Origin: Polynucleobacter sp. MG-27-Goln-C1
Lineage (GTDB): Bacteria; Pseudomonadota; Gammaproteobacteria; Burkholderiales; Burkholderiaceae
Assembly: GCF_018881905.1 (NCBI RefSeq)
Contig: NZ_JACVPM010000004.1
Span: forward strand, 1 to 64,000
Direction of reading: 5' to 3'
DNA: 64,000 nt
The position numbers were made by a program, and so were the translations under genes. Below are positions 1-64,000 of this stretch, piece after piece. The notes beneath the pieces were generated by a model that ran no database searches, was not told the origin of the DNA, and was given only the letters and a program-made list of their open reading frames with translations. Positions within the stretch are counted from its first letter, which is position 1; every line of letters begins with the position of its first letter.

Positions 1-39
1 TTTTAAATCTGCTGTGTCTACCGATTTCACCACTCGGGC
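1..39 (-). tRNA. tRNA-Leu (anticodon TAA), 5' part only
   Basis: Read on the minus strand from position 39, the sequence begins GCCCGAGTGGTGAAATCGGT and continues through a D-arm into an anticodon loop TTTAAAA. The anticodon TAA lies at positions 5-3. This closely matches the 5' half of bacterial tRNA-Leu(UAA). The gene is cut by the left edge of the window at the anticodon loop, so the variable arm, T arm and acceptor end are not visible. Confidence 0.9.
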
Positions 40-172
40 TCGCACGAGCAATAAAGCCGTACTAAATAAATCAAGACAAGCAAAATTTTAGCATGTGGGG
101 CCACTTGGAGACTGGAAGCCTGTTTTCATCTCGCTTGGGCTCACGTTATGGCAAACCCACTAAACTATTCCC

Positions 173-2638
173 ATGAAAATTCCTACGCCGAGCTCAGGTC
201 TTAAAACCCTATTTAAAGCCATCTTTTGGCTTGGTTCTGCGACTTTGGTATTGATCATTGCAGCCGGAGTCTTCTACTTAGTCTCAGCCCAAACCAATCC
301 TTCTGGCAAGCGGATTATCAAATCCCTGGGGGATTCGGTTGCCATCACCTTTGATGAGAGTGACATTCCTCATATTCAGGCAAAGAGCTCTTCTGATGCG
401 CTATTTGCTTTGGGCTATTTGCATGCTAGCGAGCGTTCCTGGCAAATGGAAATTAATCGTCGCCTATCTAGCGGTCGACTCTCTGAAATTCTTGGTAAAG
501 AAACTGTAGCCATTGATCGCTTTATTCGCACCTTAGGCATTAAGCATGCTGCTGAAAAGCAGTTTGATCGCTACCCTATCGCTACCAAACGATTGCTGCA
601 ATCCTATGCGGATGGAGTGAATGCTGGCAATGCTCACTTAGGTTGGGCCTTACCAGTGGAATATTTTTTAACCGGCTCCAAACCAGGTCATTGGTCGCCT
701 ACGGATAGCGTGGCATGGATGTTAATGATGGCGCTGGATCTTGGAGGTAACTGGCATAAAGAATTGCAACGTCTCGAACTCTCGCAGTTTTTAACAACGA
801 AGGAAGTATGGGAAGTCATGCCGGCATACACGCCTGGCGAACCAGTGAGTAATGTTGACTTTGCCAAAATGTATCGGGATATCAATGTCTTTAATCCAAA
901 TCCACTCGCTCGAGATCAAAAGTCGAAGAAGTTGCCTGCAACTGAGTTGGCCATCAATGAAGTGCCAGGCGGCAAAGACGGTATTGGATCCAATAATTGG
1001 GCGCTCAGCGGGAAACTGACAAGCTCTGGCAAGCCCTTGTTGGCCAACGACCCACATCTTGGCTTATCAGCGCCTGCGATTTGGTATATGGCTCACTTGG
1101 AAGCTCCGGGCATCAACGTCATTGGAGCAACTCTTCCCGGCATTCCGGCGGTAGTTCTAGGTAGAACCGATAAATTTGCTTGGAGCTTTACGAATACCGG
1201 TCCTGACGTACAAGATTTATATATTGAACAGCTTGACCCTAAAAATCCTGGTGTCTATCGCGGACCAGATGGTCCGCTTGCCTTCAAAGTACGTCAAGAA
1301 ATCATTGATATCAAAGGTGAACCTCCCCTGCGCTTCTTAGTCAAAGAGACTCGGCATGGTCCAGTGATCTCCGAATCCTACGCACGAGCAAAACGCGCAA
1401 TTGATACTGATCGCTTTGTCTTAGCATTGCGCTGGACTGCATTGGATGTTGAGAATCAATCCGTTGCTGGTTTGCTCGATATGAATCACGCCAAAGATTT
1501 GGATACATTCAAGCAAGCACTACGCAAAAACTATGCGCCAATGCAAAACGTCGTGATGGCAGACGTAGATGGAAATATTTCGTTTCAGGCGGCCGGTGTT
1601 GCTCCTAAGCGCACCTTACATCAAGGGCTCTATGGGGTAGCACCAGCACTCGGCTGGGAGAAGCAATATGACTGGACTAGCTATGTTCCTTTTGATCAAC
1701 TACCCAATAGCACCAACCCCGATGCAAACTGGATTGCCACAGCAAACCAAAAAATATTGGCCAATAATGATCCAAACCCATTGACTGGTGATTGGGATCT
1801 ACCAACCCGCTACGACCGTATTGTGGATCTCATTAAAGGCAAGTCAGTACACGATCTTGCCTCCATGAAATCCATGCAGGCTGACACCCTCTCCTTGGGT
1901 GCCACACCATTACTAGAACTATTTAAGTCCGCCCAGTCAAAACATCCTCTCGCGCAGCAAGCTATCGAGCTCAGCAGAAACTTTGATGGCGATATGAAAA
2001 TCGACAGCACTGGCGCTCTCATATTTAATGCCTGGGCCGACCAGCTATCACGCAAACTTTTTGCGCGTTTAGGGTATTTGTTCACAGAAAATTATGGTGC
2101 ACGTAACTTTAGACAGTCTTTGATATTGCAATTACAAAATCCTAATAGTCCTTGGTGCAACGACCCCCTAACCGAACAAAACGAGAGTTGTGCTGAAGCC
2201 TCAAATGCGGCATTTGATAAGGCACTAGAGCAACTGAGCGCGCAGTTTGGTAATAATCCTAAAAATTGGGTTTGGGGTAATGCCCATATTGCCGTCTCTG
2301 AACATCGTCCTTTAAGCAAGGTTCCATTCCTTGGAAGCCTCTTCAATTTGACGCAGCCTTTTCCTGGGGATAGCTTTAGCATCAACGTGGGGCGCCTCGA
2401 ACTCCTCAGAGCCGACAATCCTTTTGAAACTAAACAGGCCCCCAGTCTGCGGACGCTCTATGACCTCTCTGATTTAGAGCAATCCCTCTTTATTTACCAA
2501 ACTGGACAATCTGGCTGGGTACAGAATAAGCTTTACCGAAACATGAGCGCACTCTGGGCTCGCAATGAATACCTCCCCTTGCAAATGAAACCCCAAAAGA
2601 TTGGCCGGCAACTGGATCTGAATATTAAGGAAAAATAA
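173..2638 (+). CDS. Penicillin acylase family N-terminal nucleophile hydrolase
   Basis: An 821-residue member of the penicillin amidase family (PF01804). These enzymes cleave amide bonds in acylated small molecules such as beta-lactams or acyl-homoserine lactones. They mature by self-cleavage before an N-terminal Ser. One membrane or signal segment spans about residues 12-38, so the catalytic part is periplasmic, either anchored or released. The family nucleophile motif IGSNNWALSG is at 271-280, giving Ser273 as the predicted processing site and catalytic residue. The downstream NDPHL motif at 292-296 is also typical. The alpha-chain region, spacer and beta chain are all present, so the length is normal for the family. 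No upstream ribosome-binding site is strong. The substrate cannot be read from the sequence; quorum-signal or cell-wall amide turnover are possibilities only. Confidence 0.88.
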   Translation: MKIPTPSSGLKTLFKAIFWLGSATLVLIIAAGVFYLVSAQTNPSGKRIIKSLGDSVAITFDESDIPHIQAKSSSDALFALGYLHASERSWQMEINRRLSSGRLSEILGKETVAIDRFIRTLGIKHAAEKQFDRYPIATKRLLQSYADGVNAGNAHLGWALPVEYFLTGSKPGHWSPTDSVAWMLMMALDLGGNWHKELQRLELSQFLTTKEVWEVMPAYTPGEPVSNVDFAKMYRDINVFNPNPLARDQKSKKLPATELAINEVPGGKDGIGSNNWALSGKLTSSGKPLLANDPHLGLSAPAIWYMAHLEAPGINVIGATLPGIPAVVLGRTDKFAWSFTNTGPDVQDLYIEQLDPKNPGVYRGPDGPLAFKVRQEIIDIKGEPPLRFLVKETRHGPVISESYARAKRAIDTDRFVLALRWTALDVENQSVAGLLDMNHAKDLDTFKQALRKNYAPMQNVVMADVDGNISFQAAGVAPKRTLHQGLYGVAPALGWEKQYDWTSYVPFDQLPNSTNPDANWIATANQKILANNDPNPLTGDWDLPTRYDRIVDLIKGKSVHDLASMKSMQADTLSLGATPLLELFKSAQSKHPLAQQAIELSRNFDGDMKIDSTGALIFNAWADQLSRKLFARLGYLFTENYGARNFRQSLILQLQNPNSPWCNDPLTEQNESCAEASNAAFDKALEQLSAQFGNNPKNWVWGNAHIAVSEHRPLSKVPFLGSLFNLTQPFPGDSFSINVGRLELLRADNPFETKQAPSLRTLYDLSDLEQSLFIYQTGQSGWVQNKLYRNMSALWARNEYLPLQMKPQKIGRQLDLNIKEK

Positions 2639-2709
2639 GCTGGGGAGTTTAGAATGGTGGGTACAGACCCTGATTGGGTTTAACCCATTTAATGACAACG
2701 TTACCGATT

Positions 2710-3117
2710 ATGAAAAAAATACACGCACTCACCATCCTTACTGCCCTTACCTTATTACCCCTCTCCAGTAGCTTTGCTGCCTGGAAAGAATTGGGATCCA
2801 ATGAAGTCATGGTGGTTTATGTAGATCTGGATACGATTAGCGACTTAGGTGAAAAAGCACAAATTATGTCAATGCTAGATTTCAAAAAACCTGGCGTGAA
2901 TCCAAAGACTAAACAGCCTGTTAGCTCAATCATTGGCATTAATGAATATAACTGTCCGGCCATTAGCTATCGCCCAATCGAGTACAAAGAGTTTGCAGGT
3001 AAAAAAGGTACTGGCAAATTAGTTTCGGATAATAAAACTCCCAATAGTGAATTTGAGCCCGTTGTAAATGAATCTTGGGCGGCTGGAGTATTTAACGTTG
3101 TCTGCCAGCGCAAATAA
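2710..3117 (+). CDS. Small exported protein, surface-adhesin E-like
   Basis: About 135 residues when started at the ATG at 2710, which gives a clean signal peptide (MKKIHALTILTALTLLPLSS, cleavage after SSFA) and a mature start AWKELG. In-frame upstream starts at 2674 (TTG) and 2692 (ATG) would add residues in front of the signal peptide and are less likely. The mature part, with WKELGSNEVMVVYVDLDTI and a C-terminal paired-cysteine arrangement (YNCPA ... NVVCQRK), resembles the surface-adhesin protein E family (PF16747) of short secreted proteins in Betaproteobacteria. The function in this group is unknown. A terminator-like hairpin follows about 25 bases after the stop. Confidence 0.6.
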   Translation: MKKIHALTILTALTLLPLSSSFAAWKELGSNEVMVVYVDLDTISDLGEKAQIMSMLDFKKPGVNPKTKQPVSSIIGINEYNCPAISYRPIEYKEFAGKKGTGKLVSDNKTPNSEFEPVVNESWAAGVFNVVCQRK

Positions 3118-3127
3118 TCAGCGCCTT

Positions 3128-3529
3128 TTGACTAGTCAGCTCAGCAGACCAAGCCTATCGGACTGGTCTGCTTTTTGCTTTTATTGGGGGGTTATTTTTG
3201 GAGGCATCTTTCTCTGCCTCAATTTAACCGGATGCGCAGCACCCTTAATGGCCTTGGGAAGTTCTGCTACTAGCGTGGCTAGCTCAGCTGGAACTGCCGC
3301 CGTATCCGTAGCGGTAGCCAACCCTTCAACAGCGGCTAGCACGATCTCCACGGTAACTACCGGAAAATCTCCTCTTGAACACGCAGCTTCGGCAGCAACT
3401 AAGCAAGATTGCAATTTCTTGAATGCCTTAGGACCAAAGCCTATTTGCTCGGATATTCCCGTTCCCACAATCAAAGATATGAGCGAGCCATATCCAGGGC
3501 TAGCGGATAGCATCCCCGCTTCTAAATAA
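3128..3529 (+). CDS. Alanine/serine/threonine-rich lipoprotein of unknown function
   Basis: The frame is open from 3068 and encodes a hydrophobic stretch (GVIFGGIFLCLNLTGC) ending in a good lipobox, LTGC, followed by a low-complexity Ala/Ser/Thr/Val segment. The C-terminal part contains DCNFLNALGPKPICSDIP, a short motif with two cysteines. The protein should be a small lipoprotein in the outer or inner membrane. The start is uncertain: ATG 3068 would overlap the previous gene by 50 bases, TTG 3128 gives a 36-residue signal region, and no start codon in frame lies closer to the hydrophobic segment. None has a clear ribosome-binding site. A terminator hairpin lies inside the proposed 5' end. 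I do not recognise the family. Confidence 0.5.
   Translation: MTSQLSRPSLSDWSAFCFYWGVIFGGIFLCLNLTGCAAPLMALGSSATSVASSAGTAAVSVAVANPSTAASTISTVTTGKSPLEHAASAATKQDCNFLNALGPKPICSDIPVPTIKDMSEPYPGLADSIPASK
3143..3182 (+). terminator. Rho-independent terminator-like hairpin
   Basis: Perfect 9-bp stem AGCAGACCA (3143-3151) with TGGTCTGCT (3164-3172), a 12-base loop, then TTTTT and a further T-rich stretch. It sits just after the stop at 3117 and probably ends transcription of the adhesin-E-like gene, although it overlaps the open frame of the next lipoprotein. Confidence 0.65.
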
Positions 3530-3577
3530 GCAGTCTAAAATTACCTTTGTTAAGCAATCCTTTTTCCTATTGAAACC

Positions 3578-4432
3578 ATGACTACAGAAAATTACTACCT
3601 CACGCTAACCTGCCCTAATCGACCAGGCATTGTTGCTGCCGTTTCAACCTATATCTTTGAATTGGGTGGCGACATTGAAGAAGCTCAGCAATTCGATGAC
3701 AAAGCTTCTAAACGCTTCTTCATGCGTGTGAGCTTTAGCTGCAGTGCCGATAGTAAAACTCTGAGAGCGGGCTTTGTAGAAATCGCTAAACGCTTTGACC
3801 TCACTTGGGATTTACGTGCTGTAAAAGATTTAAAACGTGTATTGATCATGGCCTCCAAGCTGGATCATTGCCTCGTAGATTTACTGTATCGCTGGCGCAT
3901 CGGTGAATTGCCAATGATTATTTGTGGAATCGTTTCTAATCATCCGCGTGAGGTTTACTCCATCATTGATTTTGCAGATATCCCGTTCTATCACCTGCCA
4001 GTCACAGCAGAGACCAAGCCAGCACAAGAAGCAAAGCTCTTGGAAATTGTTGCTGATTCAAAAGTAGATATGGTGATCTTGGCACGCTACATGCAGATTC
4101 TTTCAGATGATTTATCTACCAAGTTATCCGGGCGCTGCATTAATGTGCACCACTCATTCTTACCAAGCTTTAAAGGTGCCAAGCCTTACCATCAAGCCCA
4201 TGCCCGTGGCATTAAATTGATTGGTGCAACAGCACACTTTGTTACTAGCGATTTGGACGAGGGTCCAATCATTGAGCAAGACGTCACGCGCGTTACCCAT
4301 GGTGACACTCCTGAAGACTTGGTTCGTAAAGGCCGAGATTTAGAGCGTACCGTGCTGTCACGCGCCCTTCGCTATTACTTGCATGACCGTGTTTTGATTA
4401 ACGGCGCTACTTCTGTAGTCTTCTCAGACTAA
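3578..4432 (+). CDS. purU: Formyltetrahydrofolate deformylase
   Basis: PurU hydrolyses 10-formyltetrahydrofolate to formate and tetrahydrofolate in the cytoplasm. It balances the one-carbon pool and can supply formate for PurT-type purine synthesis. The 284 residues match the family length. An ACT domain occupies roughly residues 6-85 ([15 protein letters not shown]) and the formyltransferase fold follows from about 88. The catalytic Asn-His-Asp set is visible as N189 and H191 in [11 protein letters not shown] and D227 in [12 protein letters not shown]. The ATG start at 3578 begins immediately with the ACT strand. The gene stands alone and converges with the sox operon, with only 8 bases between the two stops. 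Confidence 0.96.
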
Positions 4433-4440
4433 GCTGTACC

Positions 4441-5226
4441 TTAAGGGCGGACCCCTGGGGTTTCCAGGGGCATTCCTCTTGCCCTCCACATCAGGAACAA
4501 CTCTAGCTGAGCCATCTCTTGCGAGCCGTATTCAAACTGCTTGGCACGCACCCCACTCATACAGTTACGCAGGCGTCTCTGCAAAGATCCCATAGTCTGC
4601 CATTCGATGCGATAAATTGGGTAAGCATTTGGATGCCCCTGAGGAATGAGACTTCCCCCCAACTTTAATCCAGCACGATCTTGGTGACATTGGGCGCAAG
4701 ATAAGTTCAGCTGACCCACTCTTTCATTAAAGAACAGACGACCTTGCTGTAAGTCTTTTTTATTCTGAGGCGTTTCTTTAATGGCAATCGGCAAACCTTT
4801 AGATTGGGTTGCTACAAATGTCGTTAATGCCAGGAGCTCCTTGCTCTCATAAGCGAGTGCAGAGGCCCCCTGCTTTGATGTACGGCATTGATTGATTTGC
4901 CCCTCTAAGGTCTGTAACTTTCCTTTTTGCACCTTGGGGAACTGCACTGCCACTCCAGCCATCTTCTGACCGCTATCGCCGTGGCAAGATGCGCAAGAAA
5001 CATTTTGTTTGCCAGCTTTTTCTTTCCAGAGGCTATGACCATCCATCACCCAAAACATGGCAGGGTTGAGATTGGGATCATCTTGCATTGCTTGATTCTC
5101 TGGAGTCATCAGCTGATAGCTAGATTGCTGAGCATCCTTCGGGGGTTCAAGCGCTAGGCTGGAATCGACTCCAATCAGGATTGCCAATACCGGCAATAAG
5201 CGACAGCAGAAAATCAAAAGACTCAC
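4441..5226 (-). CDS. soxA: Sulfur-oxidation cytochrome c SoxA (dihaem type)
   Basis: SoxA pairs with SoxX to make the periplasmic c-type cytochrome complex that oxidatively couples thiosulfate to the carrier cysteine of SoxY. The 261-residue protein has a signal peptide (about 1-25), two CxxCH haem sites (CASCH at 78-82 and CAQCH at 177-181), and the SoxA active-site cysteine C222 in RNCMSGVRAKQ. The C-terminal LFLMWRARGMPLETPGVRP is also standard SoxA. Translation starts at a GTG (5226-5224) that overlaps the soxZ stop as GTGA, indicating translational coupling. It is the last gene of the operon. soxB, which often follows, is absent and purU lies there in the opposite direction. Confidence 0.95.
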   Translation of the reverse strand: MSLLIFCCRLLPVLAILIGVDSSLALEPPKDAQQSSYQLMTPENQAMQDDPNLNPAMFWVMDGHSLWKEKAGKQNVSCASCHGDSGQKMAGVAVQFPKVQKGKLQTLEGQINQCRTSKQGASALAYESKELLALTTFVATQSKGLPIAIKETPQNKKDLQQGRLFFNERVGQLNLSCAQCHQDRAGLKLGGSLIPQGHPNAYPIYRIEWQTMGSLQRRLRNCMSGVRAKQFEYGSQEMAQLELFLMWRARGMPLETPGVRP

Positions 5227-5552
5227 GAGACGGTAATTTGCGCTTGATTTACCGCTTCATAACCATCATCCCCCACCCATTTGAACTCGAGCGTTCCTGA
5301 GGCCACTGCCACGGTTGTAAAGATGATCAGAGGGTTGGCACCAATGCCAGGATAAAAATCCGCCCTGAACACTTCCTCACCGTTGTACTGGCAAGTAAAA
5401 AAGCGAATGATGTCGCGGGGTATCCGCTTGCCATCCTCGGAATAGCGATAGCCCGTTTCCATATCGTGCTGCGCAATTGCCCGAATCTCAATAATAGAAT
5501 CTTTTTTTGCTTGAGTTGGCATGGTGATGCCGGTGCGGGAGGTCTTGCTCAT
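5223..5552 (-). CDS. soxZ: Sulfur-oxidation carrier subunit SoxZ
   Basis: SoxZ forms the SoxYZ heterodimer that carries sulfur intermediates in the periplasm. Family signatures IEIRAIAQHDMETGYR, IPRDIIRFFTCQYNGEEVF and the C-terminal SGTLEFKWVGDDG are all present. The ATG at 5552 is preferred over the upstream in-frame ATG at 5567. It overlaps the soxY stop as ATGA, and a GGAG sequence inside the last soxY codons sits 5 bases before it. The result is a 109-residue protein, the usual SoxZ size. It has no signal peptide, as expected if it is exported together with Tat-targeted SoxY. Confidence 0.94.
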   Translation of the reverse strand: MSKTSRTGITMPTQAKKDSIIEIRAIAQHDMETGYRYSEDGKRIPRDIIRFFTCQYNGEEVFRADFYPGIGANPLIIFTTVAVASGTLEFKWVGDDGYEAVNQAQITVS

Positions 5553-6019
5553 ACCAACTCCGTACATGCAGAAAGGGTTACCAAGGTATCAGCATAGCCT
5601 TGCCAAAAACTGCCATCACTCATTTGGGCAACTGCCCATACCCTTTGCGAGTCAGCTAATCTCACACGAGTAGTTAACTCAGCGCGACCAGATCGGGGCG
5701 TGAAATACGCAGTAAAAATATTGGGCAGTGGATTACCTTCTGCAATCACATGCACTGCTTTCACATAATCATTTGCCGTCATCGGGCTCTCTATAGACAG
5801 CTTAAGCACCACTAAGTTGCCACTTTCCACCAAAGGTGGAATTACCAACTTCACTCGACCATCTCGAATGGAGTTTGAGCCAACAATTTTTGCAATTGCT
5901 TCCATTGCTTCTGGCTTTTTAGCCATAGTCAAACTCGGAGCTATCCAACTTGAAATACCTAAAAGACCAAGTACAGATAAGTACGTACGTCGACTTAGCT
6001 TTAATTCCGTCATATTCAT
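5549..6019 (-). CDS. soxY: Thiosulfate carrier protein SoxY with atypical C-terminus
   Basis: SoxY carries sulfur covalently on a cysteine at the end of a flexible C-terminal arm. The 156-residue protein has a twin-arginine signal (SRRTYLSVLG near residues 9-18), then the SoxY fold with IVGSNSIRDGRVKLVIPPLV and FTAYFTPRSGRAELTTRVRL. The canonical arm ends GGCGG; here it ends LSACTELV, keeping a cysteine at residue 152 but with four residues after it and no glycines around it. The DNA for this tail also holds the GGAG that serves soxZ, and the reading frame is uninterrupted. soxX lies 18 bases upstream in the same operon. Confidence 0.9.
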   Translation of the reverse strand: MNMTELKLSRRTYLSVLGLLGISSWIAPSLTMAKKPEAMEAIAKIVGSNSIRDGRVKLVIPPLVESGNLVVLKLSIESPMTANDYVKAVHVIAEGNPLPNIFTAYFTPRSGRAELTTRVRLADSQRVWAVAQMSDGSFWQGYADTLVTLSACTELV

Positions 6020-6037
6020 TTCGTCATCTTTGCTGAG

Positions 6038-6487
6038 TTATTGAAGGGGTTTAGATTGAAGGCTAACTAGGAAGGCGACAACATCCTCAATCTCTTGACC
6101 AGTGAGAATGGTTTGATCGACAAACTTAGGAGCCACCCGATTTAATCCAGTAGTACGGTAGTACGCAGGCATGATGCTCGTTGGATTAAAGCGACCCGGG
6201 TCCACTAAGCGCGCCCGTAATTGAGCTGGGGTGGAATGGCCCACGCTGGCACTCAAATCTGGCGCTAGATTGCCCTGAAAGCGCTCCTCCGGAAATGGCC
6301 CGCTGTGACACAACAAACATAAGCCCACTTGACGACTAACCACGATGGCACGCCCCCTAGGAACATCACCCGGAGAAGAAGTAAGGGGATTCACAATCGA
6401 ATCCCCCACCCAGGTTTGCGAGAATGCTGAGGAAGGCAGGAAAAGAGTTAATGTCCCTAGCAATACTGCTGCTAGCGTTCGCCTCAT
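6038..6487 (-). CDS. soxX: Sulfur-oxidation cytochrome c SoxX
   Basis: Monohaem cytochrome c subunit of the periplasmic SoxXA complex. The 149 residues include a signal peptide (to about SAFSQ), one haem site CLLCH at 57-61, and the SoxX signatures GNLAPDLSASVG, RLVDPGRFNPTSIMPAYYR (haem-ligand Met in IMPAYY) and GLNRVAPKF, ending in a typical EDVVAFLVSL helix. It starts 15 bases after the stop of the molybdenum hydroxylase subunit and so looks co-transcribed with it. Order in the operon: hydroxylase small subunit, large subunit, soxX, soxY, soxZ, soxA. Confidence 0.95.
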   Translation of the reverse strand: MRRTLAAVLLGTLTLFLPSSAFSQTWVGDSIVNPLTSSPGDVPRGRAIVVSRQVGLCLLCHSGPFPEERFQGNLAPDLSASVGHSTPAQLRARLVDPGRFNPTSIMPAYYRTTGLNRVAPKFVDQTILTGQEIEDVVAFLVSLQSKPLQ

Positions 6488-6502
6488 TCCTGCTTGCCTC
6501 GC

Positions 6503-8734
6503 TTAAACCAACTTGATGCCACTATTTTTCAATGGAACAGTGCGCAAGCGCTTACCTGTCGCACGGTAGATCGCATTCAGAACAGCTGGTGCTGCAACCG
6601 CAATCGTTGGCTCACCAACGCCACCCCAGTCCTTACCGCCACCTTGGATGATGATGGTTTCTACCTTAGGCATCTGAGACAAGCGAATAGAGTTGAAGGT
6701 ATCAAAGTTCTTCTGCACGACTGCGCCCTTCTCAATCGTAATTTCTTCTTCAAAGAGAGCGGACAAGCCGTATACAAATGAACCTGAAACTTGACGAGCA
6801 ACCTGTGCAGGGTTAACAACATAACCTGGATCCGTTGCAGCCACAATGCGATGAATTTTTACCTCATTGCCATTGGTTACGGAGAGCTCGCAAGCAGCGG
6901 CAACATAACTACCGAATGAACGCATCTGCGCAAGGCCGCGGAACACACCAGGTTTGGCAGGCTTAGTCCAACCAATACCATCAGCTACCGCATTCAGAAC
7001 GGCAACAGCACGAGGATATTTCTCCATATGCTTGCGACGGAACTCTACTGCGTCCATGCCGGCTGCTTCAGCCATTTCATCCATAAACGTTTCCATGAAA
7101 ACGGCGTTTTGGTTGACGTTAACACCGCGCCAGAAACCTGGTGGCACATGTGTATTACGCATTGCATGATCAATCATCAGATTGGGGAAGCTGTAGGTAA
7201 TGCCATGCTCACCTGTCGGATCTAAGCCCTGGAACACCAAAGGATCTTTACCTTTATTGGCAGCAACTACTGCTGGTCGCACAGCCGCCAAAATAGATTG
7301 GCCCGACAAACGCATATTGAGACCAGTGATGTTTTTCTTATCATCTAAGGACGCAGTCATTTTGCACATCATGATTGGGTGATAGCGGCCCTGCGTCATA
7401 TCTTCTGCACGAGTCCAAATCAATTTGATTGGAGTGCCTGGCATTTGCTTAGCAATGTTGACTGCTTGGGTTGTGTAATCCTGGAAAGCACCACGACGAC
7501 CAAATCCACCGCCAAGATTTACCTTGTAAGCATTACATTTTTCTGCAGGCAAACCAGAGGCTGCAATCACAGCCGCAAGCGTAGCTTCACCATCCTGCGT
7601 AGGAACCCATGCCTCACAAGAATCTGGAGTCCACTTTGCAGTTGCAGTTTGTGGCTCTAGAGTTGCATGATTCAAAAATGGATAGAAATAAGTTGCTTCA
7701 ATGGTTTTGGAGGCTTTAGACATCGCTTCACTAGCATCGCCATTGGAGTTGCCCACAAATGCATCATTTGCAGTAAGACCTTCTTCCAACATCTTCTTAA
7801 TGGAAGCGCTAGATACATCGCCATTAGCACCGTTATCCCAAATAATATTGACTGCATCCATGCCCATCTTGGCCTGCCAAAAGGTTTCTGCAACTACAGC
7901 TACTGCAGAGTCACCCACTTGAACAACCTTCTTCACACCCTTCATGCCAGAGGCTTTAAGGGCATCATAGCTCTTGACCTTGCCACCAAATACAGGGCTC
8001 TCCTGAATAGTTGCAACTAACATGCCAGGCAACTTCAGGTCAATGGCGTAGATCTGCTTACCAGTGACCTTATCGGCAACACCATCAATACGGTTCACTG
8101 ACTTACCAATCAAAGTCCACTCTTTAGGATCCTTCAATGGAACTTCTTTTGGTACTTCTAACTGAGAAGCGGCAACAGATACTTTTCCGAAAGTTGTTTT
8201 ACGACCAGATGGTGTGTGTGTAATCACGCTATCTTTAGCAACACACTCTGATGCAGGAACATTCCATTGATTTGCTGCAGCTTGAACCAGCATGATGCGA
8301 GCAGCTGCGCCACCCTTACGAACATACTGTTCAGAAGTACGAATACCGCGACTGCCGCCAGTAGAGTAACTACCCCAGGCCTGCTTACGCTTCAGACTAT
8401 CAGCTGGTGATGGATATTCATAGGAGACTTTTTTCCAGTCGCATTGCAATTCTTCTGCAACCATCTGGGCTAAGCCAGTAATAGTTCCTTGGCCCATCTC
8501 AGAGCGCACGATGCGCACAACGATATCGTCATTTGGCTTCACAACCACCCAAACACCGATCTCTGGTGTCGCTAGAGGCGCCATCGATGTTGTGCCAGTT
8601 CCCATTGCAGCGTTTGCTGCAGAGATGAACGATAGATCAAAGCCAATTGCCAATCCAGTTGCAATAGCACTAGATCCAACAATAAAGTGGCGACGAGAGT
8701 TGTTTGTAGTTTCTGTATTAATAGTTTTAGTCAT
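6503..8734 (-). CDS. Xanthine-oxidase family molybdopterin-binding subunit, Tat-exported (IorB-like)
   Basis: A 743-residue molybdenum-cofactor subunit of the isoquinoline 1-oxidoreductase / periplasmic aldehyde dehydrogenase group. These enzymes hydroxylate N-heterocycles or oxidise aldehydes with water as oxygen donor. A twin-arginine signal (NNSRRHFIVGSSAIATG, RR at 14-15) indicates folding with cofactor before export. Diagnostic motifs are VNLGGGFGRRGAFQDY in the middle and WGGVGEPTIAVAAPAVLNAI near the end, where the Glu is the catalytic base of this superfamily. A clear AAGGGG ribosome-binding site precedes the ATG. It is encoded 9 bases after its 2Fe-2S partner, with no FAD subunit nearby. 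The electron acceptor is probably a periplasmic cytochrome; the adjacent SoxX/SoxA cytochromes are candidates by position only. The substrate is unknown. Confidence 0.93.
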   Translation of the reverse strand: MTKTINTETTNNSRRHFIVGSSAIATGLAIGFDLSFISAANAAMGTGTTSMAPLATPEIGVWVVVKPNDDIVVRIVRSEMGQGTITGLAQMVAEELQCDWKKVSYEYPSPADSLKRKQAWGSYSTGGSRGIRTSEQYVRKGGAAARIMLVQAAANQWNVPASECVAKDSVITHTPSGRKTTFGKVSVAASQLEVPKEVPLKDPKEWTLIGKSVNRIDGVADKVTGKQIYAIDLKLPGMLVATIQESPVFGGKVKSYDALKASGMKGVKKVVQVGDSAVAVVAETFWQAKMGMDAVNIIWDNGANGDVSSASIKKMLEEGLTANDAFVGNSNGDASEAMSKASKTIEATYFYPFLNHATLEPQTATAKWTPDSCEAWVPTQDGEATLAAVIAASGLPAEKCNAYKVNLGGGFGRRGAFQDYTTQAVNIAKQMPGTPIKLIWTRAEDMTQGRYHPIMMCKMTASLDDKKNITGLNMRLSGQSILAAVRPAVVAANKGKDPLVFQGLDPTGEHGITYSFPNLMIDHAMRNTHVPPGFWRGVNVNQNAVFMETFMDEMAEAAGMDAVEFRRKHMEKYPRAVAVLNAVADGIGWTKPAKPGVFRGLAQMRSFGSYVAAACELSVTNGNEVKIHRIVAATDPGYVVNPAQVARQVSGSFVYGLSALFEEEITIEKGAVVQKNFDTFNSIRLSQMPKVETIIIQGGGKDWGGVGEPTIAVAAPAVLNAIYRATGKRLRTVPLKNSGIKLV

Positions 8735-8743
8735 GATTGCCCC

Positions 8744-9193
8744 TTATGCCTTGCTCACAGCATGAATAGCATCACGCACTTGTTGGAAGGTTCCGCAACG
8801 GCAGATATTCGTTACTGCAGCGTCAATCTGAGCATCAGTCGGTTTTGGAGTATTACGCAATAAGGCGGTAGTTGCCATCACCATCCCAGACTGGCAGTAG
8901 CCACATTGCGGCACCTGATTGTCGACCCATGCTTTTTGCACTTTTGAGAGTTGGCCATTTTTTTCCAAGCTCTCGATGGTTTCAATTTTCTTGCCCTCAG
9001 CTGCGCTCACTGGAATCATGCAACTACGAATTGCCTGGCCTTCAAAAAGTACTGTACATGCGCCGCATTGACCAACACCACAACCATATTTAGTGCCCGT
9101 CAAACCAACGTGATCTCGTATCACCCACAACAAAGGGGTTTCTGGATCAACATCCACCTTGTACTTTTTACCGTTGACGTTTAAGTCAGCCAT
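8744..9193 (-). CDS. (2Fe-2S)-binding subunit of molybdenum hydroxylase (IorA-like)
   Basis: Small electron-transfer subunit (149 residues) that carries electrons from the molybdenum centre of the next gene. The plant-ferredoxin-type cluster is bound by C38, C43, C46 and C58 (GCGVGQCGACTVLF ... SCMIP). The second cluster is bound by C97, C100, C131 and C133 (CGYCQSGM ... ICRCGT). A strong AAGGAGAG ribosome-binding site precedes the ATG. It is the first gene of the operon that continues into the Mo subunit and soxXYZA. It lacks its own signal peptide, so export presumably rides on the Tat signal of the large subunit. Confidence 0.95.
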   Translation of the reverse strand: MADLNVNGKKYKVDVDPETPLLWVIRDHVGLTGTKYGCGVGQCGACTVLFEGQAIRSCMIPVSAAEGKKIETIESLEKNGQLSKVQKAWVDNQVPQCGYCQSGMVMATTALLRNTPKPTDAQIDAAVTNICRCGTFQQVRDAIHAVSKA

Positions 9194-9325
9194 GAGCGCT
9201 CTCCTTAGTGTTCTTGTAATGAAGTCTCATCCATCAGATAAAGACCCTGCTTTTGTTGTGTTTATCTTAACCAAGAAATAATTTATTGCTATGCAACATA
9301 TATTGCGGAGCAGTAAGATCAGACG

Positions 9326-9679
9326 ATGATCTCCGGCCTTGTCCAAATCCTCCTATTCCAAAGCCTGGGTGAGCTAGTCTCCAAGTTCGCTCTACCCACC
9401 CTTCCAGGCCCTGTTATCGGCTTAGTGCTACTGATTATTTGGCTGGTTTTGCGCAAGGGAATCAATCATGAGCTCGCCATGGTGGCAGACGGCTTTAGCC
9501 AGTACCTTGGGCTTTTATTTGTGCCGGCAGCCGTGGGGGTAGTGCTATTTCTACCCCAACTCAAGGCAAATGCCTTAGCCATTGTGAGCGCCTTGGTCGC
9601 CAGTGTGATTTTGACGATTGGCACTAGCGCAGTCGTTGTCCGCTTTTTGAGTGCAAAGCCCAGTGAGGCTGATCAATGA
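9326..9679 (+). CDS. CidA/LrgA family membrane protein
   Basis: A 117-residue inner-membrane protein with four hydrophobic segments and the family motif LPGPVIGLVLLIIWL. CidA/LrgA proteins are holin-like, linked in Gram-positives to murein hydrolase control and in other bacteria and plants to export of small organic acids such as glycolate or pyruvate. It overlaps the LrgB-like gene by 4 bases (ATGA), so the two form a coupled pair. It is transcribed divergently from the molybdenum hydroxylase-sox operon across a 132-base gap. Confidence 0.9.
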   Translation: MISGLVQILLFQSLGELVSKFALPTLPGPVIGLVLLIIWLVLRKGINHELAMVADGFSQYLGLLFVPAAVGVVLFLPQLKANALAIVSALVASVILTIGTSAVVVRFLSAKPSEADQ

Positions 9680-10401
9680 ACGAAAAGCATTCCATCGTCG
9701 AAATTTGGGTTTACCTCTCAGGCAGCCCTTTATTTGCGCTCTTTATTACTTTGGCCGCGTATCAAATTGGTCTGACGATTTACAAGGCTAGCAAGCAAAA
9801 TCCCTTAGCCAACCCAGTAGCAATTGCCATCATTCTGGTGGCCAGCATTATTCAATTTATTGAAATGCCCTATTCCACCTACTTTGAAGGTGCGCAATTT
9901 ATTCACTTCTTGCTGGGCTCAGCAACAGTCTCTTTGGCAATACCTATTTACAGAGGCTTAAGTAGTTTGAAGGGTCGATCACTTCCCTTACTGGCATCTT
10001 TACTTGCGGGTGGTCTGATATCAATTATTAGCGCTGTAAATATTGCTAAATTATTCGGGGCGGACTCTAGCATTACTGGTGCGATGTATCCGAAGTCTGT
10101 TACCGCACCAATTGCCATGGGTATTGCTGAGCGGATTGGCGTATCTCCAACCTTAACGGCGATCTTTGCTGTCACTACCGGAATTCTTGGGGCTATTTTG
10201 GCGCCGTTTATTTTGAATGCGCTAGGCATGAAAGCCTGGTGGCAGCGTGGCTTTGCAATCGGTATTGGCGCGCACGGTATTGGCACCTCACGTGCATTTA
10301 GCATCCACCCAGAGGCAGGCACCTATGCCAGTCTTGCTATGGGTATGAATGGTGTTATCAGCGCAGTAGCCATTCCGATTCTGCATCACGTCTTTAATTA
10401 A
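9676..10401 (+). CDS. LrgB/CidB family membrane protein
   Basis: A 241-residue polytopic membrane protein with about seven hydrophobic segments. The family signatures MYPKSVTAPIAMGIAERIG and GIGAHGIGTSRAF are both clear. It partners with the preceding CidA/LrgA protein; the pair is usually regarded as a two-component membrane transporter or channel. Translation is coupled through the ATGA overlap at 9676-9679. The physiological substrate cannot be deduced here. Confidence 0.93.
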   Translation: MNEKHSIVEIWVYLSGSPLFALFITLAAYQIGLTIYKASKQNPLANPVAIAIILVASIIQFIEMPYSTYFEGAQFIHFLLGSATVSLAIPIYRGLSSLKGRSLPLLASLLAGGLISIISAVNIAKLFGADSSITGAMYPKSVTAPIAMGIAERIGVSPTLTAIFAVTTGILGAILAPFILNALGMKAWWQRGFAIGIGAHGIGTSRAFSIHPEAGTYASLAMGMNGVISAVAIPILHHVFN

Positions 10402-10464
10402 CAAAGCTAATGCAACTTTATAGGGATATAGTTGGGCGCAGTGCACCAAGAAGGCTCATCTGCT

Positions 10465-10488
10465 CCCTTATTAGCCCCCTTATTAGCC
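10465..10488 (+). repeat. Two tandem copies of a 12-bp unit
   Basis: CCCTTATTAGCC occurs twice back to back in the 171-base gap between the LrgB-like gene and the transporter binding protein. It is about 85 bases upstream of the latter's start. It could be a duplicated regulator site or simple slippage. The rest of the gap shows no clear terminator. Confidence 0.5.
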
Positions 10489-10572
10489 CCATAACTCAGA
10501 GCAAAAACACGAGCTTGCTTTAAGCTGACTTTATTAGCACCCCTTTTTTACCCAACACCAAAGAACACTGAC

Positions 10573-11565
10573 ATGAAAACAATTCAATACCGACTTGGCC
10601 AAATCCTAATAGGAGCGCTCTTGGCAACTGGTATCTGCACTTCAATAGTGGCTGCATCAGATGCTGATTGGCCTAAGAAACCCATCGTAGCTATCTTGCC
10701 CTTTCCTGCCGGTGGCTCTACCGATGTGTTTGCCAGATCAATTGGCGTTCCTCTTGGTGAGGCCCTAGGTCAAGCAGTAGTTATTGACAACAAGCCTGGT
10801 GCAGGCGGAATGATTGCGCTAGGCGCGGCGGCTAAGGCTTCGCCCGATGGCTATACCCTTCTCTTTAGCGCACTAACCAATCAATCGATTTCTTATTCAC
10901 TCTTTAAAAATCCTCCAGCAGATTTAACTAAAGACCTTGTACCGGTTGCATTGGTGGGAAGCATCCCGCACCTCATTGTGGTTAACCCATCGGTACCAGC
11001 AAAAAATTTACCGGAACTCATTGCGTTTATTAAATCCAAGAAGGGTGATTTCAATTACGCCTCTCAGGGTAATGGCAGCCTCTCTCATTTGGAAGCCACT
11101 CTATTTATGCAACGTATTGGCGCCACTGGTACACATATCCCTTACAAGGGGAGCGCGTTTGCCTTACCGGATTTAATCGCTGGCAACACACTCATGATGT
11201 TTGATAGTGTTACTGCATCACTGCCACACATTCAAAGTGGTAAGTTGCGCCCGATTGCAATTGCTGCGCCAGAGCGCTCACCATTAATGCCTAATGTTCC
11301 AACTTTAGGTCAAGATGGCATGAAACAGTTTGATGTTGAAAACCTCTATGCTATCTACGCTCCCAAAGGAACTTCCCCGGCAATTGTGGCGAGACTCGAA
11401 AGAGAAATTCGGAAGATTTTGACTAATCCAGACTTTAAAACTCGCCTCGCAAATCAGGGTATTCATCCGCAGTTTGCTAATTCAGAGCAGTTAGCCATCA
11501 TCACCCAATCTGAGCAAGATAAATGGGCAAAGATTGTCAAATCTGCAAACGTTAAAATCGACTGA
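10573..11565 (+). CDS. Tripartite tricarboxylate transporter substrate-binding protein (TctC/Bug family)
   Basis: A 330-residue periplasmic solute receptor. The signal peptide covers about residues 1-28 (cleavage near VAASDA) and the Bug signatures follow: WPKKPIVAILPFPAGGSTDVFAR, VVIDNKPGAGGMIALGAAAK and a late APKGTSPAIVARLE. Bug receptors bind carboxylates or amides and deliver them to TctA/TctB permeases. No permease gene is nearby, as is common for the many orphan Bug receptors of Burkholderiales. The ligand is unknown. Confidence 0.93.
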   Translation: MKTIQYRLGQILIGALLATGICTSIVAASDADWPKKPIVAILPFPAGGSTDVFARSIGVPLGEALGQAVVIDNKPGAGGMIALGAAAKASPDGYTLLFSALTNQSISYSLFKNPPADLTKDLVPVALVGSIPHLIVVNPSVPAKNLPELIAFIKSKKGDFNYASQGNGSLSHLEATLFMQRIGATGTHIPYKGSAFALPDLIAGNTLMMFDSVTASLPHIQSGKLRPIAIAAPERSPLMPNVPTLGQDGMKQFDVENLYAIYAPKGTSPAIVARLEREIRKILTNPDFKTRLANQGIHPQFANSEQLAIITQSEQDKWAKIVKSANVKID

Positions 11566-11612
11566 CAACACACTGACCCTGCACACACACTTTTATTGAA
11601 TAGATTAGATCC

Positions 11613-13202
11613 ATGTTGATTTCTCCACCCTTTGGCGGCGGTCGCGCCCCAGTCTTAGCCAAGAATGCCGTTGCTAGTTCTCAACCTTTAGCCACTCAAG
11701 CCGGTATTGAGGTTTTGCAAAATGGTGGCAATGCGGTTGATGCAGCTTTAGCTACAGCAATCACACTAACCGTGGTTGAGCCCACTATGAATGGCCTTGG
11801 TGGTGATGGCTTTGCACTCATCTGGGATGGCAAGAAACTCCATGGCATGAACGCCTCTGGTCGTGCTCCAGCAGCTTGGACTCCAGAGTACTTTTCTGGC
11901 AAGGCAGCAATGGATTTAATTGGCTGGAATACAGTAACCGTGCCAGGCATGGTTTCAGGATGGATTGAGTTATCTCGCAAGTTTGGCAAGCTGCCTTTTG
12001 CGCAACTCTTTAAGCGCGCAATTGACTATGCGGAAAATGGCTTTCCAGTTTCACCCGTCATTGCTCGTCAATGGCGTGAAGCGATTCCGATTCTGAAAAA
12101 TCAACCGGGGTTTACTGATTCATTTTTAATAGATGGCAAGGCTCCTACTGCTGGCCAAATTTGGCGCTATCCAGCGCAAGCTAAAACGCTTCGCGAAATC
12201 GCTGACACAGAAGGTGAATCTTTCTACACCGGCAAGTTAGCTCAAAGCATGGTTGACTTTGCTCAAAGCACTGGTGGTTGTTTCACCATGGCTGACTTTG
12301 CCAATAATCAAACCGAATGGGTTGAGCCTTTAGCTTTTGATTATGGTGACTATACTCTCCATGAAATTCCCCCCAACGGTTCTGGCATCGTCGCACAAAT
12401 GGCCCTCGGTATTTTGCAAGCTGCCAATGTCAAACAATACCCAGCCAACTCAGCGCAGCGTATTCATCTGCAAGTAGAAGCCATGCGTATTGCCTTTGCT
12501 GATGCCTATGCCCACGTATCCGATGCCAGTTCGATGAAGGTGCCTACTAGCGCATTGCTTGATAGAGATTACTTGGCTAGTCGTGCTGCACTGATTAATC
12601 ACAATCAAGCGGGCAGCTATGGCGCCGGAGATCCCCATGCTGGTGGCACTGTTTATCTCTGTGCTGCCGATCAATCCGGCATGATGATTTCTTATATTCA
12701 GTCCAATTTCAAAGGCTTTGGTTCAGGTGTTGTTGCCCCAGGTGGCATTGCATTCCATAACCGCGGCATGAGCTTTAGCTTAGTTGATGGCCACCCCAAT
12801 CAAGTTGCACCAGGTAAGCGCCCTTTTCACACCATCATTCCGGCATTCCTTACCAAAGGAGCTCAACCGGCCATGGCATTTGGTGTGATGGGTGGCAATA
12901 TGCAACCTCAAGGACATATTCAGTTTGTGATGCGCTTTGTGGATGAGTATCTCAATCCACAGGCTTGCTCAGACGCACCGCGCTGGAGAATCGATGATGT
13001 GGGCAAACTCACTGTAGAGGCTTCTATGCCAACTGCAGTAGTTGAAGGGCTTAAAGCCATGGGTCATGAAGTGACTGTGATGCCAGCTAATAGTTTGGAC
13101 TTTGGTAGCGCTCAGGCGATTGCGCTATTGGGCGAAGAAACTAAAGATGCTTATATTGCTGGTAGTGATCATCGCCGCGATGGACTAGCGGCAGGTTTCT
13201 AG
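11613..13202 (+). CDS. Gamma-glutamyltransferase family protein
   Basis: A 529-residue Ntn-hydrolase that transfers or hydrolyses gamma-glutamyl groups, for example from glutathione. The catalytic Thr346, exposed by self-processing, lies in HAGGTVYLCAADQSG, and the family motif NGLGGDGFALI is near residue 60. The protein lacks an obvious signal peptide and resembles the shorter YwrD-like branch rather than secreted E. coli Ggt, so a cytoplasmic location is likely. It follows the transporter receptor by 47 bases. The stop is 8 bases from that of the convergent toxin gene. Confidence 0.93.
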   Translation: MLISPPFGGGRAPVLAKNAVASSQPLATQAGIEVLQNGGNAVDAALATAITLTVVEPTMNGLGGDGFALIWDGKKLHGMNASGRAPAAWTPEYFSGKAAMDLIGWNTVTVPGMVSGWIELSRKFGKLPFAQLFKRAIDYAENGFPVSPVIARQWREAIPILKNQPGFTDSFLIDGKAPTAGQIWRYPAQAKTLREIADTEGESFYTGKLAQSMVDFAQSTGGCFTMADFANNQTEWVEPLAFDYGDYTLHEIPPNGSGIVAQMALGILQAANVKQYPANSAQRIHLQVEAMRIAFADAYAHVSDASSMKVPTSALLDRDYLASRAALINHNQAGSYGAGDPHAGGTVYLCAADQSGMMISYIQSNFKGFGSGVVAPGGIAFHNRGMSFSLVDGHPNQVAPGKRPFHTIIPAFLTKGAQPAMAFGVMGGNMQPQGHIQFVMRFVDEYLNPQACSDAPRWRIDDVGKLTVEASMPTAVVEGLKAMGHEVTVMPANSLDFGSAQAIALLGEETKDAYIAGSDHRRDGLAAGF

Positions 13203-13210
13203 ATTTCCAA

Positions 13211-13543
13211 CTACGGCGTAAAAGTTGCCTGCAATATATCGAGACTAGCTCCCAATGTTTTATTGCTGACTGCGCCCAATCGTTTGACTAGGCGGGCCTT
13301 ATCTATTGTGCGAATCTGATCCAAGAGGACTAAACCTTTTTTTCCATCGTGCGTAATCGGCACGCGATAGGATGCTGATCTTCCTTTTGTGGTCATTGGC
13401 GCAATAATCACGGTTCGCAAAAAATCATGCATCTCTTGCGGAGATACAACAACGCATGGTCGCGTCTTTTTAATCTCACTTCCCATGGTTGGATCTAGAT
13501 TAATTAACCAAATATCTCCGCGTGAAACGATACTTTTTACCAA
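13211..13543 (-). CDS. MazF/PemK-like toxin
   Basis: A type II toxin of the MazF/PemK/CcdB fold, normally a ribosome-independent mRNA endonuclease. Family motifs RGDIWLINLDPTMGSEIKKT, RPCVVVSP and VIIAPMTT are intact. The longest frame begins at TTG 13549, but a GAGGA sequence inside the antitoxin gene ends directly at that codon. The in-frame TTG at 13543 lies 6 bases downstream of GAGGA and is the better start, giving 110 residues and a 7-base overlap with the antitoxin. A TTG start embedded in the antitoxin gene would keep toxin translation low and coupled. Confidence 0.88.
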   Translation of the reverse strand: MVKSIVSRGDIWLINLDPTMGSEIKKTRPCVVVSPQEMHDFLRTVIIAPMTTKGRSASYRVPITHDGKKGLVLLDQIRTIDKARLVKRLGAVSNKTLGASLDILQATFTP

Positions 13544-13797
13544 ACCCAATCCTCATCAGCTTCATTCATAAAGTCGCCCAACACTAATTCGTCTTCACCA
13601 GCCTCGGCAATTACTCTTGAATCCTCAGCCCAACCTTCACGGGGATTTTTTTTGGGTTTACTTAATACAAGTCTGTCACCCTCAATCACCAAGTCAGCCT
13701 GATCATCAAATCCTATCTGCTCAAGGATAGCCTTAGGAATAACCACTCCACGAGAGTTACCTATTTGACGGATTTGAAGGTGCAACTGTTTTTTCAT
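13537..13797 (-). CDS. MazE/AbrB-type antitoxin
   Basis: An 86-residue antitoxin with an N-terminal SpoVT/AbrB DNA-binding fold (QIRQIGNSRGVVIPKAIL at about 8-25). The acidic C-terminal tail (AEAGEDELVLGDFMNEADED) should bind and block the toxin. The arrangement, antitoxin first with overlap, is standard. Antitoxin-toxin complexes of this type bind palindromes over their own promoter, and such a palindrome overlaps this start codon. No ribosome-binding site is visible before the ATG. Confidence 0.9.
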   Translation of the reverse strand: MKKQLHLQIRQIGNSRGVVIPKAILEQIGFDDQADLVIEGDRLVLSKPKKNPREGWAEDSRVIAEAGEDELVLGDFMNEADEDWVW

Positions 13798-13820
13798 AGT
13801 AATAACAATGTTATAACTAT
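13796..13820. promoter_or_regulatory. 25-bp palindrome over the toxin-antitoxin start, likely autoregulatory operator
   Basis: An inverted repeat with 11 of 12 base pairs matching around a central base, with arms beginning ATAGT-ATAACA. It starts inside the antitoxin ATG (13795-13797) and extends upstream. Its position over the start and probable promoter fits binding by the AbrB-type antitoxin. Confidence 0.6.
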
Positions 13821-13849
13821 TTCATTACCAAGTCAAGGCCTGATAGAGA

Positions 13850-15175
13850 TTAAGCAGGCAAACAATTGAGATAGAAGCGCTTCACCTCTTGGTCGCAGCT
13901 CACATCTTTGGGCTGGATTGGGCGCTCAAGGGTGATGCCTTCAATCGAGGTGCAGCGGCTTAGTGCGACATACACCTGCCCCGAAGCAAACGCTCCTGAA
14001 GATAAATCGACTTTGATCTTATCGAGGGTCTTGCCCTGACTCTTATGAATAGTTACCGCCCAAGCCAGCATTAGCGGGATCTGCACAAAGGTGCCAATAA
14101 TATTTGGCGAGATCTTTCCAGACATCATGTCATGGTCGTAGCGATAAGATTCCCACTGATGGCCTTTGACTTCAACTGTATTTGAAAAAGGGCCGTTCTG
14201 CACCATCACCTTCACGGTATTTGGAAGTAGTTCACGAACTACCCCGATGGTGCCATTCACCCAGCGCTTAGGAAAGTTGCTGTCGGTTGCCGTAAACATC
14301 ACCTTAGCACCAACCTTCAGGGTTAAATGATTAGGTGACGGCAAATTACGATCATCCACATTGAACTTACCAGTGCTATTACCGGTATAGACCTTGGCAT
14401 CAGCAGTTAATGCTCGCAAGCCTGCACCATTAATTTGGTCTGCGCGCGCATTAGTTGTAGTTAAGGTAATGGTTTGATCATCAGCCTCTTTTTTGGTTTC
14501 ATAACAAACCGCATTTAAGGTATCAAGCGCTTCATCAATATCTTGATTGATACGGATTTGATTGAGTAGGCCTGCAAAATGCGCATCTTTTTGGCGGAAG
14601 ATCTTGGATAACTCCACCATGGTCACATCTTTACGATGCAAGGCCATGGCACAGAAGAAGTATGGTCCTTCGTATCCGCGCTCAGCGAGCACTTGCATAT
14701 CAGCATTGGAAACCACGGGAGGTAACTGGAATAAGTCACCCACAAACATCACCTGAATGCCGCCAAAGGGTTGGCTCTTGTGCGGGCCATTGGCGCGCAG
14801 GAATAAATCCATTGCATCGACTACATCCGCTCTCACCATGGAGATCTCATCAATGATGAGCAGGCGGATGTCTTTATAGAGGCGCTTGTCTTTTAAGGGC
14901 TTGATATCCTCTTCTGGGAATATCAAGCGTGGCGGTAAGCGAAAGAAAGAGTGAATCGTGACACCCTTCACTTGTAGTGCAGCCACACCAGTTGGCGCCA
15001 CTACCACTACATTGCCGGGAATGTTCTCTCGCAGGTAACCAATTAAGGTTGTCTTGCCAGTACCCGCCTTACCGCTCACAAAAATATAAGGGTCATGACG
15101 CTCAATGGCGTCGATTACGTCCTGGTATTCAGGAATAATTTCAATGGCGGATGGATCGACTACGGAATTGGTCAT
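13850..15175 (-). CDS. PIF1/RecD-like superfamily 1 DNA helicase
   Basis: A 441-residue ATP-dependent helicase. Walker A is GKAGTGKTTLIGYL near residues 35-48. Motif Ia is APTGVAALQVKGVTIHSFF, Walker B is LLIIDEISMV, motif III is FVGDLFQLPPV. The C-terminal motifs are WAVTIHKSQGKTLDKI and QVYVALSRCTSIEGI. The gene has a core PIF1 helicase with no nuclease or accessory domain. PIF1-type helicases unwind 5'-to-3' and resolve difficult DNA structures. It is followed after 19 bases by nothing on the same strand except the toxin-antitoxin module further on; the SUMF1-fold gene lies upstream. Confidence 0.92.
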   Translation of the reverse strand: MTNSVVDPSAIEIIPEYQDVIDAIERHDPYIFVSGKAGTGKTTLIGYLRENIPGNVVVVAPTGVAALQVKGVTIHSFFRLPPRLIFPEEDIKPLKDKRLYKDIRLLIIDEISMVRADVVDAMDLFLRANGPHKSQPFGGIQVMFVGDLFQLPPVVSNADMQVLAERGYEGPYFFCAMALHRKDVTMVELSKIFRQKDAHFAGLLNQIRINQDIDEALDTLNAVCYETKKEADDQTITLTTTNARADQINGAGLRALTADAKVYTGNSTGKFNVDDRNLPSPNHLTLKVGAKVMFTATDSNFPKRWVNGTIGVVRELLPNTVKVMVQNGPFSNTVEVKGHQWESYRYDHDMMSGKISPNIIGTFVQIPLMLAWAVTIHKSQGKTLDKIKVDLSSGAFASGQVYVALSRCTSIEGITLERPIQPKDVSCDQEVKRFYLNCLPA

Positions 15176-15194
15176 CCCCTATTGTTTCATGGGA

Positions 15195-15965
15195 TTAGCT
15201 AACGCAGCGAAAGCCTATATAAACCACCCCAATATCAGCTGGCTTAGACTCTACATCAGCCTCTTTTTGTCTTTCTGGACCATACCACCAAGAAGCACCA
15301 CGAGTAATGAAGCCGCCATTGCGCTCAGTAGCAGTCCACTCCCAAACATTGCCACCCATATCCAGCAATCCATTCACACCAGGCTTAGTAGTGCCTGCAG
15401 GCACATGTCCAGTGCCGCGGTTTAATGCACCCGCTGGCGCCACACCCTTGTAGTCACCACATCCACTTAAGCAATGCGAGACCTCTGGAGTAGCTCCACC
15501 AGGAAACGGATAAGCCTGGCCTTTGGTGAAGCCAACTGGGGGTGTCTCTCTTTGCTCAAGAAAAGCTGCAGATGTCCATTCCACATCAGTTGGTAATCGT
15601 TTGCCGTAGAAGCTACAAACAGATGCTGCTTCAGCTTGATTAAGATGAACCGCAGGCTCACTCGCTTTTGCGGGAACGCCATAAGGCGTCCTCCAAGTCC
15701 AGCCAGGTTTCTTCACAAAGCCTGCTTCATAAGAAAGTCCGCCGCCGTTTTTCTCTGCCTGACTTACAAAGCCAGTAGCATCAGCAAACGTTTTGACATC
15801 GGCAATCGTCATCTCGGTTTGATCCCAAGACACAGTGCCGACTTTTACAACAGGAATGGTTGATGCAGGGGCACTCGTCGCAGTGGATGGCCGCAACATG
15901 AAATACAGCGCAATAACCGAGAGTAATAAACCAAAGAGAATAGAGAGAAAGTCGAATTTTTTCAT
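15195..15965 (-). CDS. Membrane-anchored SUMF1/FGE-fold protein
   Basis: A 256-residue protein with one N-terminal membrane anchor (about 5-24) and a periplasmic formylglycine-generating-enzyme-sulfatase domain (PF03781). The signatures are GKRLPTDVEWTSAAF, GLLDMGGNVWEWTATE and FITRGASWW ... IGFRCVS. The cysteine pair that binds copper in true formylglycine-generating enzymes (GGSWxCxxxxC) is not present after RGASW, so sulfatase activation is unlikely. The fold is used by many proteins of other or unknown function, including EgtB- and PvdO-like enzymes. I cannot assign a reaction. Confidence 0.85.
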   Translation of the reverse strand: MKKFDFLSILFGLLLSVIALYFMLRPSTATSAPASTIPVVKVGTVSWDQTEMTIADVKTFADATGFVSQAEKNGGGLSYEAGFVKKPGWTWRTPYGVPAKASEPAVHLNQAEAASVCSFYGKRLPTDVEWTSAAFLEQRETPPVGFTKGQAYPFPGGATPEVSHCLSGCGDYKGVAPAGALNRGTGHVPAGTTKPGVNGLLDMGGNVWEWTATERNGGFITRGASWWYGPERQKEADVESKPADIGVVYIGFRCVS

Positions 15966-15992
15966 AACAGGAATTCCAAAGCTTAGGGCTAG

Positions 15993-17546
15993 TTATGCCA
16001 AATCAATTAGTGCTGATCTTAGGACATCATCACCAAATACTTTAATTTGATTGCGGCCAGATGATTTTGCCTCGTACATAGCTATGTCGGCATTATTGAT
16101 GAGATCAGTTTCGTTTTGGCCATGATCGGGATACAAGGCAATACCAATACTGGCGCTAGTACTTAAACTTACGCCTTCGACATCAATTGATGCGGTTAAA
16201 GCTAGACGAATTTTTTCCGCTATCTGGAATGCTTGAGTTTCTGAGTCTACGCCGGGCAATAGCAGCACAAACTCATCTCCCCCCAAGCGCGCAACAGTAT
16301 CCGAGTCACGGACACAGCCCTTCATCCTGCCGGCAACCTCCTTCAACAAAGCATCGCCAGCATTGTGACTATAAATATCATTGACTGTTTTTAAATTATC
16401 CAAATCGACAAACAGAATGGCTAACTTAGATTGCTGACGCTTGCTAACCGCTAGAGCTTGCTGCAAGCGATCAGAAAACAGTGTTCTATTCGGTAGTTCA
16501 GTTAATACATCATGATGCGCACGATATTGTGATTCTGCATTTCGACGATATGATCTGAGCAACAAAAAGGCACCGATAATCAGCGCAATCAAGCTTAGGC
16601 CAGTTGCCACAAAAATCCCGACAGCATTCTTATTCAAGTTTGCTAAATACAGTGACTCAGGAATAACAGTGCCAACGATGAGTGGGTAACCCTTAACCGC
16701 CCTATAGGAAACCATCCGCTCTACAGGACTCTCATTTTTACGAGTAAAGCCAGGGCCTGAAGCAAAAATGACACCACCATTCACATCGACGTTCTTTAAT
16801 GAATCATCAATAAAAGTATTTGGATTGGTTTTTCCAATTAAATTCTCGACCAAGGGCCAACGCGTCAAAAGTGTTTTATCTTTTCGATACAAAGTTAAGG
16901 CTGCGCCCTCACCCAAATTTCCACCAATCCGCTCGTAGAGGGAAGAGAATACTTCCACTGAAACACCTACTAATACCACCCCCAAGAACTGATCATTCTT
17001 GCCGTTAATCCTACGAGCAAGATAAAAAACCCACTTCCCGTTACCCTTGTTACGCACAGGAACGCTGTAATAGGTGTCAGGATCATTATTAACGCTGAGA
17101 TATTTGAAATAATCTCGATCAGCTAAGTTAATTGGCGGCGGTGGATAGGAGCGAGAAAAATTCAATACCTTGCCATCAGCCGCTACAAAGGTACTTACAT
17201 CGAGAATGGAATTAGAGCTTGTGCGCTCCTCAAGTAAATCAAATTGAGCCTTTTTAGAGGCAAATTCTTGATAGGATTTTTCATCGCCAATCTTGGCGCG
17301 CTCCAAAACCTCCTGAATACCCAGCAAGGCGGTGTTTGCTGAAAACATCGTCTGCGAAGTATGCTCAGCCAAAATGATGGTTAAGTTGGCAAGTTGATCA
17401 GATCGATCTTGAATACTATTTTTACGCAGCAAATAAGAAGAGACCATAGCGTTTGCAAGCAGTATTACTGCCAGCACCAATGCTGCAAATACGATTAATC
17501 TCGTATTGCGCTTAATAGTTGAATTGGATTCAAAGCTAATGGTCAT
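15993..17546 (-). CDS. Diguanylate cyclase with periplasmic dCache-like sensor
   Basis: A 517-residue inner-membrane protein predicted to make cyclic di-GMP from two GTP. TM1 is at about 17-38, a large periplasmic Cache-type sensor at about 40-305 (SRSYPPPPINLADRDYFKYL is the typical Cache loop), TM2 at about 308-331, and the GGDEF domain follows to the end. The active-site loop GGDEF is at 422-426 and an inhibitory-site RxxD (R413-D416) lies five residues before it, so product inhibition is expected. It starts within the stop of the upstream HD-GYP gene (ATGA overlap), so a synthase and a phosphodiesterase are made together. The pair lies next to the cellulose genes. Confidence 0.94.
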   Translation of the reverse strand: MTISFESNSTIKRNTRLIVFAALVLAVILLANAMVSSYLLRKNSIQDRSDQLANLTIILAEHTSQTMFSANTALLGIQEVLERAKIGDEKSYQEFASKKAQFDLLEERTSSNSILDVSTFVAADGKVLNFSRSYPPPPINLADRDYFKYLSVNNDPDTYYSVPVRNKGNGKWVFYLARRINGKNDQFLGVVLVGVSVEVFSSLYERIGGNLGEGAALTLYRKDKTLLTRWPLVENLIGKTNPNTFIDDSLKNVDVNGGVIFASGPGFTRKNESPVERMVSYRAVKGYPLIVGTVIPESLYLANLNKNAVGIFVATGLSLIALIIGAFLLLRSYRRNAESQYRAHHDVLTELPNRTLFSDRLQQALAVSKRQQSKLAILFVDLDNLKTVNDIYSHNAGDALLKEVAGRMKGCVRDSDTVARLGGDEFVLLLPGVDSETQAFQIAEKIRLALTASIDVEGVSLSTSASIGIALYPDHGQNETDLINNADIAMYEAKSSGRNQIKVFGDDVLRSALIDLA

Positions 17547-18853
17547 GGTGCGTCGCTATACATTTCAGAGATACGCAAAAAGTTTTCCTTTTCCTGTATA
17601 AATGCTTCAACCACCAAGGGATCGAAACGCTTTCCTTTAAGGCTGGTTATTTCAGCGCAGGCCTCATCATGAGACCATTCCTTTTTATAGACGCGCTCAT
17701 TAACTAAAGCATCGTAGGTATCAGCCAAGGACATCAAACGGGCAGCCAAAGGTATTTCCTCTCCCTTAAGCCCCTGCGGATATCCAGAGCCATCCCAGGC
17801 CTCATGATGACATCCCGCAATTTGAATGGCGGCATCTAATACATGGGTATGTTTTGCATCCTTTAACTTTGCCGCAGTTAAGACATCCCGCCCAAGGCCA
17901 GCATGGGTTTTCATAATCTGCCACTCTTCATCCGTTAGGGAGCCCGGCTTCTTGAGAATGGTGTCTGGTATTCCTACCTTGCCAATATCATGCAAAGGCG
18001 CTGCTTTAACAATGTAGTCAATTGCCTTTTCGGAAAGCTGATCCTCATAAACGCCAGTAGCCTTCAATCTCTCAGCAAGCGCACGCACATAATTTTTAGT
18101 GCGAAGAATGTGATTCCCAGTTTCATTATCACGAACCATCGAGAGCGCATTTAGGCTATTGAGCATTCCATCTTCAATAGCCCAAGAGCTCCGTCTATAT
18201 TCATGCAATACCTTTTCAAGGTAATAGTTGGTGATGAGGATACAAATAGTAGCAAGCGCAAGTATTGAGACGATGCGCATAGCAAAGGCCCAACCCCCTT
18301 CTTGATAGAAACCCCCAAAAAGTTCAGATTCGCCAAGTGTTAATAGTGACCGGCTTACGCGAGCACCGAACTGAATTACCTCAACCATAATTAACAACTT
18401 GATTTGATAGGCGCCATCTTTTTTATGCAACTGGCTAAGAACGGCAATCTGCCAAATGCAGAAAATACCCAGAACAATATTCATCAAATGAATACGGTCT
18501 TGCGGTGTTCCAAAAAACTGCAGAGAAATATCCGCTACTGAAGCCGTAGCAAACAAAACTATCGCAAGCACCTTGTTTGATTGCGTGAGGGATTTATTCC
18601 AATAACAGAACAATAAAGAAATATTGGCTGCACCGGCAACCAAGAAAATGTTTGCCAAAGCCAAAACACCCTTGCCACCCCATGGTGCAATAGCATATCC
18701 CAACATAGAGACTGCTAAAAAGCTCAAACCTGCGGGCCAATAAATTGACTTGAAGTGAGCGCGATCATCGTCCTTACTTGCCAAGAATCGTGCCATCAAT
18801 CCAACTAGGACGATGAATATGGCGATGTAAAAGGTTTGATTTGCTAACTGCAT
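17543..18853 (-). CDS. Membrane HD-GYP cyclic-di-GMP phosphodiesterase
   Basis: A 436-residue protein. Roughly the first 210 residues form seven or so membrane helices; the rest is an HD-GYP domain. The metal-binding HD is H288-D289 (LHDIGKVGIPDTIL) and the signature GYP is at 357-359 (DGSGYPQGLKGEEIP), both intact, so hydrolysis of c-di-GMP is expected. The N-terminal membrane module is not one I can name and could sense a small ligand. The gene begins 83 bases from the divergent bcsZ and overlaps the following GGDEF gene by 4 bases. Confidence 0.94.
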   Translation of the reverse strand: MQLANQTFYIAIFIVLVGLMARFLASKDDDRAHFKSIYWPAGLSFLAVSMLGYAIAPWGGKGVLALANIFLVAGAANISLLFCYWNKSLTQSNKVLAIVLFATASVADISLQFFGTPQDRIHLMNIVLGIFCIWQIAVLSQLHKKDGAYQIKLLIMVEVIQFGARVSRSLLTLGESELFGGFYQEGGWAFAMRIVSILALATICILITNYYLEKVLHEYRRSSWAIEDGMLNSLNALSMVRDNETGNHILRTKNYVRALAERLKATGVYEDQLSEKAIDYIVKAAPLHDIGKVGIPDTILKKPGSLTDEEWQIMKTHAGLGRDVLTAAKLKDAKHTHVLDAAIQIAGCHHEAWDGSGYPQGLKGEEIPLAARLMSLADTYDALVNERVYKKEWSHDEACAEITSLKGKRFDPLVVEAFIQEKENFLRISEMYSDAP

Positions 18854-18936
18854 GTAATAGTAAATATAAATAGGATAATTAAAGGCTGGTACTCCATAAT
18901 GTAACCCATTCCCCCGGTATTTCTGATCAAACTCCT

Positions 18937-19950
18937 ATGACTTGGCCTACCACCCTTAGAACCTGGCTTTTGAGTTTCACTCTAGTGCTCGCTCACCCAG
19001 CGATAGCGCTCGCTAGCGAGGATTGGGTGCAATTCAAAACGGCCTACATTTCAAATGGACGTGTAGTTGATGTTGGCCAGAATGGCATTAGCCATACAGA
19101 GGGTCAAGGGATGGCTTTGCTTCTGGCTGTTCAAAATGATGACCCAGCCTCCTTTGCTGAAATCTGGAATTGGACTCAAGCAAATCTACAAGTTCGTGAT
19201 GACAAGCTATTTGCCTGGAGCTGGTCTCCCAAGGTAGGCGTCAATGACATAAACAATGCTAGCGATGGTGATTTATTTATTGCTTGGGCCTTATCGCGTG
19301 CCTACAGTCAATGGAATGAGCCCCGCTATTTATTTGCTGGGATTCAAGTAAGCCAATCCATTCGAAATAAGCTCTTGCGTAAAACGAGTAAGGGGACCGT
19401 TCTACTCCCCGGAGCCGTCGGCTTTGAGAAAGAAGATGTCTTAAAACTCAATCTCTCCTACTGGGTCTTTCCTGCAATTAAGGAGCTCTCTATTCTTGAT
19501 CCATCCCCAGACTGGGAGGACTTAAGAGTGACCGGCCTACAGCTGATTAAAGAGTCTCGATTTGGGAAGTGGCATTTGCCGCCAGATTGGATAAGTTTGC
19601 AAAATAACGTCATTAGCGCAGTTGATGGCGATCGATTTGGCTACGATGCCGTCCGCATTCCTTTGTATTTGATTTGGGGTCAGGAGGCCACACCTTCTTC
19701 TATAAATCCTTTTCAAAGCTTCTGGGGCTCATTTAATGGGAAAGCACTTCTACCCGCTTGGGTAAACCTCGATACGGGCGAGATAGCCACGTACAATGCA
19801 TCTATAGGTTTTAGAAGTATTGCGGACCTTACGCTGGCCTATCCAAATGTAGATTCAACTCAATTACCCAGTTTCAATCCATCTGAAGGCTATTACTCCT
19901 CCATGCTGTACTTATTTACAAAATTAGCTCTCGAGGATCTCAAAAAGTAA
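18937..19950 (+). CDS. bcsZ: Endo-1,4-beta-glucanase of the cellulose locus (GH8)
   Basis: BcsZ is the periplasmic glycoside hydrolase family 8 cellulase that accompanies bacterial cellulose synthases and trims or edits the exported chain. The 337 residues begin with a signal peptide (to about ALAS). The proton-donor glutamate is E55 in SHTEGQGM, the same number as in E. coli BcsZ, and the substrate-site aspartate is D110 in NNASDGDLFIAW. It starts the rightward bcsZ-bcsG unit, divergent from the HD-GYP gene, and is followed by bcsG after one base. Confidence 0.95.
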   Translation: MTWPTTLRTWLLSFTLVLAHPAIALASEDWVQFKTAYISNGRVVDVGQNGISHTEGQGMALLLAVQNDDPASFAEIWNWTQANLQVRDDKLFAWSWSPKVGVNDINNASDGDLFIAWALSRAYSQWNEPRYLFAGIQVSQSIRNKLLRKTSKGTVLLPGAVGFEKEDVLKLNLSYWVFPAIKELSILDPSPDWEDLRVTGLQLIKESRFGKWHLPPDWISLQNNVISAVDGDRFGYDAVRIPLYLIWGQEATPSSINPFQSFWGSFNGKALLPAWVNLDTGEIATYNASIGFRSIADLTLAYPNVDSTQLPSFNPSEGYYSSMLYLFTKLALEDLKK

Positions 19951-19951
19951 T

Positions 19952-21496
19952 ATGAGAATTTGGGCTTTTTATTTCATCATCAAAATTATCCTGTTTTATA
20001 CAGGCTATGTTAATTTTCATTTTTTTGTTAATGCTGCTTTTGCTCTAGCTTTAATTTTCTCCAATGCGAATCCTCGGTTATTGCAGATTCGAAAATGGCT
20101 GGCTATACCTGTCGGTATCGTTTTATTTTATTTTGACAGTCAACTCCCGCCTTTGCGTAATGTCATTCCAAAGATAGGTCAGCTACTTGACTTTAGCTTT
20201 CAGTACTACGTAGAGCTCTTGGCGCGCATTGTGAGCTGGGAAGTCATTGCAATCCTGGTGGGCTTATATATTGCGTACTATCTTCTTTCCAAAAAGTTGC
20301 GCATGTCAACAATTGCCGTAATTGCAATTTTGAGTACCCTGCTTCCACTCAAAGCAAATATGTCGCCTCTAGCCTACGATGCCGATGGTCAAGTAATTGG
20401 GTTGCCTAGTGATGTCGAACTCACTGAATCACTAGATGGCTTTTTTATTGAAGAATCCTCTCGTACCGCATTTAACCGTTCGCAAAAGGCTAATGGCGCT
20501 CCATTTGACATCCTTGTTATCAATGTCTGCTCTCTGGCTTGGGATGACCTGAAATACATCAAAGAAGATAACAATCCACTATTCAAGCGCTTTAATTATT
20601 TATTTACCAGCTTTAATTCGGCTTCTTCCTATAGCGGACCGTCAATCATTCGCTTGTTGCGCGGTAGTCGTGGTCAGCAAGACCAACGTGATTTATACAA
20701 ACCGCCCCTTCAAGATTCTTTGCTATTTAGCAACCTCAACAAAACTGGATATCAAGTACAGCTGGCCTTGAATCATGATGGTAAATACGGGGATCTTCTC
20801 AAAGAAATCAGAAATGAGGGCGGTATGTCTGCCCCGCTATTTGATAACACTCACGCTACGCCTTATTTAAAAGGCTTTGATGGCTCTCAAATTTACGATG
20901 ACTACTCCGTGCTATCTAATTGGTGGGATGCGCGCATGAAATCCCCAAATGAAAGAGTTGCTCTGTTTTACAACACGATTACATTACATGATGGCAATCG
21001 TGCACTGGACGGCAGCAAGCTAGAGAATAGCGTTGAGACCTATTCACGTAGAACCCAAAAATTATTAGCCGATCTTGATCGCTTCTATACAAAAGTGAAT
21101 AGCTCTGGGAAGCAAGTGATGATTGTTTTTATTCCTGAGCATGGTGCAGCGATTCGCAGGAATAAGAATGAGATTGTGGGTATGCGAGAAATTCCAAGTC
21201 CCAATGTAACCAATGTTCCAGTCGGAATCATGTTTACAGGTAAGGCGGATGCGCCAGTCAAAACCAACATCATTGAGCTACCGACGAGCTACCTTGCCAC
21301 ATCCGATTTAATCTCTAAATTTGTGGGGAAAACGCCATTTGGAGCAGCGGCTCCTTCACCTGAATCCTACTTAAAAAATATTCCGAGCACGCGCTTTGTG
21401 GCAGAGAATGAAGACTCCATCATCATGAAATTTGGGTCTTCCTACTACTTCCGCTCTAACGACATCAACTGGAATCTATTCGAGGCTAACGATTAA
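19952..21496 (+). CDS. bcsG: Cellulose phosphoethanolamine transferase BcsG
   Basis: BcsG transfers phosphoethanolamine from phosphatidylethanolamine to cellulose in the periplasm, producing pEtN-cellulose and diacylglycerol (established for E. coli and Salmonella). The 514 residues have about four or five membrane helices in the first 135, then the alkaline-phosphatase-like domain. The zinc-ligand cysteine (C193 in VINVCSLAWDDL), the nucleophile serine motif ASSYSGP (224-230) and the zinc Glu-His pair (E397-H398 in IPEHGAA) match the known BcsG active site. E. coli also needs BcsE and BcsF; neither is seen here. The TAA stop overlaps the convergent stop of the small TPR gene. Confidence 0.93.
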   Translation: MRIWAFYFIIKIILFYTGYVNFHFFVNAAFALALIFSNANPRLLQIRKWLAIPVGIVLFYFDSQLPPLRNVIPKIGQLLDFSFQYYVELLARIVSWEVIAILVGLYIAYYLLSKKLRMSTIAVIAILSTLLPLKANMSPLAYDADGQVIGLPSDVELTESLDGFFIEESSRTAFNRSQKANGAPFDILVINVCSLAWDDLKYIKEDNNPLFKRFNYLFTSFNSASSYSGPSIIRLLRGSRGQQDQRDLYKPPLQDSLLFSNLNKTGYQVQLALNHDGKYGDLLKEIRNEGGMSAPLFDNTHATPYLKGFDGSQIYDDYSVLSNWWDARMKSPNERVALFYNTITLHDGNRALDGSKLENSVETYSRRTQKLLADLDRFYTKVNSSGKQVMIVFIPEHGAAIRRNKNEIVGMREIPSPNVTNVPVGIMFTGKADAPVKTNIIELPTSYLATSDLISKFVGKTPFGAAAPSPESYLKNIPSTRFVAENEDSIIMKFGSSYYFRSNDINWNLFEAND

Positions 21497-21867
21497 GGTT
21501 TAGCTGCAGGCCAAAGAGCGGGAACATCTACTCCTTCTTCCGCAGTCACTGTATTACCGAGCGCATCCAGATAAATGGGCTCACCATTGATCTGAATAGG
21601 CGCCTTTGCTTGATCAATCTTTCGAACCACCTCTAAATTGGCTTTGATATCAGGGCTATTGGGATTTAAGAGATATGCCCTCTCTAGCAAAATGATCGCA
21701 GTAGAGACATCGCCGTCTTTCAATGCATAAAGTGCGCGCTCATTTAATTCCCCGGGAAGGTAGGGATCAAATTGAGGGGTAAGAGTCGACGACTGGGCTC
21801 TTAGCAGAGCGCTAGCTAGCAAACCCATTACCAGAAATAAGCAAGAGAGTGAGGTGCGATTGTTCAT
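21493..21867 (-). CDS. Small exported TPR-like protein of the cellulose operon
   Basis: A 124-residue protein with a signal peptide (cleavage near LRAQSS) and one TPR-like helical pair (ALYALKDGDVSTAIILLERAYLLNPNSPDIKANLEVV) followed by a short tail. It is the last gene of the long minus-strand operon, 14 bases after bcsC. Its single TPR pair resembles those of BcsC, so it may be a periplasmic helper of the export complex, but I do not recognise a named family. Confidence 0.7.
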   Translation of the reverse strand: MNNRTSLSCLFLVMGLLASALLRAQSSTLTPQFDPYLPGELNERALYALKDGDVSTAIILLERAYLLNPNSPDIKANLEVVRKIDQAKAPIQINGEPIYLDALGNTVTAEEGVDVPALWPAAKP

Positions 21868-21881
21868 GATCTACAGTTCAC

Positions 21882-24800
21882 TTAAAAGCGGGATGTTGGG
21901 ATGACCGGTTGTGTCTGCAAGGCTACAGGCTGCGGCGCAGTGCCATCGAGTGAAATCCGTACATACAACACAAAACTATTTGGGGCGTAATACGGGGAAC
22001 GCTCTAACTTCAAGCGATTACCAACAAATACCGACGGGGTAACTTGATACTCCCATGCCGCCAAAGCAGAGTAAGCGCTACCCGGTCCAGAACTCGCAGA
22101 ATAGTAAGGATTTCCTGCGGCAGCCTGATAAGCAGAATTTGTAGGGAAATAAGGTGCAGCATCTGTACGAGACCAGTTACTTGAAACCGATCCACCGATC
22201 ATGTAGGAGAAGCGTGAAAAACGCTGTGCATAGTTTAAGGGTAGCGTTACGGAGCGATAGCTTTGCGGACTGTAGTAACCACCCTGCCCATAAGTAAACT
22301 CACCTGCGTTTTGCTTAAAGCCCCATAACATTCCATTAAGGCCGCTCGAGAGTTGACGATCCGTTTCATTAATAATGCGCCAATTTAATCCAGCCATAAA
22401 TTGGTTATCACTATTGCTTTGTACGTTTGTTCCAGTGAGGCTACGTGCTCGGTAATAAGTCCAGCCACCCAGAGTGCCGCCTTGATCAAGACTTAAACCT
22501 ATCGTTCCGCCGGTAGCAACCATTCCACCCCAGATAGACCCAGTAACAGGATCACGAGTTCCAGCATATGAGAGCAATGTACTCGTCATAGGTCGACGAG
22601 CAAGCTCTAATGAAACTCCAACAGGACCTACATCCAACTTCTGCTTCACACCACCAATCCAATTTTGCGTGAGAAAACCAAGTGGTGTTGTACCTATATC
22701 GGCTTTGAAGTTTTGCTTTTCATATCCAATATTGAGAGCAGTTCCTGAGGCGGACTGATTTGAGAAGCTCGTTGGGCAATTACTTGTACATGCAGCCATT
22801 GAACCAAAAGTGCTGACCTGATAAGCATTGCCTGCATTCAGAGTGCCTGCATTGATGTTGACTTGGTCGGCACGGAAAGTAACTCGCTCATCAGAGCGCA
22901 TCGGCATCTTCCATTCGAGCGGAATCTCGGTAGCGCGGTAATAGGACTGTCCAGGAGTGCCATTAAGTGATAGGTAGTCAACAGCGGAATCAATCCAATT
23001 GGTCCGCATATCAATCATGTCGGCCATCTGCTTATATTGGTATGCACTTCCTGAAGCGGCAGCAGAGGGCTCAAAAATGGGTGGTTCGATCTGGAATACA
23101 GAGACTCCAGATGGGCTTGCACTTGGCTTGAGCGTAGAGAGGCTGTGATAACTTGAGAGTGGCACTGGAGCTTGAGCAAGCGCGCGCTGCTCAGTGTCGA
23201 TTGCCTGATCCAAATAACCCTCTCTTCTCTGGATCTGGCTATCCAAATACATCAACTTGTAGTTATTTGTTTTAGGCGCAGCAGAAATGAGGGGCTGTAA
23301 CTTTTGCTTAGCCGATTGAATTTCACCAGACTGAATCAGTTGCCCAATCGCCCTGAGCTCAGAAGCCTGCTGTAGACCTAAATAGTCTTGTTTTTGAGCT
23401 GCGCTTAACTTTACTCCAGATAGCAGAGTCATCTCTTTCTGGAAAGCCTCTGGCTGCTCGTTGTTGAGTAGGTAATTTGCATAGCGTAAATGCCATTCAA
23501 CCGAGAGATTTGGATTGCTTTGCTCAATATGCTTAAAGAGTGCATCGGCTCGCTTCACATCACCGATAGAACCCCACATTGCAGCAACTAAGGAGGAAAG
23601 ATCGGGGTCGCTAGATACTTCATTCTCAAGCATGCTGAGCTGAGTCATCGCTTTAGCCTGTTCTCCCTGCGCATACAGCTTCTTGACTTGAGCAAGCTGT
23701 AGATCTACCCAAACACCTCTTTGGAAGCGAGTGATCTTCGGAGTGCGTTCAGATGCCGGAATGCGCTCCAATACTTTGAGAGCTGCTTGATTCTGATCTA
23801 GACCAGATAAATACAGGGCATAGGCGTATAAACCTTCAAGGCTATTAGGATGCGATTTCAAATACGATTCAAATACGGCGATGCCCTCTTTTGGGCGATG
23901 CATTTTTGCATAAAGACGGGCTAAATCTAAGCGCAGCCAGACCTCATCCTGATCGAGCGCAATTGCCTGATTCAATAGTGCTATCGCCTTTGGGGTATCG
24001 CCTACTTTCAACGCCTGTCGAATATCGAAATCAAGCTGGATCTGAGTAAGCTTGAGCTTATCACTCGCCGATAAGCGCGTTTTGGACAGCTGCAGCAACA
24101 CGGGGCTAAGTTCTTCATCTCGCTGCAAACGATTAAGCACATTGGCATACGTTAAACGGAGTGATGTGGCATCAGATGATGGTTTTGCCAGTGCACTGCG
24201 CATGAGATTTAATGCATCTTCTGTCTTGTCAGCGCTTAGCAAGAACAATACATTCGCATTGATCATCTCGGGATCATTTGGGGCAAGCCGCAAGCCCTCT
24301 TTCATCACGAATAAACCTTTGTCGACTGAACCTGATTCCTCATAAATTCCAGCTAGCTGAAAACGTAACCAAGGATTAAGTGGTTCCAACTTCATGGCGC
24401 GCAATAGATAAGGAATTGCTGCCTCACTTTGACCCTTGCTGACTAAGTCATCTGCCTGCGAGCTCAAAATCTTGACTCGCAAATAGTCGTAGCGCTTACC
24501 TGCAGGAGTATTTTCAGGGGCTTGTGAATTAATCAATGCTAAGGCTTCATCACTTTTGCCAGCGTTAATTAAAAGTTGAATCAAACCCCGAATAGCAATA
24601 CCGTTGTCCGATTCAATAGCCAAGGCTGCTCGAAACTGCTTTTCTGCTTCACGTGCATTGCCCCGATCGGCCTCAACTGTTCCCAATACTGCAATAGCTT
24701 CTGCACCTTGAGGCTCCAGGGCAATTGCTACCCTGATCTTCTCCATTGCTAATGGATAGTTTTTCTTATCCCTCGCGTCTTCAGCCTGATGAATTTGCAT

Positions 24801-25649
24801 CCAATACTGACTAGTAGCGATAAGACTTTTCCACTTGCCAGCATTCTCGGGATTGAGCGCCAAGGCTTTCTGATAATAAGCAACAGCTTCTTCATACTGC
24901 CCTTGCCTCATCCGAATCAAGCCCATGCCACCCAAAGCCAGATAATCCTTTGGCAAGGCCTTCAGAGTCTCAGTCAGTTGCACTTCGGCCCCCGCAATAT
25001 CACCCTTATCCAATAAATCCAAGCCGATCTGACGACGTTTTAAGAGAGGATCGCTATCGATACGCTTGCGCTCAGCCAGCGTATCCTTCTCCGCCATCCA
25101 GCGACCTGTAATTTCTTGATTGTGTGGGTCTACTGCAAGATATTTTTCATAAAACGGGATCAACTCCGGGCTAGCCTCTTGCGCATTAAGCACTTCCCTC
25201 CAAACCTGAAGTACTCGCTGCTTATCGACTTTACGCTCTTGGTATAGGTTGGCTAGATTCGCAAAAGCAAGCTCACGAGTCTCCATCTTTGATCCTAATA
25301 AGGCATCCAAAGCCAAGGAGTACTGCAAGTTTTTGCGGTCAGATTTGACTAAACCCTCCAACCCCGTTCGCGCCTCATCCCAGCCACCCGGTAAAGCAGC
25401 AATGATTTTGTAATAGCCAACCGCTAGATCGCCCGCGGGTGGCCCATTAGGAAACTTTTCCTTGAGTAAAGCATTTGCCTCGGCAGGCTTACCACTTTTG
25501 AGAAGAATGGTTGCCTGAGTCAAGAACCTTCTAGCCTCCATACTTTCTTGCCTGCTGAGACCTTTGTCCGAAGCGAAGGCAAGACCTTCAACCCCCACCG
25601 AAGAAATCAGTAAGAAGCTGAAGCAGAGATGAAGTGCTTTTGAATTCAA
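21882..25649 (-). CDS. bcsC: Cellulose export protein BcsC (TPR scaffold plus outer-membrane barrel)
   Basis: BcsC guides cellulose across the periplasm and outer membrane. The 1255 residues comprise a signal peptide (to about FAS), a long TPR solenoid (about 35-830, with canonical repeats such as ALGGMGLIRMRQGQYEEAVA) and the BcsC C-terminal barrel domain from about 870. It ends in a strand with terminal Phe, as outer-membrane proteins do. The size is close to the family norm. The only plausible start is TTG 25649, 5 bases after the bcsA stop, with no ribosome-binding site, so it probably depends on coupling to bcsA. Confidence 0.94.
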   Translation of the reverse strand: MNSKALHLCFSFLLISSVGVEGLAFASDKGLSRQESMEARRFLTQATILLKSGKPAEANALLKEKFPNGPPAGDLAVGYYKIIAALPGGWDEARTGLEGLVKSDRKNLQYSLALDALLGSKMETRELAFANLANLYQERKVDKQRVLQVWREVLNAQEASPELIPFYEKYLAVDPHNQEITGRWMAEKDTLAERKRIDSDPLLKRRQIGLDLLDKGDIAGAEVQLTETLKALPKDYLALGGMGLIRMRQGQYEEAVAYYQKALALNPENAGKWKSLIATSQYWMQIHQAEDARDKKNYPLAMEKIRVAIALEPQGAEAIAVLGTVEADRGNAREAEKQFRAALAIESDNGIAIRGLIQLLINAGKSDEALALINSQAPENTPAGKRYDYLRVKILSSQADDLVSKGQSEAAIPYLLRAMKLEPLNPWLRFQLAGIYEESGSVDKGLFVMKEGLRLAPNDPEMINANVLFLLSADKTEDALNLMRSALAKPSSDATSLRLTYANVLNRLQRDEELSPVLLQLSKTRLSASDKLKLTQIQLDFDIRQALKVGDTPKAIALLNQAIALDQDEVWLRLDLARLYAKMHRPKEGIAVFESYLKSHPNSLEGLYAYALYLSGLDQNQAALKVLERIPASERTPKITRFQRGVWVDLQLAQVKKLYAQGEQAKAMTQLSMLENEVSSDPDLSSLVAAMWGSIGDVKRADALFKHIEQSNPNLSVEWHLRYANYLLNNEQPEAFQKEMTLLSGVKLSAAQKQDYLGLQQASELRAIGQLIQSGEIQSAKQKLQPLISAAPKTNNYKLMYLDSQIQRREGYLDQAIDTEQRALAQAPVPLSSYHSLSTLKPSASPSGVSVFQIEPPIFEPSAAASGSAYQYKQMADMIDMRTNWIDSAVDYLSLNGTPGQSYYRATEIPLEWKMPMRSDERVTFRADQVNINAGTLNAGNAYQVSTFGSMAACTSNCPTSFSNQSASGTALNIGYEKQNFKADIGTTPLGFLTQNWIGGVKQKLDVGPVGVSLELARRPMTSTLLSYAGTRDPVTGSIWGGMVATGGTIGLSLDQGGTLGGWTYYRARSLTGTNVQSNSDNQFMAGLNWRIINETDRQLSSGLNGMLWGFKQNAGEFTYGQGGYYSPQSYRSVTLPLNYAQRFSRFSYMIGGSVSSNWSRTDAAPYFPTNSAYQAAAGNPYYSASSGPGSAYSALAAWEYQVTPSVFVGNRLKLERSPYYAPNSFVLYVRISLDGTAPQPVALQTQPVIPTSRF

Positions 25650-25654
25650 GGGGG

Positions 25655-28396
25655 TTACTTGCCTACAGTTTTAGATGACGTTGCAAGACTCTTGCGTTCA
25701 TCAGCCAACTCACCAGCGAGAAAGAGATAGGACAGAATTCGTCTTAAATTCTGAATGGCAAGTGAAAACACCATTTTTGATCCTTGACCATAAACAAAGC
25801 TCACGATCTTGAAGAAATTACTGTTATCTACGATAAATTCAGCGCCTAAGATCACCTCATCGCCATCCTTAATGACACGACGAATAATGCAATCCATCCG
25901 ATGCTGATCTCGTGTGATGCCAGAAACAAAGACCTCAATCAACTCATTATCATTAATCAAAAAGGGTAAATTAACCTTGATGCCCACCCCAGTGAGAGAG
26001 ATATCAAAAGCCCAGCCTTCCAAAGTAGCGTCTAGCTTGGGGAAATAGACTGTCACCATCTGCCCAGCCTGTAAACGAGGGAATGATCTGGCCTGCTGAT
26101 GATCCACCAGGCTAATGGTATGAACTACAGATAAATAAAATAAATAAATAATCCAATTCGCCAGCCCCGTAAACGCATAAATCCAGAAATATGGATTGAA
26201 TAACATGATGACGAAAGTGCCGATACTTTTTGAGATGTACTTAAAGTAACCCGCAGAATTTTCACGAACTGCCCGAAGCCCCAACTTTGTTAATAAATAT
26301 AACTGAAGCTTTGATTGCTTTAATTGCGCGCTAGCATCCCAGATGCGCTGCCAGCGGCCACTATCACCGTAGACAAAAGCTATCGCCTCTGGGCTAGCAG
26401 TTTGTTCGGCAATAAATTGGGTGCCGCAGAAATAATGCTCGCTTTCTTTCTGCATGCGTACCACCTTGGCATCAAATGAATAATGGTTGCCGTAACTATC
26501 AGCAGTAGACAATCTCACCAATTCACCGGCTGTCAGTTTGGTATCTAGTGGCAAAGTAAAGCCAATGCCACTAACTGAAACATCAGCCAAGCTTGCCTCA
26601 ATTGGCGCTTGTTCCGAATGAGCATCACGATGAATTGTGACAGTACCACCACCGCCAATGCGGTAATGAGCTCGAATCTGACGCTTTTCCCAAAAGGCTC
26701 CTAGCGACATCAAACCTAGCCATATATTGATACAGCACCATATTGCCGTAATAATGATGTTGTCATGCCAAATAGGTTCGTAATGCCAGCGTACTGCGGC
26801 AATGCCTATTGAAATTACGTTAATACTGACCAAAATAAACAGTGGGAATGCATCCCAACTGAGCTGCTCTTTTTCCAATAAGAGACCCTTTGGTGTTACT
26901 AAGAACTTCTGCTTCCAAGGGTTCAGAAGAACTGGCATAAGCTCTCGAATCATCCTAAAACCTTTTACGGTCTCGTAAATTTCGGAGAAGAAAATTTGAC
27001 GTGACCCTGCAAAGAAATAAGAAATCACCACGAGAATACTTAAAGCATAAGGCACCGTGAAATCTACCATCTCATGCCAATTAGCTGAGTAGACATTCAA
27101 GCCTAAGATCAAGAAGGCAGAGGGCGCTAAGAAGAAAATATAACGCGCAAATCCAAACAGCCAAGAATAGGATGATGAAAAATAGGCCAGACGCTGAGGC
27201 AGACTCAGTCCTCGCATAAATAAGGGGTTGTAATGCATCAAGATTTGTAGCATCCCCTTTGCCCAACGAGAATGCTGAGTTAAGTAATCCGAAGGAGTCT
27301 CTGGAGATAACCCACAAACCATGGGTTTATTAATGTAGCTACTGTTATAGCCATGCGCATGCAGAATGAGTGAAGTCTCGCAATCCTCTGTAATGGTCTT
27401 AATGGCGATTCCGCCAATCTGCATTAAATACTCGCGACGCAAAAGAGCCGCAGAGCCACAGAAGAAAGCAGAATTCCAAAAATTCATTGCCGGCTGAATT
27501 TTCCGATAAAACATCTCACTTTCATCTGGACGGTTAGATATTCCAGTGATCACGTTGTTTACTGGGGTCTCATTGATGAAGAAGTGCGGCGTTTGAACTA
27601 AGAACATTTTTGGATCATCAATGAACTGCCCTACCGTATTGCTCAAGATATCTTTTGTAGGAACTTGATCGCAATCCAAAATTAAAATAAGGCTGCCATT
27701 GCTATGCTGTAATGCGTGATTGATGTTTCCTGCTTTAGCCTTCTGATTGGTATCGCGCGTGATGTAGTGAACACCAAGATCTTTAGCAAGCCTTCTCAGG
27801 CTATAGTGGCGTCTCCAGGCTTGATGGCCAGTCTCTTTGCTACGACGCTTTGCATGAGTTCCCCCATCATCCAAGATATAGATGTTGAGCTTGTCTTTAG
27901 GATATTGAATCTGAGTGGCTGCCATCACCGTCATACGGACAATGGCTTCAGATTCATCGTAGGTGGGAATAAAAATATCCACAGAAGGATACGACGACTC
28001 ATCTTCAGGCAATGGGATGATTTCACTAGACATGGGTGAAAAATTCACAAACATATCCAGCAGGAACAAAGAGAATCCATAGCACTCAGCCAAAAACAAT
28101 AAGGCCATACCAATGAAATCAAAAAATCCGGTATACATTAGGGTATCAAAAATACGCCATGCCATATAGCGGCAACTAACGAATAGCGCTAAAACAATAA
28201 ATAGCGATCTCCAAGGTTGATTACGGAAATACTTCACCTTAGACATTAAAAAAATAATACAAAATGATCCCCACCCCAGATATAACTGGCCACCAAAATT
28301 GAGTAATTCTTCGGCGAAGAAAATCATCAGGCCGATGCCCAAGGCAAAAGATATGAGACTTGCCGTGATTCTGAAGTGACGATCGCGTAACAACAT
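25655..28396 (-). CDS. bcsA: Cellulose synthase catalytic subunit BcsA with two PilZ domains
   Basis: BcsA polymerises UDP-glucose into beta-1,4-glucan and threads it through its own membrane channel. Numbered from the ATG at 28396 (913 residues), the glycosyltransferase residues are DD at 176-177, DCD at 241-243, TED at 336-338 and the QxxRW motif at 374-378. Eight or more membrane helices surround the domain. Two c-di-GMP-binding PilZ domains are visible. The first is at about 570-680 (RAHYR at 575-579, DVSVSG at 605-610). The second is at about 768-880 after extra membrane helices (RSFPR at 770-774, DISLTG at 798-803). The usual BcsA has one. ATG 28396 overlaps the previous stop as TAATG. 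GTG 28429 and ATG 28423 are alternative starts. No bcsB follows. Confidence 0.95.
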   Translation of the reverse strand: MLLRDRHFRITASLISFALGIGLMIFFAEELLNFGGQLYLGWGSFCIIFLMSKVKYFRNQPWRSLFIVLALFVSCRYMAWRIFDTLMYTGFFDFIGMALLFLAECYGFSLFLLDMFVNFSPMSSEIIPLPEDESSYPSVDIFIPTYDESEAIVRMTVMAATQIQYPKDKLNIYILDDGGTHAKRRSKETGHQAWRRHYSLRRLAKDLGVHYITRDTNQKAKAGNINHALQHSNGSLILILDCDQVPTKDILSNTVGQFIDDPKMFLVQTPHFFINETPVNNVITGISNRPDESEMFYRKIQPAMNFWNSAFFCGSAALLRREYLMQIGGIAIKTITEDCETSLILHAHGYNSSYINKPMVCGLSPETPSDYLTQHSRWAKGMLQILMHYNPLFMRGLSLPQRLAYFSSSYSWLFGFARYIFFLAPSAFLILGLNVYSANWHEMVDFTVPYALSILVVISYFFAGSRQIFFSEIYETVKGFRMIRELMPVLLNPWKQKFLVTPKGLLLEKEQLSWDAFPLFILVSINVISIGIAAVRWHYEPIWHDNIIITAIWCCINIWLGLMSLGAFWEKRQIRAHYRIGGGGTVTIHRDAHSEQAPIEASLADVSVSGIGFTLPLDTKLTAGELVRLSTADSYGNHYSFDAKVVRMQKESEHYFCGTQFIAEQTASPEAIAFVYGDSGRWQRIWDASAQLKQSKLQLYLLTKLGLRAVRENSAGYFKYISKSIGTFVIMLFNPYFWIYAFTGLANWIIYLFYLSVVHTISLVDHQQARSFPRLQAGQMVTVYFPKLDATLEGWAFDISLTGVGIKVNLPFLINDNELIEVFVSGITRDQHRMDCIIRRVIKDGDEVILGAEFIVDNSNFFKIVSFVYGQGSKMVFSLAIQNLRRILSYLFLAGELADERKSLATSSKTVGK

Positions 28397-29088
28397 TATC
28401 GATATACCAAATATATGAGCCATGCCCACAGTGCTTCATAACCCACAGTAAGGAGAAGCACCCCAAAGAAAAGCAACGCAATACTGGCCACTAGCTTCAA
28501 GCCAAAGGAGCGAATAGGTTGTATTTCCAAATCAATTGCGTTGGGGTCTTTATCCAACTTACCCAGATCTACTTCAGTTGGATTCCAAAATATCTCGTAG
28601 GCATTCAAGGCCCTATCTTCGCCAGTTCGTAGAAGCTGCCTTGTAAATCGACAAAGCAGTGATTTTGGATTTTTTAGCAAGGCGTATGCGCCTTCGGAGA
28701 GATAAAGTTCTCCAGCACCAGCAGCGTCAGCCAAAAAGTGAGCTAACTGAATTGAACGCTCCTCTTCCTTAAGGCCGGTAAATGGGTTTATCAGGGAGAC
28801 AATCCCGATAGAGACTAGGCCTATAGGAGTCAAATGATTTTTTGCATTTAACGCATCCACCTCTATTTGAATAGCCATAGCGGCTTGTGTTGCGAAGCTA
28901 ACTTGTTCAAAAGCAAAGATCATTTTTTCGGAATGCTCTTCAAATGCTACCCCACGAAAATCTTTACAAATCCTTGCGATCAAACTTATCAGCTTCTCGT
29001 TAACGGCGTTTTTAGATACCTCATCCGATGACTCCACATCATTCCTAGGAATAATATATGTACAGAAGGCGCTTAAAAAATTTCCCAT
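28396..29088 (-). CDS. Degenerate class III cyclase-like domain with C-terminal membrane segment
   Basis: A 230-residue protein between dgkA and bcsA. Residues about 30-150 follow the pattern of a class III adenylate/guanylate cyclase domain: QAAMAIQIEVDALNAKN, PIGLVSIGIV, RSIQLAHFLADAAGAGELYLSEGAYALL. The metal-binding aspartates and the usual GD and GDxVN signatures are missing, so catalysis is unlikely. One or two hydrophobic segments near 197-230 anchor it in the membrane. It overlaps dgkA by one base and bcsA by one base, so it is made with the synthase. A binding or regulatory role for BcsA is an inference from position only. Confidence 0.7.
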   Translation of the reverse strand: MGNFLSAFCTYIIPRNDVESSDEVSKNAVNEKLISLIARICKDFRGVAFEEHSEKMIFAFEQVSFATQAAMAIQIEVDALNAKNHLTPIGLVSIGIVSLINPFTGLKEEERSIQLAHFLADAAGAGELYLSEGAYALLKNPKSLLCRFTRQLLRTGEDRALNAYEIFWNPTEVDLGKLDKDPNAIDLEIQPIRSFGLKLVASIALLFFGVLLLTVGYEALWAWLIYLVYR

Positions 29089-29432
29089 TAAAAATAGGGT
29101 GACAGGTAACGTATAAAAATTAGTCCAATTGCGACAACAATGATCATGACCGCTGCCGCACCAAGATCCTTAATTTTCTTAATTTCCGGATGCTCTTCCA
29201 GGGTGATCAGGTCACATATTTTTTCGATGGCTGTATTGAGAGCTTCAACTGCTAGCAAGACCAAGGATAAAACGGCAACTAAGACGGTATAGACATTCGG
29301 GCGATAGCAAAAAAAGCCAATGGCGATCGCAGCCAAAACTAGCTCTCTACGTGCAGCCTTTTGCAGTGCGAGCTCTTTGAAGCCATCAACTGCATTGATG
29401 GTTGCATGAATAATATTTCTTTTTTTTTGCAT
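29088..29432 (-). CDS. dgkA: Diacylglycerol kinase
   Basis: DgkA is a small trimeric inner-membrane enzyme that phosphorylates diacylglycerol to phosphatidic acid. The 114 residues hold three membrane helices and the signature EALNTAIEKICDLI with E63, N66 and E70 corresponding to the catalytic and metal residues of E. coli DgkA; the preceding ARREL (28-32) matches the conserved Glu of helix 1. The gene sits inside the cellulose operon, between a GGDEF gene and the cyclase-like gene. As BcsG releases diacylglycerol when it uses phosphatidylethanolamine, recycling of that lipid is a natural role here. Confidence 0.93.
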   Translation of the reverse strand: MQKKRNIIHATINAVDGFKELALQKAARRELVLAAIAIGFFCYRPNVYTVLVAVLSLVLLAVEALNTAIEKICDLITLEEHPEIKKIKDLGAAAVMIIVVAIGLIFIRYLSPYF

Positions 29433-29470
29433 TACTATAGTTTTTATTTGGACCTCAAGCTATTTTAAGC

Positions 29471-30295
29471 CTATTCAGCCCAGATCTCAGTACGATTTCG
29501 ACCCCCTGACTTAGCCTGATACATCGCATCATCTGACATTTTGAAAAAACGCTTCAGAATGACTGCTGAATTGGTTTCACCTACTAAACTTGGATTAAAT
29601 GTCGCTATACCCAGGCTAATAGTGATCGATATGGTTTGAGCATATCCAGCGGCTGTTTCAGTGGCTGAAACGTGCTTGCGCAATCTCTCGGCTAACTGAA
29701 AAGCATCATGCCCAGAGCTCTCTGGCAACACGACAAAAAACTCTTCCCCACCAACCCTGCCAAAGATATCGATTGCTCTGAGCTGCTCCTGACAGCATTT
29801 CACTAGATTAACCAATACAGCATCCCCAATTAAATGCCCATATTGATCATTTACATTCTTAAAGCAATCAATATCCAGCATCAAAAAAGAAATCTCATGT
29901 CCAGTTCGCAAGCTCCTTTTGATTTCCATCTCAGCCCTAGAAAAGGTTTCTCGACGAGAGAGCGCTCCTGTTAGCGAGTCTACTTTTGATAGTTGATCAA
30001 GAATGCAATTCTTCTCTTGAAGCTCAACCAACATCTTTTTTAGCTGGTACATTCCCAGCAAAAGACAAAGCGAGATCGGCATGGAAAGTATGGCATCAGG
30101 AAGGTTAATATGCCCGTTATTTAGAACATGTAATAAAGGGGATATCCGCCTCCCCACCATTAAACCAAGTCCTAGAGCTAAGAAACCGCAAGCTAAGCGA
30201 TATACTTTCGCGCGAAAAAATAAGTCGGCAGCGTATCCGGCGGTGACCAGCTGAAACAATAAAGAAATGGAGTAAAAGAATGCTGCTAGAGCCAT
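29471..30295 (-). CDS. Membrane diguanylate cyclase (GGEEF)
   Basis: A 274-residue protein with three or so membrane helices in the first 85 residues and a GGDEF domain from about 100. The active loop is GGEEF at 182-186 and an inhibitory RxxD site (R173-D176) is present five residues earlier, so it should be an active, product-inhibited cyclase. It follows the GAF-HD-GYP gene after 3 bases and precedes dgkA by 38 bases, placing c-di-GMP synthesis in the same transcript as the c-di-GMP-controlled BcsA. Confidence 0.93.
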   Translation of the reverse strand: MALAAFFYSISLLFQLVTAGYAADLFFRAKVYRLACGFLALGLGLMVGRRISPLLHVLNNGHINLPDAILSMPISLCLLLGMYQLKKMLVELQEKNCILDQLSKVDSLTGALSRRETFSRAEMEIKRSLRTGHEISFLMLDIDCFKNVNDQYGHLIGDAVLVNLVKCCQEQLRAIDIFGRVGGEEFFVVLPESSGHDAFQLAERLRKHVSATETAAGYAQTISITISLGIATFNPSLVGETNSAVILKRFFKMSDDAMYQAKSGGRNRTEIWAE

Positions 30296-30298
30296 GCT

Positions 30299-31522
30299 TT
30301 ATTGCGTCTCAATTAAAGCCTGCAATTCGTTGTCTGAGTTAGGTAGCTCAAAAGCTGCATCCACCACTTTTGCATCTAATTTTGTCCCAGCCTCTGCACG
30401 CACTTCATCCATGGCAGCCGACAAACCTCGTGCAGCACGATAAGGGCGGTGAGTAGCCATCGCCTCTATAGTGTCAGCGACTGCCAAAATTCTTGCTTCA
30501 GGGCAGATTTGTTCTCCCTTCAGGCCATGCGGGTAGCCACTGCCATCAAGGCGCTCATGGTGTTGCCTCACCATATCTGCAATCGGCCATGGGAATGGAA
30601 TGTCTTTAAGGATTTGATAGCCCGACTCTACATGGCCCTGAACCATTAGCATTTCTAGATCGGTCAATCGAGTGGGCTTGGTCAGAATTTCTGATGGCAC
30701 CGCAACCTTGCCTATGTCATGAACCATCGCCGCCATATAAAGCGCTTGAATAGAAGTATCGTCCCAGCCCATTTTCCTAGCAATCGCAGTGGCGATCGAG
30801 GCCACTCTCTTTTGATGACCCGCCGTATACGGATCGCGCCACTCCATTGTTCTGGCCATAGCCTCGATGGTTGCTTTGAGAGCATCAGCCAGGCGCTCCT
30901 GTGTTTGCTCTTTTTCGTGGATCTCGTCATCCAGCTTATGTTGGCGCTCGATAGACCTCAGGCCAAACCCAATTTCTTTTGCCAGACTTTCAAAGAGCTG
31001 AACCTCAGATTCACCAAAAGCATTTGGCACCTTTGAATAGACCAGCAAAACACCGAAGGGATGGAGTTCTCCATCAGGTATTGGGCAACCTACAGCGGAG
31101 CGGATGCCAAATTTTCGAGCCAACTCACGCCAAGAGATAAAACCTTCATCCAACTCCGAGTCCACCACAACACTAGACTTTCCAGTACGAATTACTAAGC
31201 CACCAGGACCCATTCCAGAAATATTTTGATCCGACCAACTCACGACTATATTTTGAATATAAGTAATGGCGGAACCAGCGCCACCCATTACCGTGATCGT
31301 CTTATTGGCATCATCTTCTGCTCTGCCAACCCATGCCAGCACGTACGGGCCTTGGGCCGCAATGGCGCTACAAACTTCTGCAATCAGCAAATCGGTAGAG
31401 TCCGCCCTAGCTAGCGCAGCCGCAGCCTCTGATAAGGCTGATAAAGCCCAGCCCCTCTTTTCCAGCTCCCTTTGTATCTCAGGTGTTGGCAGTTCGATAG
31501 GCTTTTTATTCTTAGTACTCAT
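30299..31522 (-). CDS. Cytoplasmic GAF/HD-GYP cyclic-di-GMP phosphodiesterase
   Basis: A 407-residue soluble protein, first gene of the cellulose operon. A GAF-type sensor covers about 30-195 (VGCPIPDGELHPFGVLLVYS), a short coiled linker follows (195-215), then the HD-GYP domain. The metal-binding HD is H268-D269 (VHDIGKVAVPSEIL) and the GYP motif is at 329-331 (DGSGYPHGLKGEQ). All key residues are intact, so it is expected to hydrolyse c-di-GMP. No response-regulator receiver is present. The divergent alanine-rich gene begins 119 bases away. Confidence 0.94.
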   Translation of the reverse strand: MSTKNKKPIELPTPEIQRELEKRGWALSALSEAAAALARADSTDLLIAEVCSAIAAQGPYVLAWVGRAEDDANKTITVMGGAGSAITYIQNIVVSWSDQNISGMGPGGLVIRTGKSSVVVDSELDEGFISWRELARKFGIRSAVGCPIPDGELHPFGVLLVYSKVPNAFGESEVQLFESLAKEIGFGLRSIERQHKLDDEIHEKEQTQERLADALKATIEAMARTMEWRDPYTAGHQKRVASIATAIARKMGWDDTSIQALYMAAMVHDIGKVAVPSEILTKPTRLTDLEMLMVQGHVESGYQILKDIPFPWPIADMVRQHHERLDGSGYPHGLKGEQICPEARILAVADTIEAMATHRPYRAARGLSAAMDEVRAEAGTKLDAKVVDAAFELPNSDNELQALIETQ

Positions 31523-31641
31523 GTTTCCATTATGGATCTAAAAATGACTTATTTTCAATTCACTTCAGCCTCGGCGACGCATTTCCTTGTCTTTAGGGTA
31601 AAAGTGATGGAATATGACTAATAGGCATACTAAAGAGATCT

Positions 31642-32145
31642 ATGAACGACGACATCGAAAAAATTTATTCCAAATTAATTGCCCTTGAAACAGAGGTGAG
31701 CAATTTGCGTAGTGGCTATTTGGTTATTAATGCACGTTATGCCGAAGCAATTGGAAGTCTGAAGATACTGACTGCCAGCGCGCTTGAGGCCGCTAAACGC
31801 GCTGCAATAGCGGCCGAAAAAGCCTTGTTAGCAGCTAAGAGTTCTGCAACAGCAGCCAAATTAGCGGCATCAGAATCAGTTATCGATGCTGCAGAAGCGG
31901 CGGCAGATGCGGCGGCAGCATCTGCAGAAGCGGCAATTGAGGCAGCAGCAGCAGCATCTGCAGCAGCATCCGCAGCGGCAGCGGCAGTTGCCCATCAAGC
32001 AGAGGAATCCTCAATCAGAGCTTCGGCTGAAGCTGCAGAGGCTACCAAGCGTGCTGCAGACGCAGCAGCTGAAGCAGTACGAATGTCTAACCTTGCCTCA
32101 GAGTCGGCTCGTAATGCTCGCAAAAATATTCAGGCTCCAAAATAA
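31642..32145 (+). CDS. Alanine-rich coiled-coil protein of unknown function
   Basis: A 167-residue protein with no signal peptide. The first 40 residues are a normal heptad-like helix (IEKIYSKLIALETEVSNLR). The rest is extremely alanine-rich, with Lys/Arg and Glu/Ser at intervals, as in a long amphipathic or coiled helix. The core DNA is a GCA/GCG trinucleotide-like repeat around 31900-32000. It is divergent from the cellulose operon. I do not recognise a family; a structural or polymer-binding role is possible, but nothing in the sequence proves one. Confidence 0.65.
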   Translation: MNDDIEKIYSKLIALETEVSNLRSGYLVINARYAEAIGSLKILTASALEAAKRAAIAAEKALLAAKSSATAAKLAASESVIDAAEAAADAAAASAEAAIEAAAAASAAASAAAAAVAHQAEESSIRASAEAAEATKRAADAAAEAVRMSNLASESARNARKNIQAPK

Positions 32146-32458
32146 TTAAGCTCTGGACATTGAAGTAAATGGACTGGCAGTAGCCAACTCATACAACTGG
32201 GTGGTAGTGCTTAGATCTTGATTGACTGTTTATCGATCCACAACTGCAGTACTGCATAACATCCCTATCTAGCAATGCGCGAATGTATTTAGCTTTAACT
32301 AGTGCGTGCAAAATAGTTCCGCACTTCATTGCTATTCCATAGGTGTGCGCTGATTGAAGCCTCTCATCAAGATCCGGAAGGGATCGTGAGTAAATTAGTA
32401 GGCAATAAAAAAGCCTCCCGGAATGCTAATTGGAGGCTCTTCAAAATTCAGAATTTAG
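32146..32458. other. Gene-free interval
   Basis: About 310 bases between the alanine-rich gene and tRNA-His. I see no convincing coding region, only the minus-strand terminator at 32406-32440 that serves the tRNA. The remainder shows no repeat or strong promoter. Confidence 0.5.
32406..32440 (-). terminator. Rho-independent terminator after tRNA-His
   Basis: On the minus strand the stem AGCCTCC (32438-32432) pairs with GGAGGCT (32418-32412) around a 13-base loop and is followed by a run of seven T-equivalents. It lies about 20 bases after the tRNA 3' end. Confidence 0.85.
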
Positions 32459-32535
32459 TGGGGCGAACGACGGGGCTCGAACCCGCGACAACCAGAATCA
32501 CAATCTGGGACTCTACCAACTGAGCTACGTCCGCC
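32459..32535 (-). tRNA. tRNA-His (anticodon GTG)
   Basis: A complete cloverleaf on the minus strand, 77 bases including encoded CCA. The acceptor GCGGACG pairs with CGTTCGC. The extra 5' G(-1) and discriminator C73 that mark histidine tRNAs are both encoded. The anticodon loop ATTGTGATT carries GTG, and the T-loop is TTCGAAC. It is on the same strand as dusA and about 63 bases downstream of it. Confidence 0.97.
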
Positions 32536-32566
32536 ACTGAAGACCTAGATTATAGCTTTTGAGGCA

Positions 32567-32600
32567 AAACCCTGTCAAAAATGCCCTAGATGCAGGGTTT
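32567..32600 (-). terminator. Possible terminator at the end of dusA
   Basis: AAACCCTG (minus strand, 32600-32593) can pair with CAGGGTTT (32574-32567) across an 18-base loop, followed by TTTG. It includes the dusA stop codon. The long loop and short T run make it weak. Confidence 0.35.
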
Positions 32601-33681
32601 AGGCGCCCTCAAATTCAAAAGCTGCCCAATCCCCAAGGCACAAGCTCGCGTCGACAAAGAAATCCAAAATGGCGGCTTTGCTTTGAACTTTGGCCAAAGC
32701 ATGATGGTCTGAGAGGCGTTGGCGCCAATAACGTGATCCAGCCCTACCATGGGCTAATCCTAGAATATGTCTTGTAAACGCGCCAATATAAAAAGGTTTA
32801 CCTATAGCCTGACATTCATCAAACCAAGCCTGCACCTGTTTCACCAATGCAATTTGAATGCGATGCCACTCAGTTTCACTAAAGAGATATCCAGCTGCAT
32901 CTCCATCCGTATTGATCATGTCATCCCAACCCAGTAGAAGCGCTGGAAAATGATAGGCTGCCCTACCCACCATAAAACCATCGAAGTCATTCCAGTGACC
33001 AGCAATTTGATCATTGGTTTCTAGCCCACCATTGAGTAATACTTTTAGATTCGGAAATTGTTTTTGAGCGTCGAGCCGAAGCTTGGCTGCTACTTCATAA
33101 CGTAATGGTGGTTTGCTGCGATTTTCTTTTGGGGACAAACCTTTGAGAACAGCATTGCGTGCATGAATAGTCACCTGACTTGCACCAGCATCTGCCACAG
33201 CAAGAATGAAGTTCAGGGCAAACTGATAATCCACTTCAGAATTAGCGGCATCCATCGAATCCAAACCAAGACGATGCTTGACGGAGATCGGAGTGTCAAC
33301 GGCCGCCTTCATTGCCTTGACGCAATCAGCAACAAGTTGTGGCTCCGCCATGAGGCAAGCGCCAAATGCTCCGCGCTGAACGCGCTCCGATGGGCAACCA
33401 CAGTTGAGGTCAATCTCGTCGTAGCCCCATTGCTGCGCTAACTCTGCGGCCTTAGCTAAATCAGATGGCTCAGAACCACCCAATTGAAGAACTACGGGAT
33501 GTTGATCTTGTGAATAATCTAAATGGCGTGGCACATCCCCATGAATGAGTGCGCCCGTAGTGACCATCTCGGTATAGAGAACTGCTTCCTTAGTAAGCGT
33601 GCGATGAAAGGAACGGCAATGTCGATCGGTCCATTCCATCATGGGCGCAACTGCTAAACGTTTCTTTGGGGGCTTGCTCAT
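32599..33681 (-). CDS. dusA: tRNA-dihydrouridine(20/20a) synthase
   Basis: DusA is an FMN-dependent enzyme that reduces U20 and U20a in the D-loop of tRNAs. The 360 residues have the FMN-barrel start RLAVAPMMEWTDRHCRSFHR, the substrate-binding YTEMVTTGALIHGD, and the catalytic-cysteine region DLNCGCPSERVQRGAFGACLM. NGGLETNDQI and GFMVGRAAYHFP complete the phosphate-binding part. The extended C-terminal helical domain is of DusA type. tRNA-His lies immediately downstream on the same strand. Confidence 0.95.
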   Translation of the reverse strand: MSKPPKKRLAVAPMMEWTDRHCRSFHRTLTKEAVLYTEMVTTGALIHGDVPRHLDYSQDQHPVVLQLGGSEPSDLAKAAELAQQWGYDEIDLNCGCPSERVQRGAFGACLMAEPQLVADCVKAMKAAVDTPISVKHRLGLDSMDAANSEVDYQFALNFILAVADAGASQVTIHARNAVLKGLSPKENRSKPPLRYEVAAKLRLDAQKQFPNLKVLLNGGLETNDQIAGHWNDFDGFMVGRAAYHFPALLLGWDDMINTDGDAAGYLFSETEWHRIQIALVKQVQAWFDECQAIGKPFYIGAFTRHILGLAHGRAGSRYWRQRLSDHHALAKVQSKAAILDFFVDASLCLGDWAAFEFEGA

Positions 33682-33769
33682 AGACTTCAGTAAAAGGAGG
33701 AATTAGATGGCATTTTAAATGGATAAGGGCAACCGAAGCTGCCCTTACTGATATCGCTTTAGAGCTAAG

Positions 33770-34018
33770 TTACTTTGTAAGCTTTGCCTCTAACTCCACC
33801 GCGAGATCCAAGGCGCCCATATAGCCGGACTTGAGGTGACTTGGCAAATCAGGGTCACCCACCATAGAGCCCAAAGTTTCCACCAAGCTAAAGACCAAAC
33901 CCTTGGCAGCACTTGCTGCAATCGTATTGTTTGCTACAGCCTCATCAATGTGATTAACGGCATCTAAGAAATAGTCATGCCCTGGAAGGCCATCTGCCCC
34001 TAGAATTTCTTTGCTCAT
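33770..34018 (-). CDS. Small conserved-looking protein of unknown function
   Basis: An 82-residue acidic helical protein (GHDYFLDAVNHIDEAVANNT ... AAKGLVFSLVETLGSM). It has no signal peptide, cysteine or recognised motif. It has a proper ATG and stands alone between dusA and a GGDEF gene. I do not recognise the family. Confidence 0.6.
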   Translation of the reverse strand: MSKEILGADGLPGHDYFLDAVNHIDEAVANNTIAASAAKGLVFSLVETLGSMVGDPDLPSHLKSGYMGALDLAVELEAKLTK

Positions 34019-34109
34019 TTGTACTTTCCTATTAAGTGGTTCTTTACAGCATTAAGTCCACTTTATAGAAATCTCAGGGATATGGGTGGAATTTCTTTTG
34101 ATGAGATGC

Positions 34110-34979
34110 TTATAGGGGATTGGATTGCTGATCGGGCTGATTGTATTTTTTGAGCTCTGTTTTGTTGCGATACATCTCTAGATCCACGTCGTGCAATATT
34201 TCAGAGACTGACTTTGGATTCTCGCTATAGCTTGCCATCCCAATACTTAAACTAACTGGATAACCTGAATCCTTCATCGCCTGATTTACTGTTGCCACAA
34301 TATCTCCGCAGAGCCGCTTCATCTCTGGCTCGTTTACCTTTGGCGCAACAATTAAGAACTCATCACCGCCCAATCTAAAAAATACCGCCCTATCAGAAGG
34401 AAAAGACAGCATCAATTGTGCAATTTTCACAAGAACTTGATCGCCAACCACATGCCCCCGAAGATCATTAATCTTCTTAAAGTCATTGACATCAATTAGA
34501 GCTACAGAAAAAGGCTGCCTTTCCCCTTCTAGCGCTGCAATCGCCTGCTCTATATAGATGCGAGCCCATCGTCTATTCCATAACCCGGTCAATGAATCGG
34601 TATTTGCCAGAAGATTCACACGTAATTGACTACGCCTAAGCGACCTGGCAAGCCACATGATTAATAGCGTTGCCAGAAAACGAATTGAGATATTGAATAT
34701 CTCTATCTTCGTAAAATAAAGAGGGAAATAACCGTCTCTTAAAAGAAAATAATTCTCAAATAAGACTGCAATGATCAGGGCTGCAATAACCGTCTTCATT
34801 GACTTCGCATTTAATGCAATGATTGCCGCAGGAAATAAGTAGAGCAAAACAAATCGGTAATCATCAGCAGATAGGATGTCGATCATTAAAATCAACATCA
34901 GCAAACCAAACCCAAGCATTACCGCTATTTTTGGTTTAATGCCAAACGGACCATCAACACTTCCAATCGCTTGCCTCAT
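34110..34979 (-). CDS. Membrane diguanylate cyclase without inhibitory site
   Basis: A 289-residue protein with four to five membrane helices in residues 18-112 and a GGDEF domain after about 118. The active loop GGDEF is at 204-208, intact. The position of the usual inhibitory RxxD reads SDRA, so product inhibition through that site is not expected. Its start overlaps the stop of the small upstream gene by 4 bases (ATGA), so the two are co-expressed. Confidence 0.92.
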   Translation of the reverse strand: MRQAIGSVDGPFGIKPKIAVMLGFGLLMLILMIDILSADDYRFVLLYLFPAAIIALNAKSMKTVIAALIIAVLFENYFLLRDGYFPLYFTKIEIFNISIRFLATLLIMWLARSLRRSQLRVNLLANTDSLTGLWNRRWARIYIEQAIAALEGERQPFSVALIDVNDFKKINDLRGHVVGDQVLVKIAQLMLSFPSDRAVFFRLGGDEFLIVAPKVNEPEMKRLCGDIVATVNQAMKDSGYPVSLSIGMASYSENPKSVSEILHDVDLEMYRNKTELKKYNQPDQQSNPL

Positions 34980-35293
34980 TCTCGATCAACCCAAGTGGTG
35001 AAATTTTCAGCAGCAGGCGTTAAACGATAAATATAAGTGCTGCGCGGAGCCACCATGGACCCATTGAGATCATATAGAAATGATCTTTTACGGACTACTA
35101 ATTTGTGTTGCACCAACTTCCCAAAATCACGAATCAGTTGCGGGCAGCGTGGATAGTCATTCAGGCGATAAAGCATCTTTGCCCCAGTAGCCTTGGAATA
35201 CTCAACAATCAGGTCGGGGCTGCACTCCTCCAAACCACCAGGCTGGCGCCTCAGTCGATTTAACAGCCAACGGTAACGGGGTTTAGACATCAT
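34976..35293 (-). CDS. Small basic protein of unknown function
   Basis: A 105-residue basic protein (SKPRYRWLLNRLRRQPGG, then RSFLYDLNGSMVAPRSTYIYRLT). The arrangement of helices and a strand pair looks like a small winged-helix fold, but I do not recognise a family. Overlaps the GGDEF gene by 4 bases and is preceded by a perfect palindrome about 8 bases upstream of the ATG. ATG 35290 is an equally possible start. Confidence 0.6.
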   Translation of the reverse strand: MMSKPRYRWLLNRLRRQPGGLEECSPDLIVEYSKATGAKMLYRLNDYPRCPQLIRDFGKLVQHKLVVRKRSFLYDLNGSMVAPRSTYIYRLTPAAENFTTWVDRE

Positions 35294-35300
35294 GCACAGG

Positions 35301-35322
35301 ATATTAGCCTAAGGGCTAATAT
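35301..35322. promoter_or_regulatory. Perfect 9-bp inverted repeat upstream of a small gene and GGDEF gene
   Basis: ATATTAGCC and GGCTAATAT separated by four bases, 8 bases before the start at 35293. There is no T-run after it on the minus strand, so it looks more like an operator than a terminator. On the minus strand its core TTAGCCCTTAGGCTAA is nearly identical to the palindrome at 55672-55689. Confidence 0.5.
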
Positions 35323-35392
35323 GATTCTAATTTCTATGCCCATTTTTAGGGCATATATTGACCCTATCTAACTTACTATTTCCCTATAAAAA

Positions 35393-36307
35393 TCAAGTAC
35401 TTAAGGATTTATTGGTCATGAAATGGCGCATGTCACCAGTGACGGGGTCTAGGAAAGCAACCTCCCTAGCTAACAACTGTAAGGGCTTGGAGAAGTCCAA
35501 TTCATATTCCTGATAAGGGGTCAGAATGGGATAGATCTGGTCATGCCGAATAGGTATTCCAAGGCTATTGAGGTGGCAACGCAACTGATGTTTCTTTCCG
35601 CTGCCAGGGGTTAGGCGGTATCTAGCCCAGGGCTTTGATGCTTCAAGTAACTCAATCAAGGTATCAGCATTAGTCTCGCCTGCCACCTCTTGCATCTGCA
35701 GAAAGTGCTCAGACTCCTCTAACCTGCTTTGATAAGTCATCGGCAATTTATTGATGAGCTCTTCCGAATACGGTGCGATAGCTTCATAGACTTTTTTGAC
35801 TACGCGATCTCTAAACAGATTTTGATATTGTGCCCGTTCTTTCGGATTGACTGAAAAAATGACTAAGCCAGCTGTGTCGCGATCAATCCGATGAATGGGA
35901 CTTAAATCTTGAATACCCGTTTTTTTCTTTAGACGATTGAGTAGGGTTTGATGTAGATAAAGACCGCTTGGTGTGACTGGTAAAAAATGGGGTTTATCGG
36001 CAACCAGAATATGCTCATCCTGAAATAAGATGACTTCCTCAAAAGGAATTTCTGGTTCTCGAGCCAGGCGTCTGAAATATAACAAGTGGGTATTCGGAAG
36101 ATAGACATTATTAGCCTGAACTGGAACTCCGTCCGCAGTCATTACCAAGCCCTCTTCAAAACGAGCTTCCCACTCACTCCCATCAATATGCGGGAAATTG
36201 GCAATAAAGAAGTCCAGCAAAGAAGCATGGCTCTGCCCAGCAGGCAAATACACCCTTGATGAGGACACTCCTTCAGAATTGACTTTCATATGAGCTAGAT
36301 TATCCAA
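35393..36307 (-). CDS. RluA-family pseudouridine synthase
   Basis: A 304-residue enzyme that isomerises uridine to pseudouridine in RNA. The catalytic loop HRIDRDTAG is at 139-147, giving D142 as the catalytic aspartate. A short N-terminal S4-like part precedes it, and the C-terminal SGKKHQLRCHLNSLGIPI is also standard. The branch resembles the group that includes RluA/YqcB/YlyB-type enzymes; the target site cannot be told from this sequence. Confidence 0.9.
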   Translation of the reverse strand: MDNLAHMKVNSEGVSSSRVYLPAGQSHASLLDFFIANFPHIDGSEWEARFEEGLVMTADGVPVQANNVYLPNTHLLYFRRLAREPEIPFEEVILFQDEHILVADKPHFLPVTPSGLYLHQTLLNRLKKKTGIQDLSPIHRIDRDTAGLVIFSVNPKERAQYQNLFRDRVVKKVYEAIAPYSEELINKLPMTYQSRLEESEHFLQMQEVAGETNADTLIELLEASKPWARYRLTPGSGKKHQLRCHLNSLGIPIRHDQIYPILTPYQEYELDFSKPLQLLAREVAFLDPVTGDMRHFMTNKSLST

Positions 36308-36403
36308 TCAATCCAGCCTGAGCACCATTCTGAATGCATCCCAATAAAACCCCTCTAAAATAGGCGGGCACCACTCAGAAGAACTAGAAGAACAATAGAC
36401 ACT

Positions 36404-37177
36404 ATGTTTGAACTCTCCGTTTTCGACCTCAGCTTGTTATTTGCCTGCGCATTATTTGCCGGTCTGGTTGACTCCATCATTGGCGGGGGTGGAATGATTC
36501 AGGTCCCAGCACTATTTGCAGTTCTGCCAGGATTTCCGCCGGCTACTCTGCTGTCCGTTAATAAGTTTGGCTCAATCATTGGGACGATTGGCTCAGCCAT
36601 TCAGTACAGCCGCGCCAATAAGAGTCCATGGGGTCTGGTGATTATCTCTTCAGCGTTTGCCTTCTTTGCTTCGGTTGCTGGAGCATATTTCGTTACCCGT
36701 TTGCCGACAGAGTGGCTTAGAGCTGCCCTGCCATTTTTATTGATAGCGCTATTAATCTTTAATATTAAATCTAGCGCCGGTCTGGTTCACGCGCCTAAGC
36801 ATGATCACCACAAACAAAAAGCGATTGCCTCTACTGGCGCCGGCATCATTGGTTTTTATGATGGCTTCTTAGGGCCAGGAGCAGGAGCCTTTTATAAACT
36901 CTTCTATACCCGTGTGCTGGGATTTGATTTCTTAAGATCAGCAGCACCTGCAAAGTTTCTCAATATTGCCTCAAATCTTGGTGCGCTATGTGTGTTTTTC
37001 TATCTTGGTTATTTTGACTGGAAGCTCGGCTTACTCATGGCTAGCGCCAATCTTGTAGGTGGTCAAATTGGGACCAAGATTGCAATCAAACACGGGAATG
37101 CCTTTATACGTAAAGGATTCTTTATTTTGGTGACCATCCTCATCATCAAAACCTTCTACGATGCTTTTCTAAAATAA
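36404..37177 (+). CDS. TauE/SafE (TSUP) family membrane permease
   Basis: A 257-residue inner-membrane protein with about eight hydrophobic segments and two family repeats (LFAGLVDSIIGGGGMIQVPAL and GFYDGFLGPGAGAFYKL). Members export or import sulfite, sulfoacetate, taurine-derived and other organic anions. No sulfonate or sulfite gene adjoins it here, so the substrate is open; the sox operon is 30 kb away. It is divergent from the pseudouridine synthase. Confidence 0.92.
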   Translation: MFELSVFDLSLLFACALFAGLVDSIIGGGGMIQVPALFAVLPGFPPATLLSVNKFGSIIGTIGSAIQYSRANKSPWGLVIISSAFAFFASVAGAYFVTRLPTEWLRAALPFLLIALLIFNIKSSAGLVHAPKHDHHKQKAIASTGAGIIGFYDGFLGPGAGAFYKLFYTRVLGFDFLRSAAPAKFLNIASNLGALCVFFYLGYFDWKLGLLMASANLVGGQIGTKIAIKHGNAFIRKGFFILVTILIIKTFYDAFLK

Positions 37178-37289
37178 CCACACAATCAATAGATAAATAG
37201 ATTAGTAGGTTATTCGTAGATTTATAAGCATTTAAAGAGTAAATTGAACTTATCAAGTTTTGTTTATTTACTACAGAAATGAGGGTGTT

Positions 37290-37715
37290 ATGAAAATTCT
37301 ATTACCGGTTGATGGCTCTAAATCTTCGCTTAATGCAGCAAAGTACGTTGGGAAGTTAGCCAAGGATTTGCGTAGCAAATGTTCGGTGACTTTGGTTAGC
37401 ATTCATGACGATATTGGTCTTGGTCACGTAAAACAGTTTGTTGCCAATAGCGTAATTGATGACTACCTCCGCGAAGTCAGCGAGAAAGAACTTAAACCAG
37501 CACAGAAAGCGCTAGATATCGCAGGTGTAAAACACAGCATGGTGATTAAGCGCGGCAACGTTGCCAAGGAAATCCTAGCTCTCGCAAATAAGGAAAAATT
37601 TGATCTCATCGTAATGGGCTCAAAAGGTAGAACGGGCATTGTTGATGCCATTATGGGTTCAGTTGCTCAGAAGATAAGCAATACCGCCAAGCAGCCTGTT
37701 TTATTAATTAAATAA
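37290..37715 (+). CDS. Universal stress protein (UspA family)
   Basis: A 141-residue single-domain Usp, starting at the ATG at 37290 with GAGGG four bases upstream; the longer frame from 37260 is not supported. MKILLPVDGSKSS and the ATP-binding loop MGSKGRTGIVDAIMGSVAQK are present, so it belongs to the nucleotide-binding branch. Such proteins support survival in stress and starvation. The gene ends with a strong terminator and stands alone. Confidence 0.93.
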   Translation: MKILLPVDGSKSSLNAAKYVGKLAKDLRSKCSVTLVSIHDDIGLGHVKQFVANSVIDDYLREVSEKELKPAQKALDIAGVKHSMVIKRGNVAKEILALANKEKFDLIVMGSKGRTGIVDAIMGSVAQKISNTAKQPVLLIK

Positions 37716-37748
37716 GTACCTAGGTTAATCATCAGATTAGCCTCAATA

Positions 37749-37772
37749 GGCCGTCCACGTGACGGCCTTTTT
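37749..37772 (+). terminator. Rho-independent terminator
   Basis: GGCCGTC (37749-37755) pairs perfectly with GACGGCC (37761-37767), loop of five, then TTTTT. It ends the universal stress protein transcript. Confidence 0.92.
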
Positions 37773-37784
37773 ATGGATTTCTAA

Positions 37785-38021
37785 ATGAGTATCTTGCTTC
37801 TCTTGTTCGCCCCTGGAATTTTTGCCGTGTACTGGCTTATTCGCCTACAGATATGCTTGTCTAGAGCTCGCTATTTAGTCGATACCTATGGCATGGATCG
37901 CAAAAAATTACGCAAGCTATCTTGCGGGGAACTCAAGAAGCTCAGAACATCTATAGATGAGCTCAGGCACGCGAATGATGCCTTTGGTTTAGAGACACTG
38001 GTTAGACCTTATAGAGCGTAA
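37785..38021 (+). CDS. Small single-pass membrane protein of unknown function
   Basis: A 78-residue protein with one N-terminal hydrophobic helix (LLLLFAPGIFAVYWLI) and a basic cytoplasmic tail (RKKLRKLSCGELKKLR). It begins 12 bases after the previous terminator, so its promoter is not obvious, and it converges with acr3 with 7 bases between stops. I do not recognise the family. Confidence 0.5.
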   Translation: MSILLLLFAPGIFAVYWLIRLQICLSRARYLVDTYGMDRKKLRKLSCGELKKLRTSIDELRHANDAFGLETLVRPYRA

Positions 38022-38028
38022 GCAAGGC

Positions 38029-39072
38029 TTATTTTGTGTAATAGCGCTCTTTGAACCAGAGCGCCACAGTTACCAAACCAATCATGATGGGCACCTCTAC
38101 CAGAGGGCCAATGACCGCTGCAAAGGCAGCCCCCGAATTAATCCCAAATACTGCAATCGCTACGGCAATTGCCAGTTCAAAATTATTGCTGGATGCTGTA
38201 AATGAGAGTGTGCAGCAACGCTTATAGTCAATCCCCATTCTGCCTGTCACAAAGAACGTCAGCAAGAACATGATGAGGAAGAAAACGAGGAGAGGAACGG
38301 CAATGGTGACTACATCCATAGGCAAAGTTAGGATCAAATTACCCTTCAGGCTAAACATCACCACGATAGTAAATAGCAAAGCAATCAAAGTGAGCTTACC
38401 GATACGCGGCACGAACTGCTCGTGATAACGGTCTTTAGACATGAATTTCAACATCACTACCCGGGTCAAGATACCTGCAATACAAGGCACACCGAGGTAG
38501 ATAAACACGCTCTCCGCAATCTGCCCCATGCTTACACTGACATTGGATGCGGCCAAGCCAAAGTAAGGCGGCAACACAGTGAGAAAGAAATACGCGTAGA
38601 CGCTAAAAAATAGAACTTGAAAGATCGCGTTAAAAGCCACTAAACCAGCCGCATATTCAGTAGAGCCTTTTGCAAGATCGTTCCAAACAATCACCATCGC
38701 AATACAAGGCGCGATACCAATCAGAATTAAGCCTGCCATATATTCGGGTTGATCCGGCACAAAGGTAATCGCCAAAAAGAACATTAATGTTGGGGCAATA
38801 ACCCAATTCATAAGCAATGAAATCAGGAAGATGCGCTTATCCTTAAAAACATCCGGCAAATCCTCGTAACGCACTTTGGCAAACGGCGGGTACATCATTA
38901 AGATCAGACCAATTGCGATTGGGATATTTGTTGTTCCCACCTGAAAGGAATGAATGAACCCTTCAGTGCTAGGCATGAAATGACCCAATCCAATACCAAA
39001 GGCCATTGCAGCAAAGATCCATACCGTGAGGTAACGATCAAGAAAGGAGAGTTTTTTAGTTAAGGTGTTCAT
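38029..39072 (-). CDS. acr3: Arsenite efflux permease, ACR3 family
   Basis: Acr3 pumps arsenite out of the cell using the membrane potential. The 347 residues have ten predicted membrane helices. The conserved helix-4 cysteine essential for arsenite transport is in [16 protein letters not shown], and the [17 protein letters not shown] motif late in the protein is typical. It is the last gene of arsR-arsC-acr3, overlapping arsC by 4 bases. No ATPase arsA is present. Confidence 0.94.
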
Positions 39073-39560
39073 GCTTTGACTTCGATTGATGTATGGATTG
39101 CTTTAAGGGTCATTGAGTCTAATTTCTCTAGAGGCATGCTAGCCAAGATATCAATCCGCCTCTTAAGGCCATTCATCACGGTATTAAAGGCGGCCCGTTT
39201 TTCTAGATCACTACCCTGCACTTGTGAAGGATCAGCAAAGCCCCAATGTGCAGTAGCCGGTTGACCTGGCCAGAATGGGCAAACCTCACCGGCGGCATTG
39301 TCACAAACCGTGATGATGAAATCCATCTTCGGCGCATTGGGCTCTGCATAGACATCCCAGCTTTTAGACTTCAACAGAGTGCGATCCATTCCCAACTCCA
39401 CCGCAATGTCTGCAGCAATCGGATTGACGCTCGTACCTGGAGTTGATCCAGCTGAATAACCTACAAACTTGCCACTCGGGTGAGTAGATGCCAAAGCTTC
39501 GCCCAAGATAGAACGTGCGGAGTTATGCGTACAGAGAAAGAGGATGTTGTAGGTTTTCAT
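39069..39560 (-). CDS. arsC: Arsenate reductase, low-molecular-weight phosphatase type
   Basis: Converts arsenate to arsenite for export by Acr3. The 163 residues carry the P-loop CTHNSARS, with C10 as nucleophile in a CX5R motif, and the two relay cysteines C86 and C94 ([13 protein letters not shown]). This three-cysteine layout matches the thioredoxin-coupled S. aureus type rather than the glutaredoxin-coupled E. coli type. It overlaps arsR and acr3 by 4 bases each. Confidence 0.95.
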
Positions 39561-39886
39561 ATTGACTTAGTCTTGCGTGTGATTTTTTCAGGGGTGCAGG
39601 CTTTACCACCACAACAGTTATCAAGAAGGAAGGTGCTGAGGTCTTGGACTAGAACCGCGTTTGGGCTATAGATGAGGTTACGACTTTGACGCTCGACAAG
39701 TAGCAGATTAGCCTGCACCAATTCTTTTAAATGAAAACTCAAGGTTGCATTAGGAATGCCCAGCTTTTCAATGATTTGGGTGGGCGTTAAGCCAACATCA
39801 CCCCTTTGGACAATGAGACGAAAGATATTTAATCGAGACTCCTGCCCCAAGGCCAAGAATGCCGCAACCGCATCTATATTTTTCAT
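39557..39886 (-). CDS. arsR: Arsenic-responsive repressor ArsR
   Basis: A 109-residue winged-helix repressor (TPTQIIEKLGIPNATLSFHLKELVQANLL) that releases DNA when arsenite binds. The metalloid site is not in the usual recognition-helix ELCVCDL position. Instead C91, C92 and C97 (DNCCGGKACTPE) near the C-terminus form a likely three-cysteine As(III) site, like the separately evolved site described for Acidithiobacillus ferrooxidans ArsR. First gene of the operon; its ATG lies inside an inverted repeat with the promoter. Confidence 0.93.
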   Translation of the reverse strand: MKNIDAVAAFLALGQESRLNIFRLIVQRGDVGLTPTQIIEKLGIPNATLSFHLKELVQANLLLVERQSRNLIYSPNAVLVQDLSTFLLDNCCGGKACTPEKITRKTKSI

Positions 39887-39908
39887 ATTTCCAATTATAT
39901 AGAAATAT
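39885..39908. promoter_or_regulatory. ars promoter and operator
   Basis: ATATTTC (39885-39891) and GAAATAT (39902-39908) form an inverted repeat overlapping the arsR start codon. The minus-strand sequence between the arms contains TATAAT (39899-39894), a perfect -10 only 7 bases before the ATG. Transcription would therefore begin at or next to the start codon, giving a leaderless or almost leaderless mRNA. No clear -35 is visible. Confidence 0.6.
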
Positions 39909-39947
39909 ATTACAGTTTAGTGACGGAGGAAACATCAAATCAGAGAA

Positions 39948-40364
39948 TTACCGCCAAGGACTAAATATCTTCACGCCAGAATGGCTGAAATCAGAAATAT
40001 TTCTGGTGACGATTGTCATGCGATGCTCAATTGCAGTTGCAGCAATCATGGCATCTCTTTCGGATTTAGGGTTTGGGACGTGAAGGCTGGCACATCGTTG
40101 TGCAACTGGCAAATCAACGGGCAATATCCTTTCTGAGAAAGCTGGCAGAACATGTTTACTCAGCCACTTTCTTAGGACTTGTCCCTGCTTTTTATCCCTT
40201 CTTTCAACCTGCAGGACTCCAATCTCTAACTCCAGGATTGATATAGCAGAGAGAAACATGAGCTCAAGATCGGTTTCCTCGGCCCACCCTTTCACGTTGG
40301 AGTTGATTTGACCGCTTCCTAGCTTTCTAAACTCTGAAACTACGTTTGTATCAAGCAAATACAT
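39948..40364 (-). CDS. VapC-like PIN-domain toxin
   Basis: A 138-residue PIN-domain ribonuclease, the toxin of a type II module. The conserved acidic residues are visible in YLLDTNVVSE (D5), ISILELEIGV and NPKSERDAMIAATA, with the late TRNISDF. Its start overlaps the antitoxin stop by one base. VapC toxins cleave specific tRNAs or rRNA; the target here is unknown. Confidence 0.92.
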   Translation of the reverse strand: MYLLDTNVVSEFRKLGSGQINSNVKGWAEETDLELMFLSAISILELEIGVLQVERRDKKQGQVLRKWLSKHVLPAFSERILPVDLPVAQRCASLHVPNPKSERDAMIAATAIEHRMTIVTRNISDFSHSGVKIFSPWR

Positions 40365-40618
40365 TAAAGGAGATCCGAAATTGACTTTATGAGGCTAGAC
40401 ATTTTCGCAGGTTCAAAATCAATCTCTCCAGCACCCTTCATGCCCACAAGATCTAAGATGTTTTTCTTTTTTCCAGTCACGCGTTGATACTCAGTGAATG
40501 TCATCAAGACATGCGCAGGCCTACCACGATCGGTGATAAAAACAGGGCCTGCTTCTGTAGCTTTTTTTACCCGACCAGTATCCTGATTAAATTCACGGCT
40601 CGAAAAGGTAGTAATCAT
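40364..40618 (-). CDS. Phd/YefM-type antitoxin
   Basis: An 84-residue antitoxin. The N-terminal FSSREFNQDTGRVKKATEAG and VFITDRGRPAHVLMTFTEY match the Phd/YefM DNA-binding fold, and the C-terminal tail should bind the PIN toxin. A GGGGG-rich ribosome-binding site precedes the ATG. Pairing of Phd with PIN toxins is common. Confidence 0.9.
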   Translation of the reverse strand: MITTFSSREFNQDTGRVKKATEAGPVFITDRGRPAHVLMTFTEYQRVTGKKKNILDLVGMKGAGEIDFEPAKMSSLIKSISDLL

Positions 40619-40641
40619 CTAACCCCCAATAAAATATTACC

Positions 40642-40663
40642 AATGTATAAATGTTACTACATT
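40642..40663. promoter_or_regulatory. Inverted repeat upstream of the Phd/PIN module
   Basis: AATGTA (40642-40647) and TACATT (40658-40663) flank a 10-base AT-rich spacer, 24 bases upstream of the antitoxin ATG. It overlaps -10-like sequences and is a candidate autoregulatory operator. Confidence 0.4.
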
Positions 40664-40699
40664 ATTGAAGGGAGACCTAATAACCACTCTAGGCATGAG

Positions 40700-43063
40700 T
40701 TAACCCTTTAATTTACGCAAAGCTTCAGCCATCGCGTTGTTCATTGGGGGCGCAGATCTTCTATCTTCCTGAGGCTTTCTAGCCTCTGAGGATCTTGGGG
40801 CGCCCGGACGATTTGCCCTTTGCTCTGGCTTTGCCCCTAGGGCAGATTTAGGCGCTTCATCAGAGAGTCGCATGGTCAGCGCAATTCGCTTACGCTTTTC
40901 ATCTACTTCTAGCACTTTGACCTTAACAACCTGCCCTGCCTTAACTACAGTGTGCGGATCTTTTACAAAGGTATTGGCTAGCGCGGAAATGTGGACCAGG
41001 CCATCTTGATGAACGCCAATGTCTACGAATGCGCCAAAAGCTGCAACGTTAGTCACAACACCTTCCAAAATCATATCGGCCTTAAGGTCGCTGATTTTTT
41101 CTACGCCGTCTTTAAAGGTTGCCGTAGTGAACTCAGGACGTGGATCGCGGCCTGGCTTTTCTAATTCTTTGATGATGTCGGTGACTGTTGGAACACCAAA
41201 CTTCTCATCGGCATATTTTTCTGGGCTGAGACCCTTCAGAATAGTTGCATCACCAATCACTTCTTTGACGCCCTTCTTGATATCTTTCAGAATCTTCTCC
41301 ACCAAAGGATAGGATTCTGGGTGTACCGCTGATGCATCCAGAGGATCTTTGCCATTCATGATGCGCAAGAAACCAGCGGCCTGCTCAAAGGTCTTATCGC
41401 CTAAGCGTGGCACGCTACGTAGATCCGCCCTCGTCTGAAAAGCGCCATTGCTATCTCGGTAAGTCACGATGCCCTCTGCAACGGTGCTGCTAAGACCTGA
41501 AACCCGTGCTAGCAATGGTGCTGAAGCCGTGTTCACATCCACACCAACCGCGTTTACGCAATCCTCTACAACCGCAACCAGTGACTTAGCCAACTGAGTC
41601 TGCATCACATCATGCTGATACTGACCGACACCAATCGACTTCGGATCAATCTTCACTAATTCCGCCAACGGATCTTGTAATCTTCTGGCGATGGATACTG
41701 CTCCGCGTAAAGACACATCCATACCAGGCAATTCTTTTGAGGCGAACTCAGAAGCTGAATAAACCGATGCACCTGCTTCTGAGACTACGATCTTGGTGAG
41801 CTTGAGCTCAGGCTTAGCTTTAATTAAATCTTGCGCTAACTTGTCAGTCTCGCGTGAAGCTGTACCGTTACCGATCGAGATTAAGGTTGCCTTATGTTTC
41901 TCAGCCAATTTCGCAAGGGTATGCAATGAACCATCCCAGTCATTCTTAGGCTGATGCGGGTAGATAACATCTGTATCGACCACCTTACCAGTAGCATCCA
42001 CAACAGCAACCTTCACACCCGTTCTCATGCCAGGGTCTAGACCAATAGTGACCTTTGGTCCTGCAGGTGCAGCTAGTAAAAGGGCTTTTAAATTACGAGC
42101 AAAGACATTAATTGCTTCAGTCTCAGAACGCTCACGCAAAGCACTCATTAGCTCGGACTCCAAATGCATGGAGCACTTAATGCGCCAAGTCCAGCGCACT
42201 GTCTCTGCCAGCCATTGGTCTGCAGGACGACCCTCATTCTTAATCTTGAATTGGTTGGCAATGCGCGACTCGCATGGATTGTGGGGCGCATCCCATTTCG
42301 GTTTTTCTTCTTCGGTATCCAGGCGCAAATTGACCATCAACATCTGTTCACGACGACCCCTAAATAAAGCCAGGGCACGATGCGAAGGGATTGCAGCAAT
42401 AGGCTCGGAGTAATCGAAGTAATCCGCGAATTTCTCACCCTCTTGCTCTTTACCAGCAATGACCTTAGATTCCACAACGCCATGCTCTTGCAAATAGGTT
42501 CTCAGTGATTGCACCAAGCCAGCGTCTTCTGCAAAGCGCTCCATCAAAATCTGACGGGCACCCTCAAGAGCGGCTTTGGTATCAAGCACGCCAGGGTTCT
42601 CACCCTGGTCGGATGTAAATGCTTCTTTAAGGTATTTAGCTGCCTCCACCTCTGGATCCAGCGTGGGGTTTGCCAACAAATCATTTGCGAGAGGCTCTAA
42701 TCCGGCCTCTAAGGCTATTTGGGCTTTAGTGCGACGCTTAAGCTTATAAGGGAGATAGAGATCTTCCAGGCGCGTCTTATCCTCTGCCAACATGATGGCT
42801 TTGAGTAACTCAGGGGTCATCTTGCCCTGCTCTTCTATTGAAGAAACAATCGCCTTGCGTCGCTCTTCCAGTTCACGCAAATACCCTAGACGGTCTTCTA
42901 GTAAACGCAGCTGCGTATCGTCCAAGCCACCTGTCGCCTCTTTACGATAACGCGCAATAAAAGGAACTGTTGCACCCTCATCCATCAGCGCTATAGCGGC
43001 AGCTACTTGAGCGGGTTTAGCAGATAACTCTTGGGCAAGGCGTTGTTCAATAGATGGCAGCAT
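40700..43063 (-). CDS. tex: Tex family RNA-binding transcription accessory protein
   Basis: Tex is a conserved cytoplasmic protein that binds RNA and influences transcription and stress survival. The 787 residues contain the helical N-terminal half ([20 protein letters not shown]), the YqgF-like nuclease fold ([20 protein letters not shown]), helix-hairpin-helix repeats ([39 protein letters not shown]) and an S1 domain near 640-715 ([26 protein letters not shown]). The tail is basic and disordered. Expressed alone, after the typA terminator. Confidence 0.96.
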
Positions 43064-43106
43064 GAAATAAATAATTTACTAAGGTTTTAAGAGGATTGGC
43101 ATGAAG

Positions 43107-43142
43107 GAAAAATAAGAGCCACCCAAAGGTGACTCTTATTTT
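43107..43142 (-). terminator. Rho-independent terminator after typA
   Basis: On the minus strand a 13-bp stem, AATAAGAGTCACC with GGTGGCTCTTATT (one G-T wobble), 4-base loop, followed by TTTTTCC. Arms are at 43140-43128 and 43123-43111. It is nearly symmetrical and could work in both directions. Confidence 0.88.
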
Positions 43143-43162
43143 CCAACTGAAGAACTCCGCAA

Positions 43163-44980
43163 TTACTCGCGGGAAGCTTTCTTACGGTCATGCTCTTTCA
43201 AATGACGCTTACGGATTCGTACGCTTTTCGGTGTTACTTCAACCAATTCATCATCGCTAATGAATTCAACTGCGTATTCCAAAGTCAAATCGATTGGCGT
43301 TACCAAGCGAACCGCTTCGTCAGTACCTGAAGAGCGCACGTTGGTTAATTGCTTACCCTTAATTGGGTTCACAACCAAGTCATTGTCACGACTATGAATA
43401 CCAATCACCATACCTTCGTAAACAGGGTCACCATGTTTTACGAACATACGGCCACGATCTTGCAGCTTCCAAATAGCGTAAGCAACTGCTTCGCCATCAT
43501 CTTGACTGATCAATACGCCGTTATGGCGCTCACCCAAGATGCCATCCTTTGCAGGAGCATAAGAATCAAATGTATGGCTCATCAAACCGTTACCGCGAGT
43601 CATAGTCATGAAATCGCCTTGGAAGCCGATCAAACCACGTGCAGGAATGCGGTACTCAAGACGGGTACGACCTTTTCCGTCGCTGACCATATCCTGCAAC
43701 TCACCCTTACGCTTACCCAAGTCTTCCATCACGGAACCTTGAGTAGCATCTTCTACGTCAACCGTTAAGTTCTCGTACGGCTCCATCTTGACGCCATTCT
43801 CTTCGTGGAACACTACGCGTGGACGGGAAACCGCCATCTCATAGCCTTCACGACGCATGGTTTCAACCAAAATCGTCAAATGCAACTCACCACGGCCGGA
43901 CACTTCAAATACGGTGTCATCGTCAGTCTCTTTAACGCGCAAGGCCATGTTGGCTTTCAACTCACGATCAAGACGCTCACGAATTTGGCGGCTGGTAACA
44001 AACTTACCTTCACGACCAGCTAATGGGCTCGTGTTCACCATGAAGTTCATGGTTAAAGTAGGCTCATCAATCTTGAGCATTGGCAATGGATCTGGTTTAT
44101 CAACCGCGCAAACCGTTGTACCGATTGCCAACTCTTCAATACCGTTAATGAGAGCGATATCACCAGCAAATGCCTCTTCTACGATTTCGCGTTCGAGACC
44201 TTTAAATTTCAATACCTGGTTGATACGACCTTTGAATGGCACGCCATCAGGACCGTTCATGCAGACTACTTCCATGCCTGACTTCACACGTCCACGGTTA
44301 ATACGGCCAACACCAATCTTACCGACATAGCTGTTGTAATCGATTGAAGAAATCTGGAACTGCAAAGGGCCATCTGGATCGTCATCACGTACAGGTACGT
44401 ATTTCAGAACAGCGTCAAACAATGGGCGCATATCGCCTTCACGCACATCTTCTGTAGTGCCTGCATAGCCGTTCAAGCCTGATGCATAGATGATTGGGAA
44501 GTCGAGCTGCTCTTCTGTAGCACCTAGCTTGTCAAACAATTCAAAAGTCGCATTGATCACATAGTCACAACGTGCGCCTGGACGGTCAACCTTGTTGATC
44601 ACAACAATCGGCTTCAAACCGAGAGCCAAGGCTTTCTTGGTTACGAAACGAGTTTGTGGCATTGGGCCTTCAACCGCGTCAACCAAGAGCAATACACCGT
44701 CAACCATGGAGAGCACACGCTCTACTTCACCACCGAAGTCGGCGTGTCCTGGTGTGTCTACGATGTTGATGTGTGTGCCGTCATACTCCACCGCACAGTT
44801 CTTGGACAAAATAGTAATGCCACGCTCTTTTTCCAAGTCGTTTGAGTCCATGACGCGTTCGGTCATTTTTTCATTAGAACGGAATGTGCCTGCTTGGCGC
44901 AAGAGTTGGTCAACCAAAGTAGTTTTACCGTGGTCAACGTGGGCGATGATGGCGATATTACGAAGTGCGCGTTTAGTCAT
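43163..44980 (-). CDS. typA: Ribosome-associated GTPase TypA/BipA
   Basis: TypA is a translation-factor-like GTPase needed for ribosome assembly and growth at low temperature or under stress. The 605 residues start with the GTPase domain: Walker [24 protein letters not shown] (switch I), DTPGHADF (G3) and NKVDRPGA (G4). Domains II, III and V follow, ending in the basic tail [14 protein letters not shown]. It is the last gene of the rimP-nusA-infB-rbfA-truB-typA cluster, after a 53-base gap from truB. Confidence 0.97.
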
Positions 44981-45033
44981 GTGAAGCTTCTGAAGTTAAG
45001 AATAAGGTTAATAAACAAAGGGGTTAAATGGAT

Positions 45034-45945
45034 TTAATGTGCCGAAGAAATCAAGCGCTTAGGATGTAGAACCCCAGAGCGCCAATCTCCAGTACCAATA
45101 AAGTTATGCGGAGCAGCGGTTGCACGATAGATACGCACTAGCGCCTCTATCGAAGGTAAATTGAGTGGGACTCGTTGACCCATCTCCAAACGTTTTGCTT
45201 GTTGCTCATCCACAGTTAAGTGCGGCAATGTCTGCAAAAGTGCGTCGACTGGCAAGATATAGCTTGAACTATCTTGTAAGCCTTTTTGAATGGATTCGAT
45301 AGTGAATGACTGATCGAGAGTGAGGTGGCCTACTTCAGTGCGGCGCAGGCCAACTAAATGGGCGCCACATCCTAATGCCTTACCAATATCTTCCGCCAAT
45401 ACGCGAATGTAAGTGCCTTTGCTACAACTCACTTCTAAAGTGGCTTCTGGCCAATTGACATTAGTCCAACGAATTGCATGAATCGTGATATCTCGTGGTG
45501 CGCGCTCTAATTCAACACCAGCACGAGCATATTCATATAAAGGTTTGCCATCACGCTTGAGCGCGGAATACATTGGTGGAACCTGACTGATTGGACCGCT
45601 AAAAGCTGGCAACAAAGAATCTAATGCCACTTTAATAGCAGCATCATCTGCAAATACAGGCACAGGTAGCTCTTCAATCACGAGACCTTCAGCATCACCG
45701 GTGTCAGTACGCTGACCGAATTTCACTTGAGCGATATAGGTTTTATCAGCTTCCAATAAATCCTGAGAGTACTTAGTTGCTTCACCCAAGCAAATCGGGA
45801 GTAAGCCAGTAGCCATTGGATCTAAGGTGCCAGTGTGTCCTGCTTTTTCTGCATTGAAGGCACGCTTCACGGCAGTGACTGCGCCTTGCGAGCTCATGCC
45901 AGCAGGTTTATCAAGCAAGACAACGCCATCGATACGTACAGACAT
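45034..45945 (-). CDS. truB: tRNA pseudouridine-55 synthase
   Basis: TruB makes pseudouridine at position 55 in the T-loop of nearly all tRNAs and acts as a tRNA chaperone. The 303 residues carry VVLLDKPAGMSSQGAV and the catalytic loop GHTGTLDPMATGLLP with D42. CSKGTYIRVLAEDIG is also intact. A PUA-like C-terminal part follows. It follows rbfA after 6 bases. Confidence 0.96.
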   Translation of the reverse strand: MSVRIDGVVLLDKPAGMSSQGAVTAVKRAFNAEKAGHTGTLDPMATGLLPICLGEATKYSQDLLEADKTYIAQVKFGQRTDTGDAEGLVIEELPVPVFADDAAIKVALDSLLPAFSGPISQVPPMYSALKRDGKPLYEYARAGVELERAPRDITIHAIRWTNVNWPEATLEVSCSKGTYIRVLAEDIGKALGCGAHLVGLRRTEVGHLTLDQSFTIESIQKGLQDSSSYILPVDALLQTLPHLTVDEQQAKRLEMGQRVPLNLPSIEALVRIYRATAAPHNFIGTGDWRSGVLHPKRLISSAH

Positions 45946-45951
45946 AGCTAT

Positions 45952-46320
45952 TTACGCGTTCTCGTCTTTGCGATCACTATCCACTGCTTGATCAATTAAG
46001 CGAGACATTTCAATGCCGTGCTCAATAGAACTGTCATAGTGGAAATGCAAGGTTGGCACAGTATGAATGTGCAAACGTTTAAACAATAAGGAATGCAAGT
46101 AGCCTGCCTTGTCCTGCAAAGCCTTCAATGCCACTTCAGGCTCAGCACCTAAGACGGTAAAGAAGACTTTTGCATGAGCCAAATCTGGCGTGAGTTCAAT
46201 ACTTTGTAAAGTAATCAAACCTAGACTTGGGCTACGCAATTCACGAGGAATCAGCTCAGCCAGGTCTCGCTGAATTTGATCGGCAAGACGCTGGTTACGA
46301 TGAGGACTAGTTTTATGCAT
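45952..46320 (-). CDS. rbfA: 30S ribosome-binding factor A
   Basis: RbfA is a small KH-fold protein (122 residues) that helps mature the 3' and 5' ends of 16S rRNA and is needed in the cold. Motifs [36 protein letters not shown] and [19 protein letters not shown] match the family. It sits 14 bases after infB in the same operon. Confidence 0.95.
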
Positions 46321-46334
46321 TAACTGGGTAGCTC

Positions 46335-49127
46335 TTAAAGAGTTCTAGCGACTTCAGTAACTTCAAACGCTTCAAGTTGATCGCCTTCTTTGATGTCGTT
46401 GTAGCCTTTTAATGACAGACCACACTCAACACCGGCGCGAACTTCTTTCGCATCATCTTTAAAGCGCTTCAGAGAATCCAGCTCACCAGTCCAGATCACT
46501 ACGTTTTCACGCAAGAGACGAACACTAGATGTGCGCTTAACAACACCATCGAGTACCAAGCAACCAGCAATAGCGCCAACTTTAGATACCAAGAAGACTT
46601 GACGAATCTCCACCATACCGGTGATTTCTTCTTTCTTATCTGGTGTCAACATGCCGCTTAAAGCTGCTTTTACTTCATCTACAGCGTCATAAATAATGTT
46701 GTGATAACGAATATCGACACCATTGTTCTCAGCTAACTTACGTGCTGCACCATCCGCACGAGAGTTAAAGCCAATAATGACTGCCTTAGAAGCAACCGCT
46801 AAGTTAACGTCAGTCTCAGTAATGCCACCCACTGCTGCGTGAACGATTTGAACCTTCACCTCTGCAGTAGATAGTTTTTGCAATGACTGTGATAACGCTT
46901 CTTGAGAGCCTTGTACGTCCGCCTTGATGATCAATGGCAACAACTTCGCTTCAATCGCGCCCTCTTCCATGTTTTCCATCATGGTTTCGAGTTTGAATGC
47001 TTGCTGTTTAGCCAACTTCACATCACGGAACTTACCTTGACGGAAGAGTGCGATCTCACGTGCTTTACGCTCATCAGGAACAACTTGTACTGACTCACCA
47101 GCTGCAGGAACTTCGGATAAACCTTGGATCTCTACAGGGATAGATGGGCCAGCTTCGTTACATGGCTTGCCGTTTTCATCCAACATCGCACGAACGCGAC
47201 CGTAGGTTGAACCCGCCAACAACATATCGCCACGCTTGAGCGTGCCAGACTGAACCAAAATAGTGGCAACAGGACCGCGACCTTTATCCAAACGCGCCTC
47301 AATAACGAGACCTTGCGCAGGAGCATCTTTCGCTGCCTTGAGTTCCAAAATTTCTGCTTGTAAGAGTACGTTCTCAAGCAAGGCATCAATGCCGTCACCT
47401 GTTTTAGCAGAGACGCCAATAAATGGCACATCACCACCGTACTCCTCTGGAACTACTTGCTCAGCAACTAACTCAGTTTTAACGCGCTCTAAGTTCGCTT
47501 CTGGTTTATCAATCTTATTAATTGCTACAACAATTGGAACGCCACCAGCTACTGCGTGAGCAATAGCTTCCTTGGTTTGTGGCATCACACCGTCATCGGC
47601 TGCAACAACCAAGATCACGATATCCGTTGCCTTAGCACCACGAGCACGCATTGCCGTAAAGGCTTCGTGACCCGGAGTATCCAGGAAGGTAATCATGCCG
47701 CGTGGGGTTTCAACGTGATAAGCGCCGATGTGCTGAGTAATACCACCGGCTTCGCCAGTAGCAACCTTAGCTGCTCGAATCTTATCGAGTAAAGATGTTT
47801 TACCGTGGTCAACGTGGCCCATCACCGTAACTACTGGTGGACGTGGCAGTAACTCTGCATCGTGACCAGCAATACCGAGATCTAAATCTGGATCATCCAA
47901 CTTAGCAGCATGGGCTGTATGGCCCATTTCTTCTACGATGATCATTGCAGTATCTTGATCCAAGATCTGGTTGATTGTCACCATCTGACCCATGCCCATC
48001 AAGAGCTTGATAACTTCCGCACTCTTCACGGCCATTGCATGAGCTAACTCTGCAACAGTAATGGTTTCCGGAACATTGACATCGCGCACAATAGCTTCAG
48101 TAGGTACCTGGAAATTGGTATCGACATTGGCCTCAGCAATTTGACGTTGTTTTCTTCTGCCGCCACCTGAACGCCAACCATTGATGCCACCAGAACTATC
48201 ACCGCGAGTCTTAATGCCACCCGGCTTCTTGGCACCTTCTTCTTGCCAAGTAGATGAAGTCTCAGCAGACTTAATGGTTTTGCCACCAACCTTAGCAACT
48301 GCTTTTTTCTTGTCATCCGCACCTTCAGCCTTAGCAGGCTTGTGCAAGGTGCCTTTTTTAGCTTCTTCAGCAGCAATTTCACTTGGTGCTTTGAGAACAC
48401 GTGCGGGCGCACTCATCATGTCGCGAATCGCCAAAGCCTCAGCTTCAGCAGCGGCACGACGTTTTGTAATATCAGCTAACTGTGCCTTATTCGCATCCGC
48501 TATGTCTTTGGCAGCTTTATCAGCTTGAGCTTTCTTGTCGGCAGCTTTTGCAGCAGCCTCTTTGGCAACAGAAGCGTCATCATCTGACTTGGCTGCTTTC
48601 TCAACAACAGGCGCAACTGCACTTGCAGCAGCTAAAGCATCAGCTTCTTTTTGGCGAGCATCTTCTGCCGCTTTCATTTCCGCTTCTTGACGAGCCAACA
48701 ACTCAGCTTGACGTGTCGCTTCAGCTGCGCGTTTTTCTAACTCTTCAGCAGAAAGGATTGGTTTAGCAGGCTCTGCAGGGGCAACTTCTTTGACCGCTGG
48801 AGCTGGAGTCTCTTCAGGAGCTTTATCTCCCGCTTTAACTAGCACGCGCTTTTTACGAACCTCAACCTGAACGGTACGAGTGCGTCCAGCAGAGTCTGCC
48901 TGACGAATCTCTGAGTTTTCGCGCTTGATTAAAGTAATCTTTTTACGACTACCTGTATCCGCACTGCCATGCTCTTTTTGCAAATGCTCAAGCAGGACAG
49001 TTTTGTCCTTTTCGGTAATGCTGTCGTCCTCAGAACCTTTTTCGATACCGGCCGCCTTCAATTGCTCCAGAAGGTCTGGCGCGGTACGTTTTAATTCTTT
49101 AGCGAGTACTTTTACTGTTGTTGCCAT
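46335..49127 (-). CDS. infB: Translation initiation factor IF-2
   Basis: IF-2 places initiator tRNA on the 30S subunit and promotes subunit joining with GTP. The 930-residue protein has an N-terminal IF2_N helix pair ([19 protein letters not shown]) and a long charged Ala/Lys-rich linker up to about 330. The GTPase domain is at about 430-600 ([35 protein letters not shown]). Domains II-IV end with [20 protein letters not shown]. Alternative internal starts for shorter IF2 forms, as known in E. coli, cannot be judged here. It follows nusA by 13 bases. Confidence 0.97.
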
Positions 49128-49140
49128 GCACTACTTCCTC

Positions 49141-50622
49141 TCATGAAGTAAACCAATGTTCGCGCGCTTTCATGATGAGCGTTTTCGCGGTTTCTTCGTC
49201 AATTTGTGTCGCCTCAACTAGCTCATCAACAGCCAGTTCAGCTAAGTCGTCACGTGTGTGAACTTGATTGTCAGCAAGCTTGGCAACCAACTCAGTAGTC
49301 ATTCCCTCGAGGGAACGTAAATCTTGTGAGACTTCGCCAACGCGCTCTTCTTTAGCCAATTCCATGGTCAAGAGGGAGTCACGCGCACGAGTACGCAATT
49401 CATTTACTGTGTCTTCATCGAAAGAATCGATTTCTAACATTTCAGAAAGAGGTACATATGCAACCTCTTCCAGTGTGTTGAAACCTTCTTCAATCAAGAT
49501 GTCAGCAACTTCTTGGTCAACGTCCAATTTGTCCATGAACAATTGACGTACAGAAGCAGCTTCTTTTTCAGTTTTCTCAGCAGACTCTTCTGGAGTCATG
49601 ATGTTGATCTGCCAACCAGTCAATTCGCTAGCTAAGCGAACGTTCTGTCCGCTGCGGCCAATCGCGATTGCCAAGTTCTCTTCATCAACCACCACATCCA
49701 TGGCGTGACGCTCTTCGTCAACCACGATAGAAGATACTTGAGCTGGAGCCAGGGCACCAATTACAAACTGCGCTGGATCTTCAGACCACAATACGATGTC
49801 CACTGCTTCGCCAGCTACTTCGTTACGAACTGCGGTAACGCGTGTACCACGAACGCCAACGCAAGTACCGATTGGATCGATACGCTTGTCATAAGTAATC
49901 ACGGCAATTTTTGCGCGGATACCAGGGTCACGAGCTGCGCCCTTAATCTCTAATAAACCTTGCTCCATCTCTGGAACTTCGTTCTCAAACAACTTGATCA
50001 AGAAATCAGGGCAAGTGCGTGAGAGTTCAATCTGTGGGCCACGGGCTTCACGATCTACCTTCAGGATGTAGGCACGAACGCGGTCACCAGAACGGAGGTT
50101 CTCTTTTGGAATCATTTGATCGCGGCGCAACAATGCTTCGACACGGCCAGATTCAATAATCAAACCATTCTTGTCAGCACGCTTCACGGTACCGGTCATG
50201 ACTTTTTCACCACGCTCAAGGTAGTCGTTCAAAATCTGCTCGCGCTCAGCATCACGAATGCGCTGCAAGATCACTTGCTTAGCGGCTTGTGCACCGATAC
50301 GGCCAAAGGCTAAAGATTCGATTTGCTCTTCGATGAATTCGCCAACTTCCATGTCAGGAAATTGCTCGAGCGCTTCAAAATGGAGGATTTCTTTATCCGG
50401 CTCTTGGAGACCCGCTTCATCAGGAACAACCAACCAGCGACGGAAGGTTTCGTATTCACCAGACTCGCGATCAATCGATACACGAATATCCACATCTTCT
50501 GTCGGATAACGTTTCTTAGTGGCTGATGCCAACGCCATTTCTAGCGCCTCAAACACAATCGCTTGATCTACGTTCTTTTCACGCGCTAAGGCGTCTGCCA
50601 ACATGAGAACTTCTCGGCTCAT
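49141..50622 (-). CDS. nusA: Transcription termination/antitermination factor NusA
   Basis: NusA binds RNA polymerase and nascent RNA, and controls pausing, termination and antitermination. The 493 residues have the N-terminal polymerase-binding part ([16 protein letters not shown]), the S1 domain ([22 protein letters not shown]) and two KH domains ([22 protein letters not shown] and [18 protein letters not shown]). Two C-terminal helical repeats complete the long Proteobacterial form. It overlaps rimP by 4 bases. In E. coli NusA also affects its own operon's leader. Confidence 0.97.
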
Positions 50623-51110
50623 GACTTTCTTCCTTTGAAATCAATAACAGGGACCAACCGAGTCTTATCGACCTCGGCTAAAGAAAACTCCAATTGAGAT
50701 TCAGTGCCATCAGCACCTTCAAACAACAAACCAAATTTCGCATCGGGCGAGTCCAACTCACCACTCAGCAAACCTTGCAACACACCACGAAACTTCTTGC
50801 GATCACCAGCGGCAACACGCAACTTCAAATCCACTTCCATTCCGGAAAAGCGCTCGTAATCAGCCGCGGACTTCACAGGGCGATCCAGACCAGGAGAGGA
50901 AATCTCTAGACGCTCAAAGGGAATGTTTTCCACTGGCAATGTATAGCTCAGTTGGTGACTTACCTTTTCGCAATCCTGGACGTTAATCAGGCGCTCGTAA
51001 TCCGGGTTTTCAATCGTGACACGCAGCAAACCTCCGGCTTCACGCTCGATATCGACTAGCGTGTACCCTAGGTTTTCTACTTCTGCAGAAATAATCCGCT
51101 GATCTTTCAC
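50619..51110 (-). CDS. rimP: Ribosome maturation factor RimP
   Basis: RimP assists assembly of the 30S subunit by helping S19 and S12 incorporation. The protein has the two expected domains ([20 protein letters not shown], then [19 protein letters not shown] and [21 protein letters not shown]). Two GTG starts are in frame. GAAGG ends directly at GTG 51116 but lies six bases before GTG 51110, so 51110 is preferred (163 residues). An intrinsic terminator lies just upstream in the leader. Confidence 0.95.
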
Positions 51111-51134
51111 GAACACCCTTCAATCCAAAACGGC

Positions 51135-51160
51135 AAAAAAAAATGGGCTTCAAAGCCCAT
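51135..51160 (-). terminator. Intrinsic terminator within the rimP leader, after rluB
   Basis: On the minus strand ATGGGCTT (51160-51153) and AAGCCCAT (51150-51143) form a near-perfect 8-bp stem, followed by a run of eight or nine T. It lies 123 bases after the rluB stop and only about 25 bases before the rimP start, leaving no room for a promoter between it and rimP. Confidence 0.9.
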
Positions 51161-51256
51161 ATTCTCGAAATTCAGAACAGGCCGACTTACGTTGATCGCA
51201 ACATCAGTCGGTAACAACTCAAAACAGCAGCGAACTGCTGTAAGACCAAAATTATA
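51161..51256 (-). promoter_or_regulatory. Promoter and structured leader of the rimP-nusA-infB operon
   Basis: A perfect -10 TATAAT lies at 51256-51251 on the minus strand, with a weak -35-like TTGATG 19 bases upstream inside the end of rluB. Transcription would begin near 51244. The leader then has a 7-bp hairpin ACAGCAG-TTCG-CTGCTGT at 51243-51226. A nested hairpin follows (CCGACT ... GTTG-CGAT-CAAC ... AGTCGG, about 51212-51182). Last is the terminator at 51160-51135. Two hairpins plus a terminator before the start of an operon that encodes a termination factor suggests attenuation. Confidence 0.6.
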
Positions 51257-51283
51257 GCCGATTTAGAGGAAAACTCATCAAAA

Positions 51284-53044
51284 TCAGAAGCTTTCGCCTG
51301 GATTTCTCGGTTTTCTAGGGCCTTTATTGAAGGGTTTGCGCCCTTTTGGTGCCGCCCGTTTAGGACCATTTCCGGGACTTTGAGGGCTTGCCGTCACAAA
51401 AGCAGACTGTCCGTGGTGGACTTTCTTACCCTTGTTGCGGTTTTGGCCTTGGCCACCCTGACCGCCACCCTGACCACCTGCGCCTGGACGACCGCCCTGG
51501 GTACGACCCCGGAAAGGACCGCGACCTTCGCCCGAACCACCGCCACCAGGTTTAGCACCCCTATTTTGATGGGTTAGAGCACCATGGCCACTGGCCTGGG
51601 TCAAAGCATCCCGTGAACCCCAGTAAGAAACTGAGGTTTGCATTGGATCAGGCTGGAAGTCCTCACTAGCTGGAGAATGGCGATCACGACCTTGTGCATT
51701 TGGATTGCGACCCTTATCTTGTGGCTGAGGCATTTTTAAGCCTGCAAACTTCATTAAGTTATAGATGCCGCCAGCCTCAATCTCTTCCCATTTGCCCCGT
51801 CTCAAACGTGGAGGCAATAAGAAAATGCCGTAACGCGTACGAATCAAGCGAGAGACGACATGTCCGACGGCTTCAAACATGCGGCGCACCTCACGGTTGC
51901 GACCTTCAGTCAAAGCAACGTGGTACCAACGGTTTGCACCTTCACCACCACCCATAGAAAGACGTAAGAATTTGGCTTGGCCGTCATCCAAGGTAATACC
52001 GCTCTTTAATTGAGCTGTATTTTCCTGACTCAGATCACCCAAAATACGGACAGCGTACTCACGCTCAACACCGTAACGAGGATGCATCAAGCGATTGGCC
52101 AACTCGCCAGAAGTGGTGAACAACAAAAGACCTTCAGTATTAAAGTCCAAACGCCCTACTGCAATCCAGCGTCCTTGACGCGGCTTTGGCAAGCGATCAA
52201 ATACGGTTGGACGACCTTCAGGATCGGACTGACTCACGATCTCGCCAGAAGGCTTGTGATACATGATCACGCGTGGTGGCTTAGTCTGAATTTTGCGATG
52301 AACTGGCTTGCCGTTAATGCGTACCTGGTCGGTCGGTCCAATACGTTGACCGATATGGGCTGGCAATCCATTTACAGATACGCGCCCTTGAATAATCAGG
52401 TCTTCCATATCGCGACGCGAACCCATGCCGACATCAGCCAATACCTTGTGTAACTTCACAGTATCTTCGTCGTCAGCGTCGTCGTCTAAACCATCTAAGT
52501 CTGACCAAACCTCATCACGCAAGCTAAGCGGCAAATCATCGATGTTTGCAAATTGCAAACTACTCATCTCATCGTCGCTAGGCGTATCCGCATCTTCGTC
52601 ATGACGCACACGTTGTGCACGACGCTCAGCACCAGTCTGATGAGAAATCTCATTTTCATTTAGGCCGTCAGGATTTTTAACCTCAAGGACTTCGGGCGCA
52701 TCTAATGCTGCATCGAACTCACCAGAAACTACTGACGCAAATAAAGCTTCGCTCTCAGCTGGATTTGGTGCGAGCTTAGCGGAAGCATTGTTACCACCCT
52801 CGCGCTGACCACCAGACTCACCACCCTCGCGACGAGGCCGGTCTTTATTGAATGGGCGTTTCTTATTGAAGGGATGCTTGCTAGCGCCTGCACCCTGGCG
52901 GCGTGGGCGACGCTGGCCGCCTTCACGCCCTTCGCGCCCCTCGCCCCTATTTCCCTCTGCAGAATTAGGTGCAGACTCAGAGCCGGGGGAATTGTCCGAT
53001 TTAGGTTTAATCGGAGATGAATCGTTTTCGTTGTGACTTGTCAT
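51284..53044 (-). CDS. rluB: 23S rRNA pseudouridine-2605 synthase RluB with long disordered ends
   Basis: RluB modifies U2605 of 23S rRNA. The catalytic core holds an S4 domain ([20 protein letters not shown], about 197-245) and the synthase domain with the catalytic Asp in [44 protein letters not shown] is also present. The 586 residues exceed E. coli RluB (about 290) because of about 190 low-complexity, charged residues in front and a Gly/Gln/Arg-rich tail of about 150. Such tails are common in Burkholderiales and probably bind RNA. It follows scpB after 6 bases. Confidence 0.95.
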
Positions 53045-53050
53045 TAATAA

Positions 53051-53815
53051 TTATTTTTGTTCGTCTGATTTGTCTTCAGACTCTGGAGAAACTTCTTCTA
53101 CTTCTTCACTTGTCTCTTCGCTGATGACATCATCAGCAATCTCAACAGCAACTTCTTCGCTGATGGATTCTTCGTTTGTTAATTCTTCACTTGTCGGCTG
53201 AATGATCGGCTGGCCGTTTTCATCCAATTCAATAACTGTTTCAACCGTCGCACTTGGATCAAACTCCATTACCGCTTGACCTAATTGTTCTGCGCCAGCC
53301 ATCGGCGCAGCATCTTCCAACATCGGCAAGCTTTGTAAATTCGTGAGACTCAAATCATCTAAAAATTGTTTGGTAGTAGCGTATAAACCTGGGCGACCAA
53401 TGGTCTCTTTATGACCGATAACCTCAACCCAACCGCGATCCTCTAACTGCTTCATCACATTGCTACTCACAGCAACACCACGAATCTCTTCGATTTCACC
53501 GCGAGTCACTGGTTGACGGTAGGCAATAATCGCCAAAGTTTCCATCACCGCACGAGAATACTTTGGCGGCTTTTCTGGAGTCAAACGATCGAGATACTCG
53601 CGCATCGCTAAACGGCTTTGGAAACGCCAGCCAGTTGCAATGTGCACTAACTCCATGCCTTTGTCTTCCCAGGCTTTTTGAAGCTCCAATAGAGCATCAT
53701 CAATTTCGCCAGCGGCAATGTCTTCGGCAAATAAGCGCGTCAGATCAGCAACAGTGAGTGGTTCTTGCGCGCACAAGAGGGCTGTTTCAATTACGCGTTT
53801 ATTGTGATAATCCAT
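53051..53815 (-). CDS. scpB: Segregation and condensation protein B
   Basis: ScpB is the winged-helix partner of kleisin ScpA in the SMC chromosome-condensation complex. The 254 residues include the two winged-helix domains ([20 protein letters not shown] and [27 protein letters not shown], then [17 protein letters not shown]). A long acidic Glu/Ser tail of about 60 residues follows. scpB-rluB is a common gene order in Betaproteobacteria. scpA is not in this window. Confidence 0.95.
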
Positions 53816-54018
53816 AAAATTCTGGCTATCAGGCTATGACCTGATGAGGCTATAAAAAATGTATTTCAGTAATGGGTTGGTGGTGTTCTGGTGGCGCTAT
53901 TTAGCTACTATGGGCAAATCATCTCCGAAAATCTACTTGGGAGAGCTGCCCATGCTGAAACGAAGTCTTTTTCGCTCACCATTTGGCCATTATAAGGGAG
54001 GCTCAATACAATAGCCAC

Positions 54019-54933
54019 ATGCACGAAAATACAGCCCTAACCCTAGATTTACCCTTTGAGACTGACTCAAGACGCCGCTTTTTAGGCTTGGGTCTTGGTT
54101 TGGGAGCCCTAATTGGAGGCTCAACCCTAACTGGGTGCAGCCTCATGAGTAGTCGCAAGCCCATCGTTGGTTTAGCTTTAGGGGCGGGAGCGGCCAGAGG
54201 TTTTGCCCACGTAGGTGTCATCAAGGCATTAGAGGCCCAAGGCATTCGACCTGACATCGTGGTGGGCAGCAGTGCTGGCAGTGTTATTGCCGCATTACTT
54301 GCCTCAGGTGCTACTGGAAATGATTTGAACCGACTGGCCTTAAATCTCGATGAAGCCACTATTGCCGACTGGGGACTTCCTTTTGCAGGAAGATTTGGTG
54401 GCCTCATCAAAGGGGATGCCCTGCAAAACATGGTCAATCGTGAAGTGCAAAATAAATCGATCGAGCAAATGCGTATTCCCTTAGGAATTGTGGCAACTGA
54501 ATTGCAATCCGGCAAAGGCGTTCTATTTCGCTCTGGCAATACTGGTTTGGCAGTGCGCGCTTCCTGTAGTGTTCCAGGAGTATTTCAGCCGGCCGTTATT
54601 AGTGGCAAAGAATATATTGATGGTGGGCTAGTAGCGCCAGTACCCGTCAGCTATGCAAGACAAATGGGCGCGACTCTCGTGATTGCCGTCAATATCTCTT
54701 CAGAGCCAGCCTATCAAGATGCGAGCGGCACATTTGGCGTTATGCAACAAACCATATCCATCATGCAACGAAGTATTAATCAGTACGAACTCAAAAGTGC
54801 CGATATTGTGATTACCCCCCATCTCAAGCAAATGAGTAGCGGTGACTTCAAATCTAGAAATGCAGCAATCCTCGCTGGCGAAGTGGCCACACAGGAGCAA
54901 ATGGGATTAATTAAAGACAAGCTAAAAGGTTGA
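54019..54933 (+). CDS. Patatin-like phospholipase, Tat-type lipoprotein
   Basis: A 304-residue RssA-like esterase. It begins with a signal containing a twin-arginine pattern (SRRRFLGLGLGLG) and a lipobox LTGC, so it is probably exported folded and lipid-anchored. The patatin oxyanion loop is ALGAGAARGFAHVGVI, the nucleophile motif is VGSSAGSV and the catalytic Asp is in YIDGGLVAPVPV. The ATG at 54019 puts the signal at the N-terminus. An AAGGGAGG lies 17 bases upstream, too far for a normal ribosome-binding site. The in-frame TTG at 53983 is upstream of it. Converges with the NlpC/P60 gene. Confidence 0.92.
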   Translation: MHENTALTLDLPFETDSRRRFLGLGLGLGALIGGSTLTGCSLMSSRKPIVGLALGAGAARGFAHVGVIKALEAQGIRPDIVVGSSAGSVIAALLASGATGNDLNRLALNLDEATIADWGLPFAGRFGGLIKGDALQNMVNREVQNKSIEQMRIPLGIVATELQSGKGVLFRSGNTGLAVRASCSVPGVFQPAVISGKEYIDGGLVAPVPVSYARQMGATLVIAVNISSEPAYQDASGTFGVMQQTISIMQRSINQYELKSADIVITPHLKQMSSGDFKSRNAAILAGEVATQEQMGLIKDKLKG

Positions 54934-54950
54934 AGTACCTTAGCTTAGTC

Positions 54951-55634
54951 TCAAAGACTGCGGGATTTTCGCTTGAGTTTATTTACTTCATTTAACAACT
55001 CTTGACGCTCTGTATCGCCCAAGTTGTCGCTGCCATCTAATCGGCGAGCACCATCAAAACGTTTATCCCAGTAGAGACTACCAAGGTCATCAACGCGCAC
55101 GCTAGTGCCTTTCGATGGGGAGTGAATAAATTTATTGTCGCCAACATAAATGCCGACATGAGAAAACGTTAAGCGCATGGTGTTGAAGAAGACTAAGTCA
55201 CCAGGCTGCAATTCTTCGCGAGTAATAGGCTTACCAACACGACTCATTTGAGTGGATTTACGTGGCAATAAAAAACCTAATTTGTCTTTGAAGACATAGC
55301 CAACAAAACTGCTACCGTCTAAACCAGATTGGGGCAACTCCGCATCCCAGCGATAACGCACGCCAATCACTTCCATCGCGCGGTTAATCAATTCATCCGA
55401 TTTACCAGTAACTGAATCTGCTAAGCGATCTGATACACGAGCAAAGTAAGACTTACCCGCCTGGAACATGCTTTCTTTGGGCGTCTCTTTGGCTAACTCA
55501 GCAGGAGCTTCTTTTGCAGCGTCAGGACCAGCGTCCACCGCCATGACTGGATTCATGGCAAGCATGAATGCAGTCAGCAAAGCCAATGGCACTTGCTTCG
55601 CGATGCGTGGCAGGAGGTCTTTTTGAAAGGACAT
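54951..55634 (-). CDS. NlpC/P60 (C40) domain protein lacking the catalytic cysteine
   Basis: A 227-residue secreted protein (signal peptide to about AVDA) with a C-terminal NlpC/P60 domain, normally a gamma-D-glutamyl-diaminopimelate endopeptidase of peptidoglycan. The usual nucleophile motif GxDCSGFV reads GLDGSSFV here (104-111), so the Cys is replaced by G107. The next Gly is Ser. The His residues remain (H159 in FSHVGIYVGD, H171 in KFIHSP), as does the fold LQPGDLVFFNTMR. The frame is clean. It is probably an inactive binding or activator protein. It lies next to the yej importer. Confidence 0.9.
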   Translation of the reverse strand: MSFQKDLLPRIAKQVPLALLTAFMLAMNPVMAVDAGPDAAKEAPAELAKETPKESMFQAGKSYFARVSDRLADSVTGKSDELINRAMEVIGVRYRWDAELPQSGLDGSSFVGYVFKDKLGFLLPRKSTQMSRVGKPITREELQPGDLVFFNTMRLTFSHVGIYVGDNKFIHSPSKGTSVRVDDLGSLYWDKRFDGARRLDGSDNLGDTERQELLNEVNKLKRKSRSL

Positions 55635-55671
55635 CCTTCCATTCTAACAAAGAAGGCCTATTTCACCAAGC

Positions 55672-55689
55672 GCTAGCCCAAGGGCTAAC
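55672..55689. promoter_or_regulatory. Palindrome upstream of the NlpC/P60 gene
   Basis: On the minus strand GTTAGCCCTTGGGCTAGC, about 38 bases before the ATG at 55634. The core TTAGCCCTTGGGCTAG differs in two positions from the palindrome upstream of the small gene at 35293. There is no T-run after it. Confidence 0.4.
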
Positions 55690-55772
55690 TCATTGTTTTG
55701 AATGGAATATTTCGTATTTCGGTGCATGAATGCACCACTTTAGCGCTTTGCTGAACCTGCCGGAAGAAGGCT

Positions 55773-57449
55773 TTAGGTCAGCTCAGCAGCCGCAAAAAGC
55801 TCTTTTGTGTAGATCTGGCGAGGATGCTTAATCAGAGTCTCGGTATCACCAAACTCCACCACCCTGCCCTCTTTAAGCACCATGACTTCATGAGACATTG
55901 CCCGAATAACCGCCAAATCATGACTAATCATCAGGTAAGCCAAGTTATATTTTTTCTGCAGCTCAGTCAGCAAGGCAAGCACTTGTTTCTGAATCGATAC
56001 ATCCAAAGCTGAAGTAGGCTCATCTAAGACCAAGATCTGCGGCTTCAGAATCAAAGCACGCGCAATCGCAATGCGCTGCCTTTGGCCACCAGAAAATTCA
56101 TGGGGATAACGTGTAAGAGCAGAACGATCAATTCCGACCTCTCGCAAAATATCTAAGACGCGGGACTCACGCTCCTCTGCAGATAAATTTGGAAAGTGCA
56201 CATCTAAACCTTCCGAAACAATTTGCATCACATTCATGCGTGGAGAGAGTGAGCCAAACGGATCCTGAAAAATGACCTGCAAACTAGATCGCATAGCTCG
56301 GCGCTTTACCGGCTTTAACTTTTGCCAATCATTTCCGAGCACATCTACATCACCAGTAATTTCTGCAGCGGAGTCACCCAATAAGCCTAAGACCGCCATA
56401 CCTAAAGTAGTCTTGCCAGAGCCAGACTCTCCGATGACACCAATGGTTTGCCCCTGCTTGAGCTCAAAACCAACCTTACGCAAGACCTGATGACGTGAAG
56501 ATTTTTTAAACCAAGATGTAGCTTCAGTGCCCGGATAAGAAACAGATAAGTTCTCCGTCTTTAATAACACTGGTGCCAATGGCATCACGGGAGCTAGATC
56601 GCGCACAGGCTCGCTATTGACCAAAGCTTTTGTATAAGGATTATCTGGATGCTCGAACACTTGCTTGGTTGGTCCGACTTCCATCAGATTGCCTTGATTT
56701 AATACAGCAACACGATGCGCAAAATGCTTTACTAAATTGAGATCATGGGTAATTAACAGAATCGCCATGCCGCCATGATCCTTGGACTCTTCCTGCAACT
56801 CTTTAAGCAAATCCAAAATTTGCAAACGCAGGCTAACGTCTAAAGCAGTGGTTGGCTCGTCTGCAATTAATAATCTGGGTTTACACGCCAATGCCATTGC
56901 AATCATGGCGCGTTGACGTTGCCCACCCGATAATTGGTGAGGGTAAGAATAGAAGCGTTTCTCTGGCTCCGGTATGCCCGTCTTCTTGAGAAGATCAATT
57001 GCTGCAGACATGCAATCGGCCTTGGAGATTAAAGGCTGATATATCTGCACGGCCTCAACAATTTGATTGCCGATAGTAAACAAAGGATTAAGCGCAGTCA
57101 TGGGCTCCTGAAAGACCATCGCAATCTCACGACCCCGAATCTCACGAATATCTTGTATGGGTAGATCCAATAAATTGACTGGTGGATTGCCGGCATGGGC
57201 ATTCTTGCCACTCCACAGAATGCGACCAGATGTTTTTGCACCCTCAGGCTCAAGGCGTAATGGGGCTAAAGCAGTCAGCGTCTTGCCTGAGCCAGACTCC
57301 CCAACCAAAGCAACCCTCTCCCCTACCCCGATGTCAAGATCAAGATGACTAACGGCAAATTTCTCACGCCGACCTGAGCCAAAAGAGATTGAGAAATCTT
57401 CATATCGCAGCAAGGGCGTCAATATATTTGAGTTACTCGTTGAACTCAT
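55773..57449 (-). CDS. yejF: Double ATPase of an oligopeptide/microcin-C-type ABC importer
   Basis: A 558-residue fusion of two ABC ATPases powering the YejABEF importer. The first half has Walker A GESGSGKTLTALA, LSGGQRQRAMIAMAL and the Walker B LLIADEPTTALDV. The second has GESGSGKTTLGMAVLG, FSGGQRQRIAIARALI and ILVLDEPTSALDV. Both sites are intact. It is the last gene of the operon yejA-yejB-yejE-yejF, overlapping yejE by 4 bases. Yej systems take up peptides and, in E. coli, microcin C; peptidoglycan fragments are another possible substrate. Confidence 0.94.
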   Translation of the reverse strand: MSSTSNSNILTPLLRYEDFSISFGSGRREKFAVSHLDLDIGVGERVALVGESGSGKTLTALAPLRLEPEGAKTSGRILWSGKNAHAGNPPVNLLDLPIQDIREIRGREIAMVFQEPMTALNPLFTIGNQIVEAVQIYQPLISKADCMSAAIDLLKKTGIPEPEKRFYSYPHQLSGGQRQRAMIAMALACKPRLLIADEPTTALDVSLRLQILDLLKELQEESKDHGGMAILLITHDLNLVKHFAHRVAVLNQGNLMEVGPTKQVFEHPDNPYTKALVNSEPVRDLAPVMPLAPVLLKTENLSVSYPGTEATSWFKKSSRHQVLRKVGFELKQGQTIGVIGESGSGKTTLGMAVLGLLGDSAAEITGDVDVLGNDWQKLKPVKRRAMRSSLQVIFQDPFGSLSPRMNVMQIVSEGLDVHFPNLSAEERESRVLDILREVGIDRSALTRYPHEFSGGQRQRIAIARALILKPQILVLDEPTSALDVSIQKQVLALLTELQKKYNLAYLMISHDLAVIRAMSHEVMVLKEGRVVEFGDTETLIKHPRQIYTKELFAAAELT

Positions 57450-58471
57450 AAGCGCCCTCCAGTCATTGCGCCCGACTTACGAGAATCAAACGCATCGCGC
57501 AAGGCCTCGCCCATAAAAGTCAGTAGAAGCAAGGTGGCAACCAATACAACAAAGGTGGATAGTGAAATCCACCACGCATCTAAATTACTCTTACCTTGAG
57601 AGAGCAACTCCCCAAGGCTCGGCGTTCCCGGAGGCACACCCAAACCCAAGAAATCTAAACTCGTGAGCGACAAAATGGCCGCACTCATTCTGAAAGGAAG
57701 AAAGGTAATCACTGGAGTCAAGCTATTGGGCAAGATATGACGGCGCATGATTTGCAAATTCGTTAAGCCCAATGCTCTAGCAGCGCGAACGTACTCTAGG
57801 GCGCGATTGCGGAAAAACTCTGCACGCACATAGTCAGATAAACCCATCCATCCAAAAGCAGCTAACAAAATAATCAGGAGCCAAATGCTCGGGTTGAAGA
57901 TGGAGGCAAAGATGATGAGTAGATATAACTCTGGCATCGCTGACCAAATCTCAATCAAACGCTGAGAAACCAGATCAAACTTGCCGCCAAAGAAACCCAT
58001 TAAAGAGCCGGTGATGATGCCTACGCTGACCCCCACAATAGTGAGCGCCAAACCAAACAAAATCGACAGTCGAAATCCATAAATTAAGCGTGACAAGACA
58101 TCGCGACCACGATCATCCGTGCCTAGCCAGTTATCAAATGATGGCGGCGCAGGATTGGGTGCTTTTGAAAAGTAATTCAAAGTCTCATAGCTATAGGGAA
58201 TGGGTGGGTAAATCGCCCAATTACCATTACTCGTAATGTTGTGACGAATGTCGGGATCCAAAAAGTCTGTTGGTGTCGCAAAGTCACCGCCGAATACTGT
58301 TTCAGGTTGGGATTTCACAATGGGGAAATAAAACTTACCCTGATAGCGCACGATCAAGGGTTTGTCATTCGCAATGAGCTCGGCACACATAGACAGGCCA
58401 AACAGAATCATAAAAATCCAAAGGCTGGCATAGCCCATGCGGCTGTTTTTGAAGCGATGCCAACGACTCAT
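57446..58471 (-). CDS. yejE: ABC importer permease YejE-like
   Basis: A 341-residue inner-membrane permease with five to six helices. The first helix is followed by a long periplasmic loop with NWLGTDDRGRDVLSRLIYGFR, the typical start of the core domain in DppC/YejE proteins. The EAA coupling loop reads RALEYVRAARALGLTNLQIMRRHILPNSL. It overlaps yejB by 4 bases and yejF by 4 bases. Confidence 0.93.
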   Translation of the reverse strand: MSRWHRFKNSRMGYASLWIFMILFGLSMCAELIANDKPLIVRYQGKFYFPIVKSQPETVFGGDFATPTDFLDPDIRHNITSNGNWAIYPPIPYSYETLNYFSKAPNPAPPSFDNWLGTDDRGRDVLSRLIYGFRLSILFGLALTIVGVSVGIITGSLMGFFGGKFDLVSQRLIEIWSAMPELYLLIIFASIFNPSIWLLIILLAAFGWMGLSDYVRAEFFRNRALEYVRAARALGLTNLQIMRRHILPNSLTPVITFLPFRMSAAILSLTSLDFLGLGVPPGTPSLGELLSQGKSNLDAWWISLSTFVVLVATLLLLTFMGEALRDAFDSRKSGAMTGGRL

Positions 58472-59544
58472 GATCCACCCCCTGCACCAAACTGAATGCG
58501 TGGATCAATATAGACATAGCAAAGATCAGAAATCAATTTAGTAAACAAACCAATCAGCGTGAACAGATAGAGTGTTCCGAAAACTACTGGGTAGTCACGT
58601 CGCATCACGGACTCATAGGAAAGCAAACCTAATCCATCTAAAGAAAACAGAGTCTCAATCAGCAGTGAACCAGTAAAGAAGGCGCCGATGAATGCTGCTG
58701 GGAAGCCAGTTACCAAAGGCAAGAGCGCATTGCGGAATACATGCTTCCAAAGAACCTGTTTCTCCGTGAGGCCTTTGGCTCTCGCAGTCAATACATACTG
58801 TTTACGAATCTCTTCTAAGAAGGAATTTTTCGTCAACATCGTGATTACTGCAAAGCTACCTAAAACCGAAGCGGTGATTGGCAAAACTAAATGCCATAAA
58901 TAATCCATCACCTTACCCATCATGCTCAACTCACTCCAGTCATCTGAAGTCAGTCCGCGCAGTGGAAAGATTTGTAAGAAACTACCGCCACCAAAGAGGA
59001 CAAGGAGGAGCACTCCCAATACAAATCCTGGAATGGCGTAACCGACCAAGATGATGCTGCTAGTCACCGCATCAAAGCGAGAGCCATCGCGCACTGCTTT
59101 CGCAATACCTAGTGGAATCGAAACCAAATATGTGATGAAGAAGGTCCACAAACCAATGCTGATCGATACGGGCAGTTTAGAAACCACTAAGCCCCAGACA
59201 CTTTCATGCTGGTAATAGCTTTGACCCAAATCGAATCTAGCAAAACGTCCCAACATCATGAAATAACGCTCTACTGGCGGCTTATCAAATCCGTAGAGCG
59301 CCTTAACCTCTTCCAAGCGTTGTGCATCGACACCTTGGCGCCCGCGATAGGTTGCTCCAGCACCCGATGACTCTGATCCACCTGTTGCTCCAGCACCCTT
59401 ACCCTTTAATTCCAAGACCATCTGCTCTACTGGGCCACCGGGTACAAATTGCACCACCGCAAAGGTCAAGGTCAATACGCCCAATAAGGTAGGAATCATT
59501 AACAGTAGACGTTTAAAGATATAGGCGCGCATTTGACCTTGCAT
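58468..59544 (-). CDS. yejB: ABC importer permease YejB-like
   Basis: A 358-residue inner-membrane permease with six helices. The N-terminal YIFKRLLLMIPTLLGVLTLTF is typical of DppB/YejB. The EAA loop is IRKQYVLTARAKGLTEKQVLWKHVFRNALLP. A Gly/Ser-rich periplasmic insert is present at about 45-70. The ATG at 59544 overlaps the yejA stop as TAATG. ATG 59532, four codons later, is an alternative start. Confidence 0.93.
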   Translation of the reverse strand: MQGQMRAYIFKRLLLMIPTLLGVLTLTFAVVQFVPGGPVEQMVLELKGKGAGATGGSESSGAGATYRGRQGVDAQRLEEVKALYGFDKPPVERYFMMLGRFARFDLGQSYYQHESVWGLVVSKLPVSISIGLWTFFITYLVSIPLGIAKAVRDGSRFDAVTSSIILVGYAIPGFVLGVLLLVLFGGGSFLQIFPLRGLTSDDWSELSMMGKVMDYLWHLVLPITASVLGSFAVITMLTKNSFLEEIRKQYVLTARAKGLTEKQVLWKHVFRNALLPLVTGFPAAFIGAFFTGSLLIETLFSLDGLGLLSYESVMRRDYPVVFGTLYLFTLIGLFTKLISDLCYVYIDPRIQFGAGGGS

Positions 59545-61412
59545 TATTTAGCCTCCTCTTTCCACCAGTTTTGAATAATCCAAGGTTCTGCTGAATAGTA
59601 CAAGGGAGGCTCTGGATAGCGCATCTCTTTGCGATAGGCAACACGGTGCGTTGGGTTGTACCACTGTGGAATGACGTAATAACTATTCCAGAGTACGCGA
59701 TCTAAAGCTCTCGTAGCGGCACGTAACTCCTCGCGATTTTGCGCTTTAGTAATTTCCTGAATCAAGGCATCCACTACTGGTGACTGAACGCCAATCACAT
59801 TATCCGATCCTTTTTCTTTGGCAGCCTGACTACCAAAGCGATCCCATAATTCATTCCCAGGATTTTGTGAATCCGAGAAACGGACTGTTGTCATATCAAA
59901 ATCAAATTCGTTCATCCGCTTTTGATGAAGGGCAAAGTCGCTAGTTCGAATATCTACCTGAACTCCCAACTTCTCTAGATTGCGCACGTATGCCGAAATT
60001 ACCCTAAGAAAGAATCCGCCATCTTCCACTATCTCAAAACGAAATGGCTCACCCTTTTCATTACGCAATGCGCCATCGCGAAACTGCCAGCCAGCATGCA
60101 TCAATAGTTCGCGGGCTTTCTTTAAATTCTGACGCAGGCTGTCAGGTGACTTAGTGGATGGAGCTGGAGGCATTGGGTCAAATACTGCATCAGGCACCCA
60201 TTGTGGGTACTTTGCTTTTAATGGTCTTAGTAGTTTTAGTTCTGCTTCAGTGGGCTTACGCGGTCCATCAAAGTTCGCACTCAAATCGCTATTCTGAAAG
60301 TAGCTATTGATACGACTGTATTGATCATAAAAAATTTGACGATTGAGCCATTCAAAATCTAGGGCGTAACCCAAAGCTTCACGTACTCGAGCATCTTTAA
60401 AAATGGGGCGACGAAGGTTCATTGCAAAACCTTGCATCCCTGCCCCATTGTGATTGAGGAATGCCTTCCTCAATAGGGTGCCGTTATCAAACTTGGAGCC
60501 CACATAACCCTTAGCCCAAATCTTGGCGCGGTATTCAACGATAGCGTCGAACTCCCCCGCCTTGAAGGCCTCTAGACGAACAGCATCATCACTATAGAGT
60601 TTGTATAGCACGCGATCAAAGTTATAAAAACCAACACGGACATTTAAAGGCTTGCTTAATTGATCAGCCCAATATTGCGGGTTTCGCTTATAGACAATGG
60701 ATTTACCAGCTTTAAAGGATTCAATGAGATATGGCCCACTGCCCAATGGCGCTTCAAAGGCAATCTTCTCAAAAGGAATGATTGTGCCGTCCGGCTTCTT
60801 TCCCCAGTGACGAGAAAAGATGGGAAGTGTTCCCGCCAAAATAGGTAGCTCTGTGTTGTTGTTTTTGAAATCAAAACGTACTGTTCGATCCGATAACACG
60901 ACTGCTTCTTTGATATCTGCGAAGGTAGTTCTATAGCGTGGATGCGCTTTACCGCTCATCAAAACATCAAAGCTATGTTTCACATCAGCAGCTAACACTG
61001 GGCTACCATCAGAAAACTTTGCTTCAGGACGAATGCGAAACGTTACCGACTTATGATCTTGAGCGACAGCAATATCTTCAGCAAGCAAACCATAAATGCT
61101 TGATACCTCATCAGCACTTCCCTCAGCCAAAGATTCAAACATCAATTCAATTCCGGGCGCCGTTACACCCCGCAAAGTAAAAGGATTGAACTTATCAAAA
61201 CTGGTTCTTTGCCCTGGGTTGGGTAAAATCAGGGTGCCTCCCCTAGGAGCTTGAGGATTCACATAATCAAAATGGGCAAATCCTTCAGCATATTTAGGCT
61301 TGCCATACTGGGAAATCCCTTGAGCTGCCTGCGCTATATTGGCCCCAAGCCCTACTAGCATGGCTAGTAGCAAGAAATGGGCTATTTGGCGAATGGGGTT
61401 TAGGGTGGGCAT
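59544..61412 (-). CDS. yejA: Extracellular peptide-binding protein YejA-like
   Basis: A 622-residue periplasmic binding protein (family 5). A signal peptide ends near AQAAQG. Signature regions are NPFTLRGVTAPGIELMFESLAEG, RIRPEAKFSDGSPVLAADVKHSFDVL and RVREALGYALDFEWLNRQIF. It delivers peptides to the YejB/E/F pore. It is the first gene of the operon and diverges from fabI across only 50 bases, so both promoters share that gap. Confidence 0.94.
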   Translation of the reverse strand: MPTLNPIRQIAHFLLLAMLVGLGANIAQAAQGISQYGKPKYAEGFAHFDYVNPQAPRGGTLILPNPGQRTSFDKFNPFTLRGVTAPGIELMFESLAEGSADEVSSIYGLLAEDIAVAQDHKSVTFRIRPEAKFSDGSPVLAADVKHSFDVLMSGKAHPRYRTTFADIKEAVVLSDRTVRFDFKNNNTELPILAGTLPIFSRHWGKKPDGTIIPFEKIAFEAPLGSGPYLIESFKAGKSIVYKRNPQYWADQLSKPLNVRVGFYNFDRVLYKLYSDDAVRLEAFKAGEFDAIVEYRAKIWAKGYVGSKFDNGTLLRKAFLNHNGAGMQGFAMNLRRPIFKDARVREALGYALDFEWLNRQIFYDQYSRINSYFQNSDLSANFDGPRKPTEAELKLLRPLKAKYPQWVPDAVFDPMPPAPSTKSPDSLRQNLKKARELLMHAGWQFRDGALRNEKGEPFRFEIVEDGGFFLRVISAYVRNLEKLGVQVDIRTSDFALHQKRMNEFDFDMTTVRFSDSQNPGNELWDRFGSQAAKEKGSDNVIGVQSPVVDALIQEITKAQNREELRAATRALDRVLWNSYYVIPQWYNPTHRVAYRKEMRYPEPPLYYSAEPWIIQNWWKEEAK

Positions 61413-61462
61413 ATATGCAACAATTGTAGATAGCTAATCATATTTGAAGTAAAGGAAACAAC

Positions 61463-62248
61463 ATGGGCTTTCTCGCTGGCAAAAAAATTCTGATTACCGG
61501 CCTTCTTTCTAATCGCTCCATTGCCTATGGCATAGCCAAGGCATGTCACCGCGAAGGGGCTGAACTGGCCTTTACCTACGTTGGTGAGCGCTTTAAAGAC
61601 CGGATTGTCGATTTCGCTAAAGAATTCAATACCGACTTGATTTTCGACTGCGATGTTGGCAGCGATGAGCAGATTTCCGCCCTGTTTAAGGATTTAGCAA
61701 AAACTTGGCCTCAGTTTGACGGCTTTGTTCACGCAATTGGCTTTGCACCGCGCGAAGCGATTGCTGGCGACTTTTTAGAGGGTCTTTCTCGTGAAGGCTT
61801 CAAAATCGCTCACGACATCTCTGCTTATAGTTTCCCAGCGATGGCAAAAGAAGCCCTCCCAATGTTGCGCGACAAATCCTCTTTATTGACTCTGACTTAC
61901 CTCGGTAGCCTGCGCAATGTTCCTAACTACAACACCATGGGTCTTGCAAAAGCCTCACTAGAAGCCTCGGTACGCTATATCGCTGGCTCAGTGGGACCTA
62001 AGGGCATTCGCGCGAACGGTATCTCTGCTGGTCCAATCAAAACTTTAGCTGCTGCTGGCATTAAAGGTTTCGGCAAGATTTTGGAAGCCGTTGAACAAAC
62101 TGCCCCAATGCGTCGCAATGTAACTATTGATGATGTTGGCAATACCGCTGCATTCTTGCTATCTGATTTAGCAAACGGCATTACCGCTGAAATCATTTAT
62201 GTAGATAACGGATTTAGCCAAGTTGTTGGTGGAATGGAAGAAGTTTGA
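61463..62248 (+). CDS. fabI: Enoyl-[acyl-carrier-protein] reductase (NADH)
   Basis: FabI reduces the double bond of enoyl-ACP in the last step of each fatty-acid elongation cycle. The 261 residues match E. coli numbering: Y146, Y156 and K163 (catalytic), and G93, M159 and F203, the triclosan-contact positions, are all wild type. The cofactor region is ITGLLSNRSIAYGIA. AAAGGAA precedes the ATG at proper distance. It overlaps the chrA start, so chrA is co-translated. Confidence 0.97.
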   Translation: MGFLAGKKILITGLLSNRSIAYGIAKACHREGAELAFTYVGERFKDRIVDFAKEFNTDLIFDCDVGSDEQISALFKDLAKTWPQFDGFVHAIGFAPREAIAGDFLEGLSREGFKIAHDISAYSFPAMAKEALPMLRDKSSLLTLTYLGSLRNVPNYNTMGLAKASLEASVRYIAGSVGPKGIRANGISAGPIKTLAAAGIKGFGKILEAVEQTAPMRRNVTIDDVGNTAAFLLSDLANGITAEIIYVDNGFSQVVGGMEEV

Positions 62249-63570
62249 GCGTTCCGCTGCGCGAGGCCCTGAAGTTTTGGGCCAAGCTAGGCTTTATTAG
62301 TTTTGGTGGGCCTGCAGGACAAATCGCAGTCCTACACCAAGAGCTAGTTGAGAAGCGTCGCTGGATTTCCGAGCGGCGCTTTTTACATGCGCTCAACTAT
62401 TGCATGTTGCTACCAGGGCCTGAAGCTCAACAGTTGGTAACCTATATTGGCTGGCTCATGCATCGCACCTGGGGCGGCGTCTTAGCAGGCACCCTCTTTG
62501 TCCTGCCCTCTCTTTTTATTTTGATTGGCCTATCTTGGGTCTATCTCACCTTTGGCCAAGTGCCTTGGATTGCCGCAATCTTCTTTGGCATCAAACCCGC
62601 AGTCACTGCTATCGTCCTCCATGCTGCAGTCCGCATTGGTAAGCGCACGATTCATAATCAAGCACTACGTTGGATTGCGCTCGGATCCTTTCTAGCGATC
62701 TTTATCTTTAACCTGGCTTTCCCAATCATTGTTATCTTTGCAGCCTTAATTGGTATTTGGGGCGGCAAACGCTACCCAGAGTATTTCCAGCAAACCGCAT
62801 CTCACAACAAAGCGAATGGAACGCACGGTGCCGCACTAATTGATGATCACACCCCAACCCCAGAGCATGCCAAGTTTTCCAAAAAGAAATTGGCATTGCA
62901 GAGCTCAAGCTTTTTAGCGCTCTGGTTGATTCCGTTTTTTGCCCTAACACTAGCGTTTGGCTGGAAAACACTGTATCCACAAATTGCCTGGTTCTTTACT
63001 AAAGCTGCTTTCCTCACCTTTGGTGGTGCATATGCAGTGCTACCTTATGTCTACCAGGGTGCAGTGGATCAATTTCATTGGCTCAGCGCCGGTCAAATGA
63101 TGGATGGTTTAGCGCTTGGAGAAACTACTCCGGGACCACTCATCATGGTGGTGGCTTTTGTTGGTTATCTGGCTGGCCACATCCAACATCTGATTGGCAA
63201 TAGCAATCCATTTTGGTTTGGCGTGCTTGGGGCCTGTGTTGCCACCTGGTTTACCTTTTTACCTTCTTTTTTCCTGGTGCTGGTCGGCGGCCCTTTGATT
63301 GAATCCACACATGGCAAATTGAGCTTTACTGCGCCCCTCACTGCAATCTCTGCCGCAGTGGTTGGAGTCATCGCCAACCTAGGTCTGTTCTTTGCGTATC
63401 ACGTCTTTTTGCCACATGGTCTAGGCGGCTCAATTTCTTGGATTTCAATAGCGATCACTCTGCTTGCGGGTTTAGCGCTGTTTAAGTTTCAAAAAGGCGT
63501 GATTAGCGTATTAACTGGTTCGGCGCTGGCGGGCTTACTTAGTTATTTGCTGGCGAGTTTATTGACCTAG
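62245..63570 (+). CDS. chrA: Chromate transporter ChrA (two-domain)
   Basis: A 441-residue CHR-family protein with two homologous membrane halves. ChrA expels chromate using the proton motive force. The first half contains FISFGGPAGQIAVLHQELVEKRRW and LLPGPEAQQLVTYIGW; the second has AFLTFGGAYAVLPYVYQGAV and GLALGETTPGPLIMVVAFVGY. The start is a TTG at 62245 inside the fabI stop region, with GGAAGAAG just upstream. Chromate resistance is known for the family; here it could be another oxyanion. Confidence 0.93.
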   Translation: MSVPLREALKFWAKLGFISFGGPAGQIAVLHQELVEKRRWISERRFLHALNYCMLLPGPEAQQLVTYIGWLMHRTWGGVLAGTLFVLPSLFILIGLSWVYLTFGQVPWIAAIFFGIKPAVTAIVLHAAVRIGKRTIHNQALRWIALGSFLAIFIFNLAFPIIVIFAALIGIWGGKRYPEYFQQTASHNKANGTHGAALIDDHTPTPEHAKFSKKKLALQSSSFLALWLIPFFALTLAFGWKTLYPQIAWFFTKAAFLTFGGAYAVLPYVYQGAVDQFHWLSAGQMMDGLALGETTPGPLIMVVAFVGYLAGHIQHLIGNSNPFWFGVLGACVATWFTFLPSFFLVLVGGPLIESTHGKLSFTAPLTAISAAVVGVIANLGLFFAYHVFLPHGLGGSISWISIAITLLAGLALFKFQKGVISVLTGSALAGLLSYLLASLLT

Positions 63571-63601
63571 CTCCACCGCATTTGAGGTTGGAATTGGCAT
63601 A

Positions 63602-64000
63602 ATGGAACTTATGCGAATCGAACCTCAAACCATCACCCATCTCCAAGAATGGCTCGGCAAAACCGAGACTCTTCAAGACATCGTCACTGCGGCACCTGTC
63701 AGAGCTCTCTCGGCAACGCTCGATAGACCCGATCCTGCTCCGAATGACGGAACTTTTCTTCCGGAGTTGTGGCATTGGCTTTATTTCTTACCGTGCGCCC
63801 TTCAATCTGAAATCGGTCCTGATGGTCACCCTAAGCGTGGCGGATTTTTACCGCCCGTTCCGCTGCCACGTCGAATGTGGGCTGGCAGTCGAGTTCAATG
63901 GCTAGCGCCTCTTTCTGTAGGCGATGAAATCGAACGCGTCTCTAGAATTGAATCCGTTACGCACAAAGCAGGTCGCACTGGTGATCTCATCTTCGTATTA
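63602..64000 (+). CDS. FAS1-like/MaoC-type dehydratase, N-terminal part
   Basis: A reading frame that is open to the right edge of the window (about 130 residues seen). The sequence MRIEPQTITHLQEWLGKTE, GTFLPELWHWLYFLP, GGFLPPVPLPRRMWAGSRV and APLSVGDEIERVSRIESV matches the N-terminal hot-dog domain of the HTD2/mesaconyl-CoA hydratase-like family. These are enoyl-CoA hydratases for branched or C4/C5 dicarboxylic acyl-CoA. In-frame ATGs lie at 63602 and 63611. It follows chrA after 31 bases. The rest of the gene and its partner are outside. Confidence 0.85.
   Translation, partial: MELMRIEPQTITHLQEWLGKTETLQDIVTAAPVRALSATLDRPDPAPNDGTFLPELWHWLYFLPCALQSEIGPDGHPKRGGFLPPVPLPRRMWAGSRVQWLAPLSVGDEIERVSRIESVTHKAGRTGDLIFVL

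Follow-up and report, generated by a model that had tools for sequence, protein, structure and literature searches.

A Polynucleobacter cellulose locus without detectable BcsB, encoding a BcsA with a C-terminal TM-PilZ extension

The activity of the cellulose synthase BcsA is held to depend on BcsB, which is also held to form the crown where BcsC docks. Work on the minimal part of BcsB that is needed has found that BcsA together with the C-terminal tail anchor of BcsB is enough in vitro, and in E. coli this anchor occupies a groove of BcsA TM1-3 (PMC11470070). Phosphoethanolamine (pEtN) transfer yields diacylglycerol, which is recycled by DgkA (PMC7559476). Open-access literature searches by topic returned no report of the arrangement described here; a table in PMC5018217 gives BcsA and BcsC annotations for one of four Polynucleobacter strains, with no comment on BcsB at that place.

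Gene content and conservation of the locus

We have analysed a stretch of 64,000 nucleotides (the window) from Polynucleobacter sp. MG-27-Goln-C1, in which positions 18937-31522 hold a cellulose locus with the following features:

bcsZ, 18937..19950, + strand: GH8 endoglucanase (PF01270, 207 bits), in 13/13 intact loci
bcsG, 19952..21496, + strand: cellulose phosphoethanolamine transferase (PF11658, 558 bits; TIGR03368, 557 bits, above cut-off)
small TPR protein, 21493..21867, - strand: secreted-looking, with a hydrophobic N-terminus and one weak TPR
bcsC, 21882..25649, - strand: TPR solenoid and outer-membrane barrel, 1255 aa (BCSC_C PF05420, 348 bits at 904-1233)
bcsA, 25655..28396, - strand: cellulose synthase (TIGR03030, above cut-off), 913 aa when read from the ATG at 28396
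BcsA C-terminal extension, 25658..26233, - strand: about residues 733-924 of the 924-aa frame; TM hairpin, second PilZ and helix
cyc, 28396..29088, - strand: class III cyclase-homology domain that lacks the catalytic Asn/Arg, followed by a C-terminal tail anchor
dgkA, 29088..29432, - strand: second, locus-specific copy (PF01219, 71.8 bits)
GGDEF gene, 29471..30295, - strand: diguanylate cyclase (PF00990, 124 bits), in 12/13 intact loci
HD-GYP gene, 30299..31522, - strand: GAF-HD-GYP phosphodiesterase (PF13487, 149 bits; PF13185), in 12/13 intact loci

An earlier note on this DNA had named bcsA, bcsC, bcsZ, bcsG and dgkA, and all five are confirmed by Pfam/NCBIfam scores. Its statement that bcsC comes 5 bases after bcsA is confirmed by position, with the end of bcsA at 25655 and the TTG that opens the bcsC frame at 25649. 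It had also described bcsE, bcsF, bcsD and bcsQ as absent, which holds among the locus proteins scanned only, where the Pfam/NCBIfam models gave no match for BcsE, BcsQ, BcsD, BcsF or BcsR. Scans for tandem repeats, promoters and terminators gave nothing of use.

BcsA scores 722.8 bits against TIGR03030 (cut-off 699.1), and its structure aligns (VIA-align) to 4p00_A over residues 26-728 with a Z of 43.0 and to E. coli 9b8v_E over residues 27-732 with a Z of 42.0. The alignments contain the DDG, DxD, TED, QxxRW and FxVTxK motifs and the PilZ RxxxR/DxSxxG, named in part after PMC10237404. With all of these motifs, the TIGR03030 score and the structural match, BcsA is a bona fide synthase. The most likely start codon is the ATG at 28396, giving 913 aa and not the 924 aa of the listed frame (25655-28429); this ATG overlaps the cyc stop codon by one base (TAATG). 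In the related genome G148 the longer frame is broken by a stop just before an identical TAATG, so its bcsA was left out of the alignments, and the locus was counted as intact because the stop lies upstream of the likely true ATG. The locus BcsA aligns to E. coli BcsA chains only from about residue 140-157, that is, it has no E. coli-type N-terminal domain.

As the earlier note had proposed, gene order was compared in related genomes, and synteny is conserved in the genomes of the freshwater Polynucleobacter that carry the locus, which number 14 (13 with an intact copy and one, G105, with a decayed one). A scan of named genomes assigned 7/7 relatives to Polynucleobacter, among them strain 80A-SIGWE (L052), whose BcsA is 94% identical and whose 22.8 kb show an unchanged gene content and order, again with BcsB missing. 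A flanking FGE-domain gene was considered as an obligatory partner and rejected, as 4 of the 11 intact loci examined gave no match to it. The decayed copy in G105, a stop in bcsC of G098 and the long stem branch of the locus BcsA clade (2.12 changes per column) could suggest a relic that is being lost, or a maker of another glucan; we consider this very unlikely, since dN/dS is low among 12 genomes (median 0.036 for the BcsA core and 0.117 for the first PilZ domain, which is less constrained than the core, both from pairs with near-saturated pS), the catalytic and PilZ motifs are invariant, and BcsZ, BcsG and the synteny have been retained.

Absence of BcsB from the locus genomes

The profile PF03170 has no match in the genome of this strain (completeness 99.99%), and two wider BcsB profiles, A3 (built from 16 rows) and A1 (built from 5 ultra-divergent ones), have none at E<=1 in 14/14 locus genomes. 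In control genomes, which contributed their BcsBs to the profiles, A3 was positive in 3/3 and A1 in 2/3; independently, A3 recovered BcsB in 4/4 genomes outside the profile and at 21 of 25 further bcsA loci outside it (1.5 kb flanks). Applied in all frames to the window and to 13 fetched Polynucleobacter loci, the A3 model again revealed no BcsB, and G083, itself an A3 row, was positive. Thus no detectable bcsB is present at the locus, as the earlier note had read it, and its alternative that the gene lies elsewhere is ruled out for any BcsB that PF03170, A3 or A1 can detect; the co-inherited distant bcsB that it had named as contrary evidence was not found with these profiles either.

Outside this group, the survey covered a part of the bcsA-bearing genomes from family, class and phylum searches. 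A BcsB ORF adjoins bcsA in 15/15 of the nearest non-Polynucleobacter bcsA loci fetched. Two genomes that seemed BcsB-less by PF03170 (G306 and G182) were discarded as such once an ultra-divergent BcsB was found beside their bcsA, and the genomes of four bcsA loci without a nearby BcsB match (G564, G903, G993 and G868) all have a BcsB elsewhere.

A concealed BcsB was also sought within the locus. A fusion to BcsA was rejected, as BcsA has no PF03170 match and its extension compares with the BcsB profile at 0.4% probability; the idea that the extension or cyc is a hidden BcsB remnant fared no better (hhalign probability 0.4-0.5%). As neither has sequence similarity to BcsB (hhalign probability <1%), a replacement of BcsB by them would be by analogy only.

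The BcsA extension, cyc and a possible mechanism

Alignments to solved bacterial BcsA chains stop at model residues 728-736, and what follows is an extension present in 12/12 aligned BcsB-less BcsAs and in 0/13 BcsB-partnered ones. Among the matches listed in the family, class and phylum searches, none from outside the genus extended past query residue 745, and plasmid records gave no match to the extension. Such extensions could occur alongside BcsB in BcsAs outside those sampled or listed. The 224-aa C-terminal fragment contains a second PilZ domain (PF07238, 24.0 bits; cut-off 22.5) in which the c-di-GMP motifs are intact, and the two PilZ motifs, RxxxR and DxSxxG, are invariant in 12/12 rows. 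The extension matches the TM-PilZ unit of BcsA in hhalign at 97% and is apparently a duplicate of it, and its median dN/dS (0.048 vs 0.036 for the core, from pairs with near-saturated pS) indicates purifying selection. The earlier note had called the gene set an unusual class, which is supported, but it had overlooked this TM hairpin and second PilZ domain.

The hairpin (residues 731-780, modelled at pLDDT ~49-67) has a second helix that should run from periplasm to cytosol, as the BcsB anchor does, and on this direction we base the proposal that the extension takes over the role of the BcsB tail anchor in cis. One form of this proposal, which is possible though rather doubtful, is a BcsC-dependent exporter without BcsB in which the duplicated TM-PilZ would give BcsA its own anchor helix and two c-di-GMP sensors, with no crown.

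A different role for the extension has to be weighed, given that BcsG is found in 13/13 loci next to a BcsA without the E. coli-type N-terminal domain: it might recruit or organise BcsG in place of that domain, in a BcsA that needs no BcsB. E. coli BcsA recruits the BcsG trimer by its N- and C-terminal regions (PMC11379886), which favours such a role. Nevertheless, it leaves the dispensability of BcsB unexplained, and plant CesA, which works without BcsB, is assembled as trimers; we regard this role as unlikely.

The protein encoded by cyc has no Pfam/NCBIfam family match. Its AF2 model (pLDDT 70.8) is closest in Foldseek to the adenylyl cyclase 4wp8 (E 5.5e-5), and the 27 PDB matches at E<=0.001 are all cyclases, although the fit is loose (TM-score 0.34-0.41 on query, rmsd 4.6-11.2). 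The Asn and Arg of the VNxxxR segment have a catalytic role in class III cyclases. In cyc, IQLAHF stands where CyaB has VNLASR, and all 13 rows have Gln or Glu for the catalytic Asn and Phe for the Arg, so that sequence and model together suggest a class III cyclase that has lost its catalytic activity. The earlier suggestion that this cyclase-like protein is an alternative partner of BcsA gains support from strict co-inheritance: among 151 genomes searched, cyc is present in 13/13 that bear the locus, with one weak match elsewhere (G149). Overlapping bcsA by one base, in G148 as well, and with a juxtamembrane segment (QPIRSFGLKL) invariant in 13/13 rows, cyc might, as a translationally coupled protein, replace the BcsB anchor in trans, or activate BcsA via PilZ contacts, leaving the extension a regulatory role only. 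This is improbable in our opinion, as its helix, judged by the charge pattern, probably points from the cytosol into the periplasm, the reverse of the BcsB anchor, no periplasmic domain is apparent, and its dN/dS (0.11, from pairs with near-saturated pS) is above that of BcsA.

A non-homologous periplasmic protein encoded elsewhere could also stand in for BcsB, and the HlyD-like XcsB of the cyanobacterial type IV loci offers a precedent (PMC12430437). The conserved block holds no gene of that kind, and the FGE-domain gene is not constant, as described above; we hold this explanation to be quite unlikely. Among the locus and flanking proteins scanned, no HlyD-like partner was found.

We favour, tentatively and at slightly less than an even chance, a BcsB-less, c-di-GMP-regulated synthesis of probably pEtN-modified cellulose in which the extension, possibly with cyc, serves as anchor and a long BcsC spans the periplasm; this would be a Bcs secretion system that still works after the loss of BcsB. 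Under the control of c-di-GMP, BcsA would polymerise glucose and export the chain by way of its own TM channel, with the hairpin as a cis anchor coupled to the second c-di-GMP sensor, perhaps jointly with the tail-anchored cyc. Without the BcsB crown, the long TPR part of BcsC, together with the small TPR protein, would receive the chain directly from BcsA/BcsG. BcsC measures 1253-1281 aa in 10 orthologous ORFs and BcsC-like ORFs at BcsB-bearing loci 730-1113 aa (n=13, from 12 of 17 loci scanned, one cut by the stretch end); however, the E. coli BcsC model (1157) is only about 100 aa shorter although BcsB is present there, which makes BcsC length a weak support for bridging. The small TPR protein is found in 13/13 intact loci (median dN/dS 0.126, from pairs with near-saturated pS), its TPR matches all being under the Pfam cut-offs. 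BcsG, which matches E. coli BcsG (9b8v) with a phmmer E of 1.3e-106, would attach phosphoethanolamine and BcsZ would trim. The extra DgkA would recycle the diacylglycerol freed by BcsG: PF01219 has two matches in 14/14 locus genomes (the locus copy in G105 being partial) and at most one in 10/10 others, so among these 24 genomes a second DgkA occurs only together with the locus.

Comparison with known systems

A natural Gram-negative BcsC/BcsZ/BcsG system without BcsB could show which functions of BcsB are dispensable, and the locus may be seen as a compact natural construct for studying BcsA activation, the coupling of BcsC to the inner membrane and the purpose of the BcsB crown. It is also an example of a synthase that has two PilZ domains, and by genomic association it ties DgkA to cellulose modification.

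The locus resembles the E. coli type II Bcs system for pEtN-cellulose in BcsA, BcsC, BcsZ, BcsG and PilZ-mediated c-di-GMP control. It differs in that the genome has no detected BcsB, cyc and dgkA lie in the cluster, BcsA has a C-terminal TM-PilZ extension and no N-terminal BcsG-recruiting domain, and the locus proteins scanned have no match to the BcsE and BcsQ models. With Gram-negative BcsABC(Z) systems in general it shares a BcsC with TPRs and a BCSC_C barrel, but without the BcsB partner. Other Polynucleobacter (G042, G083, G094 and G099) have cellulose synthase genes too, in a canonical bcsAB arrangement with BcsB present and a BcsA only 34-38% identical to that of the locus.

Systems without a separate bcsB are also known. 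The BcsA of Komagataeibacter and Zymomonas is fused to BcsB (PMC9318390, PMC7112194), whereas the locus BcsA has no detected BcsB domain. The cyanobacterial type IV system (XcsA/XcsB/TolC) likewise combines a PilZ cellulose synthase with the lack of BcsB, but in the model proposed for it an HlyD-like protein and TolC are used (PMC12430437), in place of the BcsC and BcsG found here. Finally, the BcsA-like orphans of pseudomonads have a GH17-type domain and no PilZ (PMC10237404), while the BcsA of this locus has two PilZ domains and is accompanied by BcsC, BcsZ and BcsG.

The cellulose locus and its conservation

The gene identities given in the earlier note for window 18937-31522 (bcsA, bcsC, bcsZ, bcsG and dgkA) were confirmed, and the bcsA stop and the bcsC frame do lie five bases apart.

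18937-19950, plus strand, bcsZ
19952-21496, plus strand, bcsG
21493-21867, minus strand, small TPR protein (tpr)
21882-25649, minus strand, bcsC
25655-28429, minus strand, bcsA, listed frame
28396-29088, minus strand, protein without assigned family (cyc)
29088-29432, minus strand, dgkA
29471-30295, minus strand, GGDEF gene
30299-31522, minus strand, GAF-HD-GYP gene

Because the minus-strand cyc/bcsA junction reads TAATG, the ATG at 28396 is most likely the bcsA start, which would give a protein of 913 aa. In genome G148 a stop interrupts the longer frame at residue 9, and the same TAATG comes after it. BcsA residue numbers are those of the 924-aa frame.

Seven genes (bcsZ, bcsG, tpr, bcsC, bcsA, cyc and dgkA) were present in identical order in 13/13 loci, namely 11 orthologous loci intact by gene content, that of the additional genome G407 found in the family search, and the window. 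The GGDEF and GAF-HD-GYP genes were found in 12 of these loci, being missing in G038, and Polynucleobacter sp. 80A-SIGWE has all nine genes with their order unchanged. In the case of G098, bcsC (7700-11458 of its fetched locus) has an in-frame stop at residue 778, either a sequencing error or real, in an otherwise conserved locus. In G105 (~10.1-15.8 kb of its fetched locus) bcsA and dgkA are broken, the bcsC-like match is weak and partial (34-35% identity) and bcsZ, bcsG and tpr were looked for and unmatched; the GAF-HD-GYP gene is still 77% identical. Across 12 genomes, median dN/dS (36-55 of 66 pairs, those with computable dS) came to 0.036 in the BcsA core, 0.040 in dgkA, 0.048 in the C-terminal BcsA extension, 0.110 in cyc, 0.117 in PilZ1 and 0.126 in tpr; these values are rough because pS is near saturation.

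Within 20 kb, the locus is surrounded by five genes for c-di-GMP turnover, three GGDEF and two HD-GYP, at 15993-17546, 17543-18853, 29471-30295, 30299-31522 and 34110-34979, the last assigned to GGDEF only from its ORF and weak similarity to other GGDEFs. An alanine-rich protein without Pfam family (31642-32145) is often kept beside the locus, and a counterpart (63% identity) also adjoins the canonical G083 locus. Also flanking the locus is a protein with an FGE-sulfatase domain and a hydrophobic stretch at its N-terminus (15195-15965), unmatched in some orthologous loci. Within ~15 kb of the canonical bcsAB of G083 lie the neighbours that the BcsB-less locus has in the window (Ala-rich, HD-GYP, FGE and helicase genes), as would be expected of a chromosomal region common to both locus types.

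Absence and probable loss of BcsB

The genome holding the window (2.01 Mb, 99.99% complete) gave no match to the BcsB profile PF03170. Among 151 genomes, judged to be Polynucleobacter from named relatives, this bcsA was found nearly full length at 80-100% identity in 12 and as a decayed copy in one more (G105), and BcsB in five (G042, G083, G094, G099 and G140), with no overlap between the two sets. G407 likewise had no PF03170 match. As two family members without PF03170 match (G306 and G182) encode an ultra-divergent BcsB of ~500 aa adjoining bcsA, we built two wider profiles, A3 from 16 BcsBs and A1 from five ultra-divergent ones. Neither matched any of the 14 locus-bearing genomes at E<=1. 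A3 matched 3/3 and A1 2/3 control genomes, whose BcsBs are rows of the profiles; furthermore, A3 detected BcsB in 4/4 genomes, and matched 21/25 bcsA loci, absent from the profile. The absence of bcsB claimed in the earlier note was thus upheld, and its alternative, a bcsB elsewhere in the genome, found no counterpart with any of the three profiles in these 14 genomes. In family members L132-L136 a ~500-aa ultra-divergent BcsB ORF stands next to bcsA, and PF03170 misses it or gives 29-36 bits. Genome surveys based on PF03170 will under-count BcsB.

The closest BcsAs outside the genus, among the matches listed in the family and class searches, showed at most 42% identity. A BcsB-like ORF directly adjoins bcsA in all 15 fetched non-genus loci, and among another 25 bcsA loci, taken with 1.5 kb flanks, 21 gave a BcsB match (three of the 25 not needed for the genus comparison); the genomes of the remaining four all contain BcsB. 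In a midpoint-rooted tree of 53 BcsA sequences, the 10 BcsB-less rows included group as a single clade with 100/100 support. Its stem is very long (2.12 changes per column), and a weak joining fork (82/53) puts it among BcsAs from BcsB-bearing genomes. The simplest reading is that BcsB was lost on this Polynucleobacter lineage.

Apparent bcsB loss was explained by a BcsAB fusion in one survey (PMC7112194), cyanobacterial loci without bcsB are described as using an HlyD-like protein (PMC12430437), and BcsA and BcsC are annotated in one of four Polynucleobacter strains (PMC5018217). Neither a bcsB-less bcsA-bcsC-bcsZ-bcsG locus nor a two-PilZ BcsA was found described in the open-access literature searched.

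The BcsA extension and the cyc protein

The AF2 model of BcsA (mean pLDDT 77.4) aligns to solved bacterial BcsA chains until residues 728-736 (4p00_A: Z 43.0, rmsd 2.8, 697 aligned; 9b8v_E: Z 42.0, rmsd 2.7, 676 aligned), and ~733-924 falls outside these alignments. The model predicts long helices at 707-743 and 746-780, then a second PilZ domain (strands 791-865) and a C-terminal helix, with pLDDT of ~49-67 for the hairpin (731-780), whose packing it does not fix, and mostly 63-81 for the second PilZ. Pfam finds two PilZ stretches in whole BcsA, and the 224-aa C-terminal fragment from residue 701 scores 24.0 bits against Pfam PilZ (cut-off 22.5). The extension is present in 12/12 BcsB-less versus 0/13 BcsB-partnered rows of the alignment; outside it, the G148 BcsA matches over its entire length. 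No non-genus match among those listed in the family, class and phylum searches (398, 369 and 398 genomes) extends past query residue 745. RxxxR and DxSxxG are retained in both PilZ domains in 12/12 rows. With hhalign the extension, second TM helix included, matches the BcsA TM-PilZ unit at 97.2% over 126 columns (E 4.3e-11 with one template; shallow query profile, Neff 1.4), against 0.4% for BcsB, which suggests an internal duplication.

For cyc, AF2 and Foldseek suggest a cyclase-homology fold (pLDDT 70.8), with a loose fit in the 27 rows with E<=0.001 (TM-scores 0.34-0.41, rmsd 4.6-11.2). The catalytic Asn and Arg are missing in 13/13 rows, and the segment preceding the C-terminal hydrophobic anchor, QPIRSFGLKL, is invariant in all of them. 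Among the 151 genomes, cyc occurs in 13/13 locus genomes, with a single weak match elsewhere (G149, E 5.9e-6).

Proposed cellulose synthesis without BcsB

According to PMC11379886, BcsA activity requires BcsB, the BcsC N-terminus binds the sixth BcsB, and BcsG is recruited via the N- and C-terminal regions of BcsA; according to PMC11470070, BcsA needs no more than the C-terminal tail anchor of BcsB for in vitro synthesis, and the E. coli anchor occupies a groove of BcsA TM1-3. Therefore, three BcsB roles need other solutions here: anchor helix, chain guidance and BcsC docking. In our preferred reading the BcsA hairpin, whose second helix should match the BcsB anchor in direction, would replace that anchor in cis, possibly aided by cyc, and the longer BcsC would assume chain guidance.

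The dgkA of the locus is a second copy, with two matches in 14/14 locus genomes (the G105 locus copy being partial) and one or none in 10/10 comparison genomes. The housekeeping copy is longer and has a different sequence near the first acidic site, so the locus copy is only presumed to be active. pEtN transfer from phosphatidylethanolamine yields diacylglycerol that is recycled by DgkA (PMC7559476), and BcsG would fit as the diacylglycerol source here.

BcsC measured 1253-1281 aa in 10 orthologous ORFs (G148 not scanned, G098 not intact). At 12 of 17 scanned BcsB-bearing loci we found 13 BcsC-like ORFs of 730-1113 aa, one cut by the stretch end and several named from weak barrel matches, and none at the other five. 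Compared with the E. coli BcsC model, which is 1157 long, the BcsC of the Polynucleobacter locus is longer by only ~100 aa.
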